Below are positions 1 through 64,000 of a stretch of 64,000 bases of DNA, piece by piece (position 1 is the first letter of the stretch; every line of letters starts with the position of its first letter). The DNA comes from Xylanimonas oleitrophica (GTDB lineage: Bacteria; Actinomycetota; Actinomycetes; Actinomycetales; Cellulomonadaceae), in assembly GCF_003244315.1 (NCBI RefSeq), contig NZ_QKWH01000003.1, positions 1-64,000 on the forward strand, written 5' to 3'. The notes under the pieces were generated by a model. The model was not told the origin of the DNA, did no database searches, and worked only from the letters and a program-made list of their open reading frames with translations. Both the position numbers and the translations under genes were made by a program.

Positions 1-1
1 C

Positions 2-118
2 ACCTGGACCACCATCCCCGGCCAGATCACCACCACCTCCACCACCGCCCCCTTCACCGTCACCGAAGCCCGCACCCGCCTCGTCTGCGACACCCTCCAC
101 GGCACCGCCACCTGCTGA
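2..118 (+). CDS. C-terminal end of an unidentified protein (cut by window start)
   Basis: An open frame enters from the left edge and ends at a TGA at 116-118, giving 38 residues. The visible tail is rich in threonine (for example TTTSTTAPFTVTEARTR) with two cysteines, one of them the last residue. Codons end almost always in C or G, as in the neighbouring real genes, so I think this is a true gene end. No domain can be recognised from so short a piece, and its function is unknown. About 85 bases separate it from the alarmone synthetase gene. Confidence 0.5.
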   Translation, partial: TWTTIPGQITTTSTTAPFTVTEARTRLVCDTLHGTATC

Positions 119-203
119 CCACCCAGCAACCGAGACAGGACTCACACGCACCTGTACGAGACATTCACAGACGGGGAGCAGGGACTCCCTTTACCGTGAG
201 ACC

Positions 204-1064
204 GTGACCGAAAACCTCACCGTGACCGCGCCGGCGTCGGAGATCCCGATCCCGGGTCTGCGTGCCGAGGACCTCGACGTCGAGAGCCTCGCGCCGGACC
301 GTGACGCCCCGGCGCGCCGTGCGGAGCTGGCCGACGTGCGTGCGCTGATGCACGACCTGCGGCGTCTCGTGCTGGGCTACAAGTTCGGGATCGACGAGGT
401 GATGACCAAGATCTCGATCCTGCGCGACGAGTTCCGGCACATCCACGACTACAACCCCATCGAGCACGTGGGGTCGCGGCTCAAGTCGTTCGACTCGATC
501 CTCGCCAAGGCGCGCCGCAAGGGCATCCCGCTCAGCGCCGACGGCATCCGCAGCCAGATGTTCGACGTGGCGGGCGTGCGCATCACGTGCAGCTTCGTCT
601 CGGACATCTACCGGGTACGGGACATGCTGGTGGCGCAGAAGGACCTGACGCTCATCGAGGAGCGCGACTACATCGCGCACCCCAAGTCGAACGGCTACAA
701 GTCCCTGCACCTGATCGTGAAGATCCCGGTCTACCTGTCGGACCGGGTCGAGGACGTCGTCGTCGAGATCCAGCTGCGCACCATCGCCATGGACTTCTGG
801 GCGAGCCTGGAGCACAAGATCTACTACAAGTACGGCCGCGAGGTGCCCCAGCACCTGACGGACTCGCTCAAGCTCGCGGCCGACGTCGCGTGGTCGCTCG
901 ACAGCTCGATGGAGCGCATCCACGACGAGGTCAAGGCGATCGCGGGCGAGCAGGAGCCGGCGGAGCGCAAGGACACGCTCCTGGACCCGCAGGAGATGCT
1001 GGAGGCGTTCATGCGCACCGCGGAGGTGGCCGACGAGGCCTACCACCGGCGCATGATCGAGTGA
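204..1064 (+). CDS. Small alarmone synthetase (RelA/SpoT-domain GTP pyrophosphokinase)
   Basis: The 286-residue protein contains one RelA/SpoT synthetase domain (about residues 55-215) and no HD hydrolase, TGS or ACT domain, so it belongs to the small alarmone synthetases (RelQ/RelP type) that transfer pyrophosphate from ATP to GDP or GTP in the cytoplasm. Visible motifs are DVAGVRI (121-127), HPKSNGYKSLH (159-169) and VEIQLRT (187-193). The 50-residue N-terminal extension and the C-terminal tail look family-specific. The start is GTG 204: a TACCGT -10-like element at 192-197 ends six bases before it and there is no Shine-Dalgarno sequence, which suggests a leaderless mRNA. Whether it makes (p)ppGpp or pGpp cannot be told from sequence. 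Confidence 0.9.
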   Translation: MTENLTVTAPASEIPIPGLRAEDLDVESLAPDRDAPARRAELADVRALMHDLRRLVLGYKFGIDEVMTKISILRDEFRHIHDYNPIEHVGSRLKSFDSILAKARRKGIPLSADGIRSQMFDVAGVRITCSFVSDIYRVRDMLVAQKDLTLIEERDYIAHPKSNGYKSLHLIVKIPVYLSDRVEDVVVEIQLRTIAMDFWASLEHKIYYKYGREVPQHLTDSLKLAADVAWSLDSSMERIHDEVKAIAGEQEPAERKDTLLDPQEMLEAFMRTAEVADEAYHRRMIE

Positions 1065-1110
1065 GCGGGCTCACCACGCCGGGGTCGCGGGCAGGCGTAG
1101 GGTCCGGCGC

Positions 1111-1374
1111 ATGAGCGACCTGACCCACCCGCAGACCCTGACGATGTACGGCGCCGCCTGGTGCGGTGACTGCCGCCGCTCGAAGCGGCTGCTCGACGCG
1201 CGGGGCGTGGACTACCTGTACGTGGACCTGGACGCCGACCCTGCGCGGGCCGACGACGCCAAGGCGGTCTCGGGACGCACGCAGATCCCGGTCGTCGTGT
1301 TCCCCGACGGGGACCACTTCGTGGAGCCGACGGACGCCGAGCTCGCGGCGAAGCTGGACGCCGTCGGGCTCTGA
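1111..1374 (+). CDS. Mycoredoxin-like glutaredoxin-fold protein
   Basis: This 87-residue protein has a glutaredoxin/thioredoxin fold with the redox motif CGDC at residues 18-21 after MYGAAW, followed by a TQIPVVVFPDG segment containing the usual cis-proline. This resembles actinobacterial mycoredoxin Mrx1, which reduces mycothiol mixed disulfides; mycoredoxins usually carry CGYC or CxxC variants, so the substrate is inferred. The ATG at 1111 follows a TAGGGT element (1098-1103) by seven bases with no Shine-Dalgarno sequence, a probable leaderless start. It lies 46 bases after the alarmone synthetase gene but has its own promoter signature. Confidence 0.85.
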   Translation: MSDLTHPQTLTMYGAAWCGDCRRSKRLLDARGVDYLYVDLDADPARADDAKAVSGRTQIPVVVFPDGDHFVEPTDAELAAKLDAVGL

Positions 1375-1445
1375 CGGGCAGGGGCCTGCCCGGGGGCGTC
1401 GGTGTCCGGTGTCGATGTCCGAGGCCGGTGGGCGCGGGCGTCCGC

Positions 1446-1664
1446 TCAGACGAGCGTGAGCACCCCGAGCACGCCGATGGCGACGGCGAGCAGCAGGGAG
1501 ACGCCGATGAGCACGGCGTGCACCGTGTAGAACCGGGTGGGGCGACCGGCGGTGTCGCGGGAGCGCGGGTCCTTGGCGACCCGCTGCCAGAACCGCGGCC
1601 AGATGAGCAGGTTCCACAGGGCGGCGACGATCAGCAGCACGGACCATGCGACGGGGAGGCTCAC
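1446..1664 (-). CDS. SCO4848-family small membrane protein
   Basis: A 72-residue protein with two predicted membrane segments (about 5-22 and 48-71) around a short basic loop, with the pattern W-LLIWPRFWQRVAKDPRS and RPTRFYTVHAVLIG. This matches my recollection of the small actinobacterial membrane family typified by Streptomyces SCO4848; no function is known. The start is GTG at 1664 (read leftwards); a CATACT element at 1672-1677 lies seven bases upstream, so it is probably leaderless. It is convergent with the redoxin gene and divergent from the Ku gene. Confidence 0.75.
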   Translation of the reverse strand: MSLPVAWSVLLIVAALWNLLIWPRFWQRVAKDPRSRDTAGRPTRFYTVHAVLIGVSLLLAVAIGVLGVLTLV

Positions 1665-1733
1665 GCCCTCCAGTATGGGCGGTGCGCGCCGCGGGCGCTG
1701 GCGTGCCCTCCCAGGTCGGGCGACGATGGGCCG

Positions 1734-2540
1734 ATGCGGGCGATCTGGAAGGGGGCCGTGACGTTCGGCCTCGTCAACGTGCCGGTCAAGCTCTACAGCG
1801 CCACCGAGGACCACGACGTGCCGCTGCACCAGGTGCACGACGCCGACGGCGGTCGTATCCGGTACAAGCGGGTGTGCGAGCTGGACGGCAAGGTGGTGCC
1901 GTACGAGCACATCGACCGCGCCTACGACGACGGTGAGCACACGGTGGTGCTCACCAAGGAGGACCTGTCCTCCCTGCCGGCCGAGCGCGACCGGGAGATC
2001 GAGGTGGTGGAGTTCGTGCCCACCGAGCAGATCGACCCGATCATGCTCGACCGGACGTACTACCTGGAGCCGGACTCGAAGTCGACGAAGGCGTACGTGC
2101 TGCTGCGGCGCACGCTGGAGGAGACGGAGCGCACCGCCGTCGTGAAGTTCGCGCTGCGGCAGCGCACCCGGCTGGCGGCGCTGCGCGTGCGCGGTGACGT
2201 GCTGGTGCTGCAGACGCTCCTGTGGGCGGACGAGGTGCGCGAGGCGGACTTCCCCTCGCTGTCGGACGACGTGAAGATCTCGGCCAAGGAGCTGGCGATG
2301 TCGTCCCAGCTCGTGGAGAGCTTCGAGTCGGACTTCTCACCGGAGCAGTTCGAGGACGAGTACCAGGTCCAGCTGCGCCGTCTGATCGACGCCAAGATCG
2401 AGCGGGGGGAGTCGGTCGACTCCGCCGAGACGTTCGGCGAGGAGGCCGGGGGCGAGGCCGAGGGCGCCGAGGTCATCGACCTCATGGACGCGCTGCGCAA
2501 GAGCGTCGAGGAGGCCAAGGCGAAGCGCAAGAGCGGCTGA
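1734..2540 (+). CDS. ku: Ku protein for non-homologous end joining
   Basis: The 268-residue protein begins MRAIWKGAVTFGLVNVPVKLY, the hallmark N-terminus of bacterial Ku, and continues through the beta-barrel DNA-end ring domain (CELDGKVVPYEHI, RTYYLEPD, WADEVREADFP). Bacterial Ku homodimers thread onto double-strand DNA ends and recruit the polymerase-ligase LigD. Its length is normal for the family and the C-terminal tail is acidic and then lysine-rich (about 225-268). No ligD gene lies next to it in this window, so the partner must be elsewhere. The ATG at 1734 was chosen because the conserved N-terminus starts there; a longer upstream frame exists but lacks homology. Confidence 0.93.
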   Translation: MRAIWKGAVTFGLVNVPVKLYSATEDHDVPLHQVHDADGGRIRYKRVCELDGKVVPYEHIDRAYDDGEHTVVLTKEDLSSLPAERDREIEVVEFVPTEQIDPIMLDRTYYLEPDSKSTKAYVLLRRTLEETERTAVVKFALRQRTRLAALRVRGDVLVLQTLLWADEVREADFPSLSDDVKISAKELAMSSQLVESFESDFSPEQFEDEYQVQLRRLIDAKIERGESVDSAETFGEEAGGEAEGAEVIDLMDALRKSVEEAKAKRKSG

Positions 2541-2632
2541 CCGGTCCCGCCCGACTGCCTGTGCGGACGCGTGCGGCGCGTCGCGCGCGGGTTCGTTGGC
2601 GGCGGCAGCCCTGATCGGCGAAGGTGGGGCCG

Positions 2633-4681
2633 ATGAACCACCAGCCCCACCGCACGCCGCCCCGCTGGGTCCGTTGGACCCTCGTCGGCACCGGCGTGCT
2701 GATCGCCTGCGTCCTGTTCGGCGTCACCACCGCCAAGGCCGACTACTTCTTCGGCCCGCACGCGGCGACGTACGAGATCACCACCGACGCGACGGTCACC
2801 GCCGACCTCGGCCCTCTCGGCACGCTCCAGATCGACTCGCCCGCCGGCCCCCTCGGTGTGGACGTGACGATCAAGGAGATCCCCGCGGACCTCACCGAGA
2901 TCGACCCGGCCACCACGCTCGAGTCGCTGAGCGACGACCTCCAGGGCTACCTGCAGTTCTTCGGCAGCCCGCAGGTCACCGTCGAGATGGTGGTACGCGA
3001 GCTCGTGCAGGACGCCGTGCGCCGCACGCTCGTGGCCCTGCTGGTCGTCGTGCTCGTGGGCGTGGGTGTGCGGTACCTGCTGGGCCGGGAACGGCGGCAG
3101 CAGATCGCGGCCTGGCTGGCCCCGCGCACGTGGGAGGCGACGTCGGGGGTGGTGGCGCTCGCGCTGGTCGCGGGCGTCGTGGCCTCGGACGACCTGGCGC
3201 CACCGGAGCGCGCCGCGCCGACCTCGCCGGTGTTCCAGGGCACCGCGCTCGAGGGTGCGCGCATCACCGGCCGCCTGGCGGGCGTGATCGACACCTACGG
3301 TGCGCAGCTGCTGGGGCTGTACCGGCAGAACGAGGAGTTCTACGAGGGGGCGCGCACGGCGTTGAACGCGGCCTGGGACGGGAGGGCCGCCCTGGAGGGC
3401 GACGGCACGCCGGTGGCTGCCTCGCCGACCGCCTCGCCTCCGACGTCGGACGACGAGGGCGCGTCGGCGCCGGACGCCGAGGGCGGGGGCGCCGGGGCCG
3501 ACGGCGCCCCGGAGACGGATGCGGAGACGGATGCGGAGACGGGCGCGGAGACGGGCGCGGAGGCGGACGCGGAGACGGGGACGGAGGCCGGAACCGGCGC
3601 GGGGGCAGAGCCCGGGACGCAGGACGACGTGCCGGGGGAGCCGACCGGCGGACCCGGTGACGGGCCGGGCACCGACTCCAGTGCCTCGCCGGAGCACGCG
3701 GGGTCTTCCGTGCTGCAGGCGGCGACGGCACCCGAGGACCCGGTCACGTTCCTGGTGATCTCCGACCTGCACTGCAACACGAGCATGACCCCGCTGATCC
3801 GCGACGTCGCGCTGCGGGCCGAGGTGGACGTCATCCTGAACGCGGGGGACACCACGATGAACGGCACGGCCGTGGAGCGGGTGTGCGTGGACTCGTTCGC
3901 CACGGTGCGGCCCGACGGCGTGCCGATGGTGGTGGCCGACGGCAACCACGACTCGATGCTGGTGTCGGACGCCGAGCGTGCGCGCGGCCAGACGGTGCTC
4001 GACGGCTCGGTGGTCGAGGTGGCCGGCGTGCGCATCCTGGGGGACCGTGACCCGCACGAGACCCGGGTGGGCGTGGGGACGACGGCGATCGCCGACGAGG
4101 ACACCGCCGACGTGGGCCGCCGGCTGACGGAGGTGGCGTGCGAGGCCGGCGACGTCGACCTGCTGCTGGTGCACACGCCTGAGATGGGCAACGCGCCCCT
4201 CCACTCGGGCTGCGTGCCCTTCCAGGTGTCGGGGCACACGCACACGCGGTACGAGCCGTTCCCGCTGGGCCGGGGCATCCGGTACGTCAGCGGGTCGACG
4301 GCCGGTGCCGCGTCGGGGCAGCCCACGGTGGGCCCGCTGCGCGGCACCGCGGAGATGACCCTGCTGCGGTTCGACCCTGCCGAGCGCCGCTTCACGCAGT
4401 GGAAGCTGCTGGAGGTGCGCCCGGACGGTTCGGCGGCCGTCAGCGCGTGGCGCGACGTGCCGCGTCCGGCCGTGGTGCGGGCGGCACAGGACACCGAGGG
4501 CGCTGACGGTACGGGCGCCGACGGCGAGGAGGAGCCCAACGGCGCGGGCGCCCCTGACGGCGACGGGGTGCCGGACGGCGCGGGCCTCCCCGAAGGTGAG
4601 CAGGTTCCCGACGGCGGTGGTGCCGGCGAGGACGCCGACGGCGGCGCCGTGGGTGGCGAGGAGCCGCCGGCCTCCCCGTAG
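2633..4681 (+). CDS. Membrane-anchored calcineurin-like metallophosphoesterase
   Basis: A 682-residue protein with an N-terminal membrane segment (about 14-34), an extracytoplasmic-looking beta-rich stretch, two further hydrophobic segments (about 126-150 and 163-185), a low-complexity acidic and threonine-rich linker (about 255-370) and a C-terminal calcineurin-type phosphoesterase domain. The metal-site motifs are complete: SDLHCN (about 375), NAGDTT, DGNHDS (about 435), VHTPE and SGHTHT (about 532). It ends with another disordered acidic tail rich in glycine, aspartate and proline. The substrate is unknown. The start ATG 2633 follows GAAGG; an in-frame GTG at 2624 is less likely. Topology suggests the catalytic domain could be outside the cell, but this is inference. 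Confidence 0.85.
   Translation: MNHQPHRTPPRWVRWTLVGTGVLIACVLFGVTTAKADYFFGPHAATYEITTDATVTADLGPLGTLQIDSPAGPLGVDVTIKEIPADLTEIDPATTLESLSDDLQGYLQFFGSPQVTVEMVVRELVQDAVRRTLVALLVVVLVGVGVRYLLGRERRQQIAAWLAPRTWEATSGVVALALVAGVVASDDLAPPERAAPTSPVFQGTALEGARITGRLAGVIDTYGAQLLGLYRQNEEFYEGARTALNAAWDGRAALEGDGTPVAASPTASPPTSDDEGASAPDAEGGGAGADGAPETDAETDAETGAETGAEADAETGTEAGTGAGAEPGTQDDVPGEPTGGPGDGPGTDSSASPEHAGSSVLQAATAPEDPVTFLVISDLHCNTSMTPLIRDVALRAEVDVILNAGDTTMNGTAVERVCVDSFATVRPDGVPMVVADGNHDSMLVSDAERARGQTVLDGSVVEVAGVRILGDRDPHETRVGVGTTAIADEDTADVGRRLTEVACEAGDVDLLLVHTPEMGNAPLHSGCVPFQVSGHTHTRYEPFPLGRGIRYVSGSTAGAASGQPTVGPLRGTAEMTLLRFDPAERRFTQWKLLEVRPDGSAAVSAWRDVPRPAVVRAAQDTEGADGTGADGEEEPNGAGAPDGDGVPDGAGLPEGEQVPDGGGAGEDADGGAVGGEEPPASP
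3512..3583 (+). repeat. Six-copy 12-bp tandem repeat inside the metallophosphoesterase gene
   Basis: Six tandem units of 12 bases based on GAGACGGATGCG (units 3 and 4 read GAGACGGGCGCG, later ones are more diverged). They encode ETDA/ETGA/EADA repeats in the linker between the membrane segments and the catalytic domain. The unit is a multiple of three, so copy-number change would alter linker length without a frameshift. Confidence 0.85.
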
Positions 4682-4707
4682 CGCGGCCTCCCCGTAGGCT
4701 CTGTGCC

Positions 4708-5430
4708 GTGCCTGCTGCCCCGCGTCGTCGTGCCAACCGGCCGGACCCGGCCGAGCTGACCTCGGTCGCCCAGGACTACCTCAAGGCCGTCTGGTCGGCG
4801 CTCGAGTGGGCGCCGTCGGAGGCGGCGAAGGTCTCGACGGGGCGCCTGGCCGAGCGCCTGGGGGTAGGGCCGTCCACGGTGTCGGAGACGGTGCAGCGCC
4901 TCAGCGAGCAAGGTCTGCTGGCGTACGAGCCGTACCGCGGGGTGGGGCTCACGGAGCTGGGGCGCGGGTACGCGCTGGTCATGGTGCGCCGGCACCGCCT
5001 GATCGAGACGTGGCTGGTGGACCAGCTCGGGTACTCGTGGGACGAGGTGCACGACGAGGCGGAGGAGCTGGAGCACGCGGTCTCCGACCTGCTCGTGGAG
5101 CGCCTGGACGCCCTGCTGGGCCGGCCGGTCCGGGACCCGCACGGTGACCCGATCCCCACGGTGGACGGCAGGGTGCTGCGCCCGGACGCGGTGCCGCTGG
5201 CGGACCTGGTGGCGGGGGAGTCGGGCGTGGTGGCGCGGATCTCGGACGCCGACCCGGGAGACCTGCGGTACCTGGCGGGCCTGGGGGTGGACCTGGACGT
5301 GCGGGTCACGGTGACGGCGGTGCTGCCCCGGCGCGAGGCGGTGACGGTGGCCTGGGACAGGGAGGGAGCTGCGGTGACGGCGGAGCTCGAGCGGCGTGCG
5401 GCGTCGCGGATCTGGGTGTCCAGGGCGTAG
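4708..5430 (+). CDS. DtxR/MntR-family metal-dependent transcriptional regulator
   Basis: A 240-residue DtxR-family repressor. An N-terminal winged helix-turn-helix (about 14-75, including VSTGRLAERLGVGPSTVSETVQRL as positions 46-69) is followed by the metal-binding dimerisation domain (RRHRLIETWL, EVHDEAEELEHAVSD) and a C-terminal FeoA/SH3-like domain (about 160-235). The family represses target genes when loaded with Fe(II) or Mn(II). It is a candidate for binding the two iron boxes near 58 and 61 kb, but a manganese-sensing role is equally possible and an IdeR may exist elsewhere. GTG 4708 follows a TAGGCT element (4695-4700) by seven bases, a leaderless-type start. Confidence 0.9.
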   Translation: MPAAPRRRANRPDPAELTSVAQDYLKAVWSALEWAPSEAAKVSTGRLAERLGVGPSTVSETVQRLSEQGLLAYEPYRGVGLTELGRGYALVMVRRHRLIETWLVDQLGYSWDEVHDEAEELEHAVSDLLVERLDALLGRPVRDPHGDPIPTVDGRVLRPDAVPLADLVAGESGVVARISDADPGDLRYLAGLGVDLDVRVTVTAVLPRREAVTVAWDREGAAVTAELERRAASRIWVSRA

Positions 5431-5518
5431 GGTTCCCACCATCCCGGACGACGTCGACGGCGGTCGTCCGTGGTCGTCCGTCGAAACGATTCGTCCTCGC
5501 TCTTCACCGGAGGACCAG

Positions 5519-6721
5519 TTGACCTCGACCCCGACCCGGGCGGTGGCGCCGCGCACCGGCGCACCGCACGTCGGCCTCGCGCTCTTCGCCCTGTCGCTCG
5601 GTGGCTTCACCATCGGCACCACCGAGTTCGCGACGATGGGCCTGCTGCCGCAGATCGGCGCCGATCTGTCGGTCAGCGACCCCGTCGTCGGGCACGCCAT
5701 CACCGCCTACGCGCTCGGCGTCGTCGTCGGTGCCCCGCTGCTGACCGTCGCCGCCGCGCAGATGAGCCGCAAGCGGCTCCTGCTGGTGCTCATGGGCGCC
5801 TACACCCTGGCCAACCTGCTCTCGGCCGCAGCGCCCAGCATCGGCCTGCTCGTCGCCGGTCGGTTCCTGGCCGGGCTGCCGCACGGGGCCTTCTTCGGGG
5901 TCGGCGCCGCCGTGGGCGCCTCGGTCGCCGGTCCCGGGCGCCGCGGGCACGCGGTGTCGATGATGATGACCGGTCTGACGATCGCGAACGTGGTGGGCGT
6001 GCCCGTCTCCACGTTCGTGGGCCAGCAGCTCGGCTGGCGCGTCGCGTTCCTGCTCATCGGCGTGCTCGGTGCCGCCACCCTCGCCGGGGTGCTGGCGTTC
6101 GTGCCCAAGGACGGGCCGGTCGACTCGTCGATGGCCCAGGAGGTGCGATCGCTGCGCAACGGCCCGCTCTGGATCGGCTTCGCGGCCGGCGCCATCGGGT
6201 TCGGCGGCCTCTTCGCCGTCTACTCCTACGTGGCCCCCACGGTCACCCGTGTCTCCGGGCTCGACGAGCGGCACGTGCCGTGGGTGCTGGCGGTGTTCGG
6301 CGTGGGCATGACCCTCGGCACCCTGCTCGGCGGGCGGCTCGCGGACCGCGACGTGCTGCGCACCGTGATCGGCGGGTTCGTCGCCACGGGGGTGTCGCTG
6401 GTGGCCTTCGCGCTCGTGGCGCACCAGCCGGTGGCGGCCGTGGCCGCGCTGTTCCTGCTGGGGGTCACCTCCCAGGTGCTCGGGCTGGCGATGCAGACGC
6501 GCCTGATGGACCTGTCGCCGCGGGCGCAGTCGCTGGGCGCGGCGCTGTGCCACTCGGCGCTCAACGTGGGCAACGCGTCCGGCGCGTTCTTCGGCGGGCT
6601 CGTCATCGCCGCCGGATGGGGGTACGTGGCCCCCGCCTGGACCGGCGTCCTGCTCACGGCGCTCGGCCTCGGCCTGGTGCTCGTGGCCGGCCGCCAGCGC
6701 GTGGTGCGCGCCGACGCCTGA
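5519..6721 (+). CDS. MFS drug/sugar efflux transporter (DHA1, AraJ/CmlR-like)
   Basis: A 400-residue protein with twelve predicted membrane helices and the major facilitator signature of the arabinose-efflux/chloramphenicol-exporter group: GTTEFATMGLLPQI in the first helix region and GRFLAGLPHGAFFGVG in the fourth. It probably exports small molecules using the proton gradient; the substrate is unknown. I chose TTG 5519 because GGAGGA (5509-5514) lies four bases upstream and the conserved region starts soon after; the frame extends further upstream without conserved features. It lies 88 bases after the DtxR-family gene, so regulation by that protein is possible but unproven. Confidence 0.85.
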   Translation: MTSTPTRAVAPRTGAPHVGLALFALSLGGFTIGTTEFATMGLLPQIGADLSVSDPVVGHAITAYALGVVVGAPLLTVAAAQMSRKRLLLVLMGAYTLANLLSAAAPSIGLLVAGRFLAGLPHGAFFGVGAAVGASVAGPGRRGHAVSMMMTGLTIANVVGVPVSTFVGQQLGWRVAFLLIGVLGAATLAGVLAFVPKDGPVDSSMAQEVRSLRNGPLWIGFAAGAIGFGGLFAVYSYVAPTVTRVSGLDERHVPWVLAVFGVGMTLGTLLGGRLADRDVLRTVIGGFVATGVSLVAFALVAHQPVAAVAALFLLGVTSQVLGLAMQTRLMDLSPRAQSLGAALCHSALNVGNASGAFFGGLVIAAGWGYVAPAWTGVLLTALGLGLVLVAGRQRVVRADA

Positions 6722-6728
6722 CACCGCC

Positions 6729-6747
6729 GGGCGCCCTGTGGGCGCCC
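6729..6747. terminator. Stem-loop after the MFS gene
   Basis: Two copies of the self-complementary octamer GGGCGCCC separated by TGT form an 8-bp hairpin eight bases after the MFS stop codon. There is no T-run, as is usual for terminators in very GC-rich actinobacteria. Confidence 0.5.
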
Positions 6748-6867
6748 GTGCCCCGTGCCCCGTCGCCGTGCGCTCTGGCACCGCGGTGCCAGAACGTGGC
6801 AGAACTAGCGCGGCCGGGTCCCGCTGGTTCTGACACAACTCTCAGGGAAGGGCGATAGGTTGCCGAC

Positions 6868-7503
6868 GTGACCACGGCAGCCCCGGCCCGCGACGCCGTC
6901 GACCCGGCCCTGGAGGGCGTGCGCCCGCTGGGCGACCGCACGCTCGCCGTCTGGCTGCTCGTGCTCGGCGCCGTCGGGTTCGCCGCCTCGTTCACGCTGT
7001 CGGTCGAGCGCTACCTGTCGCTCGTCGAGCCAGGGCACGTGGCCAGCTGCAGCCTCAACGTCTTCGTCGACTGCGGCGCCGCGATGGGCTCTTGGCAGGG
7101 CCGGCTGCTCGGCTTCCCCAACCCCTACCTCGGTGTCGCCGCGTTCGCCGTCGTCGTCACCACCGCGGTGCTGTGGCTCACCGGCTACCGGCCTCCTCGC
7201 TGGTACCGGTTGGCGCTGCTGACCGGCACCGTGCTGGGCGAGCTGCTCGTCGTGTTCCTCATGTACACGAGCTTTCACCAGCTCGTGTCGCTGTGCCTGT
7301 ACTGCATGGCGGTCTGGGTGGTGATGTGGCCCCTCCTGTGGCTCCAGGTGGAGCACGCGCTGCAGACCCGCGCGCTGCCCGCGCCCGCCGGCCTGGTGCG
7401 TGCCCTCGTGGGCAGCCGGGTGATCGTGCTCGTGGTCGGCTACGCCGTGCCCACCGGCTGGCTGCTGCTGACGATGGGCCCCTACCTGGTGCGGTCGTTC
7501 TGA
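6868..7503 (+). CDS. Vitamin K epoxide reductase (VKOR) family membrane protein
   Basis: A 211-residue integral membrane protein with about five helices. It has the VKOR catalytic CxxC pair (LCLYC, Cys143 and Cys146) at the start of a late helix and the extracytoplasmic loop cysteines in the segment [11 protein letters not shown] (about 59-68), followed by [13 protein letters not shown]. In actinobacteria VKOR proteins replace DsbB: they re-oxidise secreted DsbA-like oxidases and pass electrons to menaquinone. No DsbA-like gene lies beside it here. GTG 6868 follows TAGGTT (6856-6861) by six bases with no Shine-Dalgarno sequence, a probable leaderless start. Confidence 0.9.
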
Positions 7504-7579
7504 CGTCGCCCGCCCCGAGCGGGGGTCGCGGGGCGTCGCGCGGAATTCGGCTGGCCACGCCGCACTAGGATGGGTGGTC

Positions 7580-10570
<2,991 letters not shown>

Positions 10571-10663
10571 GGTGGAGGCGCAGCGCAGGGTGGGGGCCGA
10601 GGGACGAGGTCTGCGTCCCGGAGCGGAGCCGCAGCCTCGGACGACCTCGGCTGGGGCCTGATC

Positions 10664-12211
10664 ATGTCCTCTCCGGTCGACGTCGCGTACGAGGGCGCCC
10701 AGCGGGCGTTCCGCAGCCCGACGCTGGCGCTGCTGCACAGGAGGCACGCGCCCCTGGTGGTCACGCTGCTGGGGCAGCTGTTCACGCCTGAGCGGCAGGG
10801 GGTGCCGGTCGCGGACGCCCACGCCGAGGCGGACGAGGCGCTCGCCCACCTGCGGGCGGCAGGCCATGCCGATCTGCCCGAGGGGGCGGCGCGCGACCTG
10901 TGCCGTCAGTGGGTCGCGGAGGGCTGGCTGGTGCGCCAGGTCGTGGATGCGCGCAGCGTCCGCTCGGGCGAGCAGCCGGGGGAGGAGTACCGGCTGACGG
11001 CGCACGCCGTGGAGGCGCTCGAGGTGGCGGCGCGTGCGGGCGGCCCCCGCTCGCGGGTGACGCGGTCGCGGGTGCGTTCGCTGCTGGAGGCCGTGGAGCG
11101 GCTGGCGGACGACGTCGAGCCTGACGTGGCGGCGCGGCGTGCTCGCGTGCGGGGCGAGATCGCCCGGCTGTCGGCGGAGCTGGAGCGCCTGGAGGCGGGG
11201 CAGGTGGAGCCGGCCGACGACGAGCAGCTGCTCGAGGAGGCCGAGCACGTCCTGTTCCTGGTGCGGGAGCTGCCGGCGGACTTCACGCGGGTGGCGGAGT
11301 CGATCCGGGCGCTGCAGCGGCGGGTGGTGCTGTCGTTGCGGCAGGACGACCGCCCGACGGGCGAGGTGCTGGCCGAGTACCTGGAGCAGGCGGAGCACCT
11401 GCTGGAGCAGACGTCGGAGGGTCGGGCGTTCGCGGGGGCGTTGCGGCTGCTGGGTGACGCGGAGCGTCTGGGCACGTTGGCGCGCAGCCTGGAGTCGGTG
11501 CTGCAGCACCCGTTCGCGCAGCGGCTGGCGCCGGCGCAGCGGGCGGAGCTGCGGGGGCTGACGCGGCAGATCGAGCAGGGGTTGGAGGACGTGCTGACGG
11601 CGCAGCGCCGCGCGTCGCACGTGATCGCCACGCAGGTCCGCCACCACGACCCGCTGCGGGACCGGCAGGTGGACGACCTGCTGCGCGACGCGGTGGCGGC
11701 GCTGGCGGCGTGGATGCCTGGTACGCGCAGCGGCCAGCCGGTGGAGGCGTTGCGCCGTCTGCCGCGTGCGGAGGTGGGGCGCCTGCGGGAGACGTTGCAC
11801 GACCTGCGGCCGCCGGTGGCTCCGGAGCCGTTGGCGGAGTGGGACGAGGACGGTACGGACGGTGTGTCGCTGGCGGACGCGCGCCGCTGGGGCGGCCCGC
11901 AGTACGAGGCGCTGCTGGAGCACGCGCGCTCGTTGCGGGGGGCGGACGCGGTCGACGTGGGTGCGGTGTTCGAGGCGGGGCCGCAGGACCTCCGCCGGCC
12001 GGTGGACCTGGTGGGTCTGCTGGAGCTGGCGCGGCCTGCGGAGGACGCGGCGGGCGGTGCAGAGGTGTCGGTGGTGACGGCGGTGCGGCCGGACGGCTCA
12101 CGGCGGCGCTTCGCGTTCGAGCGGGCGGTGCTCCAGGTGCAGGAGCAGGGCGATGCCGACGGCGGGGTCCCGGCGGCTGGGTCGGCGCAGGACGAGGGGG
12201 AGCGAGCATGA
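10664..12211 (+). CDS. jetA: JetA/MksF-like SMC-complex kleisin (DUF3375)
   Basis: A 515-residue protein of the DUF3375 family, the kleisin-like subunit (JetA) of Wadjet plasmid-restriction systems, related to MukF/MksF. Typical segments are [15 protein letters not shown] near the N-terminus, a C-terminal half with [19 protein letters not shown] (353-371), and long charged helices between about 150 and 260. It should bridge the heads of the JetC ATPase and bind JetB. The stop overlaps the start of the next gene (ATGA at 12208-12211), so the three genes are translationally coupled. The 93-base gap from leuS contains a short GGGACG/CGTCCC inverted repeat (10601-10619) but no clear promoter. Composition matches neighbouring core genes. 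Confidence 0.88.
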
Positions 12212-13005
12212 CCACACAGACGACGGGGGGCCAGGCGGGCCCGGTGACGGACGGGTCGGAGGGCGTGCCGGACGCGGGCTTCATCGCACCGGTCCCGGCG
12301 GAGGCTGACCTGCCGGCGCTGTTCCCCGGGGACACGGGCTCGTTGGAGGCGGACGTGCGCCAGGTGCTGGTGCGTCTGCTGCGCCAGCGTTACCTGTCGG
12401 CGGCAGCGCACCCTGGTCCGTGGAAGACGCTGCTGGCACACCAGGCCACGGTGGAGTCGCGCCTGCACGACCTGTTCGTGCACCTGGTGGTCGATCACGA
12501 GCGGGGACTGGCATACAAGCGGCAGGTGCGCAAGGCCGAGGTCGAGGTGCCCGTGCTACTCAAGGACGAGCCGTACTCGCGCGTGGAGACGGTGCTGCTG
12601 GTGCACCTGCGGGCGCTGTTCCAGCGCGAGCAGGGTGCGGGCGAGCAGCAGGCGCGCGTGGACGCGGAGGAGCTGGAGCAGACGGTGCTCAGCTACCTGC
12701 CCGCGGGGGAGACGAACCTGGCGGCGCGGCAGAAGGAGATCGCGGCCGCGGTGGCGCGCCTGGTCCGGGAACGGGTGCTGGCGGAGGAGTCCCAGGGGCG
12801 CTACCGGGTGCTCCCTGTGGTGGAGGTGATCCTGTCGGCGGACCGGCTCGCTGAGCTGGTGACGTGGCTGCGGGACGGGGACACGGCAACGCCCGGTGCC
12901 GAGGAGCCTGGCAGCGGCGACGCCGGCGGCTCGGCCGCGGGCGAGGACGCGGCGGACTCGGCCGGTGCGGCCGACGTCGACGCCGACGAGGAGGACGACC
13001 TGTGA
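12208..13005 (+). CDS. jetB: JetB/MksE-like SMC-complex KITE subunit (DUF4194)
   Basis: A 265-residue DUF4194 protein, the winged-helix (KITE) subunit JetB of Wadjet systems, equivalent to MukE/MksE. Recognisable parts are the [19 protein letters not shown] region (about 50-70), [20 protein letters not shown] (about 113-132) and a conserved pattern [20 protein letters not shown]. The last 45 residues are an acidic alanine-, glycine- and aspartate-rich tail of low complexity. The start ATG 12208 overlaps the jetA stop, and its own stop overlaps the jetC start (GTGA at 13002-13005). I placed the start here although the open frame continues upstream, because the overlap and homology both begin here. 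Confidence 0.87.
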
Positions 13006-16000
13006 GCCTGATGGCCGACACGCTGTTCGGGCTGATCCCCGCGGCCTCGACGGGGCAGCAGTGGGTGGCCCACGAGCTGCAGCTGGTCAACTGGGGCGGC
13101 TACGACGGGCACCACCGGGTCCGGTTCGCGCCGACGGCCACGCTCCTGTCAGGGGCGTCGGGCTCGGGCAAGTCGACCCTGCTGGACGCGTACATCGCGC
13201 TGCTGATGCCGCACACGACGCCGTTCAACGGCGCCTCGAACGGTGGGGTGGTGGGGCGTCCGCGCGGCAAGGACCAGCGCAACGTGGTCTCGTACGCGCG
13301 CGGCAAGATCGACGAGTCCCGCACGGCGGACGGCACGCGGGAGCGGGTGCTGCGCGGCGACGGCCGGGACACGTGGTCGGCGATCGCGATGACGTGGACG
13401 GACCAGTCGGGGACGCGTTTCACGGCCCTGCGCGCCTGGTACGTGCCGGCGGGGGCGCAGCGCACCGAGGACCTGGTGGCGGTGCGCGCCACGGTCGACG
13501 GCGACTTCGCGCTGCGGGACCTGGAGCCGTGCGCGGCGGCCCGGTTCGGCCGGGCGGGGCTGACGGCGCTGGGCCTGACGTGCTTCGACACGGACAAGGA
13601 GTTCGGGGCGCGCCTGCACACCACGCTGGGCATCGGCGCTGCGGGCGGTGGGGCCAAGGCGGTGGCGTTGCTGGGCCGCATCCAGGCGGGTCAGCAGATC
13701 ACCACGGTGGACGCGCTCTACAAGGCGATGGTGCTGGAGGAGCCGGAGACGCTGGCGGTCGCGGACGCCGCCGTCGCCCACTTCGACGACCTGGCGGCGA
13801 CGCGCACGCGCATGGTGACCGCCACGGAGCAGGTGCGTGCGCTCGCGCCGATGCGGCGCCACCGGGCGGCGGTGGACGAGGCGCGCGAGCGTCTCGCGGT
13901 GATCGACGCGCTGGGTTCGTTCGCGGAGCCGGCGTCGGCGGCGAGCCTGTGGCGGCACGAGCGCCGCCTGGGACTGCTGCGCTCGGCGGAGGAGGAGGTG
14001 CGCCGCCAGCACCGGGAGGCCGGTGACGAGGCGGCCGCGTTGAAGGCGGCGCACGCGACGCAGTCGGCGGCGCTCGACGGCGTCCGGCAGGCGATGTGGG
14101 CCGCGGGCGGTGAGCGGGCGGCCGCGGCGGAGCGGGAGCTGGCGGCGGCGCGCACTCGTGAGGCCGAGGTGCGCCGGGCGCGGGTCGTGCTGGACGCCGC
14201 CCTGGAGCGCCTGGGCATGAGCGTCTCGGGCGAGGCCGACCTGGAGCGGCAACGCGCCGCCTCGCGGGCGGCTCTGGCCGACGTCGCCGGCTCGCGGCGT
14301 CGTTCGCTCGACGCGCTGTACGCGGCGAACGACGCCGCGGCCACCGCACGCCGGGAGACGGAGCGCCTGGAGCGGGAGCGGACGTCGCTCGAGCGTCGTC
14401 GCGGCAACGTGCCGGAGGCGTTGCACCGGGCACGCCTGGCGCTGGCCCAGGCGGCGGGTCTCGGCGTGGACGACCTGCCGTTCGTCGCCGAGCTGCTGGA
14501 GGTGCGCACCGAGTTCGAGCACTGGCGCGAGGCGGCGAACCTGGCCCTGGGCGGGTTCGCGACCACGCTGCTGGTGGACTCCGTGCGGCTGGCGGACTTC
14601 CGCGCCGCGATCGACCAGGTGCCGTCCACGGTGCGGCTGCGCTTCGAGGGCGTGCCCGTGGGCCTGCCGGAGCCCGGTGCGCGCGACGAGCGCACCCTGC
14701 CGGGCAGGCTCGACGTCAAGCCCGGCCCGTTCGCCGGGTGGCTGGCCGATCGGCTCGCCGCGGCCTACGACTTCGTGTGCGTGGACGACCCGGCGGACCT
14801 GGCCCGGCACGCGACGTCGGGCACCCGGGCGCTGACCCGGACGGGGCAGACGTCGGACGGGAACCGCGGCGCGCACGGCGGGCACGGGCGCGACAACGTG
14901 CTCGGGTTCACCAACGCCCGCCGGGTGGCGGACCTGGAGCGCCAGCTGGAGCGCTCGCGCGAGGCGGAGCGGCTGGCGGCGGAGCAGCGGGCGGGCGCCG
15001 AGCTGCGTCACGGTGCCCTGGAGGAGCAGACGGCGGCGCACGAGCGCGTGCTGGAGCTGGTGTGGGACCAGGTCGACGTGGCCGCCGCCGCTCAGGAGGT
15101 GGCGCGCTGGGAGGGCGTGCTGGCCGACGTCCAGGGGAGCAACGAGGACCTCACGGCCCTGCAGTCCCAGGCGGACGCGCTGCGGCAGAAGGTCGAGGAC
15201 CTGCACCGCCGGCTGACTCGGGCGGAGGACGCCCGGTCGCGGCTGGGGGAGCGGTGGGCCGAGCTGGGTGACGCGGTCGACGCCGCGCAGCGCGCCATCG
15301 ACGAGGCGACCGACGCCGGCGTCGTCCTGGACGCCGACCACCGCGCCTACCTCGACGAGCTGCTGGAGCGGGCGGGCGAGCGCGACGGCGGCCTGGACGC
15401 CTTCGACGCCGCGCTGGCCGCCGTCGGGCAGCGCCTGGTGTTCGACCACGAGCAGGCCCGCTCCGCCGTGGAAGCCGGGCTCGACGCGCTGCGGTCGGTG
15501 TTCGAGTCGTTCGTGCGGCAGTGGCCCGACCCGAACCTGGGCACGGACCCGGACGGCTCCTACGCCGACTTCGAGCGCGTGCTGAGCACCCTCGAGACGG
15601 AGCGGCTGCACGAGCTCGAGGCGCAGTGGTCGCGCAACCTGGCGCGCATGTCGGGCGACGACCTCACCGCCCTCGACGCCGCGATCAGCAGGTCGCTGCG
15701 CGAGATCACCGAGCGCATCGCCCCTGTCAACGAGATCCTCGCCGAGCTGCCGTTCGCCGACGACGACCACCGCCTGCGGATCGACGCCCGGCCCGTGCAG
15801 TCGGCCATCGTGGCGCGGTTCCGGAGGGATCTGCGGGACGTGCGCACGCTCCTGGCGAGCGACGCCGGAGAGGCCGAGCGCGAGGCGCGGTTCCTGCGCA
15901 TGGAACGGCTCGTCGAGCGGATCCGGCGTACCAGCCCGGACTTCCTCGACCTGGTGGACGTGCGCCGGCACGTGCGCGTCAGCGCGGAGAAGGTGGACCT

Positions 16001-16376
16001 CGAGGGCAACCACGTGGCCCTCTACGACCACATCGGCGAGAAGTCCGGCGGCGAGTCGCAGGAGCTGGTCGCCTTCATCGTCGGTGCGGCGCTGCGGTAC
16101 CAGCTCGGCGACGCCGGGGCCGAGCGGCCGCGGTACGCACCCGTGTTCTTGGACGAGGCGCTGATCAAGGCCGACGCCCGGTTCTCCGGCCGTGCGGTAG
16201 GTGCGTGGCGCGGGCTCGGCTTTCAGCTGGTGATCGGCGCGCCGCTGGACAAGGTGAGCGCGCTGGAGCCGCACGTGGACGCGGAGTACGTCGTCGTCAA
16301 GGATCCGGGCGGCCGTTCCCGGCCGGTGCCGGTGGTCCCGCTCGACGACGACGGCGGCGCCGCTCCGGCGGCGTAG
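13002..16376 (+). CDS. jetC: JetC/MksB-like SMC ATPase
   Basis: A 1124-residue SMC-like ATPase. The N-terminal head has Walker [10 protein letters not shown] (about 50-58), followed by long alpha-helical coiled-coil arms interrupted by a hinge-like region (about 490-640), and a C-terminal head with the ABC signature SGGESQ (about 1015) and Walker B PVFLDEAL (about 1047). This is the JetC/MukB/MksB organisation: the dimer extrudes DNA loops and, in Wadjet, brings circular plasmids to the JetD nuclease for cleavage. Length is normal and both heads look intact. No jetD follows: 155 bases later the glycogen phosphorylase gene starts. It may therefore act as a condensin-like complex or use a distant JetD. 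Confidence 0.9.
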
Positions 16377-16414
16377 CGGACCTGGGCGGGGACTTCGCGG
16401 GGACTTTGCGGGGC

Positions 16415-16450
16415 AGCTCGGGGGCGGCTCGCGGAGCGGGGCGCCGAGCT
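16415..16450. terminator. Candidate terminator hairpin after jetC
   Basis: The arms AGCTCGG (16415-16421) and CCGAGCT (16444-16450) pair perfectly, with a smaller GCTC/GAGC hairpin nested in the loop. It lies about 40 bases after the jetC stop codon. There is no T-run. Confidence 0.4.
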
Positions 16451-16531
16451 GGCACGGGCGCGGCAGGGGCGGCGGTGCGCAGGGCCGAACGGCCCGGTGC
16501 GGTGGCCGGTGGGGACTTGTAGGGTCGATGT

Positions 16532-19006
16532 GTGACCGAGTCGATCCCGCCCATCGCCACCCCGACGCACGACGTCGACGGCTTCGTCCGGCAGTACCTG
16601 CGCGAGCTGACGTACACGCAGGGCACCACGCTCGAGCGCGCGTCGCTCAACGACAAGTACCTGGCGCTCGCGCGCACGGTGCGCTCGTACCTGATGGCGC
16701 GCTGGAACCGCACGATGACGCAGCAGTACCGCAAGCAGTCGCGGTCCGTCGCGTACCTGTCGGCGGAGTACCTGCTGGGTCGCCAGCTCGACAACGCGCT
16801 GATCGCCTCGGACCTGGAGCAGATCGCGGCCGAGGGGCTCGAGCGCCTGGGCCTGTCGCTGGACGAGCTGCGCGAGGCCGAGGTCGAGCCCGGCCTGGGC
16901 AACGGTGGCCTGGGGCGGCTGGCGGCGTGCTTCGTCGACTCGCTCGCCACCATGGACATCCCGGCGATCGGGTACGGCATCCGGTACGAGTACGGGATCT
17001 TCCGGCAGACGTTCGTGGACGGGCGTCAGGTGGAGGAGCCGGACAACTGGCTCGACAACGGCTCGCCCTGGGAGATCGCCCGGCCGGAGCAGGAGGTGGC
17101 GGTCGGGTTCGGTGGGCACACCGAGAAGTACACGGACGACGACGGGGTCGAGCGCAGCCGCTGGGTGCCCGGCTGGTCCGTGCTCGCGGTGCCCTACAAC
17201 TACATGGTCCCGGGCTACCTGAACGGACGGGTCAACACGTTGCGCCTGTGGAGCGCCCGGGCCACCCACGCGTTCGACCTGAAGATCTTCAACTACGGCG
17301 ACTACGCCGAGGCGGTGCGCGCGCAGACGTTCGCGGAGAACATCTCCAAGGTGCTGTACCCGGAGGACTCGACGCCGCAGGGCAAGGAGCTGCGCCTGCA
17401 GCAGCAGTACTTCTTCGTGGCGGCGAGCCTGCGCGACTACATCGACCGGGTGCTGGAGGAGGGCTTCGACCTGCACCGGCTGCCGGAGCGCATCACCTTC
17501 CAGCTCAACGACACCCACCCGGTGATCGCGGTGCCGGAGCTGATGCGCATCCTCGTGGACGAGAAGGGCTTCGGCTGGGACGAGGCGTGGGAGGTGACGC
17601 GGCAGTGCTTCGCGTACACCTGCCACACGCTGCTGCCCGAGGCGCTCGAGGTGTGGCCGGTCGAGCTGGTCGGCCGGCTGCTGCCGCGTCACCTGGAGAT
17701 CATCTACCGCATCAACGAGGAGTTCCTCGGGCAGGTGCGGGAGCGGTCGGGGGGCGACGAGATGCTGGTGCGGCGGATGTCGATCATTGCCGAGCACCCC
17801 GAGCGGGCGGTGCGCATGGCGTTCCTCGCCACCGTCGGGGCAGCCAAGGTCAACGGGGTGGCCGAGCTGCACTCTCAGCTCCTGCGCGACAAGGTGCTGC
17901 ATGACTTCGCGCAGCTGTGGCCGGAGAAGTTCACCAACGTGACGAACGGGGTGACGCCGCGCCGGTTCGTGCGGCTGGCGAACCCGGGGCTGTCGGCGCT
18001 GATCACCGAGGCGATCGGTGACGGCTGGGTGACGGACCTGGAGCGGCTGCGGGAGCTGGAGCCGCTGGCGGACGACGCCGAGTTCCGGCGCCGGTTCCGG
18101 GAGGTCAAGGCGGCAAACAAGGACCGGCTGGTGCGGCTCCTGGCGGCGCGCGACGGGATCGAGATCGACCCGAGCACCATGCTCGACGTCATGGTCAAGC
18201 GCCTGCACGAGTACAAGCGGCAGATGCTGAAGGTGCTGCACGTGGTGACGCTGTACGACCGCATCCGCTCGGGCGAGCTGGACCCGGCCCAGGTCGTGCC
18301 CCGCACGGTGGTGTTCGGGGCGAAGGCGGCGCCGGGCTACAAGATGGCCAAGGAGATCATCGCGCTGATCAACCATGTGGGGGCCGTGGTGAACGCGGAC
18401 CCGGTGGTCTCGCAGGTGCTGCGGGTGGCGTTCCCGGCGAACTACAACGTGACCGTGGCCGAGACGCTGGTCCCCGCCGCCGACCTGTCGGAGCAGATCT
18501 CGCTCGCCGGCAAGGAGGCGTCCGGCACGGGGAACATGAAGTTCGCGCTCAACGGTGCGCTGACGATCGGCACGGACGACGGCGCGAACGTCGAGATCCG
18601 CCAGCTCGTGGGCGACGAGCACTTCTTCCTGTTCGGGCTGACCGAGCCGGAGGCGAGCGCGATCCAGGAGGCCGGGTACCGGCCGGCCGCGTACTACGAG
18701 CAGAACCCGGGGCTGCGCCGTGCGCTCGACCTCGTGGCGTCGGGGGAGTTCTCCGGCGGGGACCGGAGCGTGTTCGAGCCGATCGTCTCGAACCTGCTGT
18801 ACGAGGACCGGTTCATGGTGCTCGCCGACTACCAGTCGTACGTCGAGGCGCAGGACCGGGTGGAGGGGGCGTACCGGGACGAGGACGCGTGGAGCCGCTC
18901 GGCCGTGCTCAACGTGGCCCGCAGCGGCTTCTTCTCCTCCGACCGGTCGATGCGCGACTACCTGGAACGGATCTGGCACGCGGAGGCAGTGCCCGTCGAG
19001 CTCTGA
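16532..19006 (+). CDS. glgP: Glycogen/starch/alpha-glucan phosphorylase
   Basis: An 824-residue family GT35 phosphorylase that releases glucose 1-phosphate from alpha-1,4-glucans. Family features are the N-terminal [15 protein letters not shown] and [16 protein letters not shown] segments, [32 protein letters not shown], and the pyridoxal-phosphate site ASGTGNMKF with the Schiff-base lysine at position 670. Length and motif order match MalP/GlgP of the E. coli type. GTG 16532 follows TAGGGT (16520-16525) by six bases, a leaderless-type start, so it is probably transcribed independently of the jet operon. Choice between glgP and malP by substrate cannot be made from sequence. Confidence 0.96.
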
Positions 19007-19049
19007 CCGGTGGGGGCGTGCGGACGGGAATATGGCAAGCTCGCTCTTG

Positions 19050-19072
19050 TTGTAGAGAATGGTTCTCAACAA
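19050..19072. promoter_or_regulatory. Zur box upstream of rpmG2-rpmE2
   Basis: A 23-base palindrome with a single mismatched pair, core GAGAATGGTTCTC (19055-19067), flanked by TTGT and ACAA. It matches the actinobacterial Zur operator type (inverted repeat with A/T-rich arms around a central purine-pyrimidine step). It ends 13 bases before the L33 start codon, so a bound repressor would cover the promoter or start region. Confidence 0.8.
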
Positions 19073-19085
19073 GAAGGGATGCCTG

Positions 19086-19250
19086 ATGGCACGCAACGAG
19101 CTCCGGCCGATCGTCAAGCTCCGGTCGACCGCCGGTACCGGGTTCACCTACGTGACCCGCAAGAACCGCCGCAACGACCCGGACCGCATGGTGATCCGCA
19201 AGTTCGACCCCGTGGTGCGCCGCCACGTCGAGTTCCGAGAGGAGCGCTGA
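19086..19250 (+). CDS. rpmG: Cysteine-free ribosomal protein L33 paralogue
   Basis: A 54-residue L33 of the large ribosomal subunit ([19 protein letters not shown]). Zinc-ribbon L33 proteins carry four cysteines; this one has none, so it is the zinc-independent (C-minus) form that replaces the zinc-binding copy during zinc starvation. A Zur box lies directly upstream. An AAGAAGGGAT Shine-Dalgarno-like stretch precedes ATG 19086; an in-frame ATG at 19059 lies inside the operator and is unlikely to be used. The L31 paralogue follows after three bases. Confidence 0.93.
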
Positions 19251-19253
19251 GCG

Positions 19254-19526
19254 ATGAAGAAGGACGTCCACCCCACGTACGGCCCTGTCGTGTTCCGCGA
19301 CCAGAGCGCCGGCTTCGCCTTCCTGACCCGGTCTACGCTCGCCGGTGAGACGGCGGCCGGCCCCGGCCGGCCCGCTCGCACCGTCGAGTGGGAGGACGGG
19401 AACACCTATCCCGTGGTCGACGTGGAGATCTCGAGCGCGAGCCACCCGTTCTGGACGGGTTCCGCGCGCGTGGTCGACACCGCCGGGCGTGTGGAGAGGT
19501 TCCGGCAGCGTTACGGCAAGCGCTGA
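19254..19526 (+). CDS. rpmE2: Cysteine-free ribosomal protein L31 type B paralogue
   Basis: A 90-residue L31 of type B (YkgM-like): [20 protein letters not shown] at the start, SASHPFWTG in the middle and [13 protein letters not shown] at the end. It has no cysteines, so it lacks the zinc site of type A L31. In other bacteria the C-minus form displaces the zinc form from ribosomes and so frees zinc. It sits in a two-gene operon with the L33 paralogue under a Zur box and is followed by a very strong terminator. Confidence 0.95.
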
Positions 19527-19544
19527 GCGGGTCCTCACCCCCTG

Positions 19545-19580
19545 CGAGAGGCGCGGCACCTTCGGGTGCCGCGCCTCTCG
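19545..19580. terminator. Strong terminator after rpmE2
   Basis: A perfect 16-bp stem (CGAGAGGCGCGGCACC pairing with its complement) closed by a TTCG tetraloop, 18 bases after the L31 stop codon. This is the most stable hairpin in the area and separates the two zinc-regulated operons. Confidence 0.9.
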
Positions 19581-19684
19581 GCGTCTGGGCGGCTCGGCGC
19601 CCGGCTGCCCCGGCGCTCTGGCGTGATGGCGCCTCGACGCCGGGAGGGCTGCGGGCCGAGCGGGCGAGGTTGTCGCGCAGCGGT

Positions 19685-19735
19685 TGAGAAACGTTCTCAT
19701 CTCTGGTTCACTCTCCGAGCGAGAACGATTCTCAC
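19685..19735. promoter_or_regulatory. Two tandem Zur boxes upstream of the aztD-like operon
   Basis: Two inverted repeats: TGAGAAACGTTCTCA (19685-19699) and GAGAACGATTCTC (19721-19733). Both share the GAGAA-N3-TTCTC core of the box in front of rpmG. Their centres are 35 bases apart. The second ends about 34 bases before the ATG at 19767, so the pair should overlap the promoter. Two sites suggest tighter zinc repression than for the rpmG operon. Confidence 0.82.
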
Positions 19736-19766
19736 TCGCACGATCTCTGACGACGGAAAGACGACC

Positions 19767-21155
19767 ATGCACCGCACACGACGCCGCCTCGCGGCTCTCG
19801 CCCTCCCGCTCGCCGCCACGATCGCTCTGGCCGGCTGCGCCGGCGGGACCGGTACCGCCCCCGAGGCCTCCGCCCCGGCGGACGAGCCGGCCGCGCCGCG
19901 CGCCAGCGAGGCGCAGGCACGCACCCCGCGCATCGCGATCACCTACGACGGGGGCATCCGCGTCCTGGACGCGATGAGCCTCGAGCAGGTCGGCGACATC
20001 GAGCTCGAGGGCTTCAACCGCCTCAACCCGGCCGGGGACGGCCGCCACCTGTTCGTCTCGACCGCCGGGGGTTTCCGTCTCCTGGACGCGGGCACCTGGG
20101 CAGAGGCGCACGGCGATCATCACCACTACTGGGTGGCCGGGCCGGTGCTGACCGACCACCTCCACGAGGCCGAGAAGCCCGGCCACGTCGTCGTCCACGA
20201 GGGGCGGACAGCCCTGTTCGACGACGGCACCGGCGACGTCACCGTCCTGGACGCGGCACACCTGGGCGACGACGACGCCGTGGTGCGCGAGCACACCACC
20301 CCGTCCGCGCACCACGGTGTCGCCATCGAGCTGAGCGACCACTCGCTCGTCGTGTCCGAGGGCACCGAGGACGCCCGCACCGGCATCCGAGTGCTGGACG
20401 CCGAGGGGCAGGAGATCGCTGCCAGCGACCAGTGCCCCGGCGTGCACGGCGAAGCCGTGGCGGCCGACGAGGCCGTGGTCATCGGCTGCGAGGACGGCGC
20501 TCTCGTCTACGCGGGCGGCACCATCACCAAGGTGCAGGCGCCCGACGCCTACGGCCGCATCGGCAACCAGGCCGGTACCGAGGCGTCGCCCGTGGTCCTC
20601 GGTGACTACAAGTCCGACCCGGACGCCGACCTCGAGCGTCCCACCCGCGTCTCGCTCATCGACACCCGGGACGCGTCGCTGACCCTGGTGGACCTGCCCG
20701 CCAGCTACACGTTCCGCTCGCTCGCCCGCGGCGACGCCGGCGAGGCGCTCGTGCTCGGCACCGACGGGCAGCTGCACGTCATCGACCCCGAGACCAAGCA
20801 GCTCGTGAAGTCGATCCCGGTGATGGACGCCTGGACCGAGCCCGACGAGTGGCAGGAGCCGCGCCCTGCGGTGCTCGCCCTCGACGGCTCCGTGTATGTG
20901 ACCGACCCGGCCGCCAAGGCGATCCACGCCGTCGACGTCGAGTCCGGCAAGGTGTGGAAGACCGTCACCCTCGACGTCGTGCCCAACGAGCTCAGCGGCG
21001 TCTCCGGCACCGACGAGACGCAGGGTCACGGGCGCAGCGACCACGGTGACGAGGAGCACGCTCACGAGGAGCACGCTCACGACGAGCACGGCCACGACCA
21101 CGGTGACGAGCACGCGCACGAGGGTGACGAGCACGACCACGACCACGAGGGCTGA
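19767..21155 (+). CDS. aztD: AztD-like zinc chaperone lipoprotein with His-rich tail
   Basis: A 462-residue secreted lipoprotein: signal peptide with lipobox LAGC (Cys24), then a repeated beta-propeller-like fold with recurring xVLDA/xLVxxG blades, and a C-terminal tail packed with His, Asp and Glu (for example [15 protein letters not shown]). A HGDHHHYW stretch (about residue 113) may also bind metal. The overall pattern resembles AztD, the periplasmic zinc metallochaperone that passes Zn to the AztC solute-binding protein; that assignment rests on memory of the family. Two Zur boxes precede it and the ribosomal protein genes follow after four bases, so it belongs to the zinc-starvation response. 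No aztABC transporter is adjacent. Confidence 0.72.
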
Positions 21156-21159
21156 CGCG

Positions 21160-21465
21160 ATGGCGAAGAAGTCGAAGATCGCGGCCCAGCAGCGCCGGCA
21201 GGCCGTCGTGGCGCGGTACGCCGAGCGGCGTGCGCACCTCAAGCGCGTGATCGCCTCGCCGGCCTCGAGCGACGAGGAACGCGCCGTCGCGACGCTGGAG
21301 CTCCGGCGCCAGCCCCGCGACGCGAGCCGGGTGCGGCTGCGCAACCGCGACGCCGTCGACGGCCGCCCGCGGGCCCACCTGCGCAGGTTCGGGCTCTCCC
21401 GGATCCGCCTGCGCGAGATGGCGCTGCGCGGCGAGCTGCCCGGCGTGACCAAGTCCAGCTGGTGA
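21160..21465 (+). CDS. rpsN: Cysteine-free ribosomal protein S14 paralogue
   Basis: A 101-residue S14 of the long type ([20 protein letters not shown] ... [20 protein letters not shown] ... LPGVTKSSW). It lacks cysteines, in contrast to the short zinc-ribbon S14 that is common in Gram-positives. It starts four bases after the aztD-like stop codon, so it should be co-transcribed and share Zur control. It is the only small-subunit member of this zinc-sparing set. Confidence 0.95.
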
Positions 21466-21475
21466 GGAGAGAACG

Positions 21476-21598
21476 ATGAAGGTCCGAGCATCCCTGCGCT
21501 CGCTGAAGCTGGCGCCGGGCTCCAAGGTGGTGCGGCGGCGCGGCAAGACGTACGTGATCAACAAGCAGAACCCGCGCTTCAAGGCGCGGCAGGGCTGA
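21476..21598 (+). CDS. rpmJ: Cysteine-free ribosomal protein L36 paralogue
   Basis: A 40-residue L36 ([20 protein letters not shown] ... [15 protein letters not shown]). The zinc-binding L36 has a Cys3His cluster; here those positions are not cysteine, which marks the C-minus form. A GAGGAGAG Shine-Dalgarno sequence precedes ATG 21476, and the gene starts ten bases after the S14 stop codon within the same operon. Confidence 0.95.
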
Positions 21599-21608
21599 GG
21601 AGGCGTCG

Positions 21609-21776
21609 ATGGCGGTCCCCAAGCGCAAGACCTCCCGCTCGCGCACGCGGTCGCGGCGCGCGCAGTGGAAGGCGTCCGAGCCGGTGCTCGTGCCCGTGAC
21701 GGTCGACGGCCGCACGGTGAGCGTTCCTCCGCGCCTCGCCCGAGCAGTCCGGCGCGGGCTCGTGCAGACCGACTGA
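21609..21776 (+). CDS. rpmF: Cysteine-free ribosomal protein L32 paralogue
   Basis: A 55-residue L32 ([20 protein letters not shown]). The N-terminal half is normal for L32, but the C-terminal zinc ribbon with its CxxC pairs is missing or replaced (ending [11 protein letters not shown]), so this is another zinc-independent form. A TGAGGAGG sequence precedes the ATG. It is the last gene of the aztD-rpsN-rpmJ-rpmF operon and is followed by a strong terminator. Confidence 0.93.
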
Positions 21777-21798
21777 GGCCACAGAGCTCGTCCAGCCT

Positions 21799-21837
21799 GG
21801 ACGGCGGCGACACCCGAGGAGGGTGCCGCCGCCGTCC
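21799..21837. terminator. Terminator after rpmF
   Basis: A 10-bp perfect outer stem (GGACGGCGGC with GCCGCCGTCC) and an inner CACCC/GGGTG stem around GAGGA, 22 bases after the L32 stop codon. Confidence 0.85.
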
Positions 21838-21868
21838 GGCGTCTGCTGGCCGTTAAGGTGACCATGCC

Positions 21869-22804
21869 ATGCGCCTGCCTCGACCGCCCTTCCGTGCCTC
21901 TGCCCCCGCACGCCCGGGAACGGACGCGGTCGCGCCCGGACCGCTGGTCCGGGTGGTCACCGACTCGACAGCCTGCCTCCCCGAGCCGCGGACGGCGCCC
22001 GACGGCGCAGGCGCCGGTCCGGTGGTGGTGCCGCTGCGGGTGGTCGCCGCCGACGGCGAGCACCGCGAGGGCGTGGACATCACGCCCGCGGAGGTGGCTC
22101 GGCGGATCGGCGCCGGTCAGCGTCTGACCACCTCCCAGCCGCCGCCTGCCGACTTCTCCGCCGCCTACCGGGCGCTCGCTGCCGACGGCGCACGGGCGAT
22201 CGTCTCGGTGCACCTGTCCGCAGCGCTGTCCGGCACCGCCCAGGCCGCCGTCCAGGCCGGGCAGCGCTCCATGGTGCCGGTGCGCGCTGTCGACTCCCGC
22301 ACGGTGGCGATGGCGCTGGGGACGGCGGCCCAGGAGGCCGCGGCGTGCGCGGCCGCGGGCTGCGACGCGGAGCACGTCGCAGCGCGGGCGGCGGAGGTGG
22401 CGGCCTCGAGCCGCACGCTGTTCCTCGTGGACTCGCTCGACCACCTGCGGCGCGGGGGACGGCTGTCCGCGGGCGCCGCGGCGCTCGGAACCGCTCTCGG
22501 CGTGCGGCCCATCCTCGAGATCCGGGACGGCGGCATCGACCTGGTCCAGCGGGTGCGCACGCGCTCGGCGGCGCTCGACCGGCTGCTGGCTCTCGCCGTC
22601 GAGCACGCCGACGCCATGTCGCGGCCCGTGGTCGCGGTGCACCACCTCGGGGCGGCCGAGCGGGCCGAGGAGGCCGCGGCGAGGCTGGCGTCGCGACTGG
22701 GGGCGGAGCCGGTCGTCACCCCGGTGAGCGCCGTCCTGGGCGCGCACGCCGGGCCGGGAGCGCTCGCCGTGGTCGTCGCAGACCTCGGGACGCACAGGCA
22801 CTGA
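21869..22804 (+). CDS. DegV-family fatty-acid-binding protein
   Basis: A 311-residue DegV protein. After a 25-residue variable N-terminus it has RVVTDSTACLPE, the usual first-strand motif, then VPLRVVAADGEHREGVDIT, TTSQPPPADFSAAY and FLVDSLDHLRRGGRLS. DegV proteins bind long-chain fatty acids; some (FakB) deliver them to the FakA kinase. No fakA is adjacent, so the physiological role is open. A TAAGGT element (21854-21859) lies nine bases before ATG 21869. The gene is read alone. Confidence 0.9.
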   Translation: MRLPRPPFRASAPARPGTDAVAPGPLVRVVTDSTACLPEPRTAPDGAGAGPVVVPLRVVAADGEHREGVDITPAEVARRIGAGQRLTTSQPPPADFSAAYRALAADGARAIVSVHLSAALSGTAQAAVQAGQRSMVPVRAVDSRTVAMALGTAAQEAAACAAAGCDAEHVAARAAEVAASSRTLFLVDSLDHLRRGGRLSAGAAALGTALGVRPILEIRDGGIDLVQRVRTRSAALDRLLALAVEHADAMSRPVVAVHHLGAAERAEEAAARLASRLGAEPVVTPVSAVLGAHAGPGALAVVVADLGTHRH

Positions 22805-22805
22805 C

Positions 22806-22821
22806 CCTGCCCTCAGGCAGG
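22806..22821. terminator. Weak hairpin after degV
   Basis: CCTGCC and GGCAGG form a 6-bp stem with loop CTCA immediately after the DegV stop codon. It is short and without a T-run, so termination is uncertain. Confidence 0.35.
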
Positions 22822-22894
22822 CTCAGGACCTGATCGTCCACACCCGGGCTCCGCGGCCCGTCCTCCGCGAGGGGACGCGCCTAGCGTCCCGGCC

Positions 22895-24085
22895 GTGAGC
22901 CAGGATCTCGGACGCAGTGACATCGGCGGCGCGGGCGCGACCCCGGGCCTCGCCCTCGGAGCAGACCCCCTGGAGGCGTCGCTGGGCCGGCTGCGGGCGG
23001 CGCGCTCGTCCACCGGCGCCCCCGCACCGCGGACGCACGACCTCCAGGCGCCCCGGCTCCTGAGACCTGACGTCGTGGCGCCGGGTGTCGCGGCGCCCGA
23101 CGCCGTGCTGCACGACCTCCTGGATCCCGATGCAGTGGCGCACGCCCCCGGGGAGCACTTCCCCGCTGAGGGCTCGCCCCACCACGGCGACCACGCCGCT
23201 CCCGGCGACCACGAGAGCCTCGACAGCCTCGGCAGCCGGATAGAGGAACGGCGTACGGCGGACGCTGGAGCCCGCCGCGCGGCAGCCTTCTACACCGCCC
23301 TCCAGGGCCACGTGCCGGGCGGCCGGGACGACGGCCTCGCGGATGCGCTGACCGGGGAGGCTCCGGCCGGTGCCGAGGACGGCGCACCCCGCGGCGCACG
23401 CTGGGGCCTGAGGCCGCGCACGGCGCTCGTCGCCGTCGTCGTGGTGCTCGTCGTGGGGGTCGGGCTCGCCGGGCTCGCCACTCGGCCGTCCGGAGACGTC
23501 CAGCCGCTCGCCGCCCCCGGCGACCCGGGAACCGGGCAGCCAGTCCCGCTCGCAGCCATGGAGGACGAGCCCGTGCCCACGCCCGAGCCGGGCCCGTCAC
23601 CGACACCGCCCGAGGCAGCCCCCGCCGACCTCGTCGTCGTCCACGTCGTCGGGCAGGTCATCACCCCCGGCCTGGTCACGCTGCCCGCCGGGGCGCGCGT
23701 CGCGGACGCGGTCGACGCGGCCGGCGGCCCGTCCGCCGACGCCGACCTGGGGGCGCTCAACCTCGCCCGCGCCGTGGTGGACGGCGAGCAGCTGCGCATC
23801 CCCGCCCCCGGGGAGGAGGTCGTCGAGCCGCAGCTTCCCGCTCCGGGCGGCGCGACCGGCACACCGGCAGGAGCGCCCGCAGGGCATGCCGGCGGCCTGG
23901 TGGACCTCAACACCGCCGACGAGGCCGCCCTGCAGACGCTGCCCGGCATCGGCCCCGCCCTCGCCGGCCGGATCGTCGCGTGGCGGCAGGAGAACGGCGG
24001 CTTCGCCTCCGTCGACGAGCTCGACGAGGTCTCCGGCATCGGCCCCGCCGTCCTCGCGAAGCTCCGAGACCTGGTCCGGGTGTGA
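22895..24085 (+). CDS. comEA: ComEA-like DNA-binding protein
   Basis: A 396-residue membrane-anchored protein: a long disordered cytoplasmic N-terminus, one membrane segment (about 175-195), a proline-rich linker, an SLBB domain (VVVHVVGQVITPGLVTLPAG) and a C-terminal pair of helix-hairpin-helix motifs (LNTADEAALQTLPGIGPALA and VSGIGPAVLAKL). This is the ComEA organisation, the extracellular receptor that binds double-stranded DNA for uptake through ComEC. GTG 22895 follows TAGCGT (22882-22887) by seven bases, a leaderless-type start. The stop overlaps the comEC start. Natural competence is not proven by these two genes, which are widespread in actinobacteria. Confidence 0.93.
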   Translation: MSQDLGRSDIGGAGATPGLALGADPLEASLGRLRAARSSTGAPAPRTHDLQAPRLLRPDVVAPGVAAPDAVLHDLLDPDAVAHAPGEHFPAEGSPHHGDHAAPGDHESLDSLGSRIEERRTADAGARRAAAFYTALQGHVPGGRDDGLADALTGEAPAGAEDGAPRGARWGLRPRTALVAVVVVLVVGVGLAGLATRPSGDVQPLAAPGDPGTGQPVPLAAMEDEPVPTPEPGPSPTPPEAAPADLVVVHVVGQVITPGLVTLPAGARVADAVDAAGGPSADADLGALNLARAVVDGEQLRIPAPGEEVVEPQLPAPGGATGTPAGAPAGHAGGLVDLNTADEAALQTLPGIGPALAGRIVAWRQENGGFASVDELDEVSGIGPAVLAKLRDLVRV

Positions 24086-26574
24086 GCACCGACCTGCGCC
24101 TGGCCCCGGCGGCGCTCGCGGCCTGGGCCACCGCCTGGACCCTGACGGGCTCCGTGGCGCACGTGCGCGGGGTGGTCCTGCTGGGTGCAGGTGCGGTGCT
24201 CGTGCTGGCCGTGATCGCCCTGGCGGCGGCGCGGTCCGGACGCCGCCCGGCGCTGAGCGGTGCTCTCGGCCAGTCGGTGCTCGTGCTGGGCTGCGTCGTC
24301 GTGGTGGCGCTCGCCGCGCACGTGCACGCGGCGGGCCGGGCACCGGTGGAGCAGCTCGCCGCGGACCGTGCGGTGACGGTGCTGTCCGGGCGCGTCGCCT
24401 CCGAGCCGCGGCCGGCCGTGTTCGGTGACGGTGCGCGCTGGGTGCTGGCCGCCGACTCCGTCACGGCACGGGCTGCGACGTCCCCGGTCCGCGCGCGCGT
24501 GGAGGTGACGGGGCAGCACACCCCGCCCTACGGGGCGCGGGTGGTGGTGGCGGTGGGGCTCGCACCGGCAGAGCCGGGGGACGCGGTGGCCGCGCGCGGC
24601 ACGGGCCGCGGCGAGGTCGAGGTGGTCCGCGACGCACCTGGCCTGGTGGCCGCGACGACCACGATGCGCACCGCTCTCCTCGACGTGACCGACAGCCTGT
24701 CTCCGCAGGCGCGCGGCCTGGTGCCCGGGGTGGCGGTGGGGGACACCTCGCGTCTGCCCTCGGGGCTCTCCGAGGACTTCCGCACCACCGGTCTGACGCA
24801 CCTGACGGCCGTGTCGGGCGGCCACTTCGCCGTCGTCCTCGCCCTTGTCACCGCGGCGGCCGGGGCCGTCCGACTGCCGCGCACGGCGCGGGTGGCCCTC
24901 GTGGCGGCGGTGGCGGTGGGATTCGTGCTGCTCGTGCGGCCGGAGCCCAGCGTGCAGCGCGCCGCGACGATGTGCGCCGTCACGCTGCTGGGCATCGTGC
25001 TGGGGCGCCCGGCGGCGTCCGTGCCGGCGCTGGCCACGTGCGTGGTGCTGCTGCTCACCGGGGACCCGTGGATGTCCCGCTCGTACGGCTTCGCTCTCTC
25101 GTGCGCGGCCACGGCCGGGCTGGTGCTCCTGTCGCCGCCCCTGGTGCGGCGCCTGGCTCCGTGGCTGGGGCGGCCTGCGGCGTTCGCTCTGGCGGTGCCG
25201 GTCGCGGCCCAGGCGGCGTGCGGTCCGGTGCTGGTGCTGCTGGCGCCGGCCGTGCCGACGACGTCGGTGCTCGCCAACCTCCTGGTGACGCCTGCGGTGG
25301 CGCCCGCCACGCTGCTGGGCCTGGGGGCCACGCTCACCGCCCCGGTGCTCCCGGAGCTCGCTCACGCGCTCGCCTGGGCGGCGGGCGGGGCCACCTGGTG
25401 GATCGCGGCCGTCGCCCGCTGGTGCGCGGGCCTGCCGGGAGCGCTGCTGCCGTGGCCCGGAGGCGTGCCCGGCGCGCTCGTCATGCTGGTCGCCACGGCT
25501 GCGGTGCTCGTGCTCGTGCTCCGTCGCCCGCCGGGCCAGGGCTGGCCCGTGGCGTGGGTCGAGGGCGGACGGCGTCGCTGGCGCGCGGCCGGCGCGTACC
25601 GCCGCGCGGCCCTGGCCCGGTACCGGGCGGGACTGGCGACCCGACGGGACCGCCACGTCGCAGGGGCCGCCGCCGCTGTCGTGGTCCTGGTCGTGGCCGG
25701 AGCGGGAGCCGGGGTGGCCCTGCGCGGGGCGGGCGGACCCGCGGGCGGAGTCCCGGCGGACTGGCAGGTCGTGGCGTGCGACGTCGGTCAGGGCGACGCG
25801 CTCGTGGTCCGCACCGGCCCTGCCTCGGCGGTGGTGGTCGACGTCGGCCCCGACGGCGACGACGCCGGGCGCTGCCTCGACCGGCTGGGCGTGGCGCGTG
25901 TGGACCTGCTGGTGCTGAGCCACTTCCACGCCGATCACGTCGGGGGGCTGCCCGCCGCGCTGCACGGGCGTGACGTCCGTGCAGCCCTGGTCTCGCCGCT
26001 CGCCCAGCCGGCCGGCCAGGCCCGCCGCGCCCTCGACACTCTCGCCAGGGCGCAGGTCCCGGTGCGTGCACCGGAGCCGGGGGAGCGGGGCACGCTCGCC
26101 GACGGTGGGCACGAGGTGCTGTGGCACGTGCTCGGGCCGAGCACGTCGGGGGCCGCTGCGGGCCGCCGGTCGGCGGAGGGCGACGGAGCCAACGACGCGA
26201 GCCTGTCCGTGCGGCTGCGGAGCACGTCACCTGGCGGGGTTCTCGACGTCGTCACCCTCGGCGACCTGGAGGAGCCGGGGCAGGAGGCGCTCCTGGCTGC
26301 GCTCCGTGGCGGCATCGACCCCGAGGTGGCCGACGGGGTGGACGTCGTCAAGATGGCCCACCACGGCTCCGCGGCGCAGTCGCGGGGGCTGGCCCGGCTG
26401 CTGCGACCGGCGGTGGTGCTCGTGAGCGTCGGGGCCGGCAACTCCTACGGCCATCCCACGGACAGGGCCCTGGGCCTCTACGCCGACGTCGGCGCCACGG
26501 CGGTGCGCACGGACGAGTGCGGCACGGCGGTGCTGGTGGTGCGCGGCGGGGCGCCGGCCCTCGCCTGCACCTGA
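24082..26574 (+). CDS. comEC: ComEC/Rec2-like DNA-uptake channel
   Basis: An 830-residue polytopic membrane protein with the ComEC order: N-terminal helices and OB-fold domain, the competence core with HLTAVSGGHFAVV (about 235-247) and many helices, then a C-terminal metallo-beta-lactamase domain with DVGQGDALVV and the metal motif SHFHADHVGG (about 613-622) and KMAHHGSA. The channel passes single-stranded DNA; the beta-lactamase-like domain probably degrades the other strand. GTG 24082 overlaps the comEA stop (GTGA), so the genes are translationally coupled. Confidence 0.95.
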   Translation: MSTDLRLAPAALAAWATAWTLTGSVAHVRGVVLLGAGAVLVLAVIALAAARSGRRPALSGALGQSVLVLGCVVVVALAAHVHAAGRAPVEQLAADRAVTVLSGRVASEPRPAVFGDGARWVLAADSVTARAATSPVRARVEVTGQHTPPYGARVVVAVGLAPAEPGDAVAARGTGRGEVEVVRDAPGLVAATTTMRTALLDVTDSLSPQARGLVPGVAVGDTSRLPSGLSEDFRTTGLTHLTAVSGGHFAVVLALVTAAAGAVRLPRTARVALVAAVAVGFVLLVRPEPSVQRAATMCAVTLLGIVLGRPAASVPALATCVVLLLTGDPWMSRSYGFALSCAATAGLVLLSPPLVRRLAPWLGRPAAFALAVPVAAQAACGPVLVLLAPAVPTTSVLANLLVTPAVAPATLLGLGATLTAPVLPELAHALAWAAGGATWWIAAVARWCAGLPGALLPWPGGVPGALVMLVATAAVLVLVLRRPPGQGWPVAWVEGGRRRWRAAGAYRRAALARYRAGLATRRDRHVAGAAAAVVVLVVAGAGAGVALRGAGGPAGGVPADWQVVACDVGQGDALVVRTGPASAVVVDVGPDGDDAGRCLDRLGVARVDLLVLSHFHADHVGGLPAALHGRDVRAALVSPLAQPAGQARRALDTLARAQVPVRAPEPGERGTLADGGHEVLWHVLGPSTSGAAAGRRSAEGDGANDASLSVRLRSTSPGGVLDVVTLGDLEEPGQEALLAALRGGIDPEVADGVDVVKMAHHGSAAQSRGLARLLRPAVVLVSVGAGNSYGHPTDRALGLYADVGATAVRTDECGTAVLVVRGGAPALACT

Positions 26575-26677
26575 GCGGTCGGCACGGGAGGAGGCGGTGC
26601 ACCGGAGCCCGAGCCGCGCGGTCCCTGCGGGACGGCGGCAGCGCACGGGGGTCGGGGCCTCGTGGCAGCATGGGGCC

Positions 26678-27697
26678 GTGCCCCCCGCCACCCGATCACG
26701 TCCTGGTGCCCGCAAGCCTGCCTCCGGCAACGTCCGTTCGTGGGACGAGCCCACGCTCGCCCCCGTCGTGCTGGTGCGGGGGCCCGAGGACCTGCTGCGG
26801 GAGCGTGCTGTGGACGGCGTCGTCGGGCTCGCCCGGGAGCGCGACCCGGAGACGGAGAAGGTGGAGCTCGAGGGTGCCACCTACGGGTCGGGCCAGCTCC
26901 AGGTCGCGGTCAGCCCCTCGCTGTTCGGGGAGGCCAAGGTGGTGGTCGTCTCCGGTGCCGAGGCCGCGACGGACGAGCTGTACGCCGACGTCATCGCCCA
27001 CGTGGCCAGCCCGGACCCGGAGACCACCGTCGTGGTGGTGCACGGTGGGGGCCAGCGGGGCAAGAAGATGCTCGACACCATCGTGGCCTCGGGCGCGCCG
27101 GTGCTGCAGTGCGACGCCGTGGCGCGCGAGGCGGAGAAGGCCGAGTTCGTCACCCGCGAGCTGCGCGCGGCTCGACGGCGAGCCGAGCCGGAGGCGGTCC
27201 GTGCCCTGGTCGACGCGCTGGGCAACGACCTGCGGGAGCTGGCGTCGGCGGTGTCACAGCTCGTCTCGGACACGACGGGCACCATCACCGAGGGCCTCGT
27301 CGATCGGTACTACGGGGGACGCGTCGAGGCGACCGGGTTCAAGGTCGCCGACGCCGCGGTGGCGGGAGACGCCGGGGCTGCCGTCGCGCTGCTGCGGCAC
27401 GCGCTGGCCACCGGCGGGGACCCGGTGCCGCTGGTGGCGGCGCTCGCCATGCGGTTGCGCACGCTGGCCAAGGTAGCGGCGATCCGCGGCGGAGGCGTGA
27501 CCGCGCGCGAGCTGGGCCTGCAGGACTGGCAGGTCCGCAACGCGCAGCGGGACCTGCAGCGATGGACCCCCGAGGGGCTCGCGACGGCGATCACCGCGGT
27601 GGCCCAGGCGGACGCCGAGGTGAAGGGTGCCGGGCGGGACCCGGTGTTCGCCGTCGAGCGTGCGGTGCTGACCATCGCCCGCTCGCGCCGCGGCTGA
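26678..27697 (+). CDS. holA: DNA polymerase III delta subunit
   Basis: A 339-residue clamp-loader delta subunit, which opens the sliding clamp during loading at primer-template junctions. Recognisable are APVVLVRGPEDLLRERAVDG, the region SPSLFGEAKVVVV that forms the clamp-contact area, and GNDLRELASAVSQLV. The gene order comEA-comEC-holA-rpsT is a conserved actinobacterial arrangement. I chose GTG 26678, six bases after a CAGCAT -10-like element (26666-26671); an earlier in-frame start would add a non-conserved segment. Confidence 0.94.
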   Translation: MPPATRSRPGARKPASGNVRSWDEPTLAPVVLVRGPEDLLRERAVDGVVGLARERDPETEKVELEGATYGSGQLQVAVSPSLFGEAKVVVVSGAEAATDELYADVIAHVASPDPETTVVVVHGGGQRGKKMLDTIVASGAPVLQCDAVAREAEKAEFVTRELRAARRRAEPEAVRALVDALGNDLRELASAVSQLVSDTTGTITEGLVDRYYGGRVEATGFKVADAAVAGDAGAAVALLRHALATGGDPVPLVAALAMRLRTLAKVAAIRGGGVTARELGLQDWQVRNAQRDLQRWTPEGLATAITAVAQADAEVKGAGRDPVFAVERAVLTIARSRRG

Positions 27698-27700
27698 GGG

Positions 27701-27729
27701 GGTGCCGCCGGCCCGGTGCCGGCGGCACC
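27701..27729. terminator. Terminator after holA
   Basis: A perfect 12-bp stem (GGTGCCGCCGGC with its complement) with loop CCGGT, four bases after the holA stop codon. Confidence 0.8.
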
Positions 27730-27746
27730 GACGGCCGCAGACGGCA

Positions 27747-27780
27747 GAAGGGCGCCGCTCCCGGGGGAGCGGCGCCCTTC
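27747..27780. terminator. Bidirectional terminator between holA and rpsT
   Basis: A perfect 15-bp stem (GAAGGGCGCCGCTCC with its complement) and a 4-base loop between the convergent holA and rpsT genes. The 5' GAA gives a TTC on the other side in either orientation, so it can serve both transcripts. Confidence 0.85.
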
Positions 27781-27818
27781 GACGTCTTTCAGCGCCCCGG
27801 CGTGCGGGGCGGGGTCAC

Positions 27819-28079
27819 TCAGAGAGCGTTGACCTGCTTCGCGATGGCCGACTTGCGGTTCGCGGCCTGGTTCGTGTGGATGACGCCCTTCGAGACAGCC
27901 TTGTCGAGCTTCTTCGAGGCGAGGGCCAGCGCAGCCGACGCGGCCTCCTTGTCGCCGGCGGCGACGGCCTCGCGCACGCGGCGCACGTGCGTCTTGAGCT
28001 CCGACTTGACGGCCTTGTTGCGCAGACGAGCCTTCTCGTTCGTCTTGATGCGCTTGATCTGAGACTTGATGTTTGCCAC
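27819..28079 (-). CDS. rpsT: Ribosomal protein S20
   Basis: An 86-residue basic S20 protein of the small subunit ([20 protein letters not shown] ... [15 protein letters not shown]-type ending, here [18 protein letters not shown]). It binds the 5' domain of 16S rRNA. The start is GTG at 28079 read leftwards; the frame extends upstream but the conserved N-terminus begins here. A TATTCT -10 element at 28219-28224 on this strand implies a leader of about 130 bases with inverted repeats (AGCTCC at 28140-28145 and GGAGCT at 28173-28178). S20 is autoregulated in some bacteria; here that is only a possibility. Confidence 0.96.
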
Positions 28080-28218
28080 TGGTGGACTTCCTGGTGTGTT
28101 CGCCTGCCGGCGAGCGGATAGGTCGTAGAGGGCGGTCACAGCTCCGGGACTGGGGTGGGGAACCCGTGGAGAGGAGCTGGGACTGTGCCCGCCGACCTGG
28201 GCGGACACGCGGCCACCA

Positions 28219-28224
28219 AGAATA
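28219..28224 (-). promoter_or_regulatory. -10 element for rpsT
   Basis: TATTCT on the minus strand, about 140 bases upstream of the S20 start codon. It is the clearest -10 sequence in the rpsT-PemK interval, where a 170-base non-coding stretch would form the S20 leader. Confidence 0.45.
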
Positions 28225-28248
28225 GCAGACCTTCGAGGCGTCGCGCGC

Positions 28249-28884
28249 TCACGCGCGGGCCTGCTCCATCGCCGCCACGACGCGCCGGAAGAGATCCTCG
28301 GGCATGACGGCCCCCTCGCGTCGCACGGCCTCGGGAGCCACCCGCACCACGCGGTTGAGCCGCACCTCGCTGGGCCGGCCCCGGGGGTCCCAGGGGCCGG
28401 AGCCGATGTCGAGCCAGCGGCGGCCTGCGCGCGCCTCCTGGGCCGCGTCGCGGTCGTGGTCCTTGCTGGTCAGCTGGAGCGCGAGCAGCCAGGGGCCGTC
28501 GCGGCCCACGAGGAGCACCGGCCGGTCCTTGCCCTGCGAGGGGTCGTCCTCGTACGGGACCCACGTCCACACGATCTCGCCCGGGTCAGGGGCGCCGTCC
28601 GGCCGCGGGGCGTACACGGCCCGCACCGGACCCCGGTAGTCACCCGGGTAGCCGGCGGCGCTCGGGGACGGGGCGGGCGTGCGGCGCTGGGCGGGCGCAC
28701 CCTCCGCGGGTGCCGGGCTATGAGGCGTGCGCCCGTCCGCGCGAGGCTCCGGGCTGCGCGGTGCGGGGCTGTGCGGTGCGGGGCGTGAGGCGGTGGTGCG
28801 TGGGCTGGTGCGCGAGGTGCTGCGCGACGCCGAGGCGACCGCTCGTACGACCTCGCTCAGCAGTCTCGTCCATCGGCTCGCCAC
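28249..28884 (-). CDS. PemK/MazF-fold protein without adjacent antitoxin
   Basis: A 211-residue protein whose C-terminal half (about 100-211) has the PemK/MazF fold signature: [50 protein letters not shown] and [20 protein letters not shown]. The first 95 residues are basic and then proline-, arginine- and serine-rich and look disordered. Classical MazF toxins cut RNA and are paired with an antitoxin, but no antitoxin-sized gene lies beside this one. Solitary PemK-like proteins of this kind are common near rpsT/lepA in actinobacteria. GTG 28884 follows TAGGCT (28892-28897, minus strand) by seven bases, a leaderless-type start. Confidence 0.78.
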
Positions 28885-28961
28885 GGTCGTCAGCCTACGG
28901 GCTCGGGGCCGGGCACGGGATCGGTTCGGGGCCGAGCAGGGGGCCGGTACAGGGCTGGCGC

Positions 28962-29004
28962 GACGGCGGGCGGACGGCACGCTGTCGGCCGTCCGCCCGC
29001 CGTC
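28962..29004. terminator. Strong terminator between the PfpI and PemK genes
   Basis: A perfect 17-bp stem (arms 28962-28978 and 28988-29004, GACGGCGGGCGGACGGC type) with a 9-base loop. It lies about 70 bases after the minus-strand PfpI gene and would separate it from the PemK gene. Confidence 0.75.
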
Positions 29005-29075
29005 CGCCCGCCGTCGTCCTGCCCGCCCGCTGCCTCCGGTGAGGGCGGGTGCGGGCCGGGTGGGTGCGGGCAGGG

Positions 29076-29630
29076 TCAGCCCTGCAGCGCGCCCTCGATC
29101 TCGCGCAGGAAGTCGGGCAGGTCGTCCGGGGTGCGGGAGGTGATGAGGGTGTACCCGGCGCCGGAGTCGCTGACGACGGACTGGTCGACCCACGAGCCGC
29201 CGGCGTTGCGCACGTCGGTCTGCAGCGACGGGTACGAGGTCACCTGCGCGCCCGAGACGGCGCCGGCCTCGACCACGGCCCACGGGCCGTGGCAGATCGC
29301 GGCGACGGGCCGTGCCGACGTCGTGAAGGACTTGACGATGTCGATCGCCGGGGCCTGCAGGCGCAGGTTGTCGGCGTTGATGGTGCCGCCAGGGATCAGC
29401 AGCAGGTCGTAGCCGGCCGGGTCCACGGCGTCGAGCGTGGTGTCGGGCGTGACCGTGCGCCCCGGGTCCTTGTCTCCCACCAGCGTCTGGACGTCGCCGT
29501 CCTGCACGGCGGCGACGGTCACGTCCGCGCCGGCCTCGCGCAGGTGGTCCACGGGGACCACGAGCTCGTCCTGCTCGATGCCGTAGTTGGTGACGATGGC
29601 CAGGACTCGCTTGCCGGACAGGTCAGACAT
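29076..29630 (-). CDS. DJ-1/PfpI-family protein (glyoxalase/deglycase-like)
   Basis: A 184-residue DJ-1/PfpI-superfamily protein. It starts SGKRVLAIVTNYGIEQDEL, has the pocket glycine motif LLIPGGT, and the nucleophile-elbow cysteine in AICHGPWAVVEAGAVSG (about 112-128), with the adjacent histidine of the catalytic pair. The family includes chaperones, glyoxalase III and deglycases; the precise activity is unclear. An AAGGAGGA Shine-Dalgarno sequence precedes ATG 29630 (read leftwards). A small hairpin (GCAGGG/CCCTGC) overlaps the stop codon. Confidence 0.9.
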   Translation of the reverse strand: MSDLSGKRVLAIVTNYGIEQDELVVPVDHLREAGADVTVAAVQDGDVQTLVGDKDPGRTVTPDTTLDAVDPAGYDLLLIPGGTINADNLRLQAPAIDIVKSFTTSARPVAAICHGPWAVVEAGAVSGAQVTSYPSLQTDVRNAGGSWVDQSVVSDSGAGYTLITSRTPDDLPDFLREIEGALQG

Positions 29631-29761
29631 GGGTCCTCCTTCACACGGGGTCTGTGCGGTCCCTCGACGGTAGGCACGACGTGGGCGGGCTCGCAGCGTG
29701 AAACAATGGCCGGGCCCGTCCAGGCGACCCCACCCCGTGCCGTCAGAAGCGAGAGAACGCG

Positions 29762-31632
<1,871 letters not shown>

Positions 31633-31633
<1 letters not shown>

Positions 31634-32925
31634 TGCCCGCCCTGCCCGACGGCGTCCCGGTGCCCGACGACGGCGCCCTGCCGCCGTGGGTGGCCGACGC
31701 CCCCGGTGCCCCGCGCACGGGGGCGTTCGGCGTCTACCTGCACGTGCCGTTCTGCTCGGTGCGGTGCGGGTACTGCGACTTCAACACCTACACGGCCTCC
31801 GAGCTGGGCGGTGGGGCGTCGCAGAGCGAGTACGCGACGACGGCGCTGCGGGAGGTGGACCTGGCGCGCAAGGTGCTCGACGGCGCCGGGGTCGCGCCGC
31901 GGCCGGTGTCCACGGTGTTCTTCGGCGGAGGCACGCCCACGATGCTCCCGGTGGGGGACCTGGTGCGGCTGCTGGGCGGTGTCCGTGACGCCTGGGGGCT
32001 GGCGGACGACGTCGAGGTGACCACGGAGGCCAACCCGGACTCGGTCACACCGGCGTCGCTGCGGGAGCTGGCCGAGGGCGGGTTCACGCGCGTGTCGTTC
32101 GGCATGCAGTCGGCGGTGCCGGCGGTGCTGGCCACCCTGGAGCGCACGCACGACCCGCGCAGGATCCCCGACGTCGTGCGCTGGGCGCGGGACGCGGGTC
32201 TGGACGTCTCCCTCGACCTGATCTACGGCACGCCGGGGGAGAGCGTGGAGGACTGGCGCGCCTCGCTGGAGGCGGTGCTGGCCACCGACGTCGACCACGT
32301 GTCGGCCTACGCCCTGGTGGTCGAGCCAGGCACGAAGATGGGGGCCCAGCTGCGCCGTGGCGAGCTGCCTCCGCCCGACGAGGACGACCAGGCCACCAAG
32401 TACGAGCTGGCGGACGCGATGCTCTCGGCGGCCGGGTTCGGCTGGTACGAGGTGAGCAACTGGGCGCGAGGCGTGCCCGACGGCGACCTGACGCACGCCT
32501 GCCGCCACAACCTCGCCTACTGGCGCGGGGACGACTGGTGGGGGATCGGCCCGGGCGCCCACTCGTACGTCGCGGCGCCCGTCCGTGCCGGGGCGGAGCA
32601 CGCCGGCGTGCGCTGGTGGAACGTCAAGCACCCGCGGCGCTACGCGGCGCTGCTGGAGGCGGGAGTCTCGCCGGGGGCGGGCAGGGAGCTGCTCACGACG
32701 TCGGAGGCCGCGCTCGAGCGGCTGATGCTGGGGGTGCGCACGCGCGAGGGCCTGGACCTGTCCGTGCTGTCGGACGGCGGCCGACGTGCCGTGGCGGGCC
32801 TGGTGGCCCGAGGGCTGCTCGACGGCGTGGCTGCCGTCGGTGGCGACGGGCGGGGCCGGCGGGCCGTGCTCACGCTGCGCGGCCGGCTCCTGGCCGACAC
32901 CGTGGTGCGCGAGCTGAGCGACTGA
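31633..32925 (+). CDS. hemW: HemW-type radical SAM haem chaperone
   Basis: A 430-residue radical SAM protein with the cluster motif CSVRCGYC (Cys41, Cys45, Cys48), FFGGGTPTML, EANPDSV, RVSFGMQSAVPAVL and YEVSNWAR, which place it with HemW rather than HemN. HemW binds haem and inserts it into respiratory proteins; older annotations call it coproporphyrinogen III oxidase. GTG 31633 overlaps the lepA stop (TAGTG), a conserved lepA-hemW coupling. Confidence 0.94.
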
Positions 32926-32942
32926 GGTACCGCACGGCGGGC

Positions 32943-32979
32943 CGGTGCGAGGCGGCGTCGGCGACGCCGCCCCGCACCG
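32943..32979. terminator. Bidirectional terminator after hemW
   Basis: Two stacked stems (CGGTGCG with CGCACCG, and GGCGGCGTC with GACGCCGCC) separated by one mismatch and closed by GGC, between convergent hemW and the DUF4870 gene. Confidence 0.8.
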
Positions 32980-32986
32980 TGCTCCG

Positions 32987-33514
32987 CTACTTGATGAAGC
33001 GGATGTTCAGCGGGTAGCGGTACGGCTGGTGCTTGTTGGCCGTCACCGACGCGATGATGCCGACGACGACGGCGAAGATCGCGACGGCCGGCACCAGGAC
33101 GAAGCCGATGAGCAGGAACACGCTGACCCAGGCGACCGCCGCGGCGATGAGGATCGTGATCTGGAAGTTCAGCGACTCCTTGGCGTGCTCTCCGACGAAC
33201 GGGCTGCGGTCGCGGTACATGAGCCAGATGACGAGCGGCACGAGGAACCCGAGGATGCCGCCGGTCGCCAGGGCGACGATCAGCGGTCCGAGGTGGGCGA
33301 GGAGGGCCCACGTGCGCTCCTCGGACGGCGAGAGCGCGGACGGGCCGGGGCCGTGGCCGCCCTGCCCGTAGCCGCCTTGCCCGTAGCCGGGCTGCTGGTA
33401 GGGCTGGCCGTAGCCCTGCTGGGGCTGCTGGCCGTAGCCCTGGTAGGGCGGCTGCTGCCCGGAGGGCTGGCCCGGCTGCGGCTCGGGCGAGGGCGGGGTG
33501 GTGGGGTCGCTCAC
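32987..33514 (-). CDS. DUF4870 membrane protein with Q/Y/G/P-rich tail
   Basis: A 175-residue protein. The first 57 residues are a disordered tail of repeated QGYGQ/PYQQ/YGQGG units; the rest has three or four membrane helices and the DUF4870 pattern TWALLAHLGPLIVAL, LVIWLMYRDRSPFVGEHAKE and LNFQITI. Members are widespread membrane proteins of unknown function. The start is GTG 33514 (read leftwards). It is divergent from another membrane protein with a similar low-complexity N-terminus. Confidence 0.85.
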   Translation of the reverse strand: MSDPTTPPSPEPQPGQPSGQQPPYQGYGQQPQQGYGQPYQQPGYGQGGYGQGGHGPGPSALSPSEERTWALLAHLGPLIVALATGGILGFLVPLVIWLMYRDRSPFVGEHAKESLNFQITILIAAAVAWVSVFLLIGFVLVPAVAIFAVVVGIIASVTANKHQPYRYPLNIRFIK

Positions 33515-33679
33515 GGTGTGCTCCTGGTCGGCAAGGTCGCGGGTCGCCGGACGGGCGGCCAGGGACACACGGTAGGGCCGGCAGGGGTCACCTGTCCGCA
33601 CGAGAGGCCGGCGGGCGTCCTCGGTGGGTCCCGGTGCGGCGCGCTGGCGCTCGGGCGGGCCGCACGCCAGGCTGTGCCC

Positions 33680-34621
33680 ATGAGCGACCCTTACGGCGCG
33701 CCGGCGCCGCGTGACCCTGACGAGCCGCAGCCTCCTCAGTACGGCCAGGGCCAGCCCTCGCAGCAGCCGCAGCAGCCGCAGTACGGCCAGCCCCAGCCTC
33801 CCCAGCACGGCCAGCAGCCGCCACAGTACGGCCAGCCAGGCCCGCCGCGGTACGGCCAGTACGGCGACCTGCCCCAGGCCCCGCTGCCGCCGGACCCGTA
33901 CGGCCGTGGCGCCGGTGCCGGCCACCCGAGCGGTCCGCCCTCGGTGGGGACGGCGTTCTCGTGGGCCTTCTCGGCGTTCGGTCGCAGCGCCGGCACGTGG
34001 CTGGTGGCCGCGCTGCTGCTGGGTGTGCTGAGCTCGCTCGTCAGCTGGATGGCGACGCCGTCGCTGCGCGAGGTGTTCAGCGGGAACCTGGGTGACATCG
34101 GTGCGCTGGAGACGGCCCTCCAGGTGCAGCTCACGTTCCAGGACGTGCTGCTCGCGGCGGCGGGCGACGTCGTGACGACGGTGCTGGTGGCGTTCCTGCT
34201 CAACGGTGCCCTGGTGGCGACGCGTCAGGGCCGGGCACGCCTGGGCGAGCTGTTCGCGGTGCGCGACCTGGGCCAGGTCGTGGTGCTGGCGGCGATCCTC
34301 GTGGTGATCAACCTGGTGCTGTCGTTCGTGCCGCTGGTGGGCTGGCTGCTGTCGGTGGTGGTCGGCTTCATGCTGGCGGCGTCGCTGCTGTTCGTGCTGG
34401 ACCAGGGGCAGGACGCGGTCACGGCGCTGCGCTCGAGCTGGGCGTTCACGCGTCAGCACCTGGGGGCGTGGCTGCTGACGGCCGTGCTGGCGGTCGTGGT
34501 GCTGGTGGTGGGCTTCCTCGCGTTGTTCGTGGGCTCGCTCGTGGCGTTCCCCGTGGCGGCCCTGATGGTGGCGCACATGTACCGCCGTCTGACGGGTGGC
34601 CAGGTGGCGCAGCCGGCCTGA
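33680..34621 (+). CDS. Multi-helix membrane protein with PQYGQ-repeat N-terminus
   Basis: A 313-residue protein. Residues 1-95 are disordered, with repeated PQYGQ/PPQ units (DNA about 33733-33870); residues 95-305 hold about six membrane helices, starting SVGTAFSWAFSAFGRSAGTW. The membrane part resembles proteins annotated as glycerophosphoryl diester phosphodiesterase membrane domain or DUF975-like proteins, but no catalytic domain is present, so its function is unknown. CAGGCT stands seven bases before ATG 33680. It converges with the DUF3097 gene with only three bases between the stop codons. Confidence 0.75.
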   Translation: MSDPYGAPAPRDPDEPQPPQYGQGQPSQQPQQPQYGQPQPPQHGQQPPQYGQPGPPRYGQYGDLPQAPLPPDPYGRGAGAGHPSGPPSVGTAFSWAFSAFGRSAGTWLVAALLLGVLSSLVSWMATPSLREVFSGNLGDIGALETALQVQLTFQDVLLAAAGDVVTTVLVAFLLNGALVATRQGRARLGELFAVRDLGQVVVLAAILVVINLVLSFVPLVGWLLSVVVGFMLAASLLFVLDQGQDAVTALRSSWAFTRQHLGAWLLTAVLAVVVLVVGFLALFVGSLVAFPVAALMVAHMYRRLTGGQVAQPA

Positions 34622-34635
34622 CGGCTACGCCGTCA
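34619..34635. terminator. Hairpin shared by two convergent stop codons
   Basis: TGACGGC, TAC, GCCGTCA: a perfect 7-bp inverted repeat in which the left arm begins with the plus-strand TGA stop and the loop region contains the minus-strand TAG stop of DUF3097. It may serve as a compact bidirectional terminator. Confidence 0.45.
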
Positions 34636-35494
34636 CGAAGTCGATGAGCTCCTCGACCCGGCCCAGCAGGGCCGGGTCGAGGTCGCGGTAGTCGCGCACG
34701 GAGCGCAGGATCCGCTTCCAGGCGCGGGCGACGTCCTCCTGGCTGGAGGCGGGCCAGCCGAGCTCGCGCAGGATGCCGCGCTTCCACTCGGTGCCGCGCT
34801 CGATGACGGGCCAGGCCGTGAGGCCGAGGCGCTCGGCGCGCACGGCCTGCCACACGTCGACGTAGGGGTGGCCGAGCACCAGCACCGTGCCCGCGGGGAC
34901 GGTGCGCAGGGCGGCGTCGGCCAGGCGCTGCTCCTTGGAGCCGGGCACGAGGTGGTCGACGAGCACGCCGACGCGTCGTTCGGGCGTGGGCCGGAACTCG
35001 GCGAGGGCGTCGGCGAGGTTGTCGACGCCGTCGAGCATCTCGACGACGACGCCCTCGACGCGCAGGTCGTCGCCCCAGACCTTCTCGACGAGCTCGGCGT
35101 CGTGCTTGCCCTCGACCCAGATGCGGGAGCCTCGGGCCACGCGGGCGCGCTGGCCGTGCACGGCGACGGAGCCGGAGGCGGTGCGGGCCGGGGCCTGGGG
35201 GGCGCGGGAGGTGACCGGCGGGGTGAGCAGCACGGGCTCGCCGTCCACCCAGAACCCGGGCCCGAGGGGGAAGGATCGGGTGCGACCGGCGCGATCCTCG
35301 AGGACGACCAGGTGGACGCCGCCCGACTTCTCGACCCGCACGACGGCGCCGACCCAGCCCGTCTGCACCTCCTCGACCACGAGCCCTGGCTCGGCAGCCT
35401 GAGGGCGCGCCTTCGGCCGTGCGCGGTGGTGCGAGGCGGCGCCGCCGCCCGCGGACGAGGAGGACAGGACGTCGGATCCGTAGCGGTCGTGCAC
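34625..35494 (-). CDS. DUF3097-family protein
   Basis: A 289-residue protein of the actinobacterial DUF3097 family. It starts HDRYGSDVL, has a basic alanine-rich stretch (20-35), a beta-rich region with GFWVDGEPVLLTPP, and a Toprim-like segment SRIWVEGKHDAELVEKVWGD (124-143) followed by GVVVEMLDGVDNL and RRVGVLVDHLVPGSKEQRL. The last motifs look like the acidic Toprim metal-binding pattern (E and DxD-like), so a nucleic-acid enzyme role is possible but unproven. GTG 35494 follows TAGGCT (35502-35507 on the minus strand) by seven bases. Confidence 0.82.
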   Translation of the reverse strand: MHDRYGSDVLSSSSAGGGAASHHRARPKARPQAAEPGLVVEEVQTGWVGAVVRVEKSGGVHLVVLEDRAGRTRSFPLGPGFWVDGEPVLLTPPVTSRAPQAPARTASGSVAVHGQRARVARGSRIWVEGKHDAELVEKVWGDDLRVEGVVVEMLDGVDNLADALAEFRPTPERRVGVLVDHLVPGSKEQRLADAALRTVPAGTVLVLGHPYVDVWQAVRAERLGLTAWPVIERGTEWKRGILRELGWPASSQEDVARAWKRILRSVRDYRDLDPALLGRVEELIDFVTA

Positions 35495-35501
35495 GCCGGG
35501 G

Positions 35502-35507
35502 AGCCTA
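35502..35507 (-). promoter_or_regulatory. -10 element of the leaderless DUF3097 promoter
   Basis: TAGGCT on the minus strand, seven bases before GTG 35494. It is part of a divergent pair with the esterase promoter, leaving 65 bases between the two -10 elements. Confidence 0.6.
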
Positions 35508-35572
35508 GGGGAGCGGCGCCGCGGGCGCCCGGGCGCCGCGCCGGACCCCCGGTGTGCTCGGCGGGGCCGTCG

Positions 35573-35578
35573 TACCCT
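35573..35578 (+). promoter_or_regulatory. -10 element of the leaderless esterase promoter
   Basis: TACCCT six bases before GTG 35585, divergent from the DUF3097 promoter. Confidence 0.55.
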
Positions 35579-35584
35579 CGCCGG

Positions 35585-36742
35585 GTGCCCACGTCTGCCT
35601 CTCGCGGCCGGTCGGTCGCCCGCCCGTCCCGGCCGCTGGCCGTGGTGGTGGGCCACGCGGTCCTGGCGGCCGTGGCTCGCCTGCCCCGTCCGGTGCTGCG
35701 GCTGCTGGCGGGGCGGCCACGGGTGGTGGCCGGGCGCACGCTCGCTCCCGAGGTGCAGCTCGCCCTGCGCCTGACGGGAGCCGCCCGCGGGGAGCCTGCG
35801 GCCGGCACGGGCGTCGTGGACGTCGCGCAGATGCGGGCGCGCACCGCGTTCCAGGCCGCCGTCGTGGGGTCGCGCCCGCGCGTGCACGAGGTGTTCGCCG
35901 CGGGCCTGGCCGTCCCGGGCGCGGTGCTGCCCGCTCGCGTGTACCGGCCGTCTGCGCGGCGGGCCGCCGGCGTGGTCGTCTACCTGCACGGGGGCGGCTG
36001 GGTCACCGGGGACCTCGACACGCACGACGGCGTCTGCCGCGCGCTCGCCCGCGGGAGCGGGCTGACGGTGGTGTCGGTCGCGTACCGGCGCGCTCCCGAG
36101 CACCCGTACCCGGTGCCGGTCGAGGACGCGGTGGCGGGCTTCCGCGCGGTGCGTGACCACCCGGTGGCGGCGGGGCTGCCCGTGGCGGTCGCGGGAGACA
36201 GCGCGGGCGGCGCCCTGGCCGCCGTCGTCGCCCGTCGTACCCGGGACGACGTGCGCGACGGCGGGGAGGCGGGGTCGGGTGCGCCGGTGGCGCAGCTGCT
36301 GCTCTACCCGGGCACGGACCTGACGTCCCGCCGGCCGTCGTTCGACGCCTTCGGTACGGGCTACGCGCTGACGGCCGCGGACGTGGACCGCTACCGGGAC
36401 CTGTACCTGGGGGTGGAGCCGGCGGGCGCGGGCGCTCCGCCGCCGGTCGCGGCGGAGCCGGACGCCTCGCCGCTGCTGGCGCCGGACACCGACCTGACGG
36501 GCGTCGCCCCGGCCTACGTGGCGGTCGCCGGGTTCGACGTGCTGCACGACGAAGGGGTGGCGTACGCCGGGCGGCTGCGCGGGGCGGGCGTCCCGACGAC
36601 CCTCGTGGTCGAGGAGGGGCTGGTGCACGCGTTCGCGAACCTCGCGGGAGCGTCGCGGACGGCGGCGCACGCCCTGGAGCGTGCCGCCCGGGCGCTCGGC
36701 GCGCTGGTCGCGGCCGCGCCCGCGCCGGGCTCGCACGCGTAG
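35585..36742 (+). CDS. HSL-family alpha/beta hydrolase (esterase/lipase)
   Basis: A 385-residue hydrolase of the hormone-sensitive lipase family. The oxyanion motif is [11 protein letters not shown] (about 126-136), the nucleophile GDSAGG (about 203-208), the acid lies in [10 protein letters not shown] and the histidine in VHAFAN near the C-terminus. The first 75 residues are basic with one hydrophobic stretch (about 19-40) that could be an anchor. The substrate is unknown; short acyl esters are typical. The stop codon is two bases before the CIRCE element of hrcA. Confidence 0.9.
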
Positions 36743-36743
36743 G

Positions 36744-36770
36744 ATGGCACTCGGACGTCGAGAGTGCTAG
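36744..36770. promoter_or_regulatory. CIRCE operator for HrcA
   Basis: ATGGCACTC, nine bases, GAGTGCTAG: a close match to the CIRCE consensus TTAGCACTC-N9-GAGTGCTAA. It lies 19 bases upstream of the hrcA start and only one base after the preceding gene's stop codon. A TAGGAT -10-like element (36740-36745) overlaps its left arm, so HrcA bound here would block its own promoter. Confidence 0.9.
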
Positions 36771-36789
36771 CGACGACGAGGAGGGGACC

Positions 36790-37836
36790 GTGAGCGAGGA
36801 GCGTCGGCTCGAGGTGCTGCGCGCCATCGTCGAGGACTACGTCGCCACGCGTGAGCCCGTGGGGTCCCGGGTGCTCACGGAGCGGCACGGCCTCGGCGTC
36901 TCGCCGGCGACGATCCGCAACGACATGGCGGCGCTGGAGGAGGCGGGCTACATCGCCCAGCCGCACACGTCCGCCGGGCGCATCCCGACGGACAAGGGCT
37001 ACCGCCTCTTCGTCGACCGGCTGGCCGAGGTGCGGCCGCTGTCGACGCCGCAGAAGCGGGCCATCGAGACGTTCCTGTCCGAGGCGGTCGATCTCGACGA
37101 CGTGCTGACCCGGGCCGGGCGCCTGATCGCCCAGCTGACCGGGCAGGTCGCCGTCGTGCAGTACCCGTCGCTGCGCCGCTCCGGTCTGCGCCACCTGGAG
37201 CTGGTCCCCGTGGGGGACGACAGGCTCCTGGTCGTCGTCATCACCGACACGGGGCGGGTGGAGCAGCGCTTCCTGGACGTCTCGCCGGCCGGGGACGCCG
37301 AGCCGCTCGTCCTGGACGACGGCCTGCTCGGCGAGCTGCGGGCCCGGCTCAACGCCGCGGCCGCCGGCAAGCGCCTGGACCAGCTGCCCGACGCCTTCGC
37401 CCAGGTGGCCGAGGGGGTGGAGCCGCGGGTGGCCCCCCTGGCACGCCTGGTCGCCGAGACCGTGGTGGACACCCTGGGCGAGGAGAACGAGGAGCGCATC
37501 GTGCTCGCCGGCACCGCGAACCTGGCGCGCGCCGGCATGCGGTTCGAGCAGGGGCTGCGGCCCGTGCTCGAGGCGCTCGAGGAGCAGGTGGTGCTGCTCG
37601 GGCTGCTCACCGAGATGGCCGGGGACCCGGTCGCGGTGCGCATCGGGCACGAGAACGGTCTGGAGGGGCTCACCGAGGCGTCGGTGGTGACCTCCGGCTA
37701 CGGGCCGTCGTCCGCCGACGGCGGGGACTCCCTGGCGATCCTGGGCTCCATCGGGCCCACCCGCATGGACTACCCGGGCACCATCGCGTCGGTCCGCGCC
37801 GTGGCACGCTACCTGTCACGCGTGCTGCCCGGCTGA
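36790..37836 (+). CDS. hrcA: Heat-inducible repressor HrcA
   Basis: A 348-residue HrcA. The N-terminal winged helix contains [20 protein letters not shown] and [20 protein letters not shown], followed by [18 protein letters not shown] and the dimerisation/GAF-like region. It represses chaperone genes through CIRCE and needs GroEL to be active. The CIRCE immediately upstream shows autoregulation. GAGGAGG precedes GTG 36790. dnaJ follows after 45 bases, probably in the same operon. Confidence 0.97.
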
Positions 37837-37881
37837 CGCGTCCGAAGAACTTCCGAACCATCCGTCGAACCTGAGAGAACC

Positions 37882-39006
37882 GTGGCCGACTACTACGAGA
37901 TCCTGGGCGTCGAGCGCGACGCCACGCCCGAGCAGATCAAGAAGGCGTACCGGAGGCTCGCTCGCGAGCTGCACCCGGACGTCGCCGGCGAGGCCGGCGA
38001 GGAGAAGTTCAAGGACGTCGCGCGCGCGTACGAGGTGCTCTCGAACCCCGAGAAGCGCCAGCAGTACGACATGGGTGTGGACCCCACGGCGCCCGGTGGC
38101 GGCGCGGGCGGGGGCTTCGGCGCGGGCTTCGGCTTCCAGGACATCTTCGAGACCTTCTTCGGCGGCGGGCAGACGGCCCAGGGGCCGGTGCCCCGCTCGC
38201 GGCGCGGCCAGGACGCCCTCGTCCGCCTCGACGTCGACCTCGCGGAGGCCACGTTCGGCGCCAAGCGTGAGCTGCAGGTCGACACGGCCGTGGCGTGCTC
38301 CACGTGCAGCGGCAACGGGGCACGCCCGGGCACCTCGCTGCGCACCTGCGACGTGTGCGCGGGCCGCGGCCACGTGCAGCGCGTGGCCCGGTCGTTCCTC
38401 GGCCAGGTCATGACGACGGCGCCCTGCTCGGCGTGCGGCGGCTACGGCACGGTCATCCCCGAGCCGTGCCCGGACTGCGCCGGCGAGGGCCGCGTGCGCT
38501 CGCGCCGCACCCTGACGGTCAACGTCCCGGCCGGCGTCGACACCGGCACGCGCATCAAGCTCACGGCCCAGGGCGAGGTCGGCCCCGGCGGCGGTCCTGC
38601 CGGCGACCTGTACGTGGAGATCCGCGAGAAGCCGCACGAGGTGTTCGTGCGGCGCGGCGACGACCTGCACTGCACGCTGCCGGTGCCGATGACGGCGGCG
38701 GCACTGGGCACGGTGCTCGAGCTCGAGACGCTCGACGGCCAGCAGGAGATCGACCTGCGGCCGGGCACCCAGCCGGGCCAGGTCGTCACCCTCAAGGGGC
38801 TCGGCGTCGGGCACCTGCACTCGGGCGGCCGCGGCGACCTGCACGTCCATGTCGAGGTGTCGGTGCCGACGGCCCTGGACGACGAGCAGACGGAGCTGTT
38901 GCGCAAGCTCGCCGCGCTGCGGGGCGAGGAGCGGCCCGAGTCGCGCCTGTCGGCCGCGCACCCGGGGGTGTTCTCGCGGCTGCGTGACAAGCTGAGCGGC
39001 CGGTGA
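37882..39006 (+). CDS. dnaJ: Chaperone DnaJ (type I J-domain protein)
   Basis: A 374-residue co-chaperone of DnaK: J-domain with HPD ([13 protein letters not shown], about 30-42), glycine/phenylalanine-rich region (about 75-100), four CxxCxGxG zinc motifs ([32 protein letters not shown]) and the C-terminal substrate-binding domain. It is the actinobacterial DnaJ2 type that follows hrcA. A weak GAGAG ribosome site precedes GTG 37882. Confidence 0.97.
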
Positions 39007-39046
39007 GCACGGCGTACCGGCGCGGCGTGCCGGGCGTGGTGGTGCC

Positions 39047-39847
39047 GTGAGCGCCCCGGTCTTCCTCGCCGACGGCGGCACCCCTCTGACCCAGGTGGGC
39101 CCGGGCGGCACGTACGTGCTCGAGGGGGCCGAGGGGCGCCACGCGGGCGTGGTGCAGCGCAAGCGCGCCGGGGAGCGGGTCGACGTCGTCGACGGCGCGG
39201 GCGTGCGGCTGCTGTGCCGGGTCGCGGCGGCCGACGGCGGCGTGCTGCGTCTCGACGTCGACGAGGTGGTGCACGAGCCCGCGCCCGACGTCGTCGTCAC
39301 CCTGGTCCAGGCGCTCGCGAAGGGTGATCGCGACGAGCTGGCCGTGGAGGCGGCGGTCGAGACCGGCGTGGACGCCGTCGTGCCGTGGCAGGCGGAACGC
39401 TCCGTCGTGGTCTGGCGCGGGGACCGGGCGGCGAGGTCGCGGGCGCGCTGGGTGGCGACGGTGCGCGCGGCGGTGAAGCAGGCGCGCCGGGCGTGGCTGC
39501 CGCCCGTGGCCGAGGCGTGCACCACCAAGCAGCTCGCGGTGCGCGTGCGCGAGGTCGTCGCCGCGGGCGGGGCGGTGCTCGTGCTGCACGAGGAGGCCAC
39601 GACGGCGGTGGGCAGCGTGCCGCTGCCCGTGCCCGCCGCGGGCGGGCCGACGCCGGAGCTCCTCGTCGTCGTCGGGCCCGAGGGCGGCATCTCCGAGGCG
39701 GAGGTGACCGCCCTGAGCGACGCCGGGGCCGTGCTCGTGCGGCTGGGGCCTCACGTGCTGCGGACGTCGACCGCCGGTCCGGTCGCCGTCGCGCTGCTCA
39801 GCGAGCGGCTCGGCCGGTGGGCCGTCGCGCCTGACGGGCGGGCCTGA
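39047..39847 (+). CDS. rsmE: 16S rRNA (uracil-1498-N3)-methyltransferase RsmE
   Basis: A 266-residue SPOUT-class methyltransferase. The N-terminal PUA-like domain includes EGRHAGVVQRKRAGERVDVVDG-type sequence (about 27-48), then LVQALAKGDRDELAVEAAVE and the SAM-binding knot LLVVVGPEGGISEAEV and RLGPHVLRTSTAGPVA. It methylates U1498 in 16S rRNA. The order hrcA-dnaJ-rsmE is conserved, and the gap after dnaJ is 40 bases. Confidence 0.94.
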   Translation: MSAPVFLADGGTPLTQVGPGGTYVLEGAEGRHAGVVQRKRAGERVDVVDGAGVRLLCRVAAADGGVLRLDVDEVVHEPAPDVVVTLVQALAKGDRDELAVEAAVETGVDAVVPWQAERSVVVWRGDRAARSRARWVATVRAAVKQARRAWLPPVAEACTTKQLAVRVREVVAAGGAVLVLHEEATTAVGSVPLPVPAAGGPTPELLVVVGPEGGISEAEVTALSDAGAVLVRLGPHVLRTSTAGPVAVALLSERLGRWAVAPDGRA

Positions 39848-39879
39848 CGGGCGGGGCACCGCCAGGTAACGTGCGGGGC

Positions 39880-40236
39880 ATGACGAGCGTCGACGCCACC
39901 CAGGACTGCATCTTCTGCAAGATCGTCGCCGGGCAGCTGCCGGCCGACGTCGTCGCGACCTCGGAGCGTTCGCTCGCGTTCCGCGACATCGACCCGCAGG
40001 CCCCGGTGCACGTGCTCGTGGTGCCCCGCGAGCACCACGGCGACGTGTCGGTGCTCGCCGCGGCCGACCCCGCGCTGCTCGCCGACATGGTGGCGCTGGC
40101 CGACCAGGTGGCGGGAGAGCTGGCCGACGGGCAGTACCGCCTGATCTTCAACAGCGGTCCCCGTGCCGGCCAGAGCGTCTTCCACGTGCACGGCCACGTG
40201 ATCTCCGGCGCCCAGCTCGGCTGGTCGCCCGCCTGA
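39880..40236 (+). CDS. HIT-family nucleotide hydrolase
   Basis: A 118-residue HIT-domain protein: DCIFCKIVAGQLPADVV at the start and the histidine-triad FHVHGHVISG near the end. These proteins hydrolyse nucleoside phosphoramidates and adenylated lysine (HinT/HIT). ATG 39880 follows TAACGT (39867-39872) by seven bases, so although it follows rsmE closely it probably also has its own leaderless promoter. Confidence 0.94.
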   Translation: MTSVDATQDCIFCKIVAGQLPADVVATSERSLAFRDIDPQAPVHVLVVPREHHGDVSVLAAADPALLADMVALADQVAGELADGQYRLIFNSGPRAGQSVFHVHGHVISGAQLGWSPA

Positions 40237-40264
40237 CCGGGCGGCCCGGGCGCCGCGGCGCGGG

Positions 40265-40435
40265 TCAGCCGGCGGCCAGGCGCACGACGGCGTCGACCAG
40301 GCCGGAGAGGGCCACGGCGGTGCCGACGAGCAGCGCGAGGAGGGCTGCCGCCGCGGCGGCAGCCAGCGTCCAGTCGCGCACCGTGCCGCGGGCGCGGGCG
40401 CGGACGAGGGGGCGGGGAGCGGGGGTCGAGGTCAT
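40265..40435 (-). CDS. Small single-span membrane protein (56 residues)
   Basis: A 56-residue frame with a basic N-terminus (MTSTPAPRPLVRARARG) and one hydrophobic helix (about 23-46) ending RLAAG. GAGGG lies eight bases upstream of the ATG at 40435 (read leftwards). Third codon positions are nearly all G or C, as expected here. It converges on the HIT gene and is divergent from phoH. No family is recognised; it could be a small membrane protein or, less likely, a chance frame. Confidence 0.55.
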   Translation of the reverse strand: MTSTPAPRPLVRARARGTVRDWTLAAAAAAALLALLVGTAVALSGLVDAVVRLAAG

Positions 40436-40654
40436 GACAAGAACCCTCGCCCCGCGGCCCTGCCCGCCGCGTCGGCCGGTGGGCGGGTGTGAGGGCCGGG
40501 CCGCTCAGACCTGGGGAGGACACCGGTCAGCCCGCGGTCGGACGCCGCCCCGGCACCGTGCCCTGAGCGAAACGCCGGGACGCGCGCGCGGCGCGCCGAT
40601 AGACTGGCCGTCCCACCACGCCGCCCTGAGGAGTGCATCGGCGCCAGCCGGCTC

Positions 40655-41713
40655 ATGACCGCCACGAACCACAGTCCCGACGCCCGGGCCACGGAGCACC
40701 GGATCGTCGTCCCGAGCCACGTCCCGATGGTGGCCCTGCTCGGCAGCCGCGACTCCGTGCTCCGCGCCGTCGAGGACGGTTTCCCGCGGGTGGACGTGCA
40801 CGCGCGCGGCAACGAGATCTCCGTGTCCGGGCCCGCGGGCGACGTCGCCCTGGTCTCCCGGCTGCTCGACGAGCTGGTCGAGGTGGTCGAGGCCGGCACG
40901 CAGCTGACCCCCGACGTGGTGCGCCGGTCGGTGTCGATGCTCACGGCCGAGCAGGCCCAGCGGCCCGCCGAGGTGCTCACCTTCAACATCCTGTCGAACC
41001 GCGGCCGCACCATCCGGCCCAAGACGGTGGGGCAGAAGCACTACGTCGAGGCCATCGACGCGAACACGATCACGTTCGGCATCGGCCCGGCGGGCACGGG
41101 CAAGACGTACCTCGCCATGGCCAAGGCGGTGCAGGCCCTGCAGTCGCACCAGGTCAACCGCATCATCCTGACGCGCCCGGCCGTCGAGGCGGGCGAACGG
41201 CTCGGCTACCTGCCCGGCTCCCTGAGCGAGAAGATCGACCCGTACCTGCGTCCGCTGTACGACGCGCTGCACGACATGGTGGACCCGGACTCGATCCCCA
41301 AGCTCATCGAGGCGGGCACGATCGAGGTGGCCCCGCTGGCGTACATGCGTGGGCGCTCGCTGAACGACTCCTTCATCGTGCTGGACGAGGCGCAGAACAC
41401 CACGCCCGAGCAGATGAAGATGTTCCTGACGCGCCTGGGCTTCGGGTCGAAGATGGTCATCACGGGCGACGCGACGCAGGTCGACCTGCCCGGCGGGACG
41501 TCGTCGGGCCTGCGGGCGGTGCAGGACATCCTGACCGGCGTGGACGACGTCGAGTTCTGCCGCCTCGGCTCCGCCGACGTGGTGCGCCACCGCCTGGTGA
41601 GCGACATCATCGACGCGTACGCGCGCTGGGACACCGCCCCCGCCGCGGGCGACGGGCACAATCGCCCCGTGAACCAGCGGGACCGAGGGGCGCGACGGGT
41701 GAGCGACAGGTGA
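40655..41713 (+). CDS. phoH: PhoH-like ATPase/RNA-binding protein
   Basis: A 352-residue PhoH family protein. An N-terminal KH-like region (residues 20-100) is followed by the ATPase core with Walker A GPAGTGKT (about 144-151), [39 protein letters not shown] (Walker B) and [11 protein letters not shown]. The family is associated with RNA processing and ribosome maturation next to YbeY. TAGACT at 40600-40605 is a plausible -10, giving a leader of about 43 bases. The stop overlaps the ybeY start. Confidence 0.95.
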
Positions 41714-42171
41714 GCATCGAGGTCAACAACGAGTCGGGGTACGAGACCCCCGACCTCGACGAGGCGGAGTTCGCCGCGCTCGCGCGGTTCGTGCTGGACG
41801 CCATGCACGTGCACCCGATGAGCGAGCTGTCGATCCTGTTCGTCGACACCGACGTCATGACGGACCTGCACGTGCGGTGGATGGACGAGCCCGGCCCCAC
41901 CGACGTGCTGTCGTTCCCCATGGACGAGCTGCGCCCCGGCCGGGAGGGCGACGTCACGCCGCCCGGGACGCTCGGCGACATCGTGCTGTGCCCGGAGGTT
42001 GCGGCCAAGCAGGCCGTCGTGGCCGGGCACTCGGCGGTGGAGGAGATGCTGCTGCTGACGACGCACGGCATCCTCCACCTGCTCGGCTACGACCACGCCG
42101 AGCCCGAGGAGGAGAAGGAGATGTTCGCGCTCCAGCGGCGGCTCCTGCTCACCTTCCTCGCCGGTCGATGA
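41710..42171 (+). CDS. ybeY: rRNA maturation endoribonuclease YbeY
   Basis: A 153-residue YbeY with the metal-binding motif [11 protein letters not shown] (about 119-129) and [10 protein letters not shown]. YbeY is a zinc-dependent RNase involved in 16S rRNA 3' end processing and ribosome quality control. GTG 41710 overlaps the phoH stop (GTGA), and its own stop overlaps the next start (ATGA). Confidence 0.96.
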
Positions 42172-43490
42172 CGGCTGTCGAGGCCCCCGACGTCCTGCTC
42201 GCGGTGGTAGCGGCCGCGGCGCTCCTGCTGACCGGCCTGCTGTCCGCGGGCGAGGCCGCGGTGCTGCGGGTCACCCGCGCGTCGCTGGGCGACGCGCTGG
42301 TGGAGGCGGAGCAGGGGGAGGGTCTGCAGGCCGAGGCGCGGGCCGACCGGGTGCGTGCCGCGCAGGCGCTCGTCGCCGACCCTCCCGCGACGGTCGCCGC
42401 GGCGGCCGCGGTGCGCACCGCGACCGAGATGGTGGCCCTGGGAGCGCTCACGCTGCTGGTCGCTGGGTGGTTCGGCGCCTGGTGGCAGGACCTGCTGGCG
42501 CTGCTGGTGCTCGGGTTCGCCGGCGGGCTCGTGATGGCGCGCCTGAGCCCGCGCCAGCTCGGTTTCCGGCGGCCGCTGCGCGTCGTCCTGGCGCTCTCCG
42601 GGCTGCTGACCGCCACGTACCGCCTGACGGGCTGGGCGGCACGCCGCTCGGCCCACCGCGACCAGGACGAGCCTCCGACCGAGGAGGAGGTGCGGGACAT
42701 GGTCGACCGCGTGGGGGAGTCGGAGGTGCTCGAGGAGGAGGAACGGGAGCTGATCCGTTCCGTCTTCGAGCTCGGTGACACCCTGGCGCGGGAGGTCATG
42801 GTGCCGCGCACCGACATGGTGACGACGGGTGCCACGACGCCGCTGTCGAAGGTCATGCGGCTGTTCCTGCGGTCGGGCTTCTCGCGCGTGCCGGTGACCG
42901 GCGACTCGGTCGACGACCTGGTCGGCGTGGCCTACCTCAAGGACGTCGCCAGGGTGCTGGACGCCGAGCCCGCGGCGGCGAGCGAGCCGGTCTCGCAGGT
43001 GGCGCGCGCGGCGGTGTTCGTGCCGGAGTCCAAGCCCGTGGACGTGCTGCTGCGCGAGATGCAGGCATCGTCCTCGCACATCGCGGTCGTCGTCGACGAG
43101 TACGGCGGCATCGCCGGCCTGGTGACGATCGAGGACATCCTGGAGGAGCTCGTCGGCGAGCTCACCGACGAGCACGACCGGGAGCGCGTCGTCGAGCCGG
43201 AGCGGCTCGACGAGAACACCTTCCGGGTCCCGGCACGCCTCCCGGTGGACGAGCTGGGCGAGCTGTTCGACCTGCGGCTGGACGACGACGACGTCGACAC
43301 CGCCGCGGGCCTCCTGGCCAAGGCGCTCGGCAAGGTGCCGCTGGCCGGCTCCGCCGCCGACGTCGGCGGCCTGCACCTGGTCGCAGACCGTGTGGAAGGT
43401 CGCCGCAAGCAGGTGACCGCGCTCCTGGTCAGCAGGGTGCACCACGACTCCGAGACAGACCCGCACGACAAGGATGAGACCCATGACTGA
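42168..43490 (+). CDS. CNNM/CorC-type membrane protein with CBS domains
   Basis: A 440-residue protein with an N-terminal CNNM/DUF21 membrane domain (three to four helices, 1-150), two CBS domains (about 205-325; [31 protein letters not shown]) and a C-terminal CorC-HlyC domain ([17 protein letters not shown]). Such proteins act in magnesium/cobalt efflux or homeostasis; old annotations call them hemolysins. It lies between ybeY and era, a conserved actinobacterial order. ATG 42168 overlaps the ybeY stop. Confidence 0.92.
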
Positions 43491-44430
43491 CCCCACGCAC
43501 CGCTCGGGCTTCGCCTGCCTGGTGGGCCGCCCGAACGCCGGCAAGTCCACCCTGACGAACGCCCTGGTGGGGGAGAAGGTCGCGATCATGTCGGCGCGGC
43601 CCCAGACGACCCGCCACACGATCCGCGGCATCGTCCACCGGGACGACGCCCAGCTGGTGCTGGTGGACACGCCGGGGCTCCACCGCCCGCGCACCCTGCT
43701 GGGCCAGCGCCTGAACGACCTGGTCAGGGAGACGCTGGGCGAGGTGGACGTGATCGCGTTCTGCCTGCCGGCCGACCAGAAGATCGGGCCGGGCGACCGG
43801 TTCATCGCCAACCAGCTCGCGCCGCTCATGACGGGCCGGCGGGCCGTGCCGGTCGTCGCCGTGGTGACCAAGGCGGACCTGGTGGACCGCGGGGCGCTCG
43901 CCGAGCACCTGCTCGCCGTCGACGCCCTCGCGCGCGAGGTGGAGGGCGAGTGGGCCGACATCGTGCCCGTCTCCGCCCGCGACGGCTACCAGGTGGGCGA
44001 GCTGGCCGACGTGCTCGTCTCGCACCTGCCCGAGGGTCCGGAGCTGTACCCCGGCGGGGAGCTGACCGACGAGCCGGAGCAGGTCATGGTGGCCGAGCTG
44101 GTGCGCGAGGCGGCCCTGGAGGGCGTGCGCGACGAGCTGCCGCACTCGCTCGCCGTGGTGGTCGAGGAGATCGTGGAGCGCGAGGGCTCGGGCGACGAGG
44201 GCAAGGGCCGCGCGCCCCTGCTGGACGTGCGTGTCAACCTCTTCGTGGAACGCGAGTCGCAGAAGGCGATCATCATCGGGCGGGGTGGTTCCCGGCTGCG
44301 CGAGGTGGGCACGCGGGCGCGGCAGGGCATCGAGCGCCTGCTGGGCGCGCGCGTGTACCTGGACCTGCACGTCAAGGTCGCCAAGGACTGGCAGCGCGAC
44401 CCGAAGCAGCTGCGCAGGCTCGGGTTCTGA
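43483..44430 (+). CDS. era: GTPase Era
   Basis: A 315-residue Era GTPase for 30S ribosome assembly: G1 GRPNAGKS (about 15-22), RPQTTRHTIRGIV, G3 DTPGL, G4 TKAD, and a C-terminal KH domain (QKAIIIGRGGSRLREVGTRA). AAGGATGAG lies upstream of ATG 43483, which is eight bases inside the end of the CBS gene, so translation is coupled. An alternative ATG at 43474 would remove the Shine-Dalgarno spacing. Confidence 0.97.
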   Translation: MTDPTHRSGFACLVGRPNAGKSTLTNALVGEKVAIMSARPQTTRHTIRGIVHRDDAQLVLVDTPGLHRPRTLLGQRLNDLVRETLGEVDVIAFCLPADQKIGPGDRFIANQLAPLMTGRRAVPVVAVVTKADLVDRGALAEHLLAVDALAREVEGEWADIVPVSARDGYQVGELADVLVSHLPEGPELYPGGELTDEPEQVMVAELVREAALEGVRDELPHSLAVVVEEIVEREGSGDEGKGRAPLLDVRVNLFVERESQKAIIIGRGGSRLREVGTRARQGIERLLGARVYLDLHVKVAKDWQRDPKQLRRLGF

Positions 44431-44462
44431 TCCCGGCGAGAGCCCGCGGGTAGGCTCCGGAC

Positions 44463-46028
44463 GTGATCATGCGGACGGTCGGCTCCAGCGCGGCGATCCT
44501 CGTGGGGCTGGCGGTCGTCGGCTCCCTGGCGGGGCCGTCGTGGGACCCCGTCCCCGTCTCCGACCACCTCCAGCCGGCGACGTCGTCGACCGCGGTGCAG
44601 GGGGTCGGAGACTCGGTCGCAGCGGGCCTCGTGCACGAGCCGGGGACGTTCGAGGTGCGCGCGACGGAGGTGACCGTCGCGCTCGACGGCGCCGAGGTCG
44701 GCGGGATCCTGCGCGAGCCGGTGGGTGCGGGCGACGACCTGCCGGGCATGGTGTTCGTGCACGGGGCCGGCACGGGCCGTGCCGCGGAGGCGTTCCTGCG
44801 CCAGGCCGACGCGATCACGTCGGCAGGGATCGTCACCCTGGTGCCGGACAAGCGGCTGGACACCTACACGACCTGGCACCGGGACTACGTCGCCATGGCG
44901 GACGACTACCTGCGATCGGTCGAGCTGCTGCGCGAGGTGGACGGCGTCGACCCCGGGCGCGTGGGGGTGTACGCGGAGTCGGAGGGCACGTGGATCGCCC
45001 CGGTGATGCAGGTGCACGACCCGGCGGTGGCGTACACCGTGCTGGTGTCGGCGCCGGTGGTGCCCCCGCGGCAGCAGGCGGCGTTCGCGGTCGACAACTA
45101 CCTGCGCAACACCGGGGTGCCGCAGGACGTCTTCCGGGCGATCCCGCGCGCGGTCGGCATCCAGCTGCCGGGCGGCGGGCTGGACTACGCGGACTTCGAC
45201 GTGACGCCGTGGCTCGAGCGGCAGACCGCGCCGGTGCTGGTGGTCTACGGGACGGGCGACCCGTCGATGCCGATCGAGCAGGGGGCGCGCAAGGTCATCG
45301 CCGACACCGCGGTGCGGGGGGACGACGCTCCCGTGACGGTGCGCTACTACGCCGACGCCAACCACGGGCTGCGCGTGGACGGCGTGCTGGTCCCGGAGTT
45401 CCCGCGCGACGTGGCCGCGTGGATCTCGGCCCTTCCGGACTCTGCGACGGCGCCGCCGCGGGTGGCCGGCGCCCAGCCGGACCAGCTGTTCCTCGCCTCG
45501 CCCGTGGCCCAGCCCGGGTGGTGGGGGGACGGCGACTTCATCCTGGGCGCCGTCATCGCCGGGGTGGCGCTGCTCGTGGTGGGTCCCGTGCTGTGGTTGG
45601 TGGTCGCTCTCGGGCGCCGGATCGTGGCGGCCGGCCGGGGCGCACCGGGCACCGGGCCGGGTGCCTGGCTGGACGACGGCGTCCGCCCGCTGCTCGTGGG
45701 CCTCGGGGTGGGTTCGGTGCTGACCACCGTGGCGCTGGTCGTCTACCTCATGGCGGTGGCTCGCCTGGCGCTGAACTACCAGCGCGACGACGCCGTGGTG
45801 CAGGGTGGCTGGATCGGCGTGCGCCTGCTCGGCCTGGTCACCGTGGTGGTGGCCGCCCATCTGCTCCAGCGGGTGCGGGACGTGCGGGCCGAGAGGCAGG
45901 CTGGTCACGAGGGGGCCGTCGTCGCCTCCGGGTGGCCGGCGCACGTGACGCTGTGGACGGCCACGGTGGGGGCGTTCTCGCTGCTGCTGTGGCTGACCTA
46001 CTGGGGCGTGTTCCAGCTCGGTATCTGA
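44463..46028 (+). CDS. Alpha/beta hydrolase with C-terminal four-helix membrane domain
   Basis: A 521-residue protein: N-terminal signal-like hydrophobic segment (about 7-23), an alpha/beta hydrolase domain (about 60-330) with oxyanion region FVHGAGTG (98-105), nucleophile elbow YAESEGTW (Ser173), acid region VYGTGDPSMP and histidine ANHGLR, then four membrane helices (about 355-515). The catalytic domain should face outside. The substrate is unknown; the family resembles acyl esterases or dienelactone-hydrolase-like enzymes. GTG 44463 follows TAGGCT (44451-44456) by six bases. Confidence 0.82.
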   Translation: MIMRTVGSSAAILVGLAVVGSLAGPSWDPVPVSDHLQPATSSTAVQGVGDSVAAGLVHEPGTFEVRATEVTVALDGAEVGGILREPVGAGDDLPGMVFVHGAGTGRAAEAFLRQADAITSAGIVTLVPDKRLDTYTTWHRDYVAMADDYLRSVELLREVDGVDPGRVGVYAESEGTWIAPVMQVHDPAVAYTVLVSAPVVPPRQQAAFAVDNYLRNTGVPQDVFRAIPRAVGIQLPGGGLDYADFDVTPWLERQTAPVLVVYGTGDPSMPIEQGARKVIADTAVRGDDAPVTVRYYADANHGLRVDGVLVPEFPRDVAAWISALPDSATAPPRVAGAQPDQLFLASPVAQPGWWGDGDFILGAVIAGVALLVVGPVLWLVVALGRRIVAAGRGAPGTGPGAWLDDGVRPLLVGLGVGSVLTTVALVVYLMAVARLALNYQRDDAVVQGGWIGVRLLGLVTVVVAAHLLQRVRDVRAERQAGHEGAVVASGWPAHVTLWTATVGAFSLLLWLTYWGVFQLGI

Positions 46029-46154
46029 GCCGCCGGACACCCGCACGATACCCGCACAGCGAACGCACCCGTCTGGACCTGACAGCCCCGGGTGAAAAGG
46101 GTAGAAACATCGCGTGCGCCCCGCTGGGCGTGCACGGAGACGAGGGAGCTGCCC

Positions 46155-47891
46155 ATGACCGAAGCCGCCAGTACCGCCCGCTCGCCGCGCGAGCCGTTCG
46201 CAGGGGTGCCGGCGCACGCGCTGGTGCGCGACGTCGTCGCGGCGACCGCGCTCTTCGTGGGTCTCGCCCTGCCGTGGGGCACCGACACCCGGGGGACGGA
46301 CCAGCTCGGGACGGTGCTCGCGACGATCGTGGCGCTGCTGGCCGTGGCTGCTCCGTACGTGCGACGGGCGGGTCTGCTGCCGCCGACGTGGTTCGCCGAC
46401 GAGAGGCGCACGCGGCTGCTCGGGGTGGCCCCCTACGCGCTGGTCGCCGTGGGGCACGTGCTGCTCGACGTGCTGCCCGGCGGGGGAGAGGGGGTCGGTG
46501 CGGGTCTGGGCCTGGGCCTGGCGGGTGCTGCGCTCGCGGCGGAGCCGAGGTGGCGCTGGACGTTGCCCGTGGCCGCGGGGGTCGTGGCGGCCGGTGCGGT
46601 GCTGACGCCGATCCTGGCCGCCGTGTCGGGTGAGGAGCCGGGGGCCCGGCTGGTCGCCATCGTGCTGACGACGGCGCTCGTGCTGGGCATCCTCTGGATG
46701 ACGGTGGGCCGGATGGAGCGGGGCGACGGCGCCGCGGGCGTGCTGCTGCTGGGGCTGGGCGTCGCCGTAGCGCTGTCCGCGGCCCTGGTCTCCGGCTCGG
46801 ACGCCAGCCCGTGGGTGGAGAGCGTCCACGGCACCCGGTTCGGCCTCCTGCTGCTGCCGGTGCTGGCTGCGTGCGCCGTGCCCCGCGTGGTGGGCGAGCC
46901 GGTCGCGGAGGACGCGGAGCCCCAGCGGTGGGCCGCCACGGCGGTGCACGCGCTCTTCCTCGGGGTGGTGCTGGGTGTGTACGTCGCGGCTGTGGCGGTC
47001 GCCGCGATCGTCGGCGGCCGGGTCTCGGTGGAGCTGGTGCTGCGGATCGTGTTCGGCCTGCTGATCGCGGTGGTCGCGTACTTCGCCCACCGGGCGCTGT
47101 CCCGCGACCTGGCCTCCGGGCACGCGACGGCGGTGGGGGCCGCCGTCGTGATGGTGGTGCTGGGCACGGTCATCGTGATCGCCCGCGCCGGGGTCACCAC
47201 GCGCACCACCACGCAGGACCTGCTGCTGACCTTCGGGGTGCCGGCGATCGTGCTGGCGGTGCTGCTCGTGCCGCGCTCGCTGCACGAGCTGCGCAGCCGT
47301 GCGGTGGCCGCCCCTGCCCCGGCCGGGGCTGCGTGGACCGGCACCGCGGGCGTCGTCGCGCAGCCCGGGTCCGGGCCGACGGCGGTGTCGCCCGCGGCGG
47401 GCGTCGCCCAGCAGGTGCCGGGGCAGGCGGCCGCGGCGGGCTCGGCGGACCCGGCTCCCTGGGACGCCACGGCCGGGCGGCCGGACCCGGGCCCGCAGGA
47501 GCGCACGCAGGTGTTCGGGCGGCCGCTGGTGGGTCCGGTGGCGGAGGCGGTCGCTGAGCCGGCGCCCGTCGCCGCGCCCGAGGCGGAGACCTCTGTGCGG
47601 GCCGCGGAGCCGGCGTCGGCCTCGACGTCGGTGCTCTCGCCGCTGACGGGTGCGCCCGTCTCCTCGACGCAGGTCATGCCGCCGGTGGTGGACGTGGCGG
47701 GCTCCGGGTGGACCGCGGAGCAGGCGCTGGACCCCGCCACGCCGCTCGCCGACCTGGCGCGGATCGTGCAGGAGGCCCCGCACCTGCGGCCGCAGGTCGC
47801 CGCCAACCCGTCGACCTACCCGGCGCTCCTGGACTGGCTGGGTGCGCTCGGCGACCCTGCGGTGGACGCGGCGCTGCGGACGCGGCGCTGA
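46155..47891 (+). CDS. Polytopic membrane protein with C-terminal leucine-rich-variant domain
   Basis: A 578-residue protein with about twelve hydrophobic helices (about 22-385), a disordered alanine/proline-rich linker (about 390-510) and a C-terminal helical domain with the variant leucine-rich-repeat-like pattern LDPATPLADLARIVQEAPHL (about 522-541) and QVAANPSTYPALLDWLGALG. This C-terminal module occurs in many actinobacterial proteins as a probable protein-binding domain. The function is unknown. GGGAGCTGCCC precedes ATG 46155. A strong terminator follows. Confidence 0.75.
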   Translation: MTEAASTARSPREPFAGVPAHALVRDVVAATALFVGLALPWGTDTRGTDQLGTVLATIVALLAVAAPYVRRAGLLPPTWFADERRTRLLGVAPYALVAVGHVLLDVLPGGGEGVGAGLGLGLAGAALAAEPRWRWTLPVAAGVVAAGAVLTPILAAVSGEEPGARLVAIVLTTALVLGILWMTVGRMERGDGAAGVLLLGLGVAVALSAALVSGSDASPWVESVHGTRFGLLLLPVLAACAVPRVVGEPVAEDAEPQRWAATAVHALFLGVVLGVYVAAVAVAAIVGGRVSVELVLRIVFGLLIAVVAYFAHRALSRDLASGHATAVGAAVVMVVLGTVIVIARAGVTTRTTTQDLLLTFGVPAIVLAVLLVPRSLHELRSRAVAAPAPAGAAWTGTAGVVAQPGSGPTAVSPAAGVAQQVPGQAAAAGSADPAPWDATAGRPDPGPQERTQVFGRPLVGPVAEAVAEPAPVAAPEAETSVRAAEPASASTSVLSPLTGAPVSSTQVMPPVVDVAGSGWTAEQALDPATPLADLARIVQEAPHLRPQVAANPSTYPALLDWLGALGDPAVDAALRTRR

Positions 47892-47893
47892 CC

Positions 47894-47933
47894 GGTGCCC
47901 GTCACGTCCGCATGGCGGGACGTGACGGGCACC
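47894..47933. terminator. Strong terminator before the leuA leader
   Basis: A perfect 16-bp stem (GGTGCCCGTCACGTCC with its complement) and an 8-base loop just after the preceding stop codon; it insulates leuA from the upstream gene. Confidence 0.88.
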
Positions 47934-47948
47934 ACAGGGTCGCGGGGG

Positions 47949-47954
47949 TATGGT
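47949..47954 (+). promoter_or_regulatory. -10 element of the leuA leader transcript
   Basis: TATGGT seven bases before the ATG of the leader peptide. This would make the leader peptide mRNA leaderless, like many genes in this window. Confidence 0.6.
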
Positions 47955-47961
47955 GGCAGGC

Positions 47962-47993
47962 ATGCGCCACACGGTGAGCCTCCTGCTCGTGTG

Positions 47994-48012
<19 letters not shown>
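47962..48012 (+). CDS. leuL: leuA leader peptide (16 codons)
   Basis: A short frame encoding MRHTVSLLLVCRGGAS with three consecutive leucine codons (CTC CTG CTC) followed by valine, immediately upstream of leuA. Leader peptides of this type sense leucine through ribosome stalling. The stop TGA is inside the first hairpin of the leader region, as expected for attenuation. Its position right after a probable leaderless -10 element and the absence of any other role support the call. Confidence 0.75.
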
Positions 48013-49899
<1,887 letters not shown>

Positions 49900-49914
49900 C
49901 GCTCCTCCCGCTCG

Positions 49915-49951
49915 CACCGGTGCCCGCACCCTGAGGGTGGGGGCACCGGTG
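49915..49951. terminator. Terminator after leuA
   Basis: A stem of about 17 bp with one mismatch (arms starting CACCGGTGCCC and ending GGGCACCGGTG) closed by TGA, 16 bases after the leuA stop codon. Confidence 0.85.
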
Positions 49952-49970
49952 TCTGCCGACACTGCGGGGC

Positions 49971-50001
49971 TTGACCTTCGAGCGGCTCGAACCGGCAGGG
50001 T
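49971..50001 (+). promoter_or_regulatory. MerR-type promoter/operator for the MerR-clamp fusion gene
   Basis: TTGACC (-35, 49971-49976) and CAGGGT (-10, 49996-50001) are separated by 19 bases, and the spacer contains the perfect palindrome TTCGAGCGGCTCGAA (49977-49991). An overlong spacer with a dyad between -35 and -10 is the classical MerR-regulated promoter. The -10 ends seven bases before the GTG start, so the mRNA is probably leaderless and autoregulated. Confidence 0.75.
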
Positions 50002-50008
50002 GTGCGCT

Positions 50009-51064
50009 GTGGACGAACCTCTGCTGACCATCGGTGCATTCGCCAGTGCTGCCGGGCTGCCGGCCAGCGCCCTGCGGTACTACGACGAGGTAGGGCTCCT
50101 GCCGCCTTCCGACGTCGACGCAGGCACGGGGTACCGCTACTACACGCCCGCCCAGGTTCACCACGCCCGCGCCGTGGCGGTGATGCGGGAGGCGGACGTT
50201 CCGCTGGAGGCGATGCGGACGGTCCTGCGGGGTGACCCGCAGACCGCCCGCGCGGTGCTCGGCGCCGTGGTGGAGCGCTACACGGAGCACGCCGAGCGCG
50301 TGCGCCGCGCGGCTGTCGCGCTGACCGCGGTGCCCGGACCGGTGTCCGCCACCGTCCGGGTGGACGGGACCGCGCTCGCGGCCGCGCTGCGGCAGGTGCT
50401 CCCCGCGGTCGCTCCGGAGCCCGGGCCCCTGCACGGCGTGCTGGTCGACGTCGTCGACGGAGTGGCAGACGTCGTCGCCACCGACAGGTACTGGATGCTG
50501 GTCCGCTCCCTGCGCGGGGTCGGCACCGGCGCAGGTCGCACAGTCCTCACACCTGAGCGGGTCCGGACGGTGGCGGCCCTGCTGGACCTGCGCGAGGACC
50601 CGGAGGTCCAGGTGGGCTGCGAGGGCATCACTGTGGGGGACCGTCTCGTCGCAGGGCTCGGTGACGAGTACCCGGACCACCGCGCCGTCGTCACCGGACA
50701 GGGCAAGCCTGCCACTCGGGTGCTGGCCGCCCGGGACAGGCTCCTGGAGGTGCTCGCCGCCAGTACGGAGGAGGACCTGACGCTGCGGGTGGATGGCAGC
50801 GGGATCACTGTCTCGCCCGGGCGGCCGGGTGCTCGGGCCCCGGGCAGCATGCTGCACGCCACGGTCCGCGGCGCTGCGCACGTCGCAGCGGTGGAGGTGT
50901 GGTTCGGCACCTCCCTGCTGCGACGCGCGGTGGCCTCTACCGTTGGCTCCGACGTCGTCCTCGAGGTGGGGGAACCGGGGCGCGCCCTCGTGCTCCGGCC
51001 GGCTGCGCAGGACGGGGGCAGCGTGCTCGTCATGCCGCGTGCCCTCCGCGAGGGCCAGGAGTGA
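50009..51064 (+). CDS. MerR-family regulator fused to a sliding-clamp-like domain
   Basis: A 351-residue protein. Residues 1-75 form a MerR winged helix (LTIGAFASAAGLPASALRYY, EVGLLPPS, GYRYYTPAQ), and 76-105 the dimerisation helix. Residues 110-351 resemble the DNA polymerase III beta clamp (DnaN): VVATDRYWMLVRS corresponds to the clamp ATDRYRLAVRE motif, and the end SVLVMPRAL to the clamp YLLMPVRL. The domain probably serves as a sensor or dimer scaffold rather than a replication clamp. The start GTG 50009 directly follows a MerR-type promoter. It is coupled to the MFS gene (GTGA overlap at 51061), a likely efflux target. Confidence 0.8.
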   Translation: MDEPLLTIGAFASAAGLPASALRYYDEVGLLPPSDVDAGTGYRYYTPAQVHHARAVAVMREADVPLEAMRTVLRGDPQTARAVLGAVVERYTEHAERVRRAAVALTAVPGPVSATVRVDGTALAAALRQVLPAVAPEPGPLHGVLVDVVDGVADVVATDRYWMLVRSLRGVGTGAGRTVLTPERVRTVAALLDLREDPEVQVGCEGITVGDRLVAGLGDEYPDHRAVVTGQGKPATRVLAARDRLLEVLAASTEEDLTLRVDGSGITVSPGRPGARAPGSMLHATVRGAAHVAAVEVWFGTSLLRRAVASTVGSDVVLEVGEPGRALVLRPAAQDGGSVLVMPRALREGQE

Positions 51065-52260
51065 CCGCTCTGGCGCGTGGCCGCACCGCGTTCCACCTGT
51101 GGCTGTGCGGATCGACCGTGTCCGCGCTGGGGGACGCTGTCACGGGCTTCGCCGTGGGATGGGCCGCCGCTGCGCACGGGCCGCAGGCCGCAGGACTCGT
51201 GCTGACCGCCGGCTCGGCGCCGCTGTGCCTCGTGCTGCTCGTCGGCGGAGTCCTGGCCGACCGGTGGGGGTTCCGGCGCACCCTGGTGGGCTGCCACGCT
51301 GTGATGATCGCCGCGATGGTGACGCTCGCCCTCGTGGCCGCTGCGGGACCCGTCCCGCTCGGTGCGTTGGTCGCGAGCTCCGTCGTGGCGGGTACAGTTG
51401 CGGCCCTTCGCCGCCCGGCCGAGGGCGCGTTCCCGCGGCTGTTCGCCCTGCCCGACGAGCTGCCGCGGGTCATGGCGACCGTGACCGTGGCGCTCCAGTC
51501 CGCACGCGTCGCCGGGCCGGGCGTGGGCGGCCTGCTGCTCGGCGGCGGCGGCCTGGCGGCGGTGGCCTGGGTCGACGCGGCGAGCTTCGCGATCGCGCTC
51601 GCCGTCGTCCTGCTGGTACGCCCACCGTACGAGCCGGCCGCGGCGGGCGATGCCCCCCGCCCCGGGCTGCGTGAGGCGCTCGCGGCCTTCGGGCTCGCGC
51701 GCGCCACCCCGGGCGTTCCTGCCGCGCTCGTCGCGGTGGTCGGTCTCGCCCTCACCGTCCTGCCCCTGGTGGCCCTGTGCGTGCCGCTCGCCGGACGGGA
51801 GCGGGGCTGGGGCGCGACCGCGACCGGCGTCGTCGCCGGCGCGTGGGTGGTCGGGGCCCTCCTGGTCTCCCTCGTCGTCGTGGTCCGCGGCGCCCCACCA
51901 GCCCCGCTCGCCGCGACGGGCCCCGCCCTCGCCGCCGCTGGTGCGGCAGTGCTCGCCGTGACGGACGGCGTGGTCCCCGCCGCCGTAGGTGTCGGGCTCG
52001 TGGGGGCGGGCAGCTCCGTCCTGACGACGGCGCTCATGCCGCGCTTCGTCACCGCTACGCCGTCAGGTCGCCTCGCCCGCTTCCAGGCGCTGCTCGCGCT
52101 GGCCCAGGCTCTGCCCGTCCTGGTCGCGACGCCGCTGCTCGGCAGCCTGGCGTCGCGGTGGGGTGCCGGGGCGGCGCTGGCGCTGGTCGTAGCCGCTCTC
52201 CTCGTGACCACCGTCCCGGCACGCCGGGCGTTGTGCACCCTCCCCGTGCCCTCGCCCTGA
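51061..52260 (+). CDS. MFS transporter (DHA3/Tap-like exporter)
   Basis: A 399-residue protein with about twelve membrane helices, DHA3-like features (FHLWLCGSTVSALGDAV at the start, GGVLADRWGFRRTLV in loop 2-3, and the ARVAGPGVGGLLLG region). Such proteins export drugs or macrolides. It is translationally coupled to the MerR-clamp fusion, which suggests that an inducing compound recognised by that regulator is also the transport substrate. No substrate can be named. Confidence 0.88.
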   Translation: MTALARGRTAFHLWLCGSTVSALGDAVTGFAVGWAAAAHGPQAAGLVLTAGSAPLCLVLLVGGVLADRWGFRRTLVGCHAVMIAAMVTLALVAAAGPVPLGALVASSVVAGTVAALRRPAEGAFPRLFALPDELPRVMATVTVALQSARVAGPGVGGLLLGGGGLAAVAWVDAASFAIALAVVLLVRPPYEPAAAGDAPRPGLREALAAFGLARATPGVPAALVAVVGLALTVLPLVALCVPLAGRERGWGATATGVVAGAWVVGALLVSLVVVVRGAPPAPLAATGPALAAAGAAVLAVTDGVVPAAVGVGLVGAGSSVLTTALMPRFVTATPSGRLARFQALLALAQALPVLVATPLLGSLASRWGAGAALALVVAALLVTTVPARRALCTLPVPSP

Positions 52261-52344
52261 GACGGCGCGCCTGCGGTGCCGGAGGGCCGCCACGGGGCTG
52301 CCGGTGGTCGACCGCGCTCAGAGCGTCTGGCAGGATCACGCGGC

Positions 52345-52815
52345 GTGAACACCAGGAACCGCCTGCTCGCCCTCGGGGCCGGGATCGCCGGGTTCGGGGC
52401 GGCGGCGGGTGCCCCGTCCGGGGCCGTGATGCCCGCCGTGGGGGGCATCGCGCTCGCGGTGCTGGGCGCTGCTCTCGAGCACCGGGCCCCTGGGGCCAGG
52501 ACGGAGCGCCCGAGCAAGGCTCCGGCCGAGGAGGGCGGTCCTGCCCCGGGCAGCCAGGGCCCCGCAGCCGACGGCGCCTCGCCGCCGGTGAGCGCAGGCG
52601 GTCCCGCACCGGGACCGGACCGGCGGACGCTCACGCACGACGTGCTGCTCCGGGTGGTGCGCTACGGCGTGCTGCTGGGCCTGTACGTGTGGATGCGCGA
52701 GACTCCGGGGGCGGGCACCGTCGCGGCCCTCGCGTGGGCGTTCGGTGCCGTCGGCGTCGTGGGGGCGGCCTATGTGGTGCTGGACGTGACGTTCGCGCGG
52801 CGGGCCCCGGCCTGA
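52345..52815 (+). CDS. Hypothetical membrane protein
   Basis: A 156-residue protein: hydrophobic segment at 10-45, a disordered proline- and glycine-rich linker (50-95), then two predicted helices (about 103-120 and 125-148). No family is recognised. GTG 52345 is eight bases after CAGGAT (52331-52336). A terminator-like hairpin follows. The downstream recO and uppS genes are separate core genes. Confidence 0.65.
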   Translation: MNTRNRLLALGAGIAGFGAAAGAPSGAVMPAVGGIALAVLGAALEHRAPGARTERPSKAPAEEGGPAPGSQGPAADGASPPVSAGGPAPGPDRRTLTHDVLLRVVRYGVLLGLYVWMRETPGAGTVAALAWAFGAVGVVGAAYVVLDVTFARRAPA

Positions 52816-52816
52816 G

Positions 52817-52838
52817 CCGGACAGGCGACGCCGTCCGG
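52817..52838. terminator. Hairpin before recO
   Basis: CCGGAC-A-GGC-GAC-GCC-GTCCGG: a 9-bp stem with one bulge immediately after the preceding stop codon. Confidence 0.5.
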
Positions 52839-52875
52839 TGCACCGCCTGTGGGCGGGGAGAGGGAGAATGGTCGG

Positions 52876-53670
52876 GTGCCCCTGTACCGAGACGACGCGA
52901 TCGTGCTGCGCACCCAGAAGCTGGGTGAGGCCGACCGCATCGTCACCCTCCTGACGCGCGAGCAGGGCAAGGTCCGTGCCGTCGCCAAGGGGGTGCGGCG
53001 CACCTCCTCCCGGTTCGGGGCCAGGCTCGAGCCGTTCATGGTGGTGGACGTGCAGCTTCACACCGGCCGCTCCCTCGACACGGTCACCCAGGTGGAGACG
53101 GTGGGCCCCTACGCCCGCCCCATCTGCGAGGACTACGGCCTCTACACCGCCGGGGCCGCCATGCTGGAGGCCGCCGACCGCCTGGTGGAGGCGGAGCGGG
53201 AGCCCGCCGTGCAGCAGTACTGGCTGCTGGCGGGGGCGCTGCGCGCGCTGGCCCAGCGGGCCCACGCCCCGGCGCTCGTGCTGGACTCCTACCTGCTGCG
53301 GGCCTTCGCCGTCGCCGGCTGGGCGCCGTCGTTCACCGACTGCGCGCGCTGCGGCGAGCCCGGCCCCCACCACTCGTTCAGCGTCGCCACCGGCGGGGCC
53401 GTCTGCTCCCGCTGCCGGCCCCCGGGCTCCCCGGCCCCGGCTCCCGAGACCTTCACCCTCCTGGCGGCGCTGCTGACGGGCGACTGGGACGCCGCCGACT
53501 CCTCGGACGAGCGGCACCGCAAGGAGGCGTCCGGGCTCGTCGCCGCCTACACGCAGTACCACCTCGAACGCACGCTGCGCTCGCTGCGGCACGTCGACCG
53601 CACCCCGGTCGCGACCGTGGCACCGCCGCCGGCACCCACGACGCCGGCACCGACCCGGAGAGAGGCCTGA
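52876..53670 (+). CDS. recO: DNA repair protein RecO
   Basis: A 264-residue RecO: N-terminal OB fold ([40 protein letters not shown]), helical middle part and a C-terminal zinc finger with CARC and CSRC (about 156 and 178). RecO loads RecA with RecR in gap and break repair. GTG 52876 follows GAGAAT (52864-52869) by six bases. The stop overlaps the uppS start (TGATG). Confidence 0.95.
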
Positions 53671-54500
53671 TGCCCCGCACCTACGCCGAGCCCTACCCGC
53701 ACCCGTCGGGCGCCACCCCGCCGTCGATCCCGCCGGAGCTGGTGCCCAACCACGTGGCCGTGGTCATGGACGGCAACGGGCGGTGGGCCAACCAGCGGGG
53801 CCTGTCCCGCATCGAGGGGCACAAGCAGGGGGAGCGGTCGCTGCTCGACGTCGTGGCCGGTGCGGTGCAGATCGGCGTCAAGCACGTCAGCGCCTACGCG
53901 TTCAGCACCGAGAACTGGAAGCGCTCGCCCGAGGAGGTCCGGTTCCTGCTGGGCTTCAACCGTGACGTGATCCGCTCCCGCCGGGACGAGATGGGCTCGT
54001 GGGGCGTGCGGATCCGGTGGGCGGGGCGCCAGCCGCGCCTGTGGGGCTCGGTGATCAAGGAGCTGCAGGTCGCCGAGGAGATGACCAAGGACAACGACCG
54101 CTGCACGCTGACCATGTGCGTCAACTACGGTGGCCGGGCCGAGATCGCCGACGCCGCGGCGGCCATCGCGCGCGACGCCGCCGCCGGGAAGATCAACCCT
54201 GCCCGCGTGACCGAGAAGACGATCCAGCGCTACCTCGACGAGCCCGACCTGCCCGACGTCGACCTGTTCCTGCGCTCCTCCGGCGAGCAGCGCATCTCCA
54301 ACTTCATGATCTGGCAGGCCGCCTACGCCGAGATGATGTTCATCCCGGAGCTGTGGCCCGACGTCGACCGCCGGCACCTGTGGCGCGCCTGCGAGGAGTT
54401 CGCGCGCCGCGACCGCCGCTACGGCGGTGCGGTGGACCTGCCCGGAGCAGACGGCGCGACCTCGGCGGACGGTACCGGCCCGGCGGCGGGCGAGGCGTGA
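53670..54500 (+). CDS. uppS: Isoprenyl diphosphate synthase (UppS family)
   Basis: A 276-residue cis-prenyltransferase: [14 protein letters not shown] (catalytic Asp34), [40 protein letters not shown] and the C-terminal WPDVDRRHL. It makes the undecaprenyl (or decaprenyl-type) diphosphate carrier for cell-wall synthesis; chain length is not evident. ATG 53670 overlaps the recO stop. The coupled recO-uppS pair is conserved in actinobacteria. Confidence 0.95.
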
Positions 54501-55960
54501 GCGGAGTCTTCGCCGAGCCGCCCCGCGAGCACTCCGGGGCGCGCGCCTCGACCGGCACGCTGCCGGCCCCGCCGCGCGAGCGGCCGGTGCCGGGCGGGCT
54601 GCCGCGCGTGACGAGCCCGGCCCTCGCCGCGCTCGTGGCGGACCCGTCGCGCGAGCACCGTGACGCCCTCATGCGGAGGGTGGCTCAGGACGGCACGCCC
54701 CTGGTCGACCCTGTGCCGGTCCTCGGCGCAACGGGTGTCGCGGGCGGGGCAGGTGACGGCGTGGCAGGCCGTGACGAGGATCGCGTCTACACGTTCCTGC
54801 ACGTGGGCGGCCCCGCCACCCGCCGGGTGCTGCTCGACGTCGAAGGGCTGGTCGGCCCCGGCACGCACCGGCAGGCCGTGCTCGAGCAGGTGCCTGGCAC
54901 CTCGCTGTGGGCGGTCGCGCTGCGCATGCCCGCTGCCTGGCGAGCGACGTACGCGATCGCGGTCGACGACGGCGGGCTGGCCCTGGCGTCGCAGGACTCG
55001 GCTGACGCCGCGCGCCTCGTCGGGCTGGAGGAGCGGCGGGCGCTCGCCAGGGCTGCCAGCGACCCGACGACGCACGCGGACCTCGACGCGTGGTTCGACC
55101 TGCTGCGCCGTGCGGAGCCGGACCCTCTGGCACGCGAGACCGCGCTGCTGGGGGAGGAGTCCGTCGTCGTCGGGCCGCGGGCGCCCCGGCTGCCCGGACC
55201 CCTGGCTGCCCTGGCCGCCGGCCCCGTGGACGGCGAGGTGTCGCTCGCCCCGCGCGGCTGGTTCCGGGCGGCTCCCGTGCCGGACGGCGCCGGGTGGAAG
55301 GCGTGGTGGCACGTGCCGCCTGTCGACCCGGGCCCCGACGGCTGGGACGTGGTGGTGCTGCTCGACGGCGGTCGCTGGCGCTCGCGCGGCCAGGGGTTGC
55401 TGGACGCGATGACCGCCGCGGGGGTGCTGCGCCCCACCGTGACTCTCCTCGTGCAGCACGACGACGCCGCTCGGCGGACGGCCGACCTCGCGTGCTCGCC
55501 GGCGTTCGTCGCCGCGCTGGTCTCGCTCCTGGAGGGCGCGGGCGACGTGGTGCGCGGACCGGTGGCGCGCGACCCGCAGCGCACCACGATCGCCGGGCGG
55601 GGCCTGGGCGGGCTCGCGGCCCTGTACGCGCAGTGCGTGGCGCCGCGGTGGTTCGGAGCGTCCGTCTGCCAGTCCGGTGAGTGGGGGTGGCCGTCGCCGT
55701 CGGGCCGCGGCTCCGGCGACGACCTGGAGTGGCTGACCGGTGCGGTCTCCCGCGCGGCTGCCGAACCCGACTGGGGCCTGGGCCGGGTGCACCTCGAGGT
55801 GGGCACGCAGGAGCGTGCGCTGCTGCCCCCGACCCGACGGCTGCGCGACGCCCTCGCGGGACGTTGCGAGTCGTTGGCCTACCGCGAGGTGGAGGGCGGC
55901 CACGACGCCGCCTGGTGGGACGTCACGCTGCCGCAGGCGCTGGCGGCGACCGCACCCTGA
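54497..55960 (+). CDS. Fes-like enterochelin esterase homologue lacking the nucleophile serine
   Basis: A 487-residue protein with the Fes order: an N-terminal domain and a C-terminal alpha/beta-hydrolase domain that in Fes cleaves ferric siderophores. The nucleophile elbow is AGRGLGG (residues 366-372) where Fes proteins have GQSFGG/GHSMGG, so Gly369 replaces the catalytic serine. The catalytic histidine region [11 protein letters not shown] (His469) and CQSGEWGWP are conserved. The activity as an esterase is therefore doubtful. GTG 54497 overlaps the uppS stop. The ferric-siderophore transporter genes 57-61 kb away on the other strand suggest a link to iron. Confidence 0.75.
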
Positions 55961-55997
55961 GTGCGGCCACGGGTCGGGCACCGAGGGGCGAGGCCGT

Positions 55998-56669
55998 TCA
56001 GCTCCAGGCGGCGACCTGGACGCGCCCCACCCGGCCCTGGGCGTCTCGGACGCGCGGGTACACCGGGTGGTCGGTGCTGACGACCTGCAGCCGGGCGCCG
56101 CGCGGCACCTTGTAGCTGCCCGAGGTGATGCCGTGGAAGGTGTGCCCCGCCTGCTTGACGGCGACGGCCTTCTGGTTGGCGGCGCACGTGCCGGCGGCGA
56201 TCTTCTTGGCCCGTGCGAGGTCGTCCTTGGTGTACCCGTAGGCGCCGACGTTGCGTTCGGGGAGAGGCACGCCGAGCACACCGTGGGTGTAGGCGTCGGT
56301 GACCTGCTCGAACCGGTTGCCCACGATGGGGGGACGCATGGTGCCGCAGGTGCGCACCACGTGATAGTGCGCGGCCTCGTGCGCGACGACGTACCGGATG
56401 TACCGGTTGGGGTGCTTCTGGATGGCCGCGTTGAGCGAGATGCGGTTGGTGTACCCGGAGAAGCAGCCGGCCTGACGGCCGTTGCCGCAGGGCACCTTGC
56501 CGTCGGCGTGCCAGGTGACGGTCACGCCGAAGGCGCGGGCCTGCTGCTCGGCGTACTTCTTGCCGGCGGCGGCCGTGCTGGCGGAGGCGGGGGCGGCCGC
56601 GCCGAGCAGCGTGGTGGCCGTGAGGGCCATCGCGGTCAGGACGGCGGCGGTGCGACGCAGGAGGCTCAC
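55998..56669 (-). CDS. Secreted HExxH-containing protein
   Basis: A 223-residue exported protein: Sec signal peptide (about 1-31, cut after APASA) and a mature part with VVAHEAAHYHVV (His97, Glu98, His101), a zincin-like HExxH motif, and four to five cysteines (C61, C69 and later ones) that could form disulfides. It ends with VGRVQVAAWS. It might be a metallopeptidase, but no third ligand is certain and no family is recognised. It converges with the Fes-like gene, with 37 bases between the stop codons. Confidence 0.65.
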   Translation of the reverse strand: MSLLRRTAAVLTAMALTATTLLGAAAPASASTAAAGKKYAEQQARAFGVTVTWHADGKVPCGNGRQAGCFSGYTNRISLNAAIQKHPNRYIRYVVAHEAAHYHVVRTCGTMRPPIVGNRFEQVTDAYTHGVLGVPLPERNVGAYGYTKDDLARAKKIAAGTCAANQKAVAVKQAGHTFHGITSGSYKVPRGARLQVVSTDHPVYPRVRDAQGRVGRVQVAAWS

Positions 56670-56813
56670 ACCGGTCCGGTCGGCCTCGGCGGGGCGGTCG
56701 TGAGCCTGGGCGTCGGGTTCTCACCCCGTGCGGGTGCGGTTCTCACCCGGCCTGGTCCCCGGGTCATGTCCGGGCGTCACGGTCCTCGCCGCGTGGCGTG
56801 CGGTGGTGACGCA

Positions 56814-56856
56814 GCAGGGCCCGTGCTCCCGGTGGTCGGGGGAGCACGGACCCTGC
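56814..56856. terminator. Terminator after the fecB-like gene
   Basis: Arms of 17 bases (GCAGGGCCCGTGCTCCC and its complement with one C-A mismatch) with a 9-base loop. It lies 26 bases downstream of the minus-strand binding-protein gene. Confidence 0.8.
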
Positions 56857-56881
56857 TACGGCGACATCTGCTGCCGGGGTG

Positions 56882-57928
56882 TCAGGAGACGGTCTCGGAG
56901 ATCCGCTCGATCAGGGTGGGCAGGCCGCCCTCCCAGGTGAACGTGAGCGCGGTGGGCGGCGACACCGACGAGACGGTGACGGGGTCGTAGACCTGCACGA
57001 CCTTGCCCTCCTTGACCGCGGGGATCATCTGCAGCTCCGGTGCGGTCAGCACGGCGTCGGCGTCCTCCTTGGTGCTGGAGTAGCTGACGACGAAGTCGGT
57101 CTGGAGCTTGTCGAGCTGCTCGTCGGGCAGGTCGTAGTAGAACCCGCCGTCGGAGGTGTCGAGGTCGGAGACGGCCGGGGCGATCCGCAGCCCGAGCTCC
57201 TCGAGGATGTTCACGCGCGGGTCGGCGGGCGTGTACACGGACACCGAGCCGTCGCCGTCCCAGATGCCGGCGAACGTCTTGCCCTCGAACTCGGGGTGGG
57301 CGTCGGCCTGCTCGCTGAGGAAGGTGCGGATGCCGTCGAGCACCTCGTCACCGGCCTGGGTGCGGCCGAGGGCCTGGGCGACGATCTCGATCTCCTGGTC
57401 CCACTCGGTGGCCCACGGGGCCTCGGGGTAGGCGACCACCGGGGCGATGTCGCTCAGCAGGTCGTACTGCTCCTGGCTGAGGCCGGAGTAGGGGGCGAGG
57501 ATGAGGTCGGGCCGGGCGGCGACGAACTCCTCGTAGGGCACCTGCGAGCCGGAGCCGTCGTCGGTCAGCAGCGTGGGGTGCTCGACGCCCGCCTCGTCGT
57601 AGGCCTCCTCGACCCACGGCAGGAGGGCACCCTCGCCCACGGTGTAGCGCTGCTCGGCCACGGCGACCGGGTAGACGCCCACGGCGATGGCGGCCTCGGT
57701 GGACCCCCAGCCCCAGGTGGCCACGCGCTGCGGCTCGGACTCGATCGTGACGTCGCCGAGGGCGGACTCGACGGTCACGGGGAAGGAGTCGGTGGCACCG
57801 CTGGTGCTGGTCGCCGCCGCGGAGGGGGCGCCGTCGGCGGTGGAGGTGGACGACGAGCAGCCGGCGAGGGCCAGGGCAGCCGTCGCGACCAGGCCGGCCG
57901 CGACGGTGAGGGAACGGCGAAGACGCAC
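56882..57928 (-). CDS. Siderophore-iron ABC transporter substrate-binding lipoprotein
   Basis: A 348-residue lipoprotein (lipobox LAGC, Cys24) of the FecB/FhuD class III binding-protein family: QRVATWGWGSTEAAIAVGVYP, EEFVAARPDLILAPYSGLSQ and a long inter-lobe helix. It binds a ferric siderophore outside the membrane for the FecCD permease. GAGGAG lies five bases before GTG 57928 (read leftwards). It has its own iron box at 57975-57993, so it can be transcribed apart from the permease operon that lies upstream on the same strand. Confidence 0.9.
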   Translation of the reverse strand: MRLRRSLTVAAGLVATAALALAGCSSSTSTADGAPSAAATSTSGATDSFPVTVESALGDVTIESEPQRVATWGWGSTEAAIAVGVYPVAVAEQRYTVGEGALLPWVEEAYDEAGVEHPTLLTDDGSGSQVPYEEFVAARPDLILAPYSGLSQEQYDLLSDIAPVVAYPEAPWATEWDQEIEIVAQALGRTQAGDEVLDGIRTFLSEQADAHPEFEGKTFAGIWDGDGSVSVYTPADPRVNILEELGLRIAPAVSDLDTSDGGFYYDLPDEQLDKLQTDFVVSYSSTKEDADAVLTAPELQMIPAVKEGKVVQVYDPVTVSSVSPPTALTFTWEGGLPTLIERISETVS

Positions 57929-57974
57929 GTGCACTCCTCGGTGAGCTCGCGGCACCGCCGCGAGACGTGAACAG

Positions 57975-57993
57975 TGAGGTAAGGCTAACCTGC
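57975..57993. promoter_or_regulatory. DtxR/IdeR iron box upstream of the fecB-like gene
   Basis: TGAGGTAAGGCTAACCTGC matches the consensus TWAGGTWAGSCTWACCTWA at 16 of 19 positions by my reading. It is 47 bases upstream of the binding-protein start codon, where it would overlap the promoter. Confidence 0.85.
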
Positions 57994-58033
57994 TGCTCGC
58001 GAATTCCGAAACGGCCGTGTCACGTAATGCAGG

Positions 58034-58846
58034 TCACATCTCGCGGCGTGATCGACCCACCGGCACCACCATCGGGGAGCCGGCCACCGGGTCGGGCACC
58101 ACCTTGGCCTCGAGCCCGAACGCGTCGAGCACGGACGACTCCGTGAGCACCTGCGCCGGGGCGCCCTGCGCCACCACGCGCCCCGCACGCATGACCACCA
58201 GGTGGTCGGCGTAGCGAGCCGCCAGGTTGAGCTCGTGCAGCACCATCACCACCGTGGTGCCGCGCTCGGCGTTGAGGTCGGAGAGCAGGTCGAGGAGCTC
58301 CACCTGGTGGGCGACGTCGAGGTACGTGGTCGGCTCGTCCAGCAGCACGACGTCGGTCTCCTGGGCCAGCACCATCGCGATCCAGACACGCTGGCGCTGC
58401 CCCCCGGAGAGCTCGGCGACGGGGCGGTCCGCCAGCTCCGCCACGCCGGTGGCCTCCATCGCGCGCGCCACGACGGCGTCGTCGTCGCTCGAGTGCCGCC
58501 CGAACCACCCCTGGTGGGGGTAGCGCCCGCGGCCCACCAGCTCGGCGACGCGGACGCCGTCGGGCGCGATCGAGGACTGCGGCAGCACCCCCACGACCTG
58601 TGCCAGCTCCTTGCGGGACAGGCTCGCCACGTCGCGCTCGCCGAGCAGCACGGTGCCGCCGTCCAGCGGGTGCAGGCGTGCCAGGCCGCGCAGCAGCGTC
58701 GACTTGCCGCAGGCGTTGGGGCCCACGATGGCGGTGACCTTGCCGGCCGGCAGGTCGAGGTCCAGGCCCTCGATGACCCGCAGGCCGTCGTAGCCGATGT
58801 GCACGCCCTGGGCGCGCAGGGCCCAGGGCGTCGCTCCGTCCGTCAC
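58034..58846 (-). CDS. Siderophore-iron ABC transporter ATP-binding protein
   Basis: A 270-residue FepC/FecE-type ATPase: Walker A GPNACGKST, signature ELSGGQRQRVWIAMVL, Walker B DVVLLDEPTTYLD and the switch histidine in MVLHELN. It powers import of ferric siderophores with the two FecCD permeases encoded upstream. GTG 58846 overlaps the permease stop by four bases. Confidence 0.95.
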   Translation of the reverse strand: MTDGATPWALRAQGVHIGYDGLRVIEGLDLDLPAGKVTAIVGPNACGKSTLLRGLARLHPLDGGTVLLGERDVASLSRKELAQVVGVLPQSSIAPDGVRVAELVGRGRYPHQGWFGRHSSDDDAVVARAMEATGVAELADRPVAELSGGQRQRVWIAMVLAQETDVVLLDEPTTYLDVAHQVELLDLLSDLNAERGTTVVMVLHELNLAARYADHLVVMRAGRVVAQGAPAQVLTESSVLDAFGLEAKVVPDPVAGSPMVVPVGRSRREM

Positions 58847-59901
58847 GCGCGGACCTTCCTTCCGAGGTTCGAGCGGCCGCTGAGCAGCCACAGCAGGTAG
58901 GGGGCGCCCACGAGCCCCGTGACCACGCCGGCGGGGGCGGTCAGCGGTGCCAGGGCGTGCTGCCCGACGACGTCGGCCGTGAGCACCAGCAGGGCCCCGA
59001 CGGCGGCGGACGCGAGCAGGTCGGCCCCGCCGTCGTCGACCAGCCGCCGCGCGATCGCGGGGGAGACCAGCGCGACGAACGCGATGGGGCCCGCGGCCGA
59101 GGTCGCGGTGGCGACGAGGGCCACGGCGAGCAGCAGCGTGGTGACGCGGGCGACGTGCACGCGCACACCGAGGGCGGTGGCGTTGTCGTCGCCCAGGGCG
59201 AGGGGCCCCTGGGTCCGTGAGACCAGCGCGACGCACGCGCCGAGGCCGAGCACCCCGACGGCGAGGAGGGTCAGCGTGGTGCCGCGGACGTCCGCGACGG
59301 AGCCGATCGTCCACAGCAGGGCCGTCTGCGCCTGCCGCACCTCGGTACGGGTCAGCAGCCAGCTCAGCAGCGAACCGCACACGTAGGAGATGCCGACGCC
59401 CACCAGCACGAACCGGATCGAGTGCAGCCCCCGGCGCCAGGCGAGCAGCCAGATCGCCAGTGCGGCGGCCAACGCACCGCCGAACGCCCAGCCGGCCACG
59501 GCGGCGCCCTGCAGCCCCAGCCCCAGCAGCGCCCACACGGCACCGAGGCTGGCACCGGTCGAGACGCCCAGGATGTCGGGGCTGGCAAGCGGGTTGCGCA
59601 GGGTGGACTGGAACAGGGCCCCGGCCAGGGCGAAGGCGGCACCGGCCAGCAGTGCCGCGAGCACCCGCGGCAGGCGCAGGCGGTGGACGACGAAGACGTC
59701 GCCCGGGTCCCCGGCTCCCACGAGAGCGGCCAGCACCCGGCCGGGCGTCAGCCCCGCCGCGCCGAGCAGGAGCGCGACGACGACGAGCGCCAGGGTCAGG
59801 GCGAGGGTCACCGTCAGCACCAGGGCATAGCGGCGGCGGCGGGCGGTGCGCACCGCCGCGACGAGGTGGACCACCGCGGCGGTGGTCGTGGTCTGGGCCA
59901 T
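58843..59901 (-). CDS. Siderophore-iron ABC transporter permease (FecCD family)
   Basis: A 352-residue FecCD permease with about nine to ten helices: RLPRVLAALLAGAAFALAGA, FQSTLRNPLASPDILGVSTG and the C-terminal SAAGPIAFVALVSPAIARRL. It forms half of the transmembrane channel with the preceding permease. ATG 59901 starts one base after the fecC-like stop codon region, and its end overlaps the ATPase gene. Confidence 0.94.
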   Translation of the reverse strand: MAQTTTTAAVVHLVAAVRTARRRRYALVLTVTLALTLALVVVALLLGAAGLTPGRVLAALVGAGDPGDVFVVHRLRLPRVLAALLAGAAFALAGALFQSTLRNPLASPDILGVSTGASLGAVWALLGLGLQGAAVAGWAFGGALAAALAIWLLAWRRGLHSIRFVLVGVGISYVCGSLLSWLLTRTEVRQAQTALLWTIGSVADVRGTTLTLLAVGVLGLGACVALVSRTQGPLALGDDNATALGVRVHVARVTTLLLAVALVATATSAAGPIAFVALVSPAIARRLVDDGGADLLASAAVGALLVLTADVVGQHALAPLTAPAGVVTGLVGAPYLLWLLSGRSNLGRKVRA

Positions 59902-59902
59902 G

Positions 59903-60952
59903 TCAGACCCCCGCCACGGAACGGCCGCGAGCGACGGCGATCAGCACGGGGGCACCGATGAACGCGGCCACGACGCCGGCCTCGATCTCCGAGCCCGGTA
60001 CGACGAGCCGCCCCACGACGTCCGCCCCCAGCAGCACCACGGGCCCGAGCAGCGCGGCGAGCGGCGTGATCCAGCGGTAGTCGGTCCCCACGAGCCGGCG
60101 GGCGGCGTGCGGCACCACGAGGCCCACGAGGGCGATGGGGCCCGCGAACGCTGTCGCCGTGCCGGCGAGGAGCACGATCGTGGCGGCGGCCATGGCGCGC
60201 GTGAGGCCCACGTTCTGGCCGAGCGCCCTGGCGACGTCGTCGCCCATCGCGAGCAGCGTGAGGCGGGGAGCCAGCACGGCGGCGAGCAGCACGCCGACCA
60301 CGAGGAACGGCCACAGGGCCTCGGCCGTCTCCAGCCCGCGGCCGGTCAGGGAACCCACCGCCCAGAACCGGTACTGGTTGAACGCGTTGACGTCACGCAG
60401 CAGCACCAGGGCGATCACCGGGGTCACGAACGCCGTGAGGGCCGCACCGACGAGCGCCAGCCGCACGGGCTGGGCGCGCCCGATCGAGAAGACGACGAGC
60501 GCGGCCAGCGCGGCACCGAGGAACGCGAACCACACGAACCCCAGGGGGGTGGTCACCCCGGCGAACGACACGGCGCTGACCACGGCGAGCGAGGCGCCGG
60601 GCGTGATGCCGAGCAGCCCCGGGTCGGCGATCGGGTTGCGCGTGACGCCCTGGATCACCGTGCCGACGCAGCCGAGCGCCAGCCCGGCCAGCAGGCCCAG
60701 CACGGTGCGGGGCACGCGGAGCTGGGCGACGACGCTCTGGTCGGGGTCACCGAGATCGTGTCCAGGGGCGGACGGCACCAGCGCGGTCCACACCTTGGCC
60801 GGGTCCACGGACCGGACGCCGAGCAGCAGGCTGGCGGCCACCACGGCCGCCAGGAGCAGGAGGGCGCCGGCCAGGACGACGGTGGCGCGGCGCGAGCGGC
60901 GTGCGCGCGTCGGCGGCCGCTCCGCGACGTCGTGCGCCGGCGAGGTAAGCAT
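59903..60952 (-). CDS. Siderophore-iron ABC transporter permease (FecCD family)
   Basis: A 349-residue FecCD permease: RVPRTVLGLLAGLALGCVG, IQGVTRNPIADPGLLGITPG and FAGPIALVGLVVPHAARRLV. It is the first gene of the permease-permease-ATPase operon. An iron box covers its start codon (60941-60959), and CATTCT (60961-60966, minus strand) is a possible -10 eight bases upstream of ATG 60952, consistent with a leaderless start. Confidence 0.94.
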   Translation of the reverse strand: MLTSPAHDVAERPPTRARRSRRATVVLAGALLLLAAVVAASLLLGVRSVDPAKVWTALVPSAPGHDLGDPDQSVVAQLRVPRTVLGLLAGLALGCVGTVIQGVTRNPIADPGLLGITPGASLAVVSAVSFAGVTTPLGFVWFAFLGAALAALVVFSIGRAQPVRLALVGAALTAFVTPVIALVLLRDVNAFNQYRFWAVGSLTGRGLETAEALWPFLVVGVLLAAVLAPRLTLLAMGDDVARALGQNVGLTRAMAAATIVLLAGTATAFAGPIALVGLVVPHAARRLVGTDYRWITPLAALLGPVVLLGADVVGRLVVPGSEIEAGVVAAFIGAPVLIAVARGRSVAGV

Positions 60953-60959
60953 TACCTAA
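60941..60959. promoter_or_regulatory. DtxR/IdeR iron box overlapping the fecC-like start codon
   Basis: On the minus strand TTAGGTAATGCTTACCTCG matches TWAGGTWAGSCTWACCTWA at 16 of 19 positions by my reading. The start codon lies inside the box, so a bound repressor would sit over the transcription start and the first codons. Confidence 0.8.
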
Positions 60960-60982
60960 GAATGGCACAGGCGAGGGTGTGC

Positions 60983-61507
60983 TCAAACACCCCGGCGCGG
61001 ATCGTGCGCCGCACGGGCCTCCGCGCGCCGGGCCGCGCGCCGGGCCAGGAGCCACCAGACGAGCGTCCCCGCTGCCACGAGGAGCACCACGAGGCCGACC
61101 GGGCTGCGCGCGGCCAGCGCCAGCGCGGCGTTGACCGCCACGGTCCCGACCGTCGTCCAGATCGCTGCCCAGGCCAGGCAGCCGGGCACCATGCCCAGCA
61201 GGTAGCGGGCGAACGGCATGCGCAGGTACCCGGCGCCGAGGTTGACCGCCGTCTGCACCCCCACCGTGAAGAACGACAGGGTCACGGCCACCGGGCCCCA
61301 CCGGTGCACCCGGTCGAGGGCTGCCGCAGCCCGCTCCGACGCCAGGACGGTGGCGACCCGGGTGCTCGCGGTGCCGCGGGCGACCCCGCGGCCGGCCCAG
61401 TACGTCGCCTGGGCGCGCACGATGACGACGCCGAGCGCGGCCAGGTAGACGACGGCGAACGGCACGCCCTCGATCGCGAAGACGCCGTGGCCTGCCGCGG
61501 CGCTCAT
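60983..61507 (-). CDS. DedA/VTT-like membrane protein
   Basis: A 174-residue protein with about four helices; the pattern TVGVQTAVNLGAGYLRMPFA (about 92-111) followed by a helix-rich LGMVPGCLAWAAIW resembles the VTT (SNARE-associated/DedA) region of membrane lipid transporters. Some family features are missing, so this is a remote match. ATG 61507 (read leftwards) lies seven bases after the zur stop codon, so it may be co-transcribed with the znu-zur genes. Confidence 0.65.
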   Translation of the reverse strand: MSAAAGHGVFAIEGVPFAVVYLAALGVVIVRAQATYWAGRGVARGTASTRVATVLASERAAAALDRVHRWGPVAVTLSFFTVGVQTAVNLGAGYLRMPFARYLLGMVPGCLAWAAIWTTVGTVAVNAALALAARSPVGLVVLLVAAGTLVWWLLARRAARRAEARAAHDPRRGV

Positions 61508-61514
61508 GCCCGCC

Positions 61515-61919
61515 TCAGGCCTCGCGGCAGTCGCGGCAGGTGCCCCACAGCTCGACAGTGTGCTCGATCTCGCCGAACCCGTGCTCCGCCCCCACCATCG
61601 CGGCCCATGCCTCCACGGTGGGGCCGTCGATCTCGACCGTGCGGCCGCACCGCCGGCACACGAGGTGGTGGTGGTGCTCGCGTCGAGCGCAGCGCCGGTA
61701 GAGGCTCTCGCCGTCCTCCGTGCGCAGCACGTCGACCTCGCCGCCGTCCACCAGCGCCTGCAGCGTCCGGTACACGGTCGCGAGCCCCACGGCGTCGCCC
61801 CGGGTGCGGAGCGTCTCGTGGAGCTGCTGGGCGCTGCGGAACTCGTCGGTGCCCTCGAGGGCGTCGGCGACGGCGGCACGCTGCCGGGTCATGCGCACCG
61901 GTGCGCTGGACGTGCTCAT
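61515..61919 (-). CDS. zur: Fur-family regulator, probably zinc uptake regulator Zur
   Basis: A 134-residue Fur-family protein: MTRQRAAVADALEGTDEFRS, winged helix with LATVYRTLQALVDGGEVDVL, the metal motif REHHHHLVCRRCGRTVEIDG (about 80-99) and a second Cys pair CRDC at the end. Fur proteins use Zn to bind DNA; its location directly behind znuB and the Zur boxes at 19 kb indicate Zur. ATG 61919 overlaps the znuB stop by four bases, so it is translated with the transporter. It probably binds the three boxes at 19 kb. Confidence 0.92.
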   Translation of the reverse strand: MSTSSAPVRMTRQRAAVADALEGTDEFRSAQQLHETLRTRGDAVGLATVYRTLQALVDGGEVDVLRTEDGESLYRRCARREHHHHLVCRRCGRTVEIDGPTVEAWAAMVGAEHGFGEIEHTVELWGTCRDCREA

Positions 61920-62872
61920 CGTTCGCACTCCTTCCCGCCGGTGGCGCCACCGGCCAGGGCCGGGGCCGGCGCGACCGCGACGTCGTCGGGGATGTCCGGG
62001 TGGGGGTCGTGCGGGGGCCTGCGCCGGGCCAGCAGAGGCCGGGCCAGCGCCGCCACGACGTACACCCCGATGGCGAGGACCACGATCGTGGCACCCGGCG
62101 ACACATTCTGCCAGTACGTGATGCTCAGGCCGGCGACGCACACCACCACGCCCACCACCGACGCGAGCGTCATCGTGCGCCGGAACGCGTGGGTGAGCTG
62201 CTGCGCCACGGCGACCGGCACGATCATCAGCGCGGACACCAGCAGCAGCCCCACCACGCGCATCGCCACCGTCACGGTCAGCGCCGCCACCACGGCCACC
62301 GCCATGTTCAGCAGCCACACCGGCAGCCCGGACGCCACCGCGAACTCCTCGTCGTGGCTCACCGCGAACAGCGCCGTGCGCAGGCCCAGGCCGATCGCGA
62401 GGATCACCACGGACAGCACCACGGTCAGCACCAGGTCCGTGGTGGTGACCGTGGAGATCGAGCCGAACAGGTAGGACATCAGGTTGCCCGAGGACCCGCC
62501 CGCGATGCCGATGAGCAGCACGCCGCCCGCGATGCCCCCGTAGAACATCAGCGCCAGCGCCAGGTCGCCCGACGTGCGGCCGCGGCGGCGCACCACCTCG
62601 ATCAGCACCGAGCCCACGACGGCGGCCACCACCGCGCCGGGGATCGCCAGCGCGTCGTTGGGGGACACGCCCACCGCCGCCCCCACGAGCCAGCCGAGGG
62701 CCACGCCGGTCAGCGCCACGTGACCGATGCCGTCGCCCAGCAGGGACAGGCGCCGCTGCACCAGGTAGGTGCCCACGACGGGTGCGGCCGCACCGACCAG
62801 CAGCGCCGCCACGAGGGCGCGCTGCATGAACGGGTCGGTCAGCATGAGGGTGATCTCGTCGAAGAAGCTCAT
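61916..62872 (-). CDS. znuB: Zinc ABC transporter permease (ZnuB-like)
   Basis: A 318-residue ABC-3 family metal permease with about nine helices: FMQRALVAALLVGAAAPVVG, VQRRLSLLGDGIGHVALTGV and VVGLLLVSALMIVPVAVAQQ. It imports zinc (possibly manganese). Its cytoplasmic C-terminus has HDPHPDIPDD, a small cluster of possible metal ligands. ATG 62872 overlaps the znuC stop by four bases. Confidence 0.93.
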   Translation of the reverse strand: MSFFDEITLMLTDPFMQRALVAALLVGAAAPVVGTYLVQRRLSLLGDGIGHVALTGVALGWLVGAAVGVSPNDALAIPGAVVAAVVGSVLIEVVRRRGRTSGDLALALMFYGGIAGGVLLIGIAGGSSGNLMSYLFGSISTVTTTDLVLTVVLSVVILAIGLGLRTALFAVSHDEEFAVASGLPVWLLNMAVAVVAALTVTVAMRVVGLLLVSALMIVPVAVAQQLTHAFRRTMTLASVVGVVVCVAGLSITYWQNVSPGATIVVLAIGVYVVAALARPLLARRRPPHDPHPDIPDDVAVAPAPALAGGATGGKECER

Positions 62873-63708
62873 GGACGTGCCTCCGAGGCCGTCTCGTGCC
62901 AGGCCGCCACACCGCTGTCGAGCCCGAGCTCCGGCTCGCCCGGGCGGGGGGCCATGTCGTCCGCCGGGTGGGGGTGCACGTGGTCGTGCCCCGCGACGGA
63001 GTGGTCGCCACGGGGCTGCGGCGGGGCGCCGTCGTGCACCACGCGGCCGTGGCGCAGCACCACGGCGCGCGTGACCAGCGGGGCCAGCTCGCCGAGCTCG
63101 TGCAGCACCACCAGCACCGTCAGCCCGTCGGCCACCAGGGACCGCATCGTCGTGGCGAACTGCTCCTGGGACGGGTGGTCGACGCCGGCCACCGGCTCGT
63201 CCAGCACCAGGACGTCGGGGCGGCGGACCAGCGCACGGGCGATGAGCACGCGCTGCTGCTGCCCGCCGGAGAGCAGCCCCGTCGCGTCGTGCGCCCGGTC
63301 GGCCAGGCCCACCTGGTCCAGCGCCTCGTGCACGCGGGCGCGCCAGCCGCGCGGCAGGCGCAGGCGTCGCGGGTGGAGCAGGCCGGAGGCCACGACCTCC
63401 TCGGCGGTGGACGGGACGCCGCTGCCCGCGCTGACCCGCTGCGGCACGTAGCCCACACGGTGGGCCGGTGGCACCCGGACCTCGCCGGCCGACGGCGTGA
63501 GCACGCCCACCAGCGAGCGCACCAGCGTGGACTTGCCCGACCCGTTGGCGCCGAGCAGGGCGACGACCTCGCCCGGGCGCACGGCCAGGTCGACCCCGCG
63601 CAGCACGTGGCTCGAGCCCAGGCGCACGTGCACGCCGCGCGCCTCGATCAGAGGCGCGCCGGCCGGGGTGGCGCCGGTGCCGGTCGCGGTGGTCGCGGGT
63701 GCGCTCAC
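62869..63708 (-). CDS. znuC: Zinc ABC transporter ATP-binding protein (ZnuC-like)
   Basis: A 279-residue ATPase: Walker A GANGSGKST, Q-loop GYVPQRV, signature LLSGGQQQRVLIARALVRRP, Walker B VLVLDEPVAGVD and VVLHELGEL. After the ATPase core, residues about 235-265 form a histidine-rich tail (HDHVHPHPADD). GTG 63708 overlaps the znuA stop by four bases. With znuB and zur it forms a znuA-znuC-znuB-zur operon on this strand. Confidence 0.95.
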   Translation of the reverse strand: MSAPATTATGTGATPAGAPLIEARGVHVRLGSSHVLRGVDLAVRPGEVVALLGANGSGKSTLVRSLVGVLTPSAGEVRVPPAHRVGYVPQRVSAGSGVPSTAEEVVASGLLHPRRLRLPRGWRARVHEALDQVGLADRAHDATGLLSGGQQQRVLIARALVRRPDVLVLDEPVAGVDHPSQEQFATTMRSLVADGLTVLVVLHELGELAPLVTRAVVLRHGRVVHDGAPPQPRGDHSVAGHDHVHPHPADDMAPRPGEPELGLDSGVAAWHETASEARP

Positions 63709-64000
63709 GGGGCCACCAGGCCCTGCTCGAGCGCTTCGAGGTTGCGCTGCATCACGGTCACATAGTCCTCGCCCGAGGCCGCCGCGTCCTGCGACAGGCC
63801 CTCGAGCGGGTCGAGGACGGCGGTGGAGACGCCGAGGTCGGCCGCCAGCGTCTCGGTGACCTTGGGGCTCACGAGGGTCTCGGAGAACAGCGTGGTGACG
63901 CCGCGCTCGCGCACGACCGCGCCGATCTCGCGCAGGCGCGCCGGGGACGGCTCGGCCTCCGGGTCCAGCTCGCTGATACCGACCTGGCGCAGGCCGTACC
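63705..64000 (-). CDS. znuA: Zinc ABC transporter substrate-binding protein, C-terminal part (cut by window end)
   Basis: The frame continues beyond the right edge; 98 residues of the C-terminus are visible, beginning YGLRQVGISELDPEAEPSPA. The pattern LREIGAVVRERGVTTLFSET, TLAADLGVSTAVLDPLEGLS and YVTVMQRNLEALEQ matches the C-terminal lobe of ZnuA/TroA cluster A-I binding proteins. It delivers zinc to ZnuB. The stop overlaps znuC. The signal peptide, His-rich loop and any Zur box upstream are outside the window. Confidence 0.93.
   Translation of the reverse strand, partial: YGLRQVGISELDPEAEPSPARLREIGAVVRERGVTTLFSETLVSPKVTETLAADLGVSTAVLDPLEGLSQDAAASGEDYVTVMQRNLEALEQGLVAP

Follow-up and report, generated by a model that had tools for sequence, protein, structure and literature searches.

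The window, a stretch of 64,000 nucleotides from Xylanimonas oleitrophica, contains the three core subunits (SMC, kleisin and KITE) of a type I Wadjet system, which has probably lost the nuclease JetD and been kept as a nuclease-free accessory condensin of the MksBEF type, to judge from its conservation and from analogy with characterized complexes. Comparison with other members of the host's family shows that JetD appears to have been lost repeatedly while the motor was kept. Loss of the nuclease from a motor that is itself kept and conserved implies that this motor most likely has a second, non-cutting job, and by analogy chromosome folding or a similar task would be the most likely one.

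The host genome (G000; 3.49 Mb in 28 contigs, 99.98% complete, the window lying on contig C22) carries the genes in the order leuS-jetA-jetB-jetC-glgP, all on the plus strand (Table 1). PADLOC recovered all three type I core genes in one operon (JetA1, E 6.8e-186; JetB1, E 4e-94; JetC1, E 0), and the products also matched the JetA, JetB and JetC chains of Wadjet I in the PDB (E 3.9e-18, 4.8e-06 and 3.3e-48, respectively). The three frames are open and carry the expected domains, in agreement with the earlier note, which had described three intact SMC-complex genes, and the window JetC displays Walker A, the SGGE signature and the LDEA Walker B. Coupling by 4-base overlaps, as described in the same note, was found between jetA and jetB (ATGA, 12208-12211). 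Between jetB and jetC, the overlap (GTGA, 13002-13005) exists only if jetC starts at GTG 13002; the alternative start at ATG 13011, which is residue 4, where the alignments of most relatives begin, leaves a gap of 5 bases.

Table 1. Features of the jetABC locus in the window.
Feature	Coordinates	Strand	Evidence or remark
leuS, leucyl-tRNA synthetase	7574..10570	+	Pfam tRNA-synt_1_2 etc.; upstream neighbour conserved at jetABC site
jetA (mksF-like), kleisin, DUF3375, 515 aa	10664..12211	+	PF11855, E 1.3e-116
jetB (mksE-like), KITE subunit, DUF4194, 265 aa	12208..13005	+	PF13835, E 3.1e-38
jetC (mksB-like), SMC ATPase, 1124 aa	13002 or 13011..16376	+	AAA_29 and SbcC_Walker_B
jetC-glgP interval, where jetD would sit	16377..16531	.	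155 bases; JetD profiles, no remnant
glgP, glycogen phosphorylase	16532..19006	+	PF00343; frequent downstream neighbour

Only 93 bases separate leuS from jetA, and the position of the operon just behind leuS on the same strand suggests housekeeping expression. A promoter and terminator scan of the locus gave no match, a result that is uninformative at such GC content. The GC content per kilobase is 0.73-0.78 across the operon and 0.69-0.79 around it, which confirms that the composition resembles that of the surroundings. Also, distances between LeuS and JetC were correlated over 35 leuS-linked loci (r 0.71, reached in 0 of 2000 permutations), which indicates that the leuS/jetABC site is largely inherited vertically. 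Recent acquisition of the window jetABC was rejected on these two grounds. Elsewhere in the window, small ribosomal-protein-like frames with a His-rich AztD-like lipoprotein behind glgP (19059-21465) and a Fur-like regulator with ABC transporter genes (61515-63708) together form what we take to be a zinc-starvation set.

A complete type I Wadjet has a JetD Toprim nuclease encoded with its core, and none was found at the window; kleisin, KITE and SMC genes without an adjoining MksG/JetD are instead the arrangement of MksBEF/MukBEF-like complexes. The earlier note had reported jetD to be missing between jetC and the glycogen phosphorylase gene and the interval to be devoid of any remnant, and both statements are borne out. 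Two JetD profiles detected nothing in the 2.5 kb behind the window jetC with filters off. A 33-bit JetD match in the window was false, as it came from a profile containing wrong-strand frames and disappeared with a cleaned profile of 18 JetDs. The genome-wide HMM check recommended in that note was run with JetD_C (PF09983) and DUF3322 (PF11795); it gave no match in the whole G000 genome, with C. glutamicum as a positive control. Profile A1, made of eight actinobacterial JetDs, likewise found none at E 1 in G000, in a search run without a control genome.

In the Pfam search, JetA (DUF3375) was present in 122 of the 150 genomes of the host's family and had no match in 28. JetD_C was present in 22, all of them among the 122, which leaves 100 genomes with JetA and no JetD; JetD-less is thus the common form of JetABC in this family. 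Across the phylum, JetA passed the cut-off in at least 16 of 396 sampled genomes (first three candidates per genome scored), with JetD in 9 of these 16 and none in 7, G000 included. JetA is therefore frequent in the host's family and sporadic elsewhere in the phylum. In six genomes a JetABC without JetD occurs apart from a Wadjet that is complete. In five of them (G144, G083, G102, G024, G015) the JetD-less set is leuS-linked and a distant JetABC with JetD lies elsewhere; in the sixth (G147) a complete distant Wadjet coexists with a JetD-less set outside leuS. Since these cells have an armed set as well, the disarmed one is hard to dismiss as a defective leftover copy. Two further groups of JetD-less JetABC, of 14 loci (among them L108, L112, L120 and L123) and 18 loci (among them L107, L115, L128, L142, L156 and L162), were set aside as distant, their JetC being 26-34% identical; each has its own recurrent neighbours, and some genomes have two JetD-less sets.

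The history of JetD was read from a FastTree phylogeny of JetC comprising 122 type I loci and three outgroup Wadjets. Duplicates (L105, L189, L176), rows below 700 bits and loci with JetC shorter than 900 aa were left out of the counts; the short rows were L220 (scaffold gap), L094 and L099 (contig ends), and L126 and L223 (jetC cut inside the contig), whereas L219, also with a short JetC, is a row of the distant groups. JetD was absent from 86 of the 122 loci and present in 36. At least 18 state changes are needed on this tree, or 33 losses if JetD was never regained, and JetD-less clades of 17, 6 and 4 rows lie deep within it. A 32-row IQ-TREE analysis under a mixture model, on a chosen subset of the 125 rows, gave the same nesting. 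In it the window locus has that of Puerhibacterium puerhi (L051) as its sister, and JetD is missing from both. JetC is 87-89% identical within sister pairs of which one member has JetD and the other lacks it (L052/L130, L214/L152, L167/L106), and scraps of jetD are found directly behind jetC at four loci (L080, L082, L086 and, most weakly, L079).

The earlier note had named, as something that would speak against its reading, related strains carrying jetD at this very position. Two relatives do carry it there: Xylanimicrobium pachnodae (L052) has leuS-jetABCD, its sister L130 having leuS-jetABC-glgP without jetD, and L202 of genome G140 (1574-14470) has leuS-jetABCD-glgP, exactly the site of the window plus jetD. 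Loss of JetD is therefore part of the history of its absence, but the core survived this loss and is conserved. In the 36 loci with JetD, distances of JetD and JetC are strongly correlated (r 0.967, 0 of 2000 permutations), a pattern that joint descent of JetD and its core would produce. However, L202 has a LeuS 91% identical to that of its genus mate L210, yet its JetC is nearest to that of the window (64%), so that the jet operon looks swapped in at the leuS/glgP site; gain of jetD may have occurred at some sites. The deepest in-group clades of JetC all lack JetD, support for an armed ancestor comes from the distant outgroup only, and the armed and JetD-less states of the root are one step apart at equal costs.

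The disarmed operons bear the marks of constraint. In all 86 JetD-less rows, JetA, JetB and JetC are each encoded by a long open frame, a count best read as 86 of 91, since five further JetD-less loci had been dropped for short JetC. One of the 86 (L218, from an assembly 81% complete) has frameshifts in JetA and JetC, and also in LeuS. All three JetC motifs were found in 83 of the 86 with a strict pattern, and Walker A in all of them in a whole-protein scan. In 18 JetD-less pairs, dN/dS (NG86) was 0.059-0.192 for JetC, 0.069-0.252 for JetA and 0.020-0.412 for JetB; LeuS, available in nine of these pairs, gave 0.067-0.234, to which JetC is close. Six pairs with JetD gave 0.145-0.357 for JetC and 0.147-0.529 for JetD. 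The comparison between the window and Puerhibacterium gave higher values (JetA 0.337, JetB 0.422, JetC 0.274, LeuS 0.257). The pairs were hand-picked among close relatives and NG86 is rough at 74% GC, but all values are well below 1. These ratios indicate that the JetD-less operons are under purifying selection.

Among the options left by the earlier note, an orphan MksFEB-like machine is the best fit to the frames, the ATPase motifs, the selection, the housekeeping location and the presence in most genomes of the family. The same genome also encodes ScpA and a 1232-aa Smc, so that JetABC would be an accessory complex, and its reading as a replacement of Smc-ScpAB was rejected. In the mechanism that we propose, JetA and JetB would bridge dimers of JetC, the complex would still be loaded onto DNA and use ATP for loop extrusion, and without JetD the arrival at the end of a circle would no longer trigger cutting. 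The motor could then work on the chromosome, in compaction, segregation or loop turnover, alongside Smc-ScpAB. Once JetD is gone, the cell would no longer be in danger of cutting its own DNA, and what had been a defence motor could pass into the core set of chromosome genes. Several observations run against a condensin. MksB of Corynebacterium glutamicum showed neither an effect on chromosome folding nor chromosomal loading sites in the sections of PMC7083940 used here, though MksG is present in that species. JetABC is dispensable for most actinobacteria, given its sporadic presence in the phylum sample, and the dN/dS values between the window and Puerhibacterium are the higher ones given above. 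The N-terminal block of JetB that most JetD-less rows retain (see below) would also count against it if this block is where JetD binds.

A different non-cutting job is the main rival. JetABC could recognise small circles by complete extrusion and hold, silence or mis-segregate them without cutting, a possibility to which we give a modest chance. Smc5/6 acts likewise on viral circles. The core is by its matches the sensor of a type I Wadjet, and a passage of PMC10586767 assigns the sensing role to JetABC. Also, an N-terminal block of JetB (F[IV]...F.GD.G.L, by pattern) is kept in most JetD-less rows (73/86, against 35/36 in rows with JetD), and 8 of the 13 JetD-less rows missing it are start-call artefacts in which the block is visible. 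However, deletion of mksG in C. glutamicum had about the same effect on plasmid pBHK18 as loss of MksB or MksF, according to the results excerpted from PMC10123090, which means that the core alone is insufficient in that species. All four subunits were needed in Bacillus subtilis as well, as stated in part of PMC10586767.

It is less probable still, and in our opinion doubtful, that the place of JetD has been taken in trans by the product of a distant gene, whether a nuclease or another effector. Such a replacement would fit the selection on JetABC and the retention of the JetB block. An IFDR motif at the N-terminus of JetB cross-links to JetD (PMC10586767, in part) and may or may not coincide with the conserved block; if the block is indeed the JetD contact, its retention hints at a partner that is still bound. 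Residues invariant in rows with JetD and lost in deep JetD-less rows form long lists in all three subunits, and these may mark clades only. The earlier note had considered a distant or unrelated nuclease. No nuclease was found next door and no JetD homologue in the genome; an unrelated protein acting in trans is conceivable. No nuclease-like neighbour recurred across the leuS-linked and the 50 non-leuS JetD-less loci. A LeuS family gene is upstream of jetABC in all 36 leuS-linked JetD-less loci (27 of the deep group and 9 others), a linkage that defines these loci and makes leuS their constant neighbour, and glgP is downstream in 13 of the 27 and 7 of the 9. Outside leuS, the commonest neighbour family occurred at 12 of 50 loci. 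Representative non-leuS neighbours are presumably a permease, an ABC ATPase and a DnaE-type polymerase, of housekeeping look.

That a recent deletion of jetD has left a decaying Wadjet, with jetABC on its way out, is very improbable, and the suggestion of a decayed system in the earlier note is not supported: the jetD scraps at four loci, the 28 family genomes without a JetA match and the cut jetC of L126 and L223 would fit it, but the frames are long and open in all 86 tree rows, dN/dS is far below 1, JetD-less clades lie deep in the tree, and L126 and L223 both come from incomplete assemblies (91% and 77%). In L126, a draft of the Puerhibacterium genus group, jetC is cut after residue 372 (7000-8330), by misassembly or rearrangement, and is joined to a frame that we take to be MotB-like.

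Members of the Wadjet group without JetD are already known (PMC7617805 and PMC10586767, both in part). We found no description of repeated, family-wide loss of JetD in the literature, although the supplementary data of PMC7617805, described in that article as listing operons with and without MksG, may include these operons. Disarmed many times in one actinobacterial family, near-core in most of its genomes, often behind leuS and sometimes beside an armed Wadjet, these loci have in our estimation about an even chance of representing a transition from defence complex to chromosome condensin that nature has repeated several times, or else a set of Wadjet cores that defend without a nuclease. The sister pairs with and without JetD allow a direct test of the proposed step from an armed system to MksBEF. 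Also, JetABC alone should not be called plasmid defence by annotation tools.

Compared with known systems, the window has the gene order of type I Wadjet (JetABCD / MksBEFG / EptABCD), and its three subunits match the models and solved chains of that system, which is thought to extrude DNA and to cut it by JetD once a small circle is recognised (PMC10586767, in part). It differs by the absence of JetD at the locus and of any recognised JetD in the genome. MksBEFG of C. glutamicum is likewise an actinobacterial JetABC core found alongside Smc-ScpAB; unlike the window, it has MksG, and it is described in the available excerpts as acting on plasmids and not in chromosome folding. MukBEF of Escherichia coli is, like the window, a member of the Wadjet group without MksG/JetD, and it folds the chromosome (PMC7617805, in part), a role that would apply to the window by analogy. 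MukBEF replaced Smc-ScpAB, as stated in part of PMC10586767, whereas the window genome keeps Smc and ScpA. MksBEF of Pseudomonas aeruginosa belongs to another phylum, the nearest relatives of the window being actinobacterial type I sets, some of them with JetD. Like the window, it is an Mks core without nuclease alongside Smc-ScpAB; passages of PMC10586767 regard it as JetABCD minus JetD and propose its origin from an armed Wadjet that lost JetD. It is the example in which action of an Mks core on the chromosome without JetD has been tested.

Follow-up and report, generated by a model that had tools for sequence, protein, structure and literature searches.

Regulators of the MerR type act at promoters with an over-long spacer and activate them by untwisting. 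BmrR, a MerR-type multidrug regulator, carries a GyrI-like sensor domain. In the beta-lactam sensors BlaR1 and MecR1, the sensor domain is homologous to drug-binding proteins, and signalling proceeds through a membrane-bound protease. The regulator described here shares with BlaR1 and MecR1 the idea of a drug-target-like sensor, whereas the domains themselves are unrelated and protease signalling is theirs alone. It is closer to TipA/SkgA, Mta and BmrR, with which it has in common a MerR helix-turn-helix, a helix and a C-terminal ligand module, autoregulation, and an output in efflux or drug binding (for the TipA class, see PMC7762955), and from which it differs in the sensor: TipAS or GyrI-like in those proteins, a pair of beta-clamp domains II and III here.

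The domain II/III fold and the pocket are common to the regulator and the replication clamp DnaN (TIGR00663, PF02767, PF02768), whereas the regulator is without domain I, the dimer interface and the basic channel residues, and is fused to a MerR DNA-binding domain. The pocket between clamp domains II and III accommodates clamp partners, and it is the binding site of the cyclic peptide antibiotics griselimycin and mycoplanecin (PMC5694481, PMC10817943). The self-resistance clamps GriR and MypR (PMC10817943) resemble the regulator family as extra clamp-like proteins tied to clamp antibiotics, a tie that we infer for the regulators; GriR and MypR are second full-length copies of the target, whereas the family members are transcription factors with a partial clamp. 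No report of a MerR-DnaN fusion was found in open-access papers; a report elsewhere or a database note could exist.

Locus and domain architecture

The window is a 64,000-nt stretch of Xylanimonas oleitrophica DNA (NZ_QKWH01000003.1, positions 1-64,000, forward strand), with the following features around the regulator gene.

48037-49899: leuA, upstream of the hairpin and the regulator
49914-49952, + strand: hairpin in the gap between leuA and the regulator (RNA fold of 49896-49965, -41.4 kcal/mol, z -4.6)
49971-50001, + strand: MerR-type promoter/operator, with -35, dyad and -10 and a 19-bp spacer
50009-51064, + strand: MerR-clamp regulator, 351 aa, GTG start
50027-50230, + strand: MerR winged helix-turn-helix, residues 7-74 (Pfam MerR_1, 5.9e-15)
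50237-50326, + strand: long helix, residues 77-106 (AlphaFold2 secondary structure), at the position of the MerR dimerisation helix
50348-50698, + strand: clamp domain II-like, residues 114-230, carrying half of the ligand pocket
50714-51046, + strand: clamp domain III-like, residues 236-346, carrying the remaining pocket, without the dimer-interface residues
51061-52260, + strand: MFS exporter, 399 aa (MFS_1, 4.1e-20)

The hairpin is likely the terminator of leuA, so that the regulator and the exporter probably belong to a separate transcription unit. The GTG start of the exporter overlaps the stop codon of the regulator (GTGA), and the two are therefore probably coupled in translation; judging from this arrangement, they look like a small two-gene transcription unit. 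The exporter also matches TIGR00900 (4.6e-27, under the model cut-off), and recO (by Pfam) and uppS (read from the sequence) lie further downstream. A scan of the regulator locus for sigma-70-type promoters and terminators found nothing, because the MerR spacer and a hairpin lacking a T-run fall outside the consensus rules. After the exporter, a 179-aa ORF with hydrophobic stretches (52276-52815), for which Pfam gave no match, is possibly a third gene of the unit. Upstream, a protein with DUF7937 and a C-terminal LRV_2 domain (46092-47891) is unrelated to the regulator.

The first-pass annotation described the protein as a MerR DNA-binding domain fused to a clamp-like domain, quoting the motif VVATDRYWMLVRS and a SVLVMPRAL end; both are present, at residues 155 and 338, respectively. 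Against Pfam, the window regulator matched MerR models only and no clamp model; against the PDB, its C-terminal part matched zero chains, and pairwise BLAST against the DnaN of its own genome gave E = 0.06. For the window protein alone, without a clamp match in Pfam or the PDB, the proposed clamp match is thus weak. Searching genomes at the family level and scanning one collection yielded 24 full-length relatives, and PF02767 (DNA_pol3_beta_2) is matched by 23 of the 25 members (the window protein and its relatives); one relative matches the DnaN equivalog TIGR00663 over residues 126-361 (3.4e-29, under the curated cut-off). The profile of the C-terminal part of the family, with the MerR domain removed, matched 55 distinct PDB sequences, all of them beta clamps (best E = 1.2e-34), and aligns to clamp residues ~130-374, i.e. 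up to the clamp C-terminus. An AlphaFold2 model built on the family alignment (pLDDT 87) matches the E. coli clamp, and among the 50 Foldseek matches listed, nearly all are titled beta clamps and the rest are clamp-containing complexes (best 3.8e-14). The family-profile and fold tests rule out chance resemblance and bear out the annotated fusion: a non-clamp fold for residues 110-351, which would have spoken against it, was not what the prediction returned.

The C-terminus of the regulator is made up of clamp domains II and III, with the MerR domain and the helix replacing clamp domain I; by analogy with the MerR family, helix 77-106 would be the dimerisation helix. The domain II/III fold of the DnaN class is present, and its three-domain architecture and ring-forming interface are absent. 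A PF02767 scan of the window genome gave a single match, the true DnaN, encoded elsewhere, and with this sole match a second full-length DnaN of the GriR kind was discarded for this genome.

MerR-clamp fusions form a family in actinobacteria, in which a regulator of a known kind carries a new type of sensor. The full-length fusion is present across many families of one class of Actinomycetota, and in a phylum-wide sample full-length matches came from that class only, the others covering either the clamp part or the MerR part but not both. Family members were collected by relatedness, so that counts across them are not independent. In the regulator tree, the window protein sits on a long branch and clusters (support 99/93) with three other members, in which an MFS gene likewise lies downstream.

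Retention of the pocket and loss of the ring interface

Conservation was mapped across 50 family members and 11 DnaN proteins in E. coli numbering, with the list of clamp pocket residues taken from PMC11139829. L155, P242, M362 and P363 are nearly invariant across the family, the adjoining D173 is invariant, and T172 is mostly retained, with Cys in some members. The conservation score in the family is 0.62 for pocket columns vs. 0.35 elsewhere; among the 70 columns most conserved in DnaN, the pocket scores 0.70 vs. 0.38 for the others, and with the members reduced to a non-redundant 19 and the controls chosen to match in DnaN conservation, 0.61 vs. 0.40 (P = 5e-5, the lowest value that 20,000 draws allow). 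Against the DnaN consensus, identity reaches 64% in the pocket vs. 26% in the rest of the module. The dimer-interface residues of E. coli domain III (I272, L273, E298 and E304) are deleted or substituted in the family, and basic channel positions, e.g. K198, are mostly absent.

A ring-forming or oligomerisation role had also been proposed for the clamp-like part; a ring or oligomer scaffold is rejected, given the absence of clamp domain I and the loss of the interface residues. The low identity to DnaN outside the pocket would suit a decayed or purely structural remnant that does no more than stabilise the MerR dimer or contact DnaN, with the inducer acting elsewhere. We regard this as very improbable, because neutral decay would produce the reverse of what is seen, a pocket selectively conserved where interface and channel residues have gone. 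Pocket residues may in part be held by the interdomain core.

In the window protein, the domain II half of the pocket comprises L141, T158, D159, R160, Y161, W162, M163, P222 and V227, and the domain III half comprises L340, M342 and P343. Identity of this pocket to the DnaN consensus is 47%, i.e. about half of the positions are kept; W162, M163, G300, R344 and A345 stand at E. coli R176, L177, N320, M364 and R365, and W162 and M163 are common to the Flexivirga member. The window protein is a drifted member of the family, and its ligand may differ. The departures from DnaN at W162 and M163 in the window and Flexivirga pockets, as well as the MFS exporter as output, would be compatible with reuse of the clamp fold as a general hydrophobic-drug pocket, like the GyrI-like domain in BmrR, with various lipophilic compounds as inducers. 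Such a general sensor seems unlikely, though not negligibly so: the pockets of most members are highly identical to that of DnaN, and a general drug sensor would not predict the operator that faces dnaN in one genus.

Operators at regulator, exporter and dnaN genes

In the window, the -35 element TTGACC (49971-49976) is followed by a perfect dyad, TTCGAG-CGG-CTCGAA (49977-49991), and the -10 element CAGGGT (49996-50001), with a spacer of 19 bp. The start codon of the regulator lies 7 nt past the -10, so that the mRNA is probably leaderless. In a leave-one-out PWM analysis, the window site scores 28.9 bits and is the sole match above 14 bits in the 64 kb; the exact pattern has one match in the whole window genome. 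Upstream of almost all regulator genes stand TTGACC, the dyad and a -10 with a spacer of exactly 19 bp, and the start codon lies a few bases downstream (operator set of 52 collected sites, with the same layout in most relatives), and the PWM finds almost no further sites within 16-kb loci. The N-terminal helix-turn-helix and the dyad within a 19-bp spacer are both MerR-type features, and from the geometry of MerR promoters, the regulator would be expected to activate rather than repress.

An adjacent MFS gene is found in 24 of the 59 loci (15 upstream, 8 downstream and 1 convergent), a small TPR protein is encoded downstream in 13, and 22 have neither. Where the MFS gene is upstream or convergent and hence not co-transcribed, a second operator copy usually precedes it, mostly 37 nt from the ORF start, which makes the link between regulator and exporter independent of adjacency; in two loci, the operator is located between the regulator and the MFS gene. 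On the regulator tree, the MFS label requires 4 changes vs. 19 with shuffled labels, and at least 3 of the changes are forced by well-supported branches: the pairing of regulator and MFS either arose repeatedly or was maintained while the locus was rearranged. Bit scores of the partner MFS proteins against the window MFS are 80-198, compared to 40 for the best paralogue in its own genome, values that come from two different programs and are comparable only roughly. The coupling of the regulator to an efflux gene, also part of the first-pass annotation, is upheld by the MFS_1 match, the overlapping start and the adjacency in relatives. At the level of sequence, control of the exporter is indicated by the coupled MFS gene and by operator copies directly before the MFS genes of relatives. 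In one locus, the TPR protein appears to be fused to the regulator, and small TPR-like partners were noted in seven loci, this one included.

The trans-regulon was surveyed in a sample of 151 genomes from one family, in which the regulator genes lack an exporter next to them. The operator pattern was present in 58 of the 70 genomes with the regulator, a count that in part reflects the regulator's own promoter, and in 0 of the 81 without it (Fisher 3e-30, kinship ignored); a control pattern was not found in the same 151-genome survey. Further operator sites in this family precede unlinked MFS exporters, small TPR proteins and YunG proteins, and the TPR proteins resemble the TPR partner of the other clade. 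TPR-like members of the predicted regulon were noted at 13 loci, and YunG-like genes with an operator at five, three of which match PF24585 while the other two look alike.

In one genus of this survey, an operator faces dnaN in 13 of the 16 sampled genomes, at a near-constant distance of ~690 nt, on the dnaA-side border of the origin region, which is rich in DnaA boxes. In the alignment of this genus, the operator is 90% conserved vs. 26% in the sequence just upstream. The regulator thus apparently controls dnaN in this genus, as far as site placement can indicate; bordering the origin region and 690 nt away from dnaN, the operator might act on the origin instead. In the aligned copies, an RTG codon lies ~8 nt past the -10, as in the leaderless genes of the regulon, though dnaN starts far downstream; a leader ORF or an effect on origin firing may be involved. 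In the window genome, no operator was found before dnaN, only the operon's own site.

The operator facing dnaN at the origin and a pocket kept DnaN-like would both be in line with a regulator whose ligands are clamp-binding proteins or peptides of the cell itself (polymerase in free form, repair proteins, further clamp partners) and which, under replication stress, tunes the supply of clamp. We consider this rather improbable, given that the commonest known partner gene encodes a drug-type exporter, recurring in several lineages, and that the window genome is without a dnaN site.

Proposed mechanism and significance

The explanation that we favour, and judge somewhat more probable than otherwise, is a target-mimic one-component activator that senses ligands of the clamp pocket, probably DnaN-targeting antibiotics, and activates efflux. 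A MerR dimer would occupy the 19-bp-spaced promoter at 49971-50001; its C-terminal two-domain DnaN remnant is unable to form a ring but keeps the hydrophobic domain II/III pocket. A ligand in the pocket would switch the dimer to an activating form, which would untwist the over-long spacer, as other MerR regulators do, and thereby induce expression of the regulator and of the MFS exporter coupled to it. In relatives, the genes switched on would include those for unlinked exporters and for TPR and YunG proteins; in one genus, dnaN would apparently be among them.

Computation establishes the fold, the absence of domain I and of the interface, the conserved pocket, the operator and the predicted regulon; from these we infer binding of the inducer in the pocket, a clamp-targeting antibiotic as that inducer, and activation by untwisting. 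A MerR regulator with a clamp pocket, and with a predicted regulon consisting of an exporter and, in places, the clamp, is what would be expected of a sensor of clamp drugs: export the drug and make more of the target. Resistance to griselimycin arises through amplification of the dnaN/ori region (PMC5694481), and producers of griselimycin and mycoplanecin have a second dnaN (PMC10817943); export plus an extra clamp therefore fits a clamp-targeting drug. The suggestion in the first-pass annotation that the ligand may be a clamp-binding drug gains indirect support from pocket conservation and from the operator shared by exporters and the site before dnaN, and stays a hypothesis. The fuller proposal, that the half-clamp is an antibiotic-target decoy sensing DnaN-binding natural products and controlling efflux and, in one genus, dnaN via a drug-responsive origin promoter, within an undescribed family of transcription factors, is put forward tentatively, as conceivable but short of probable.

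If true, actinobacteria would have sensors devoted to antibiotics that act on the replication clamp, which is a target of tuberculosis drug leads, and these would be ready-made biosensors for the discovery of clamp-targeting compounds. The same regulators would provide a route to tolerance through inducible efflux and target overproduction. The family would then clearly exemplify the evolution of a drug sensor from the target of that same drug, and in one genus a dnaN regulator bearing a clamp-like domain would act at the replication origin.
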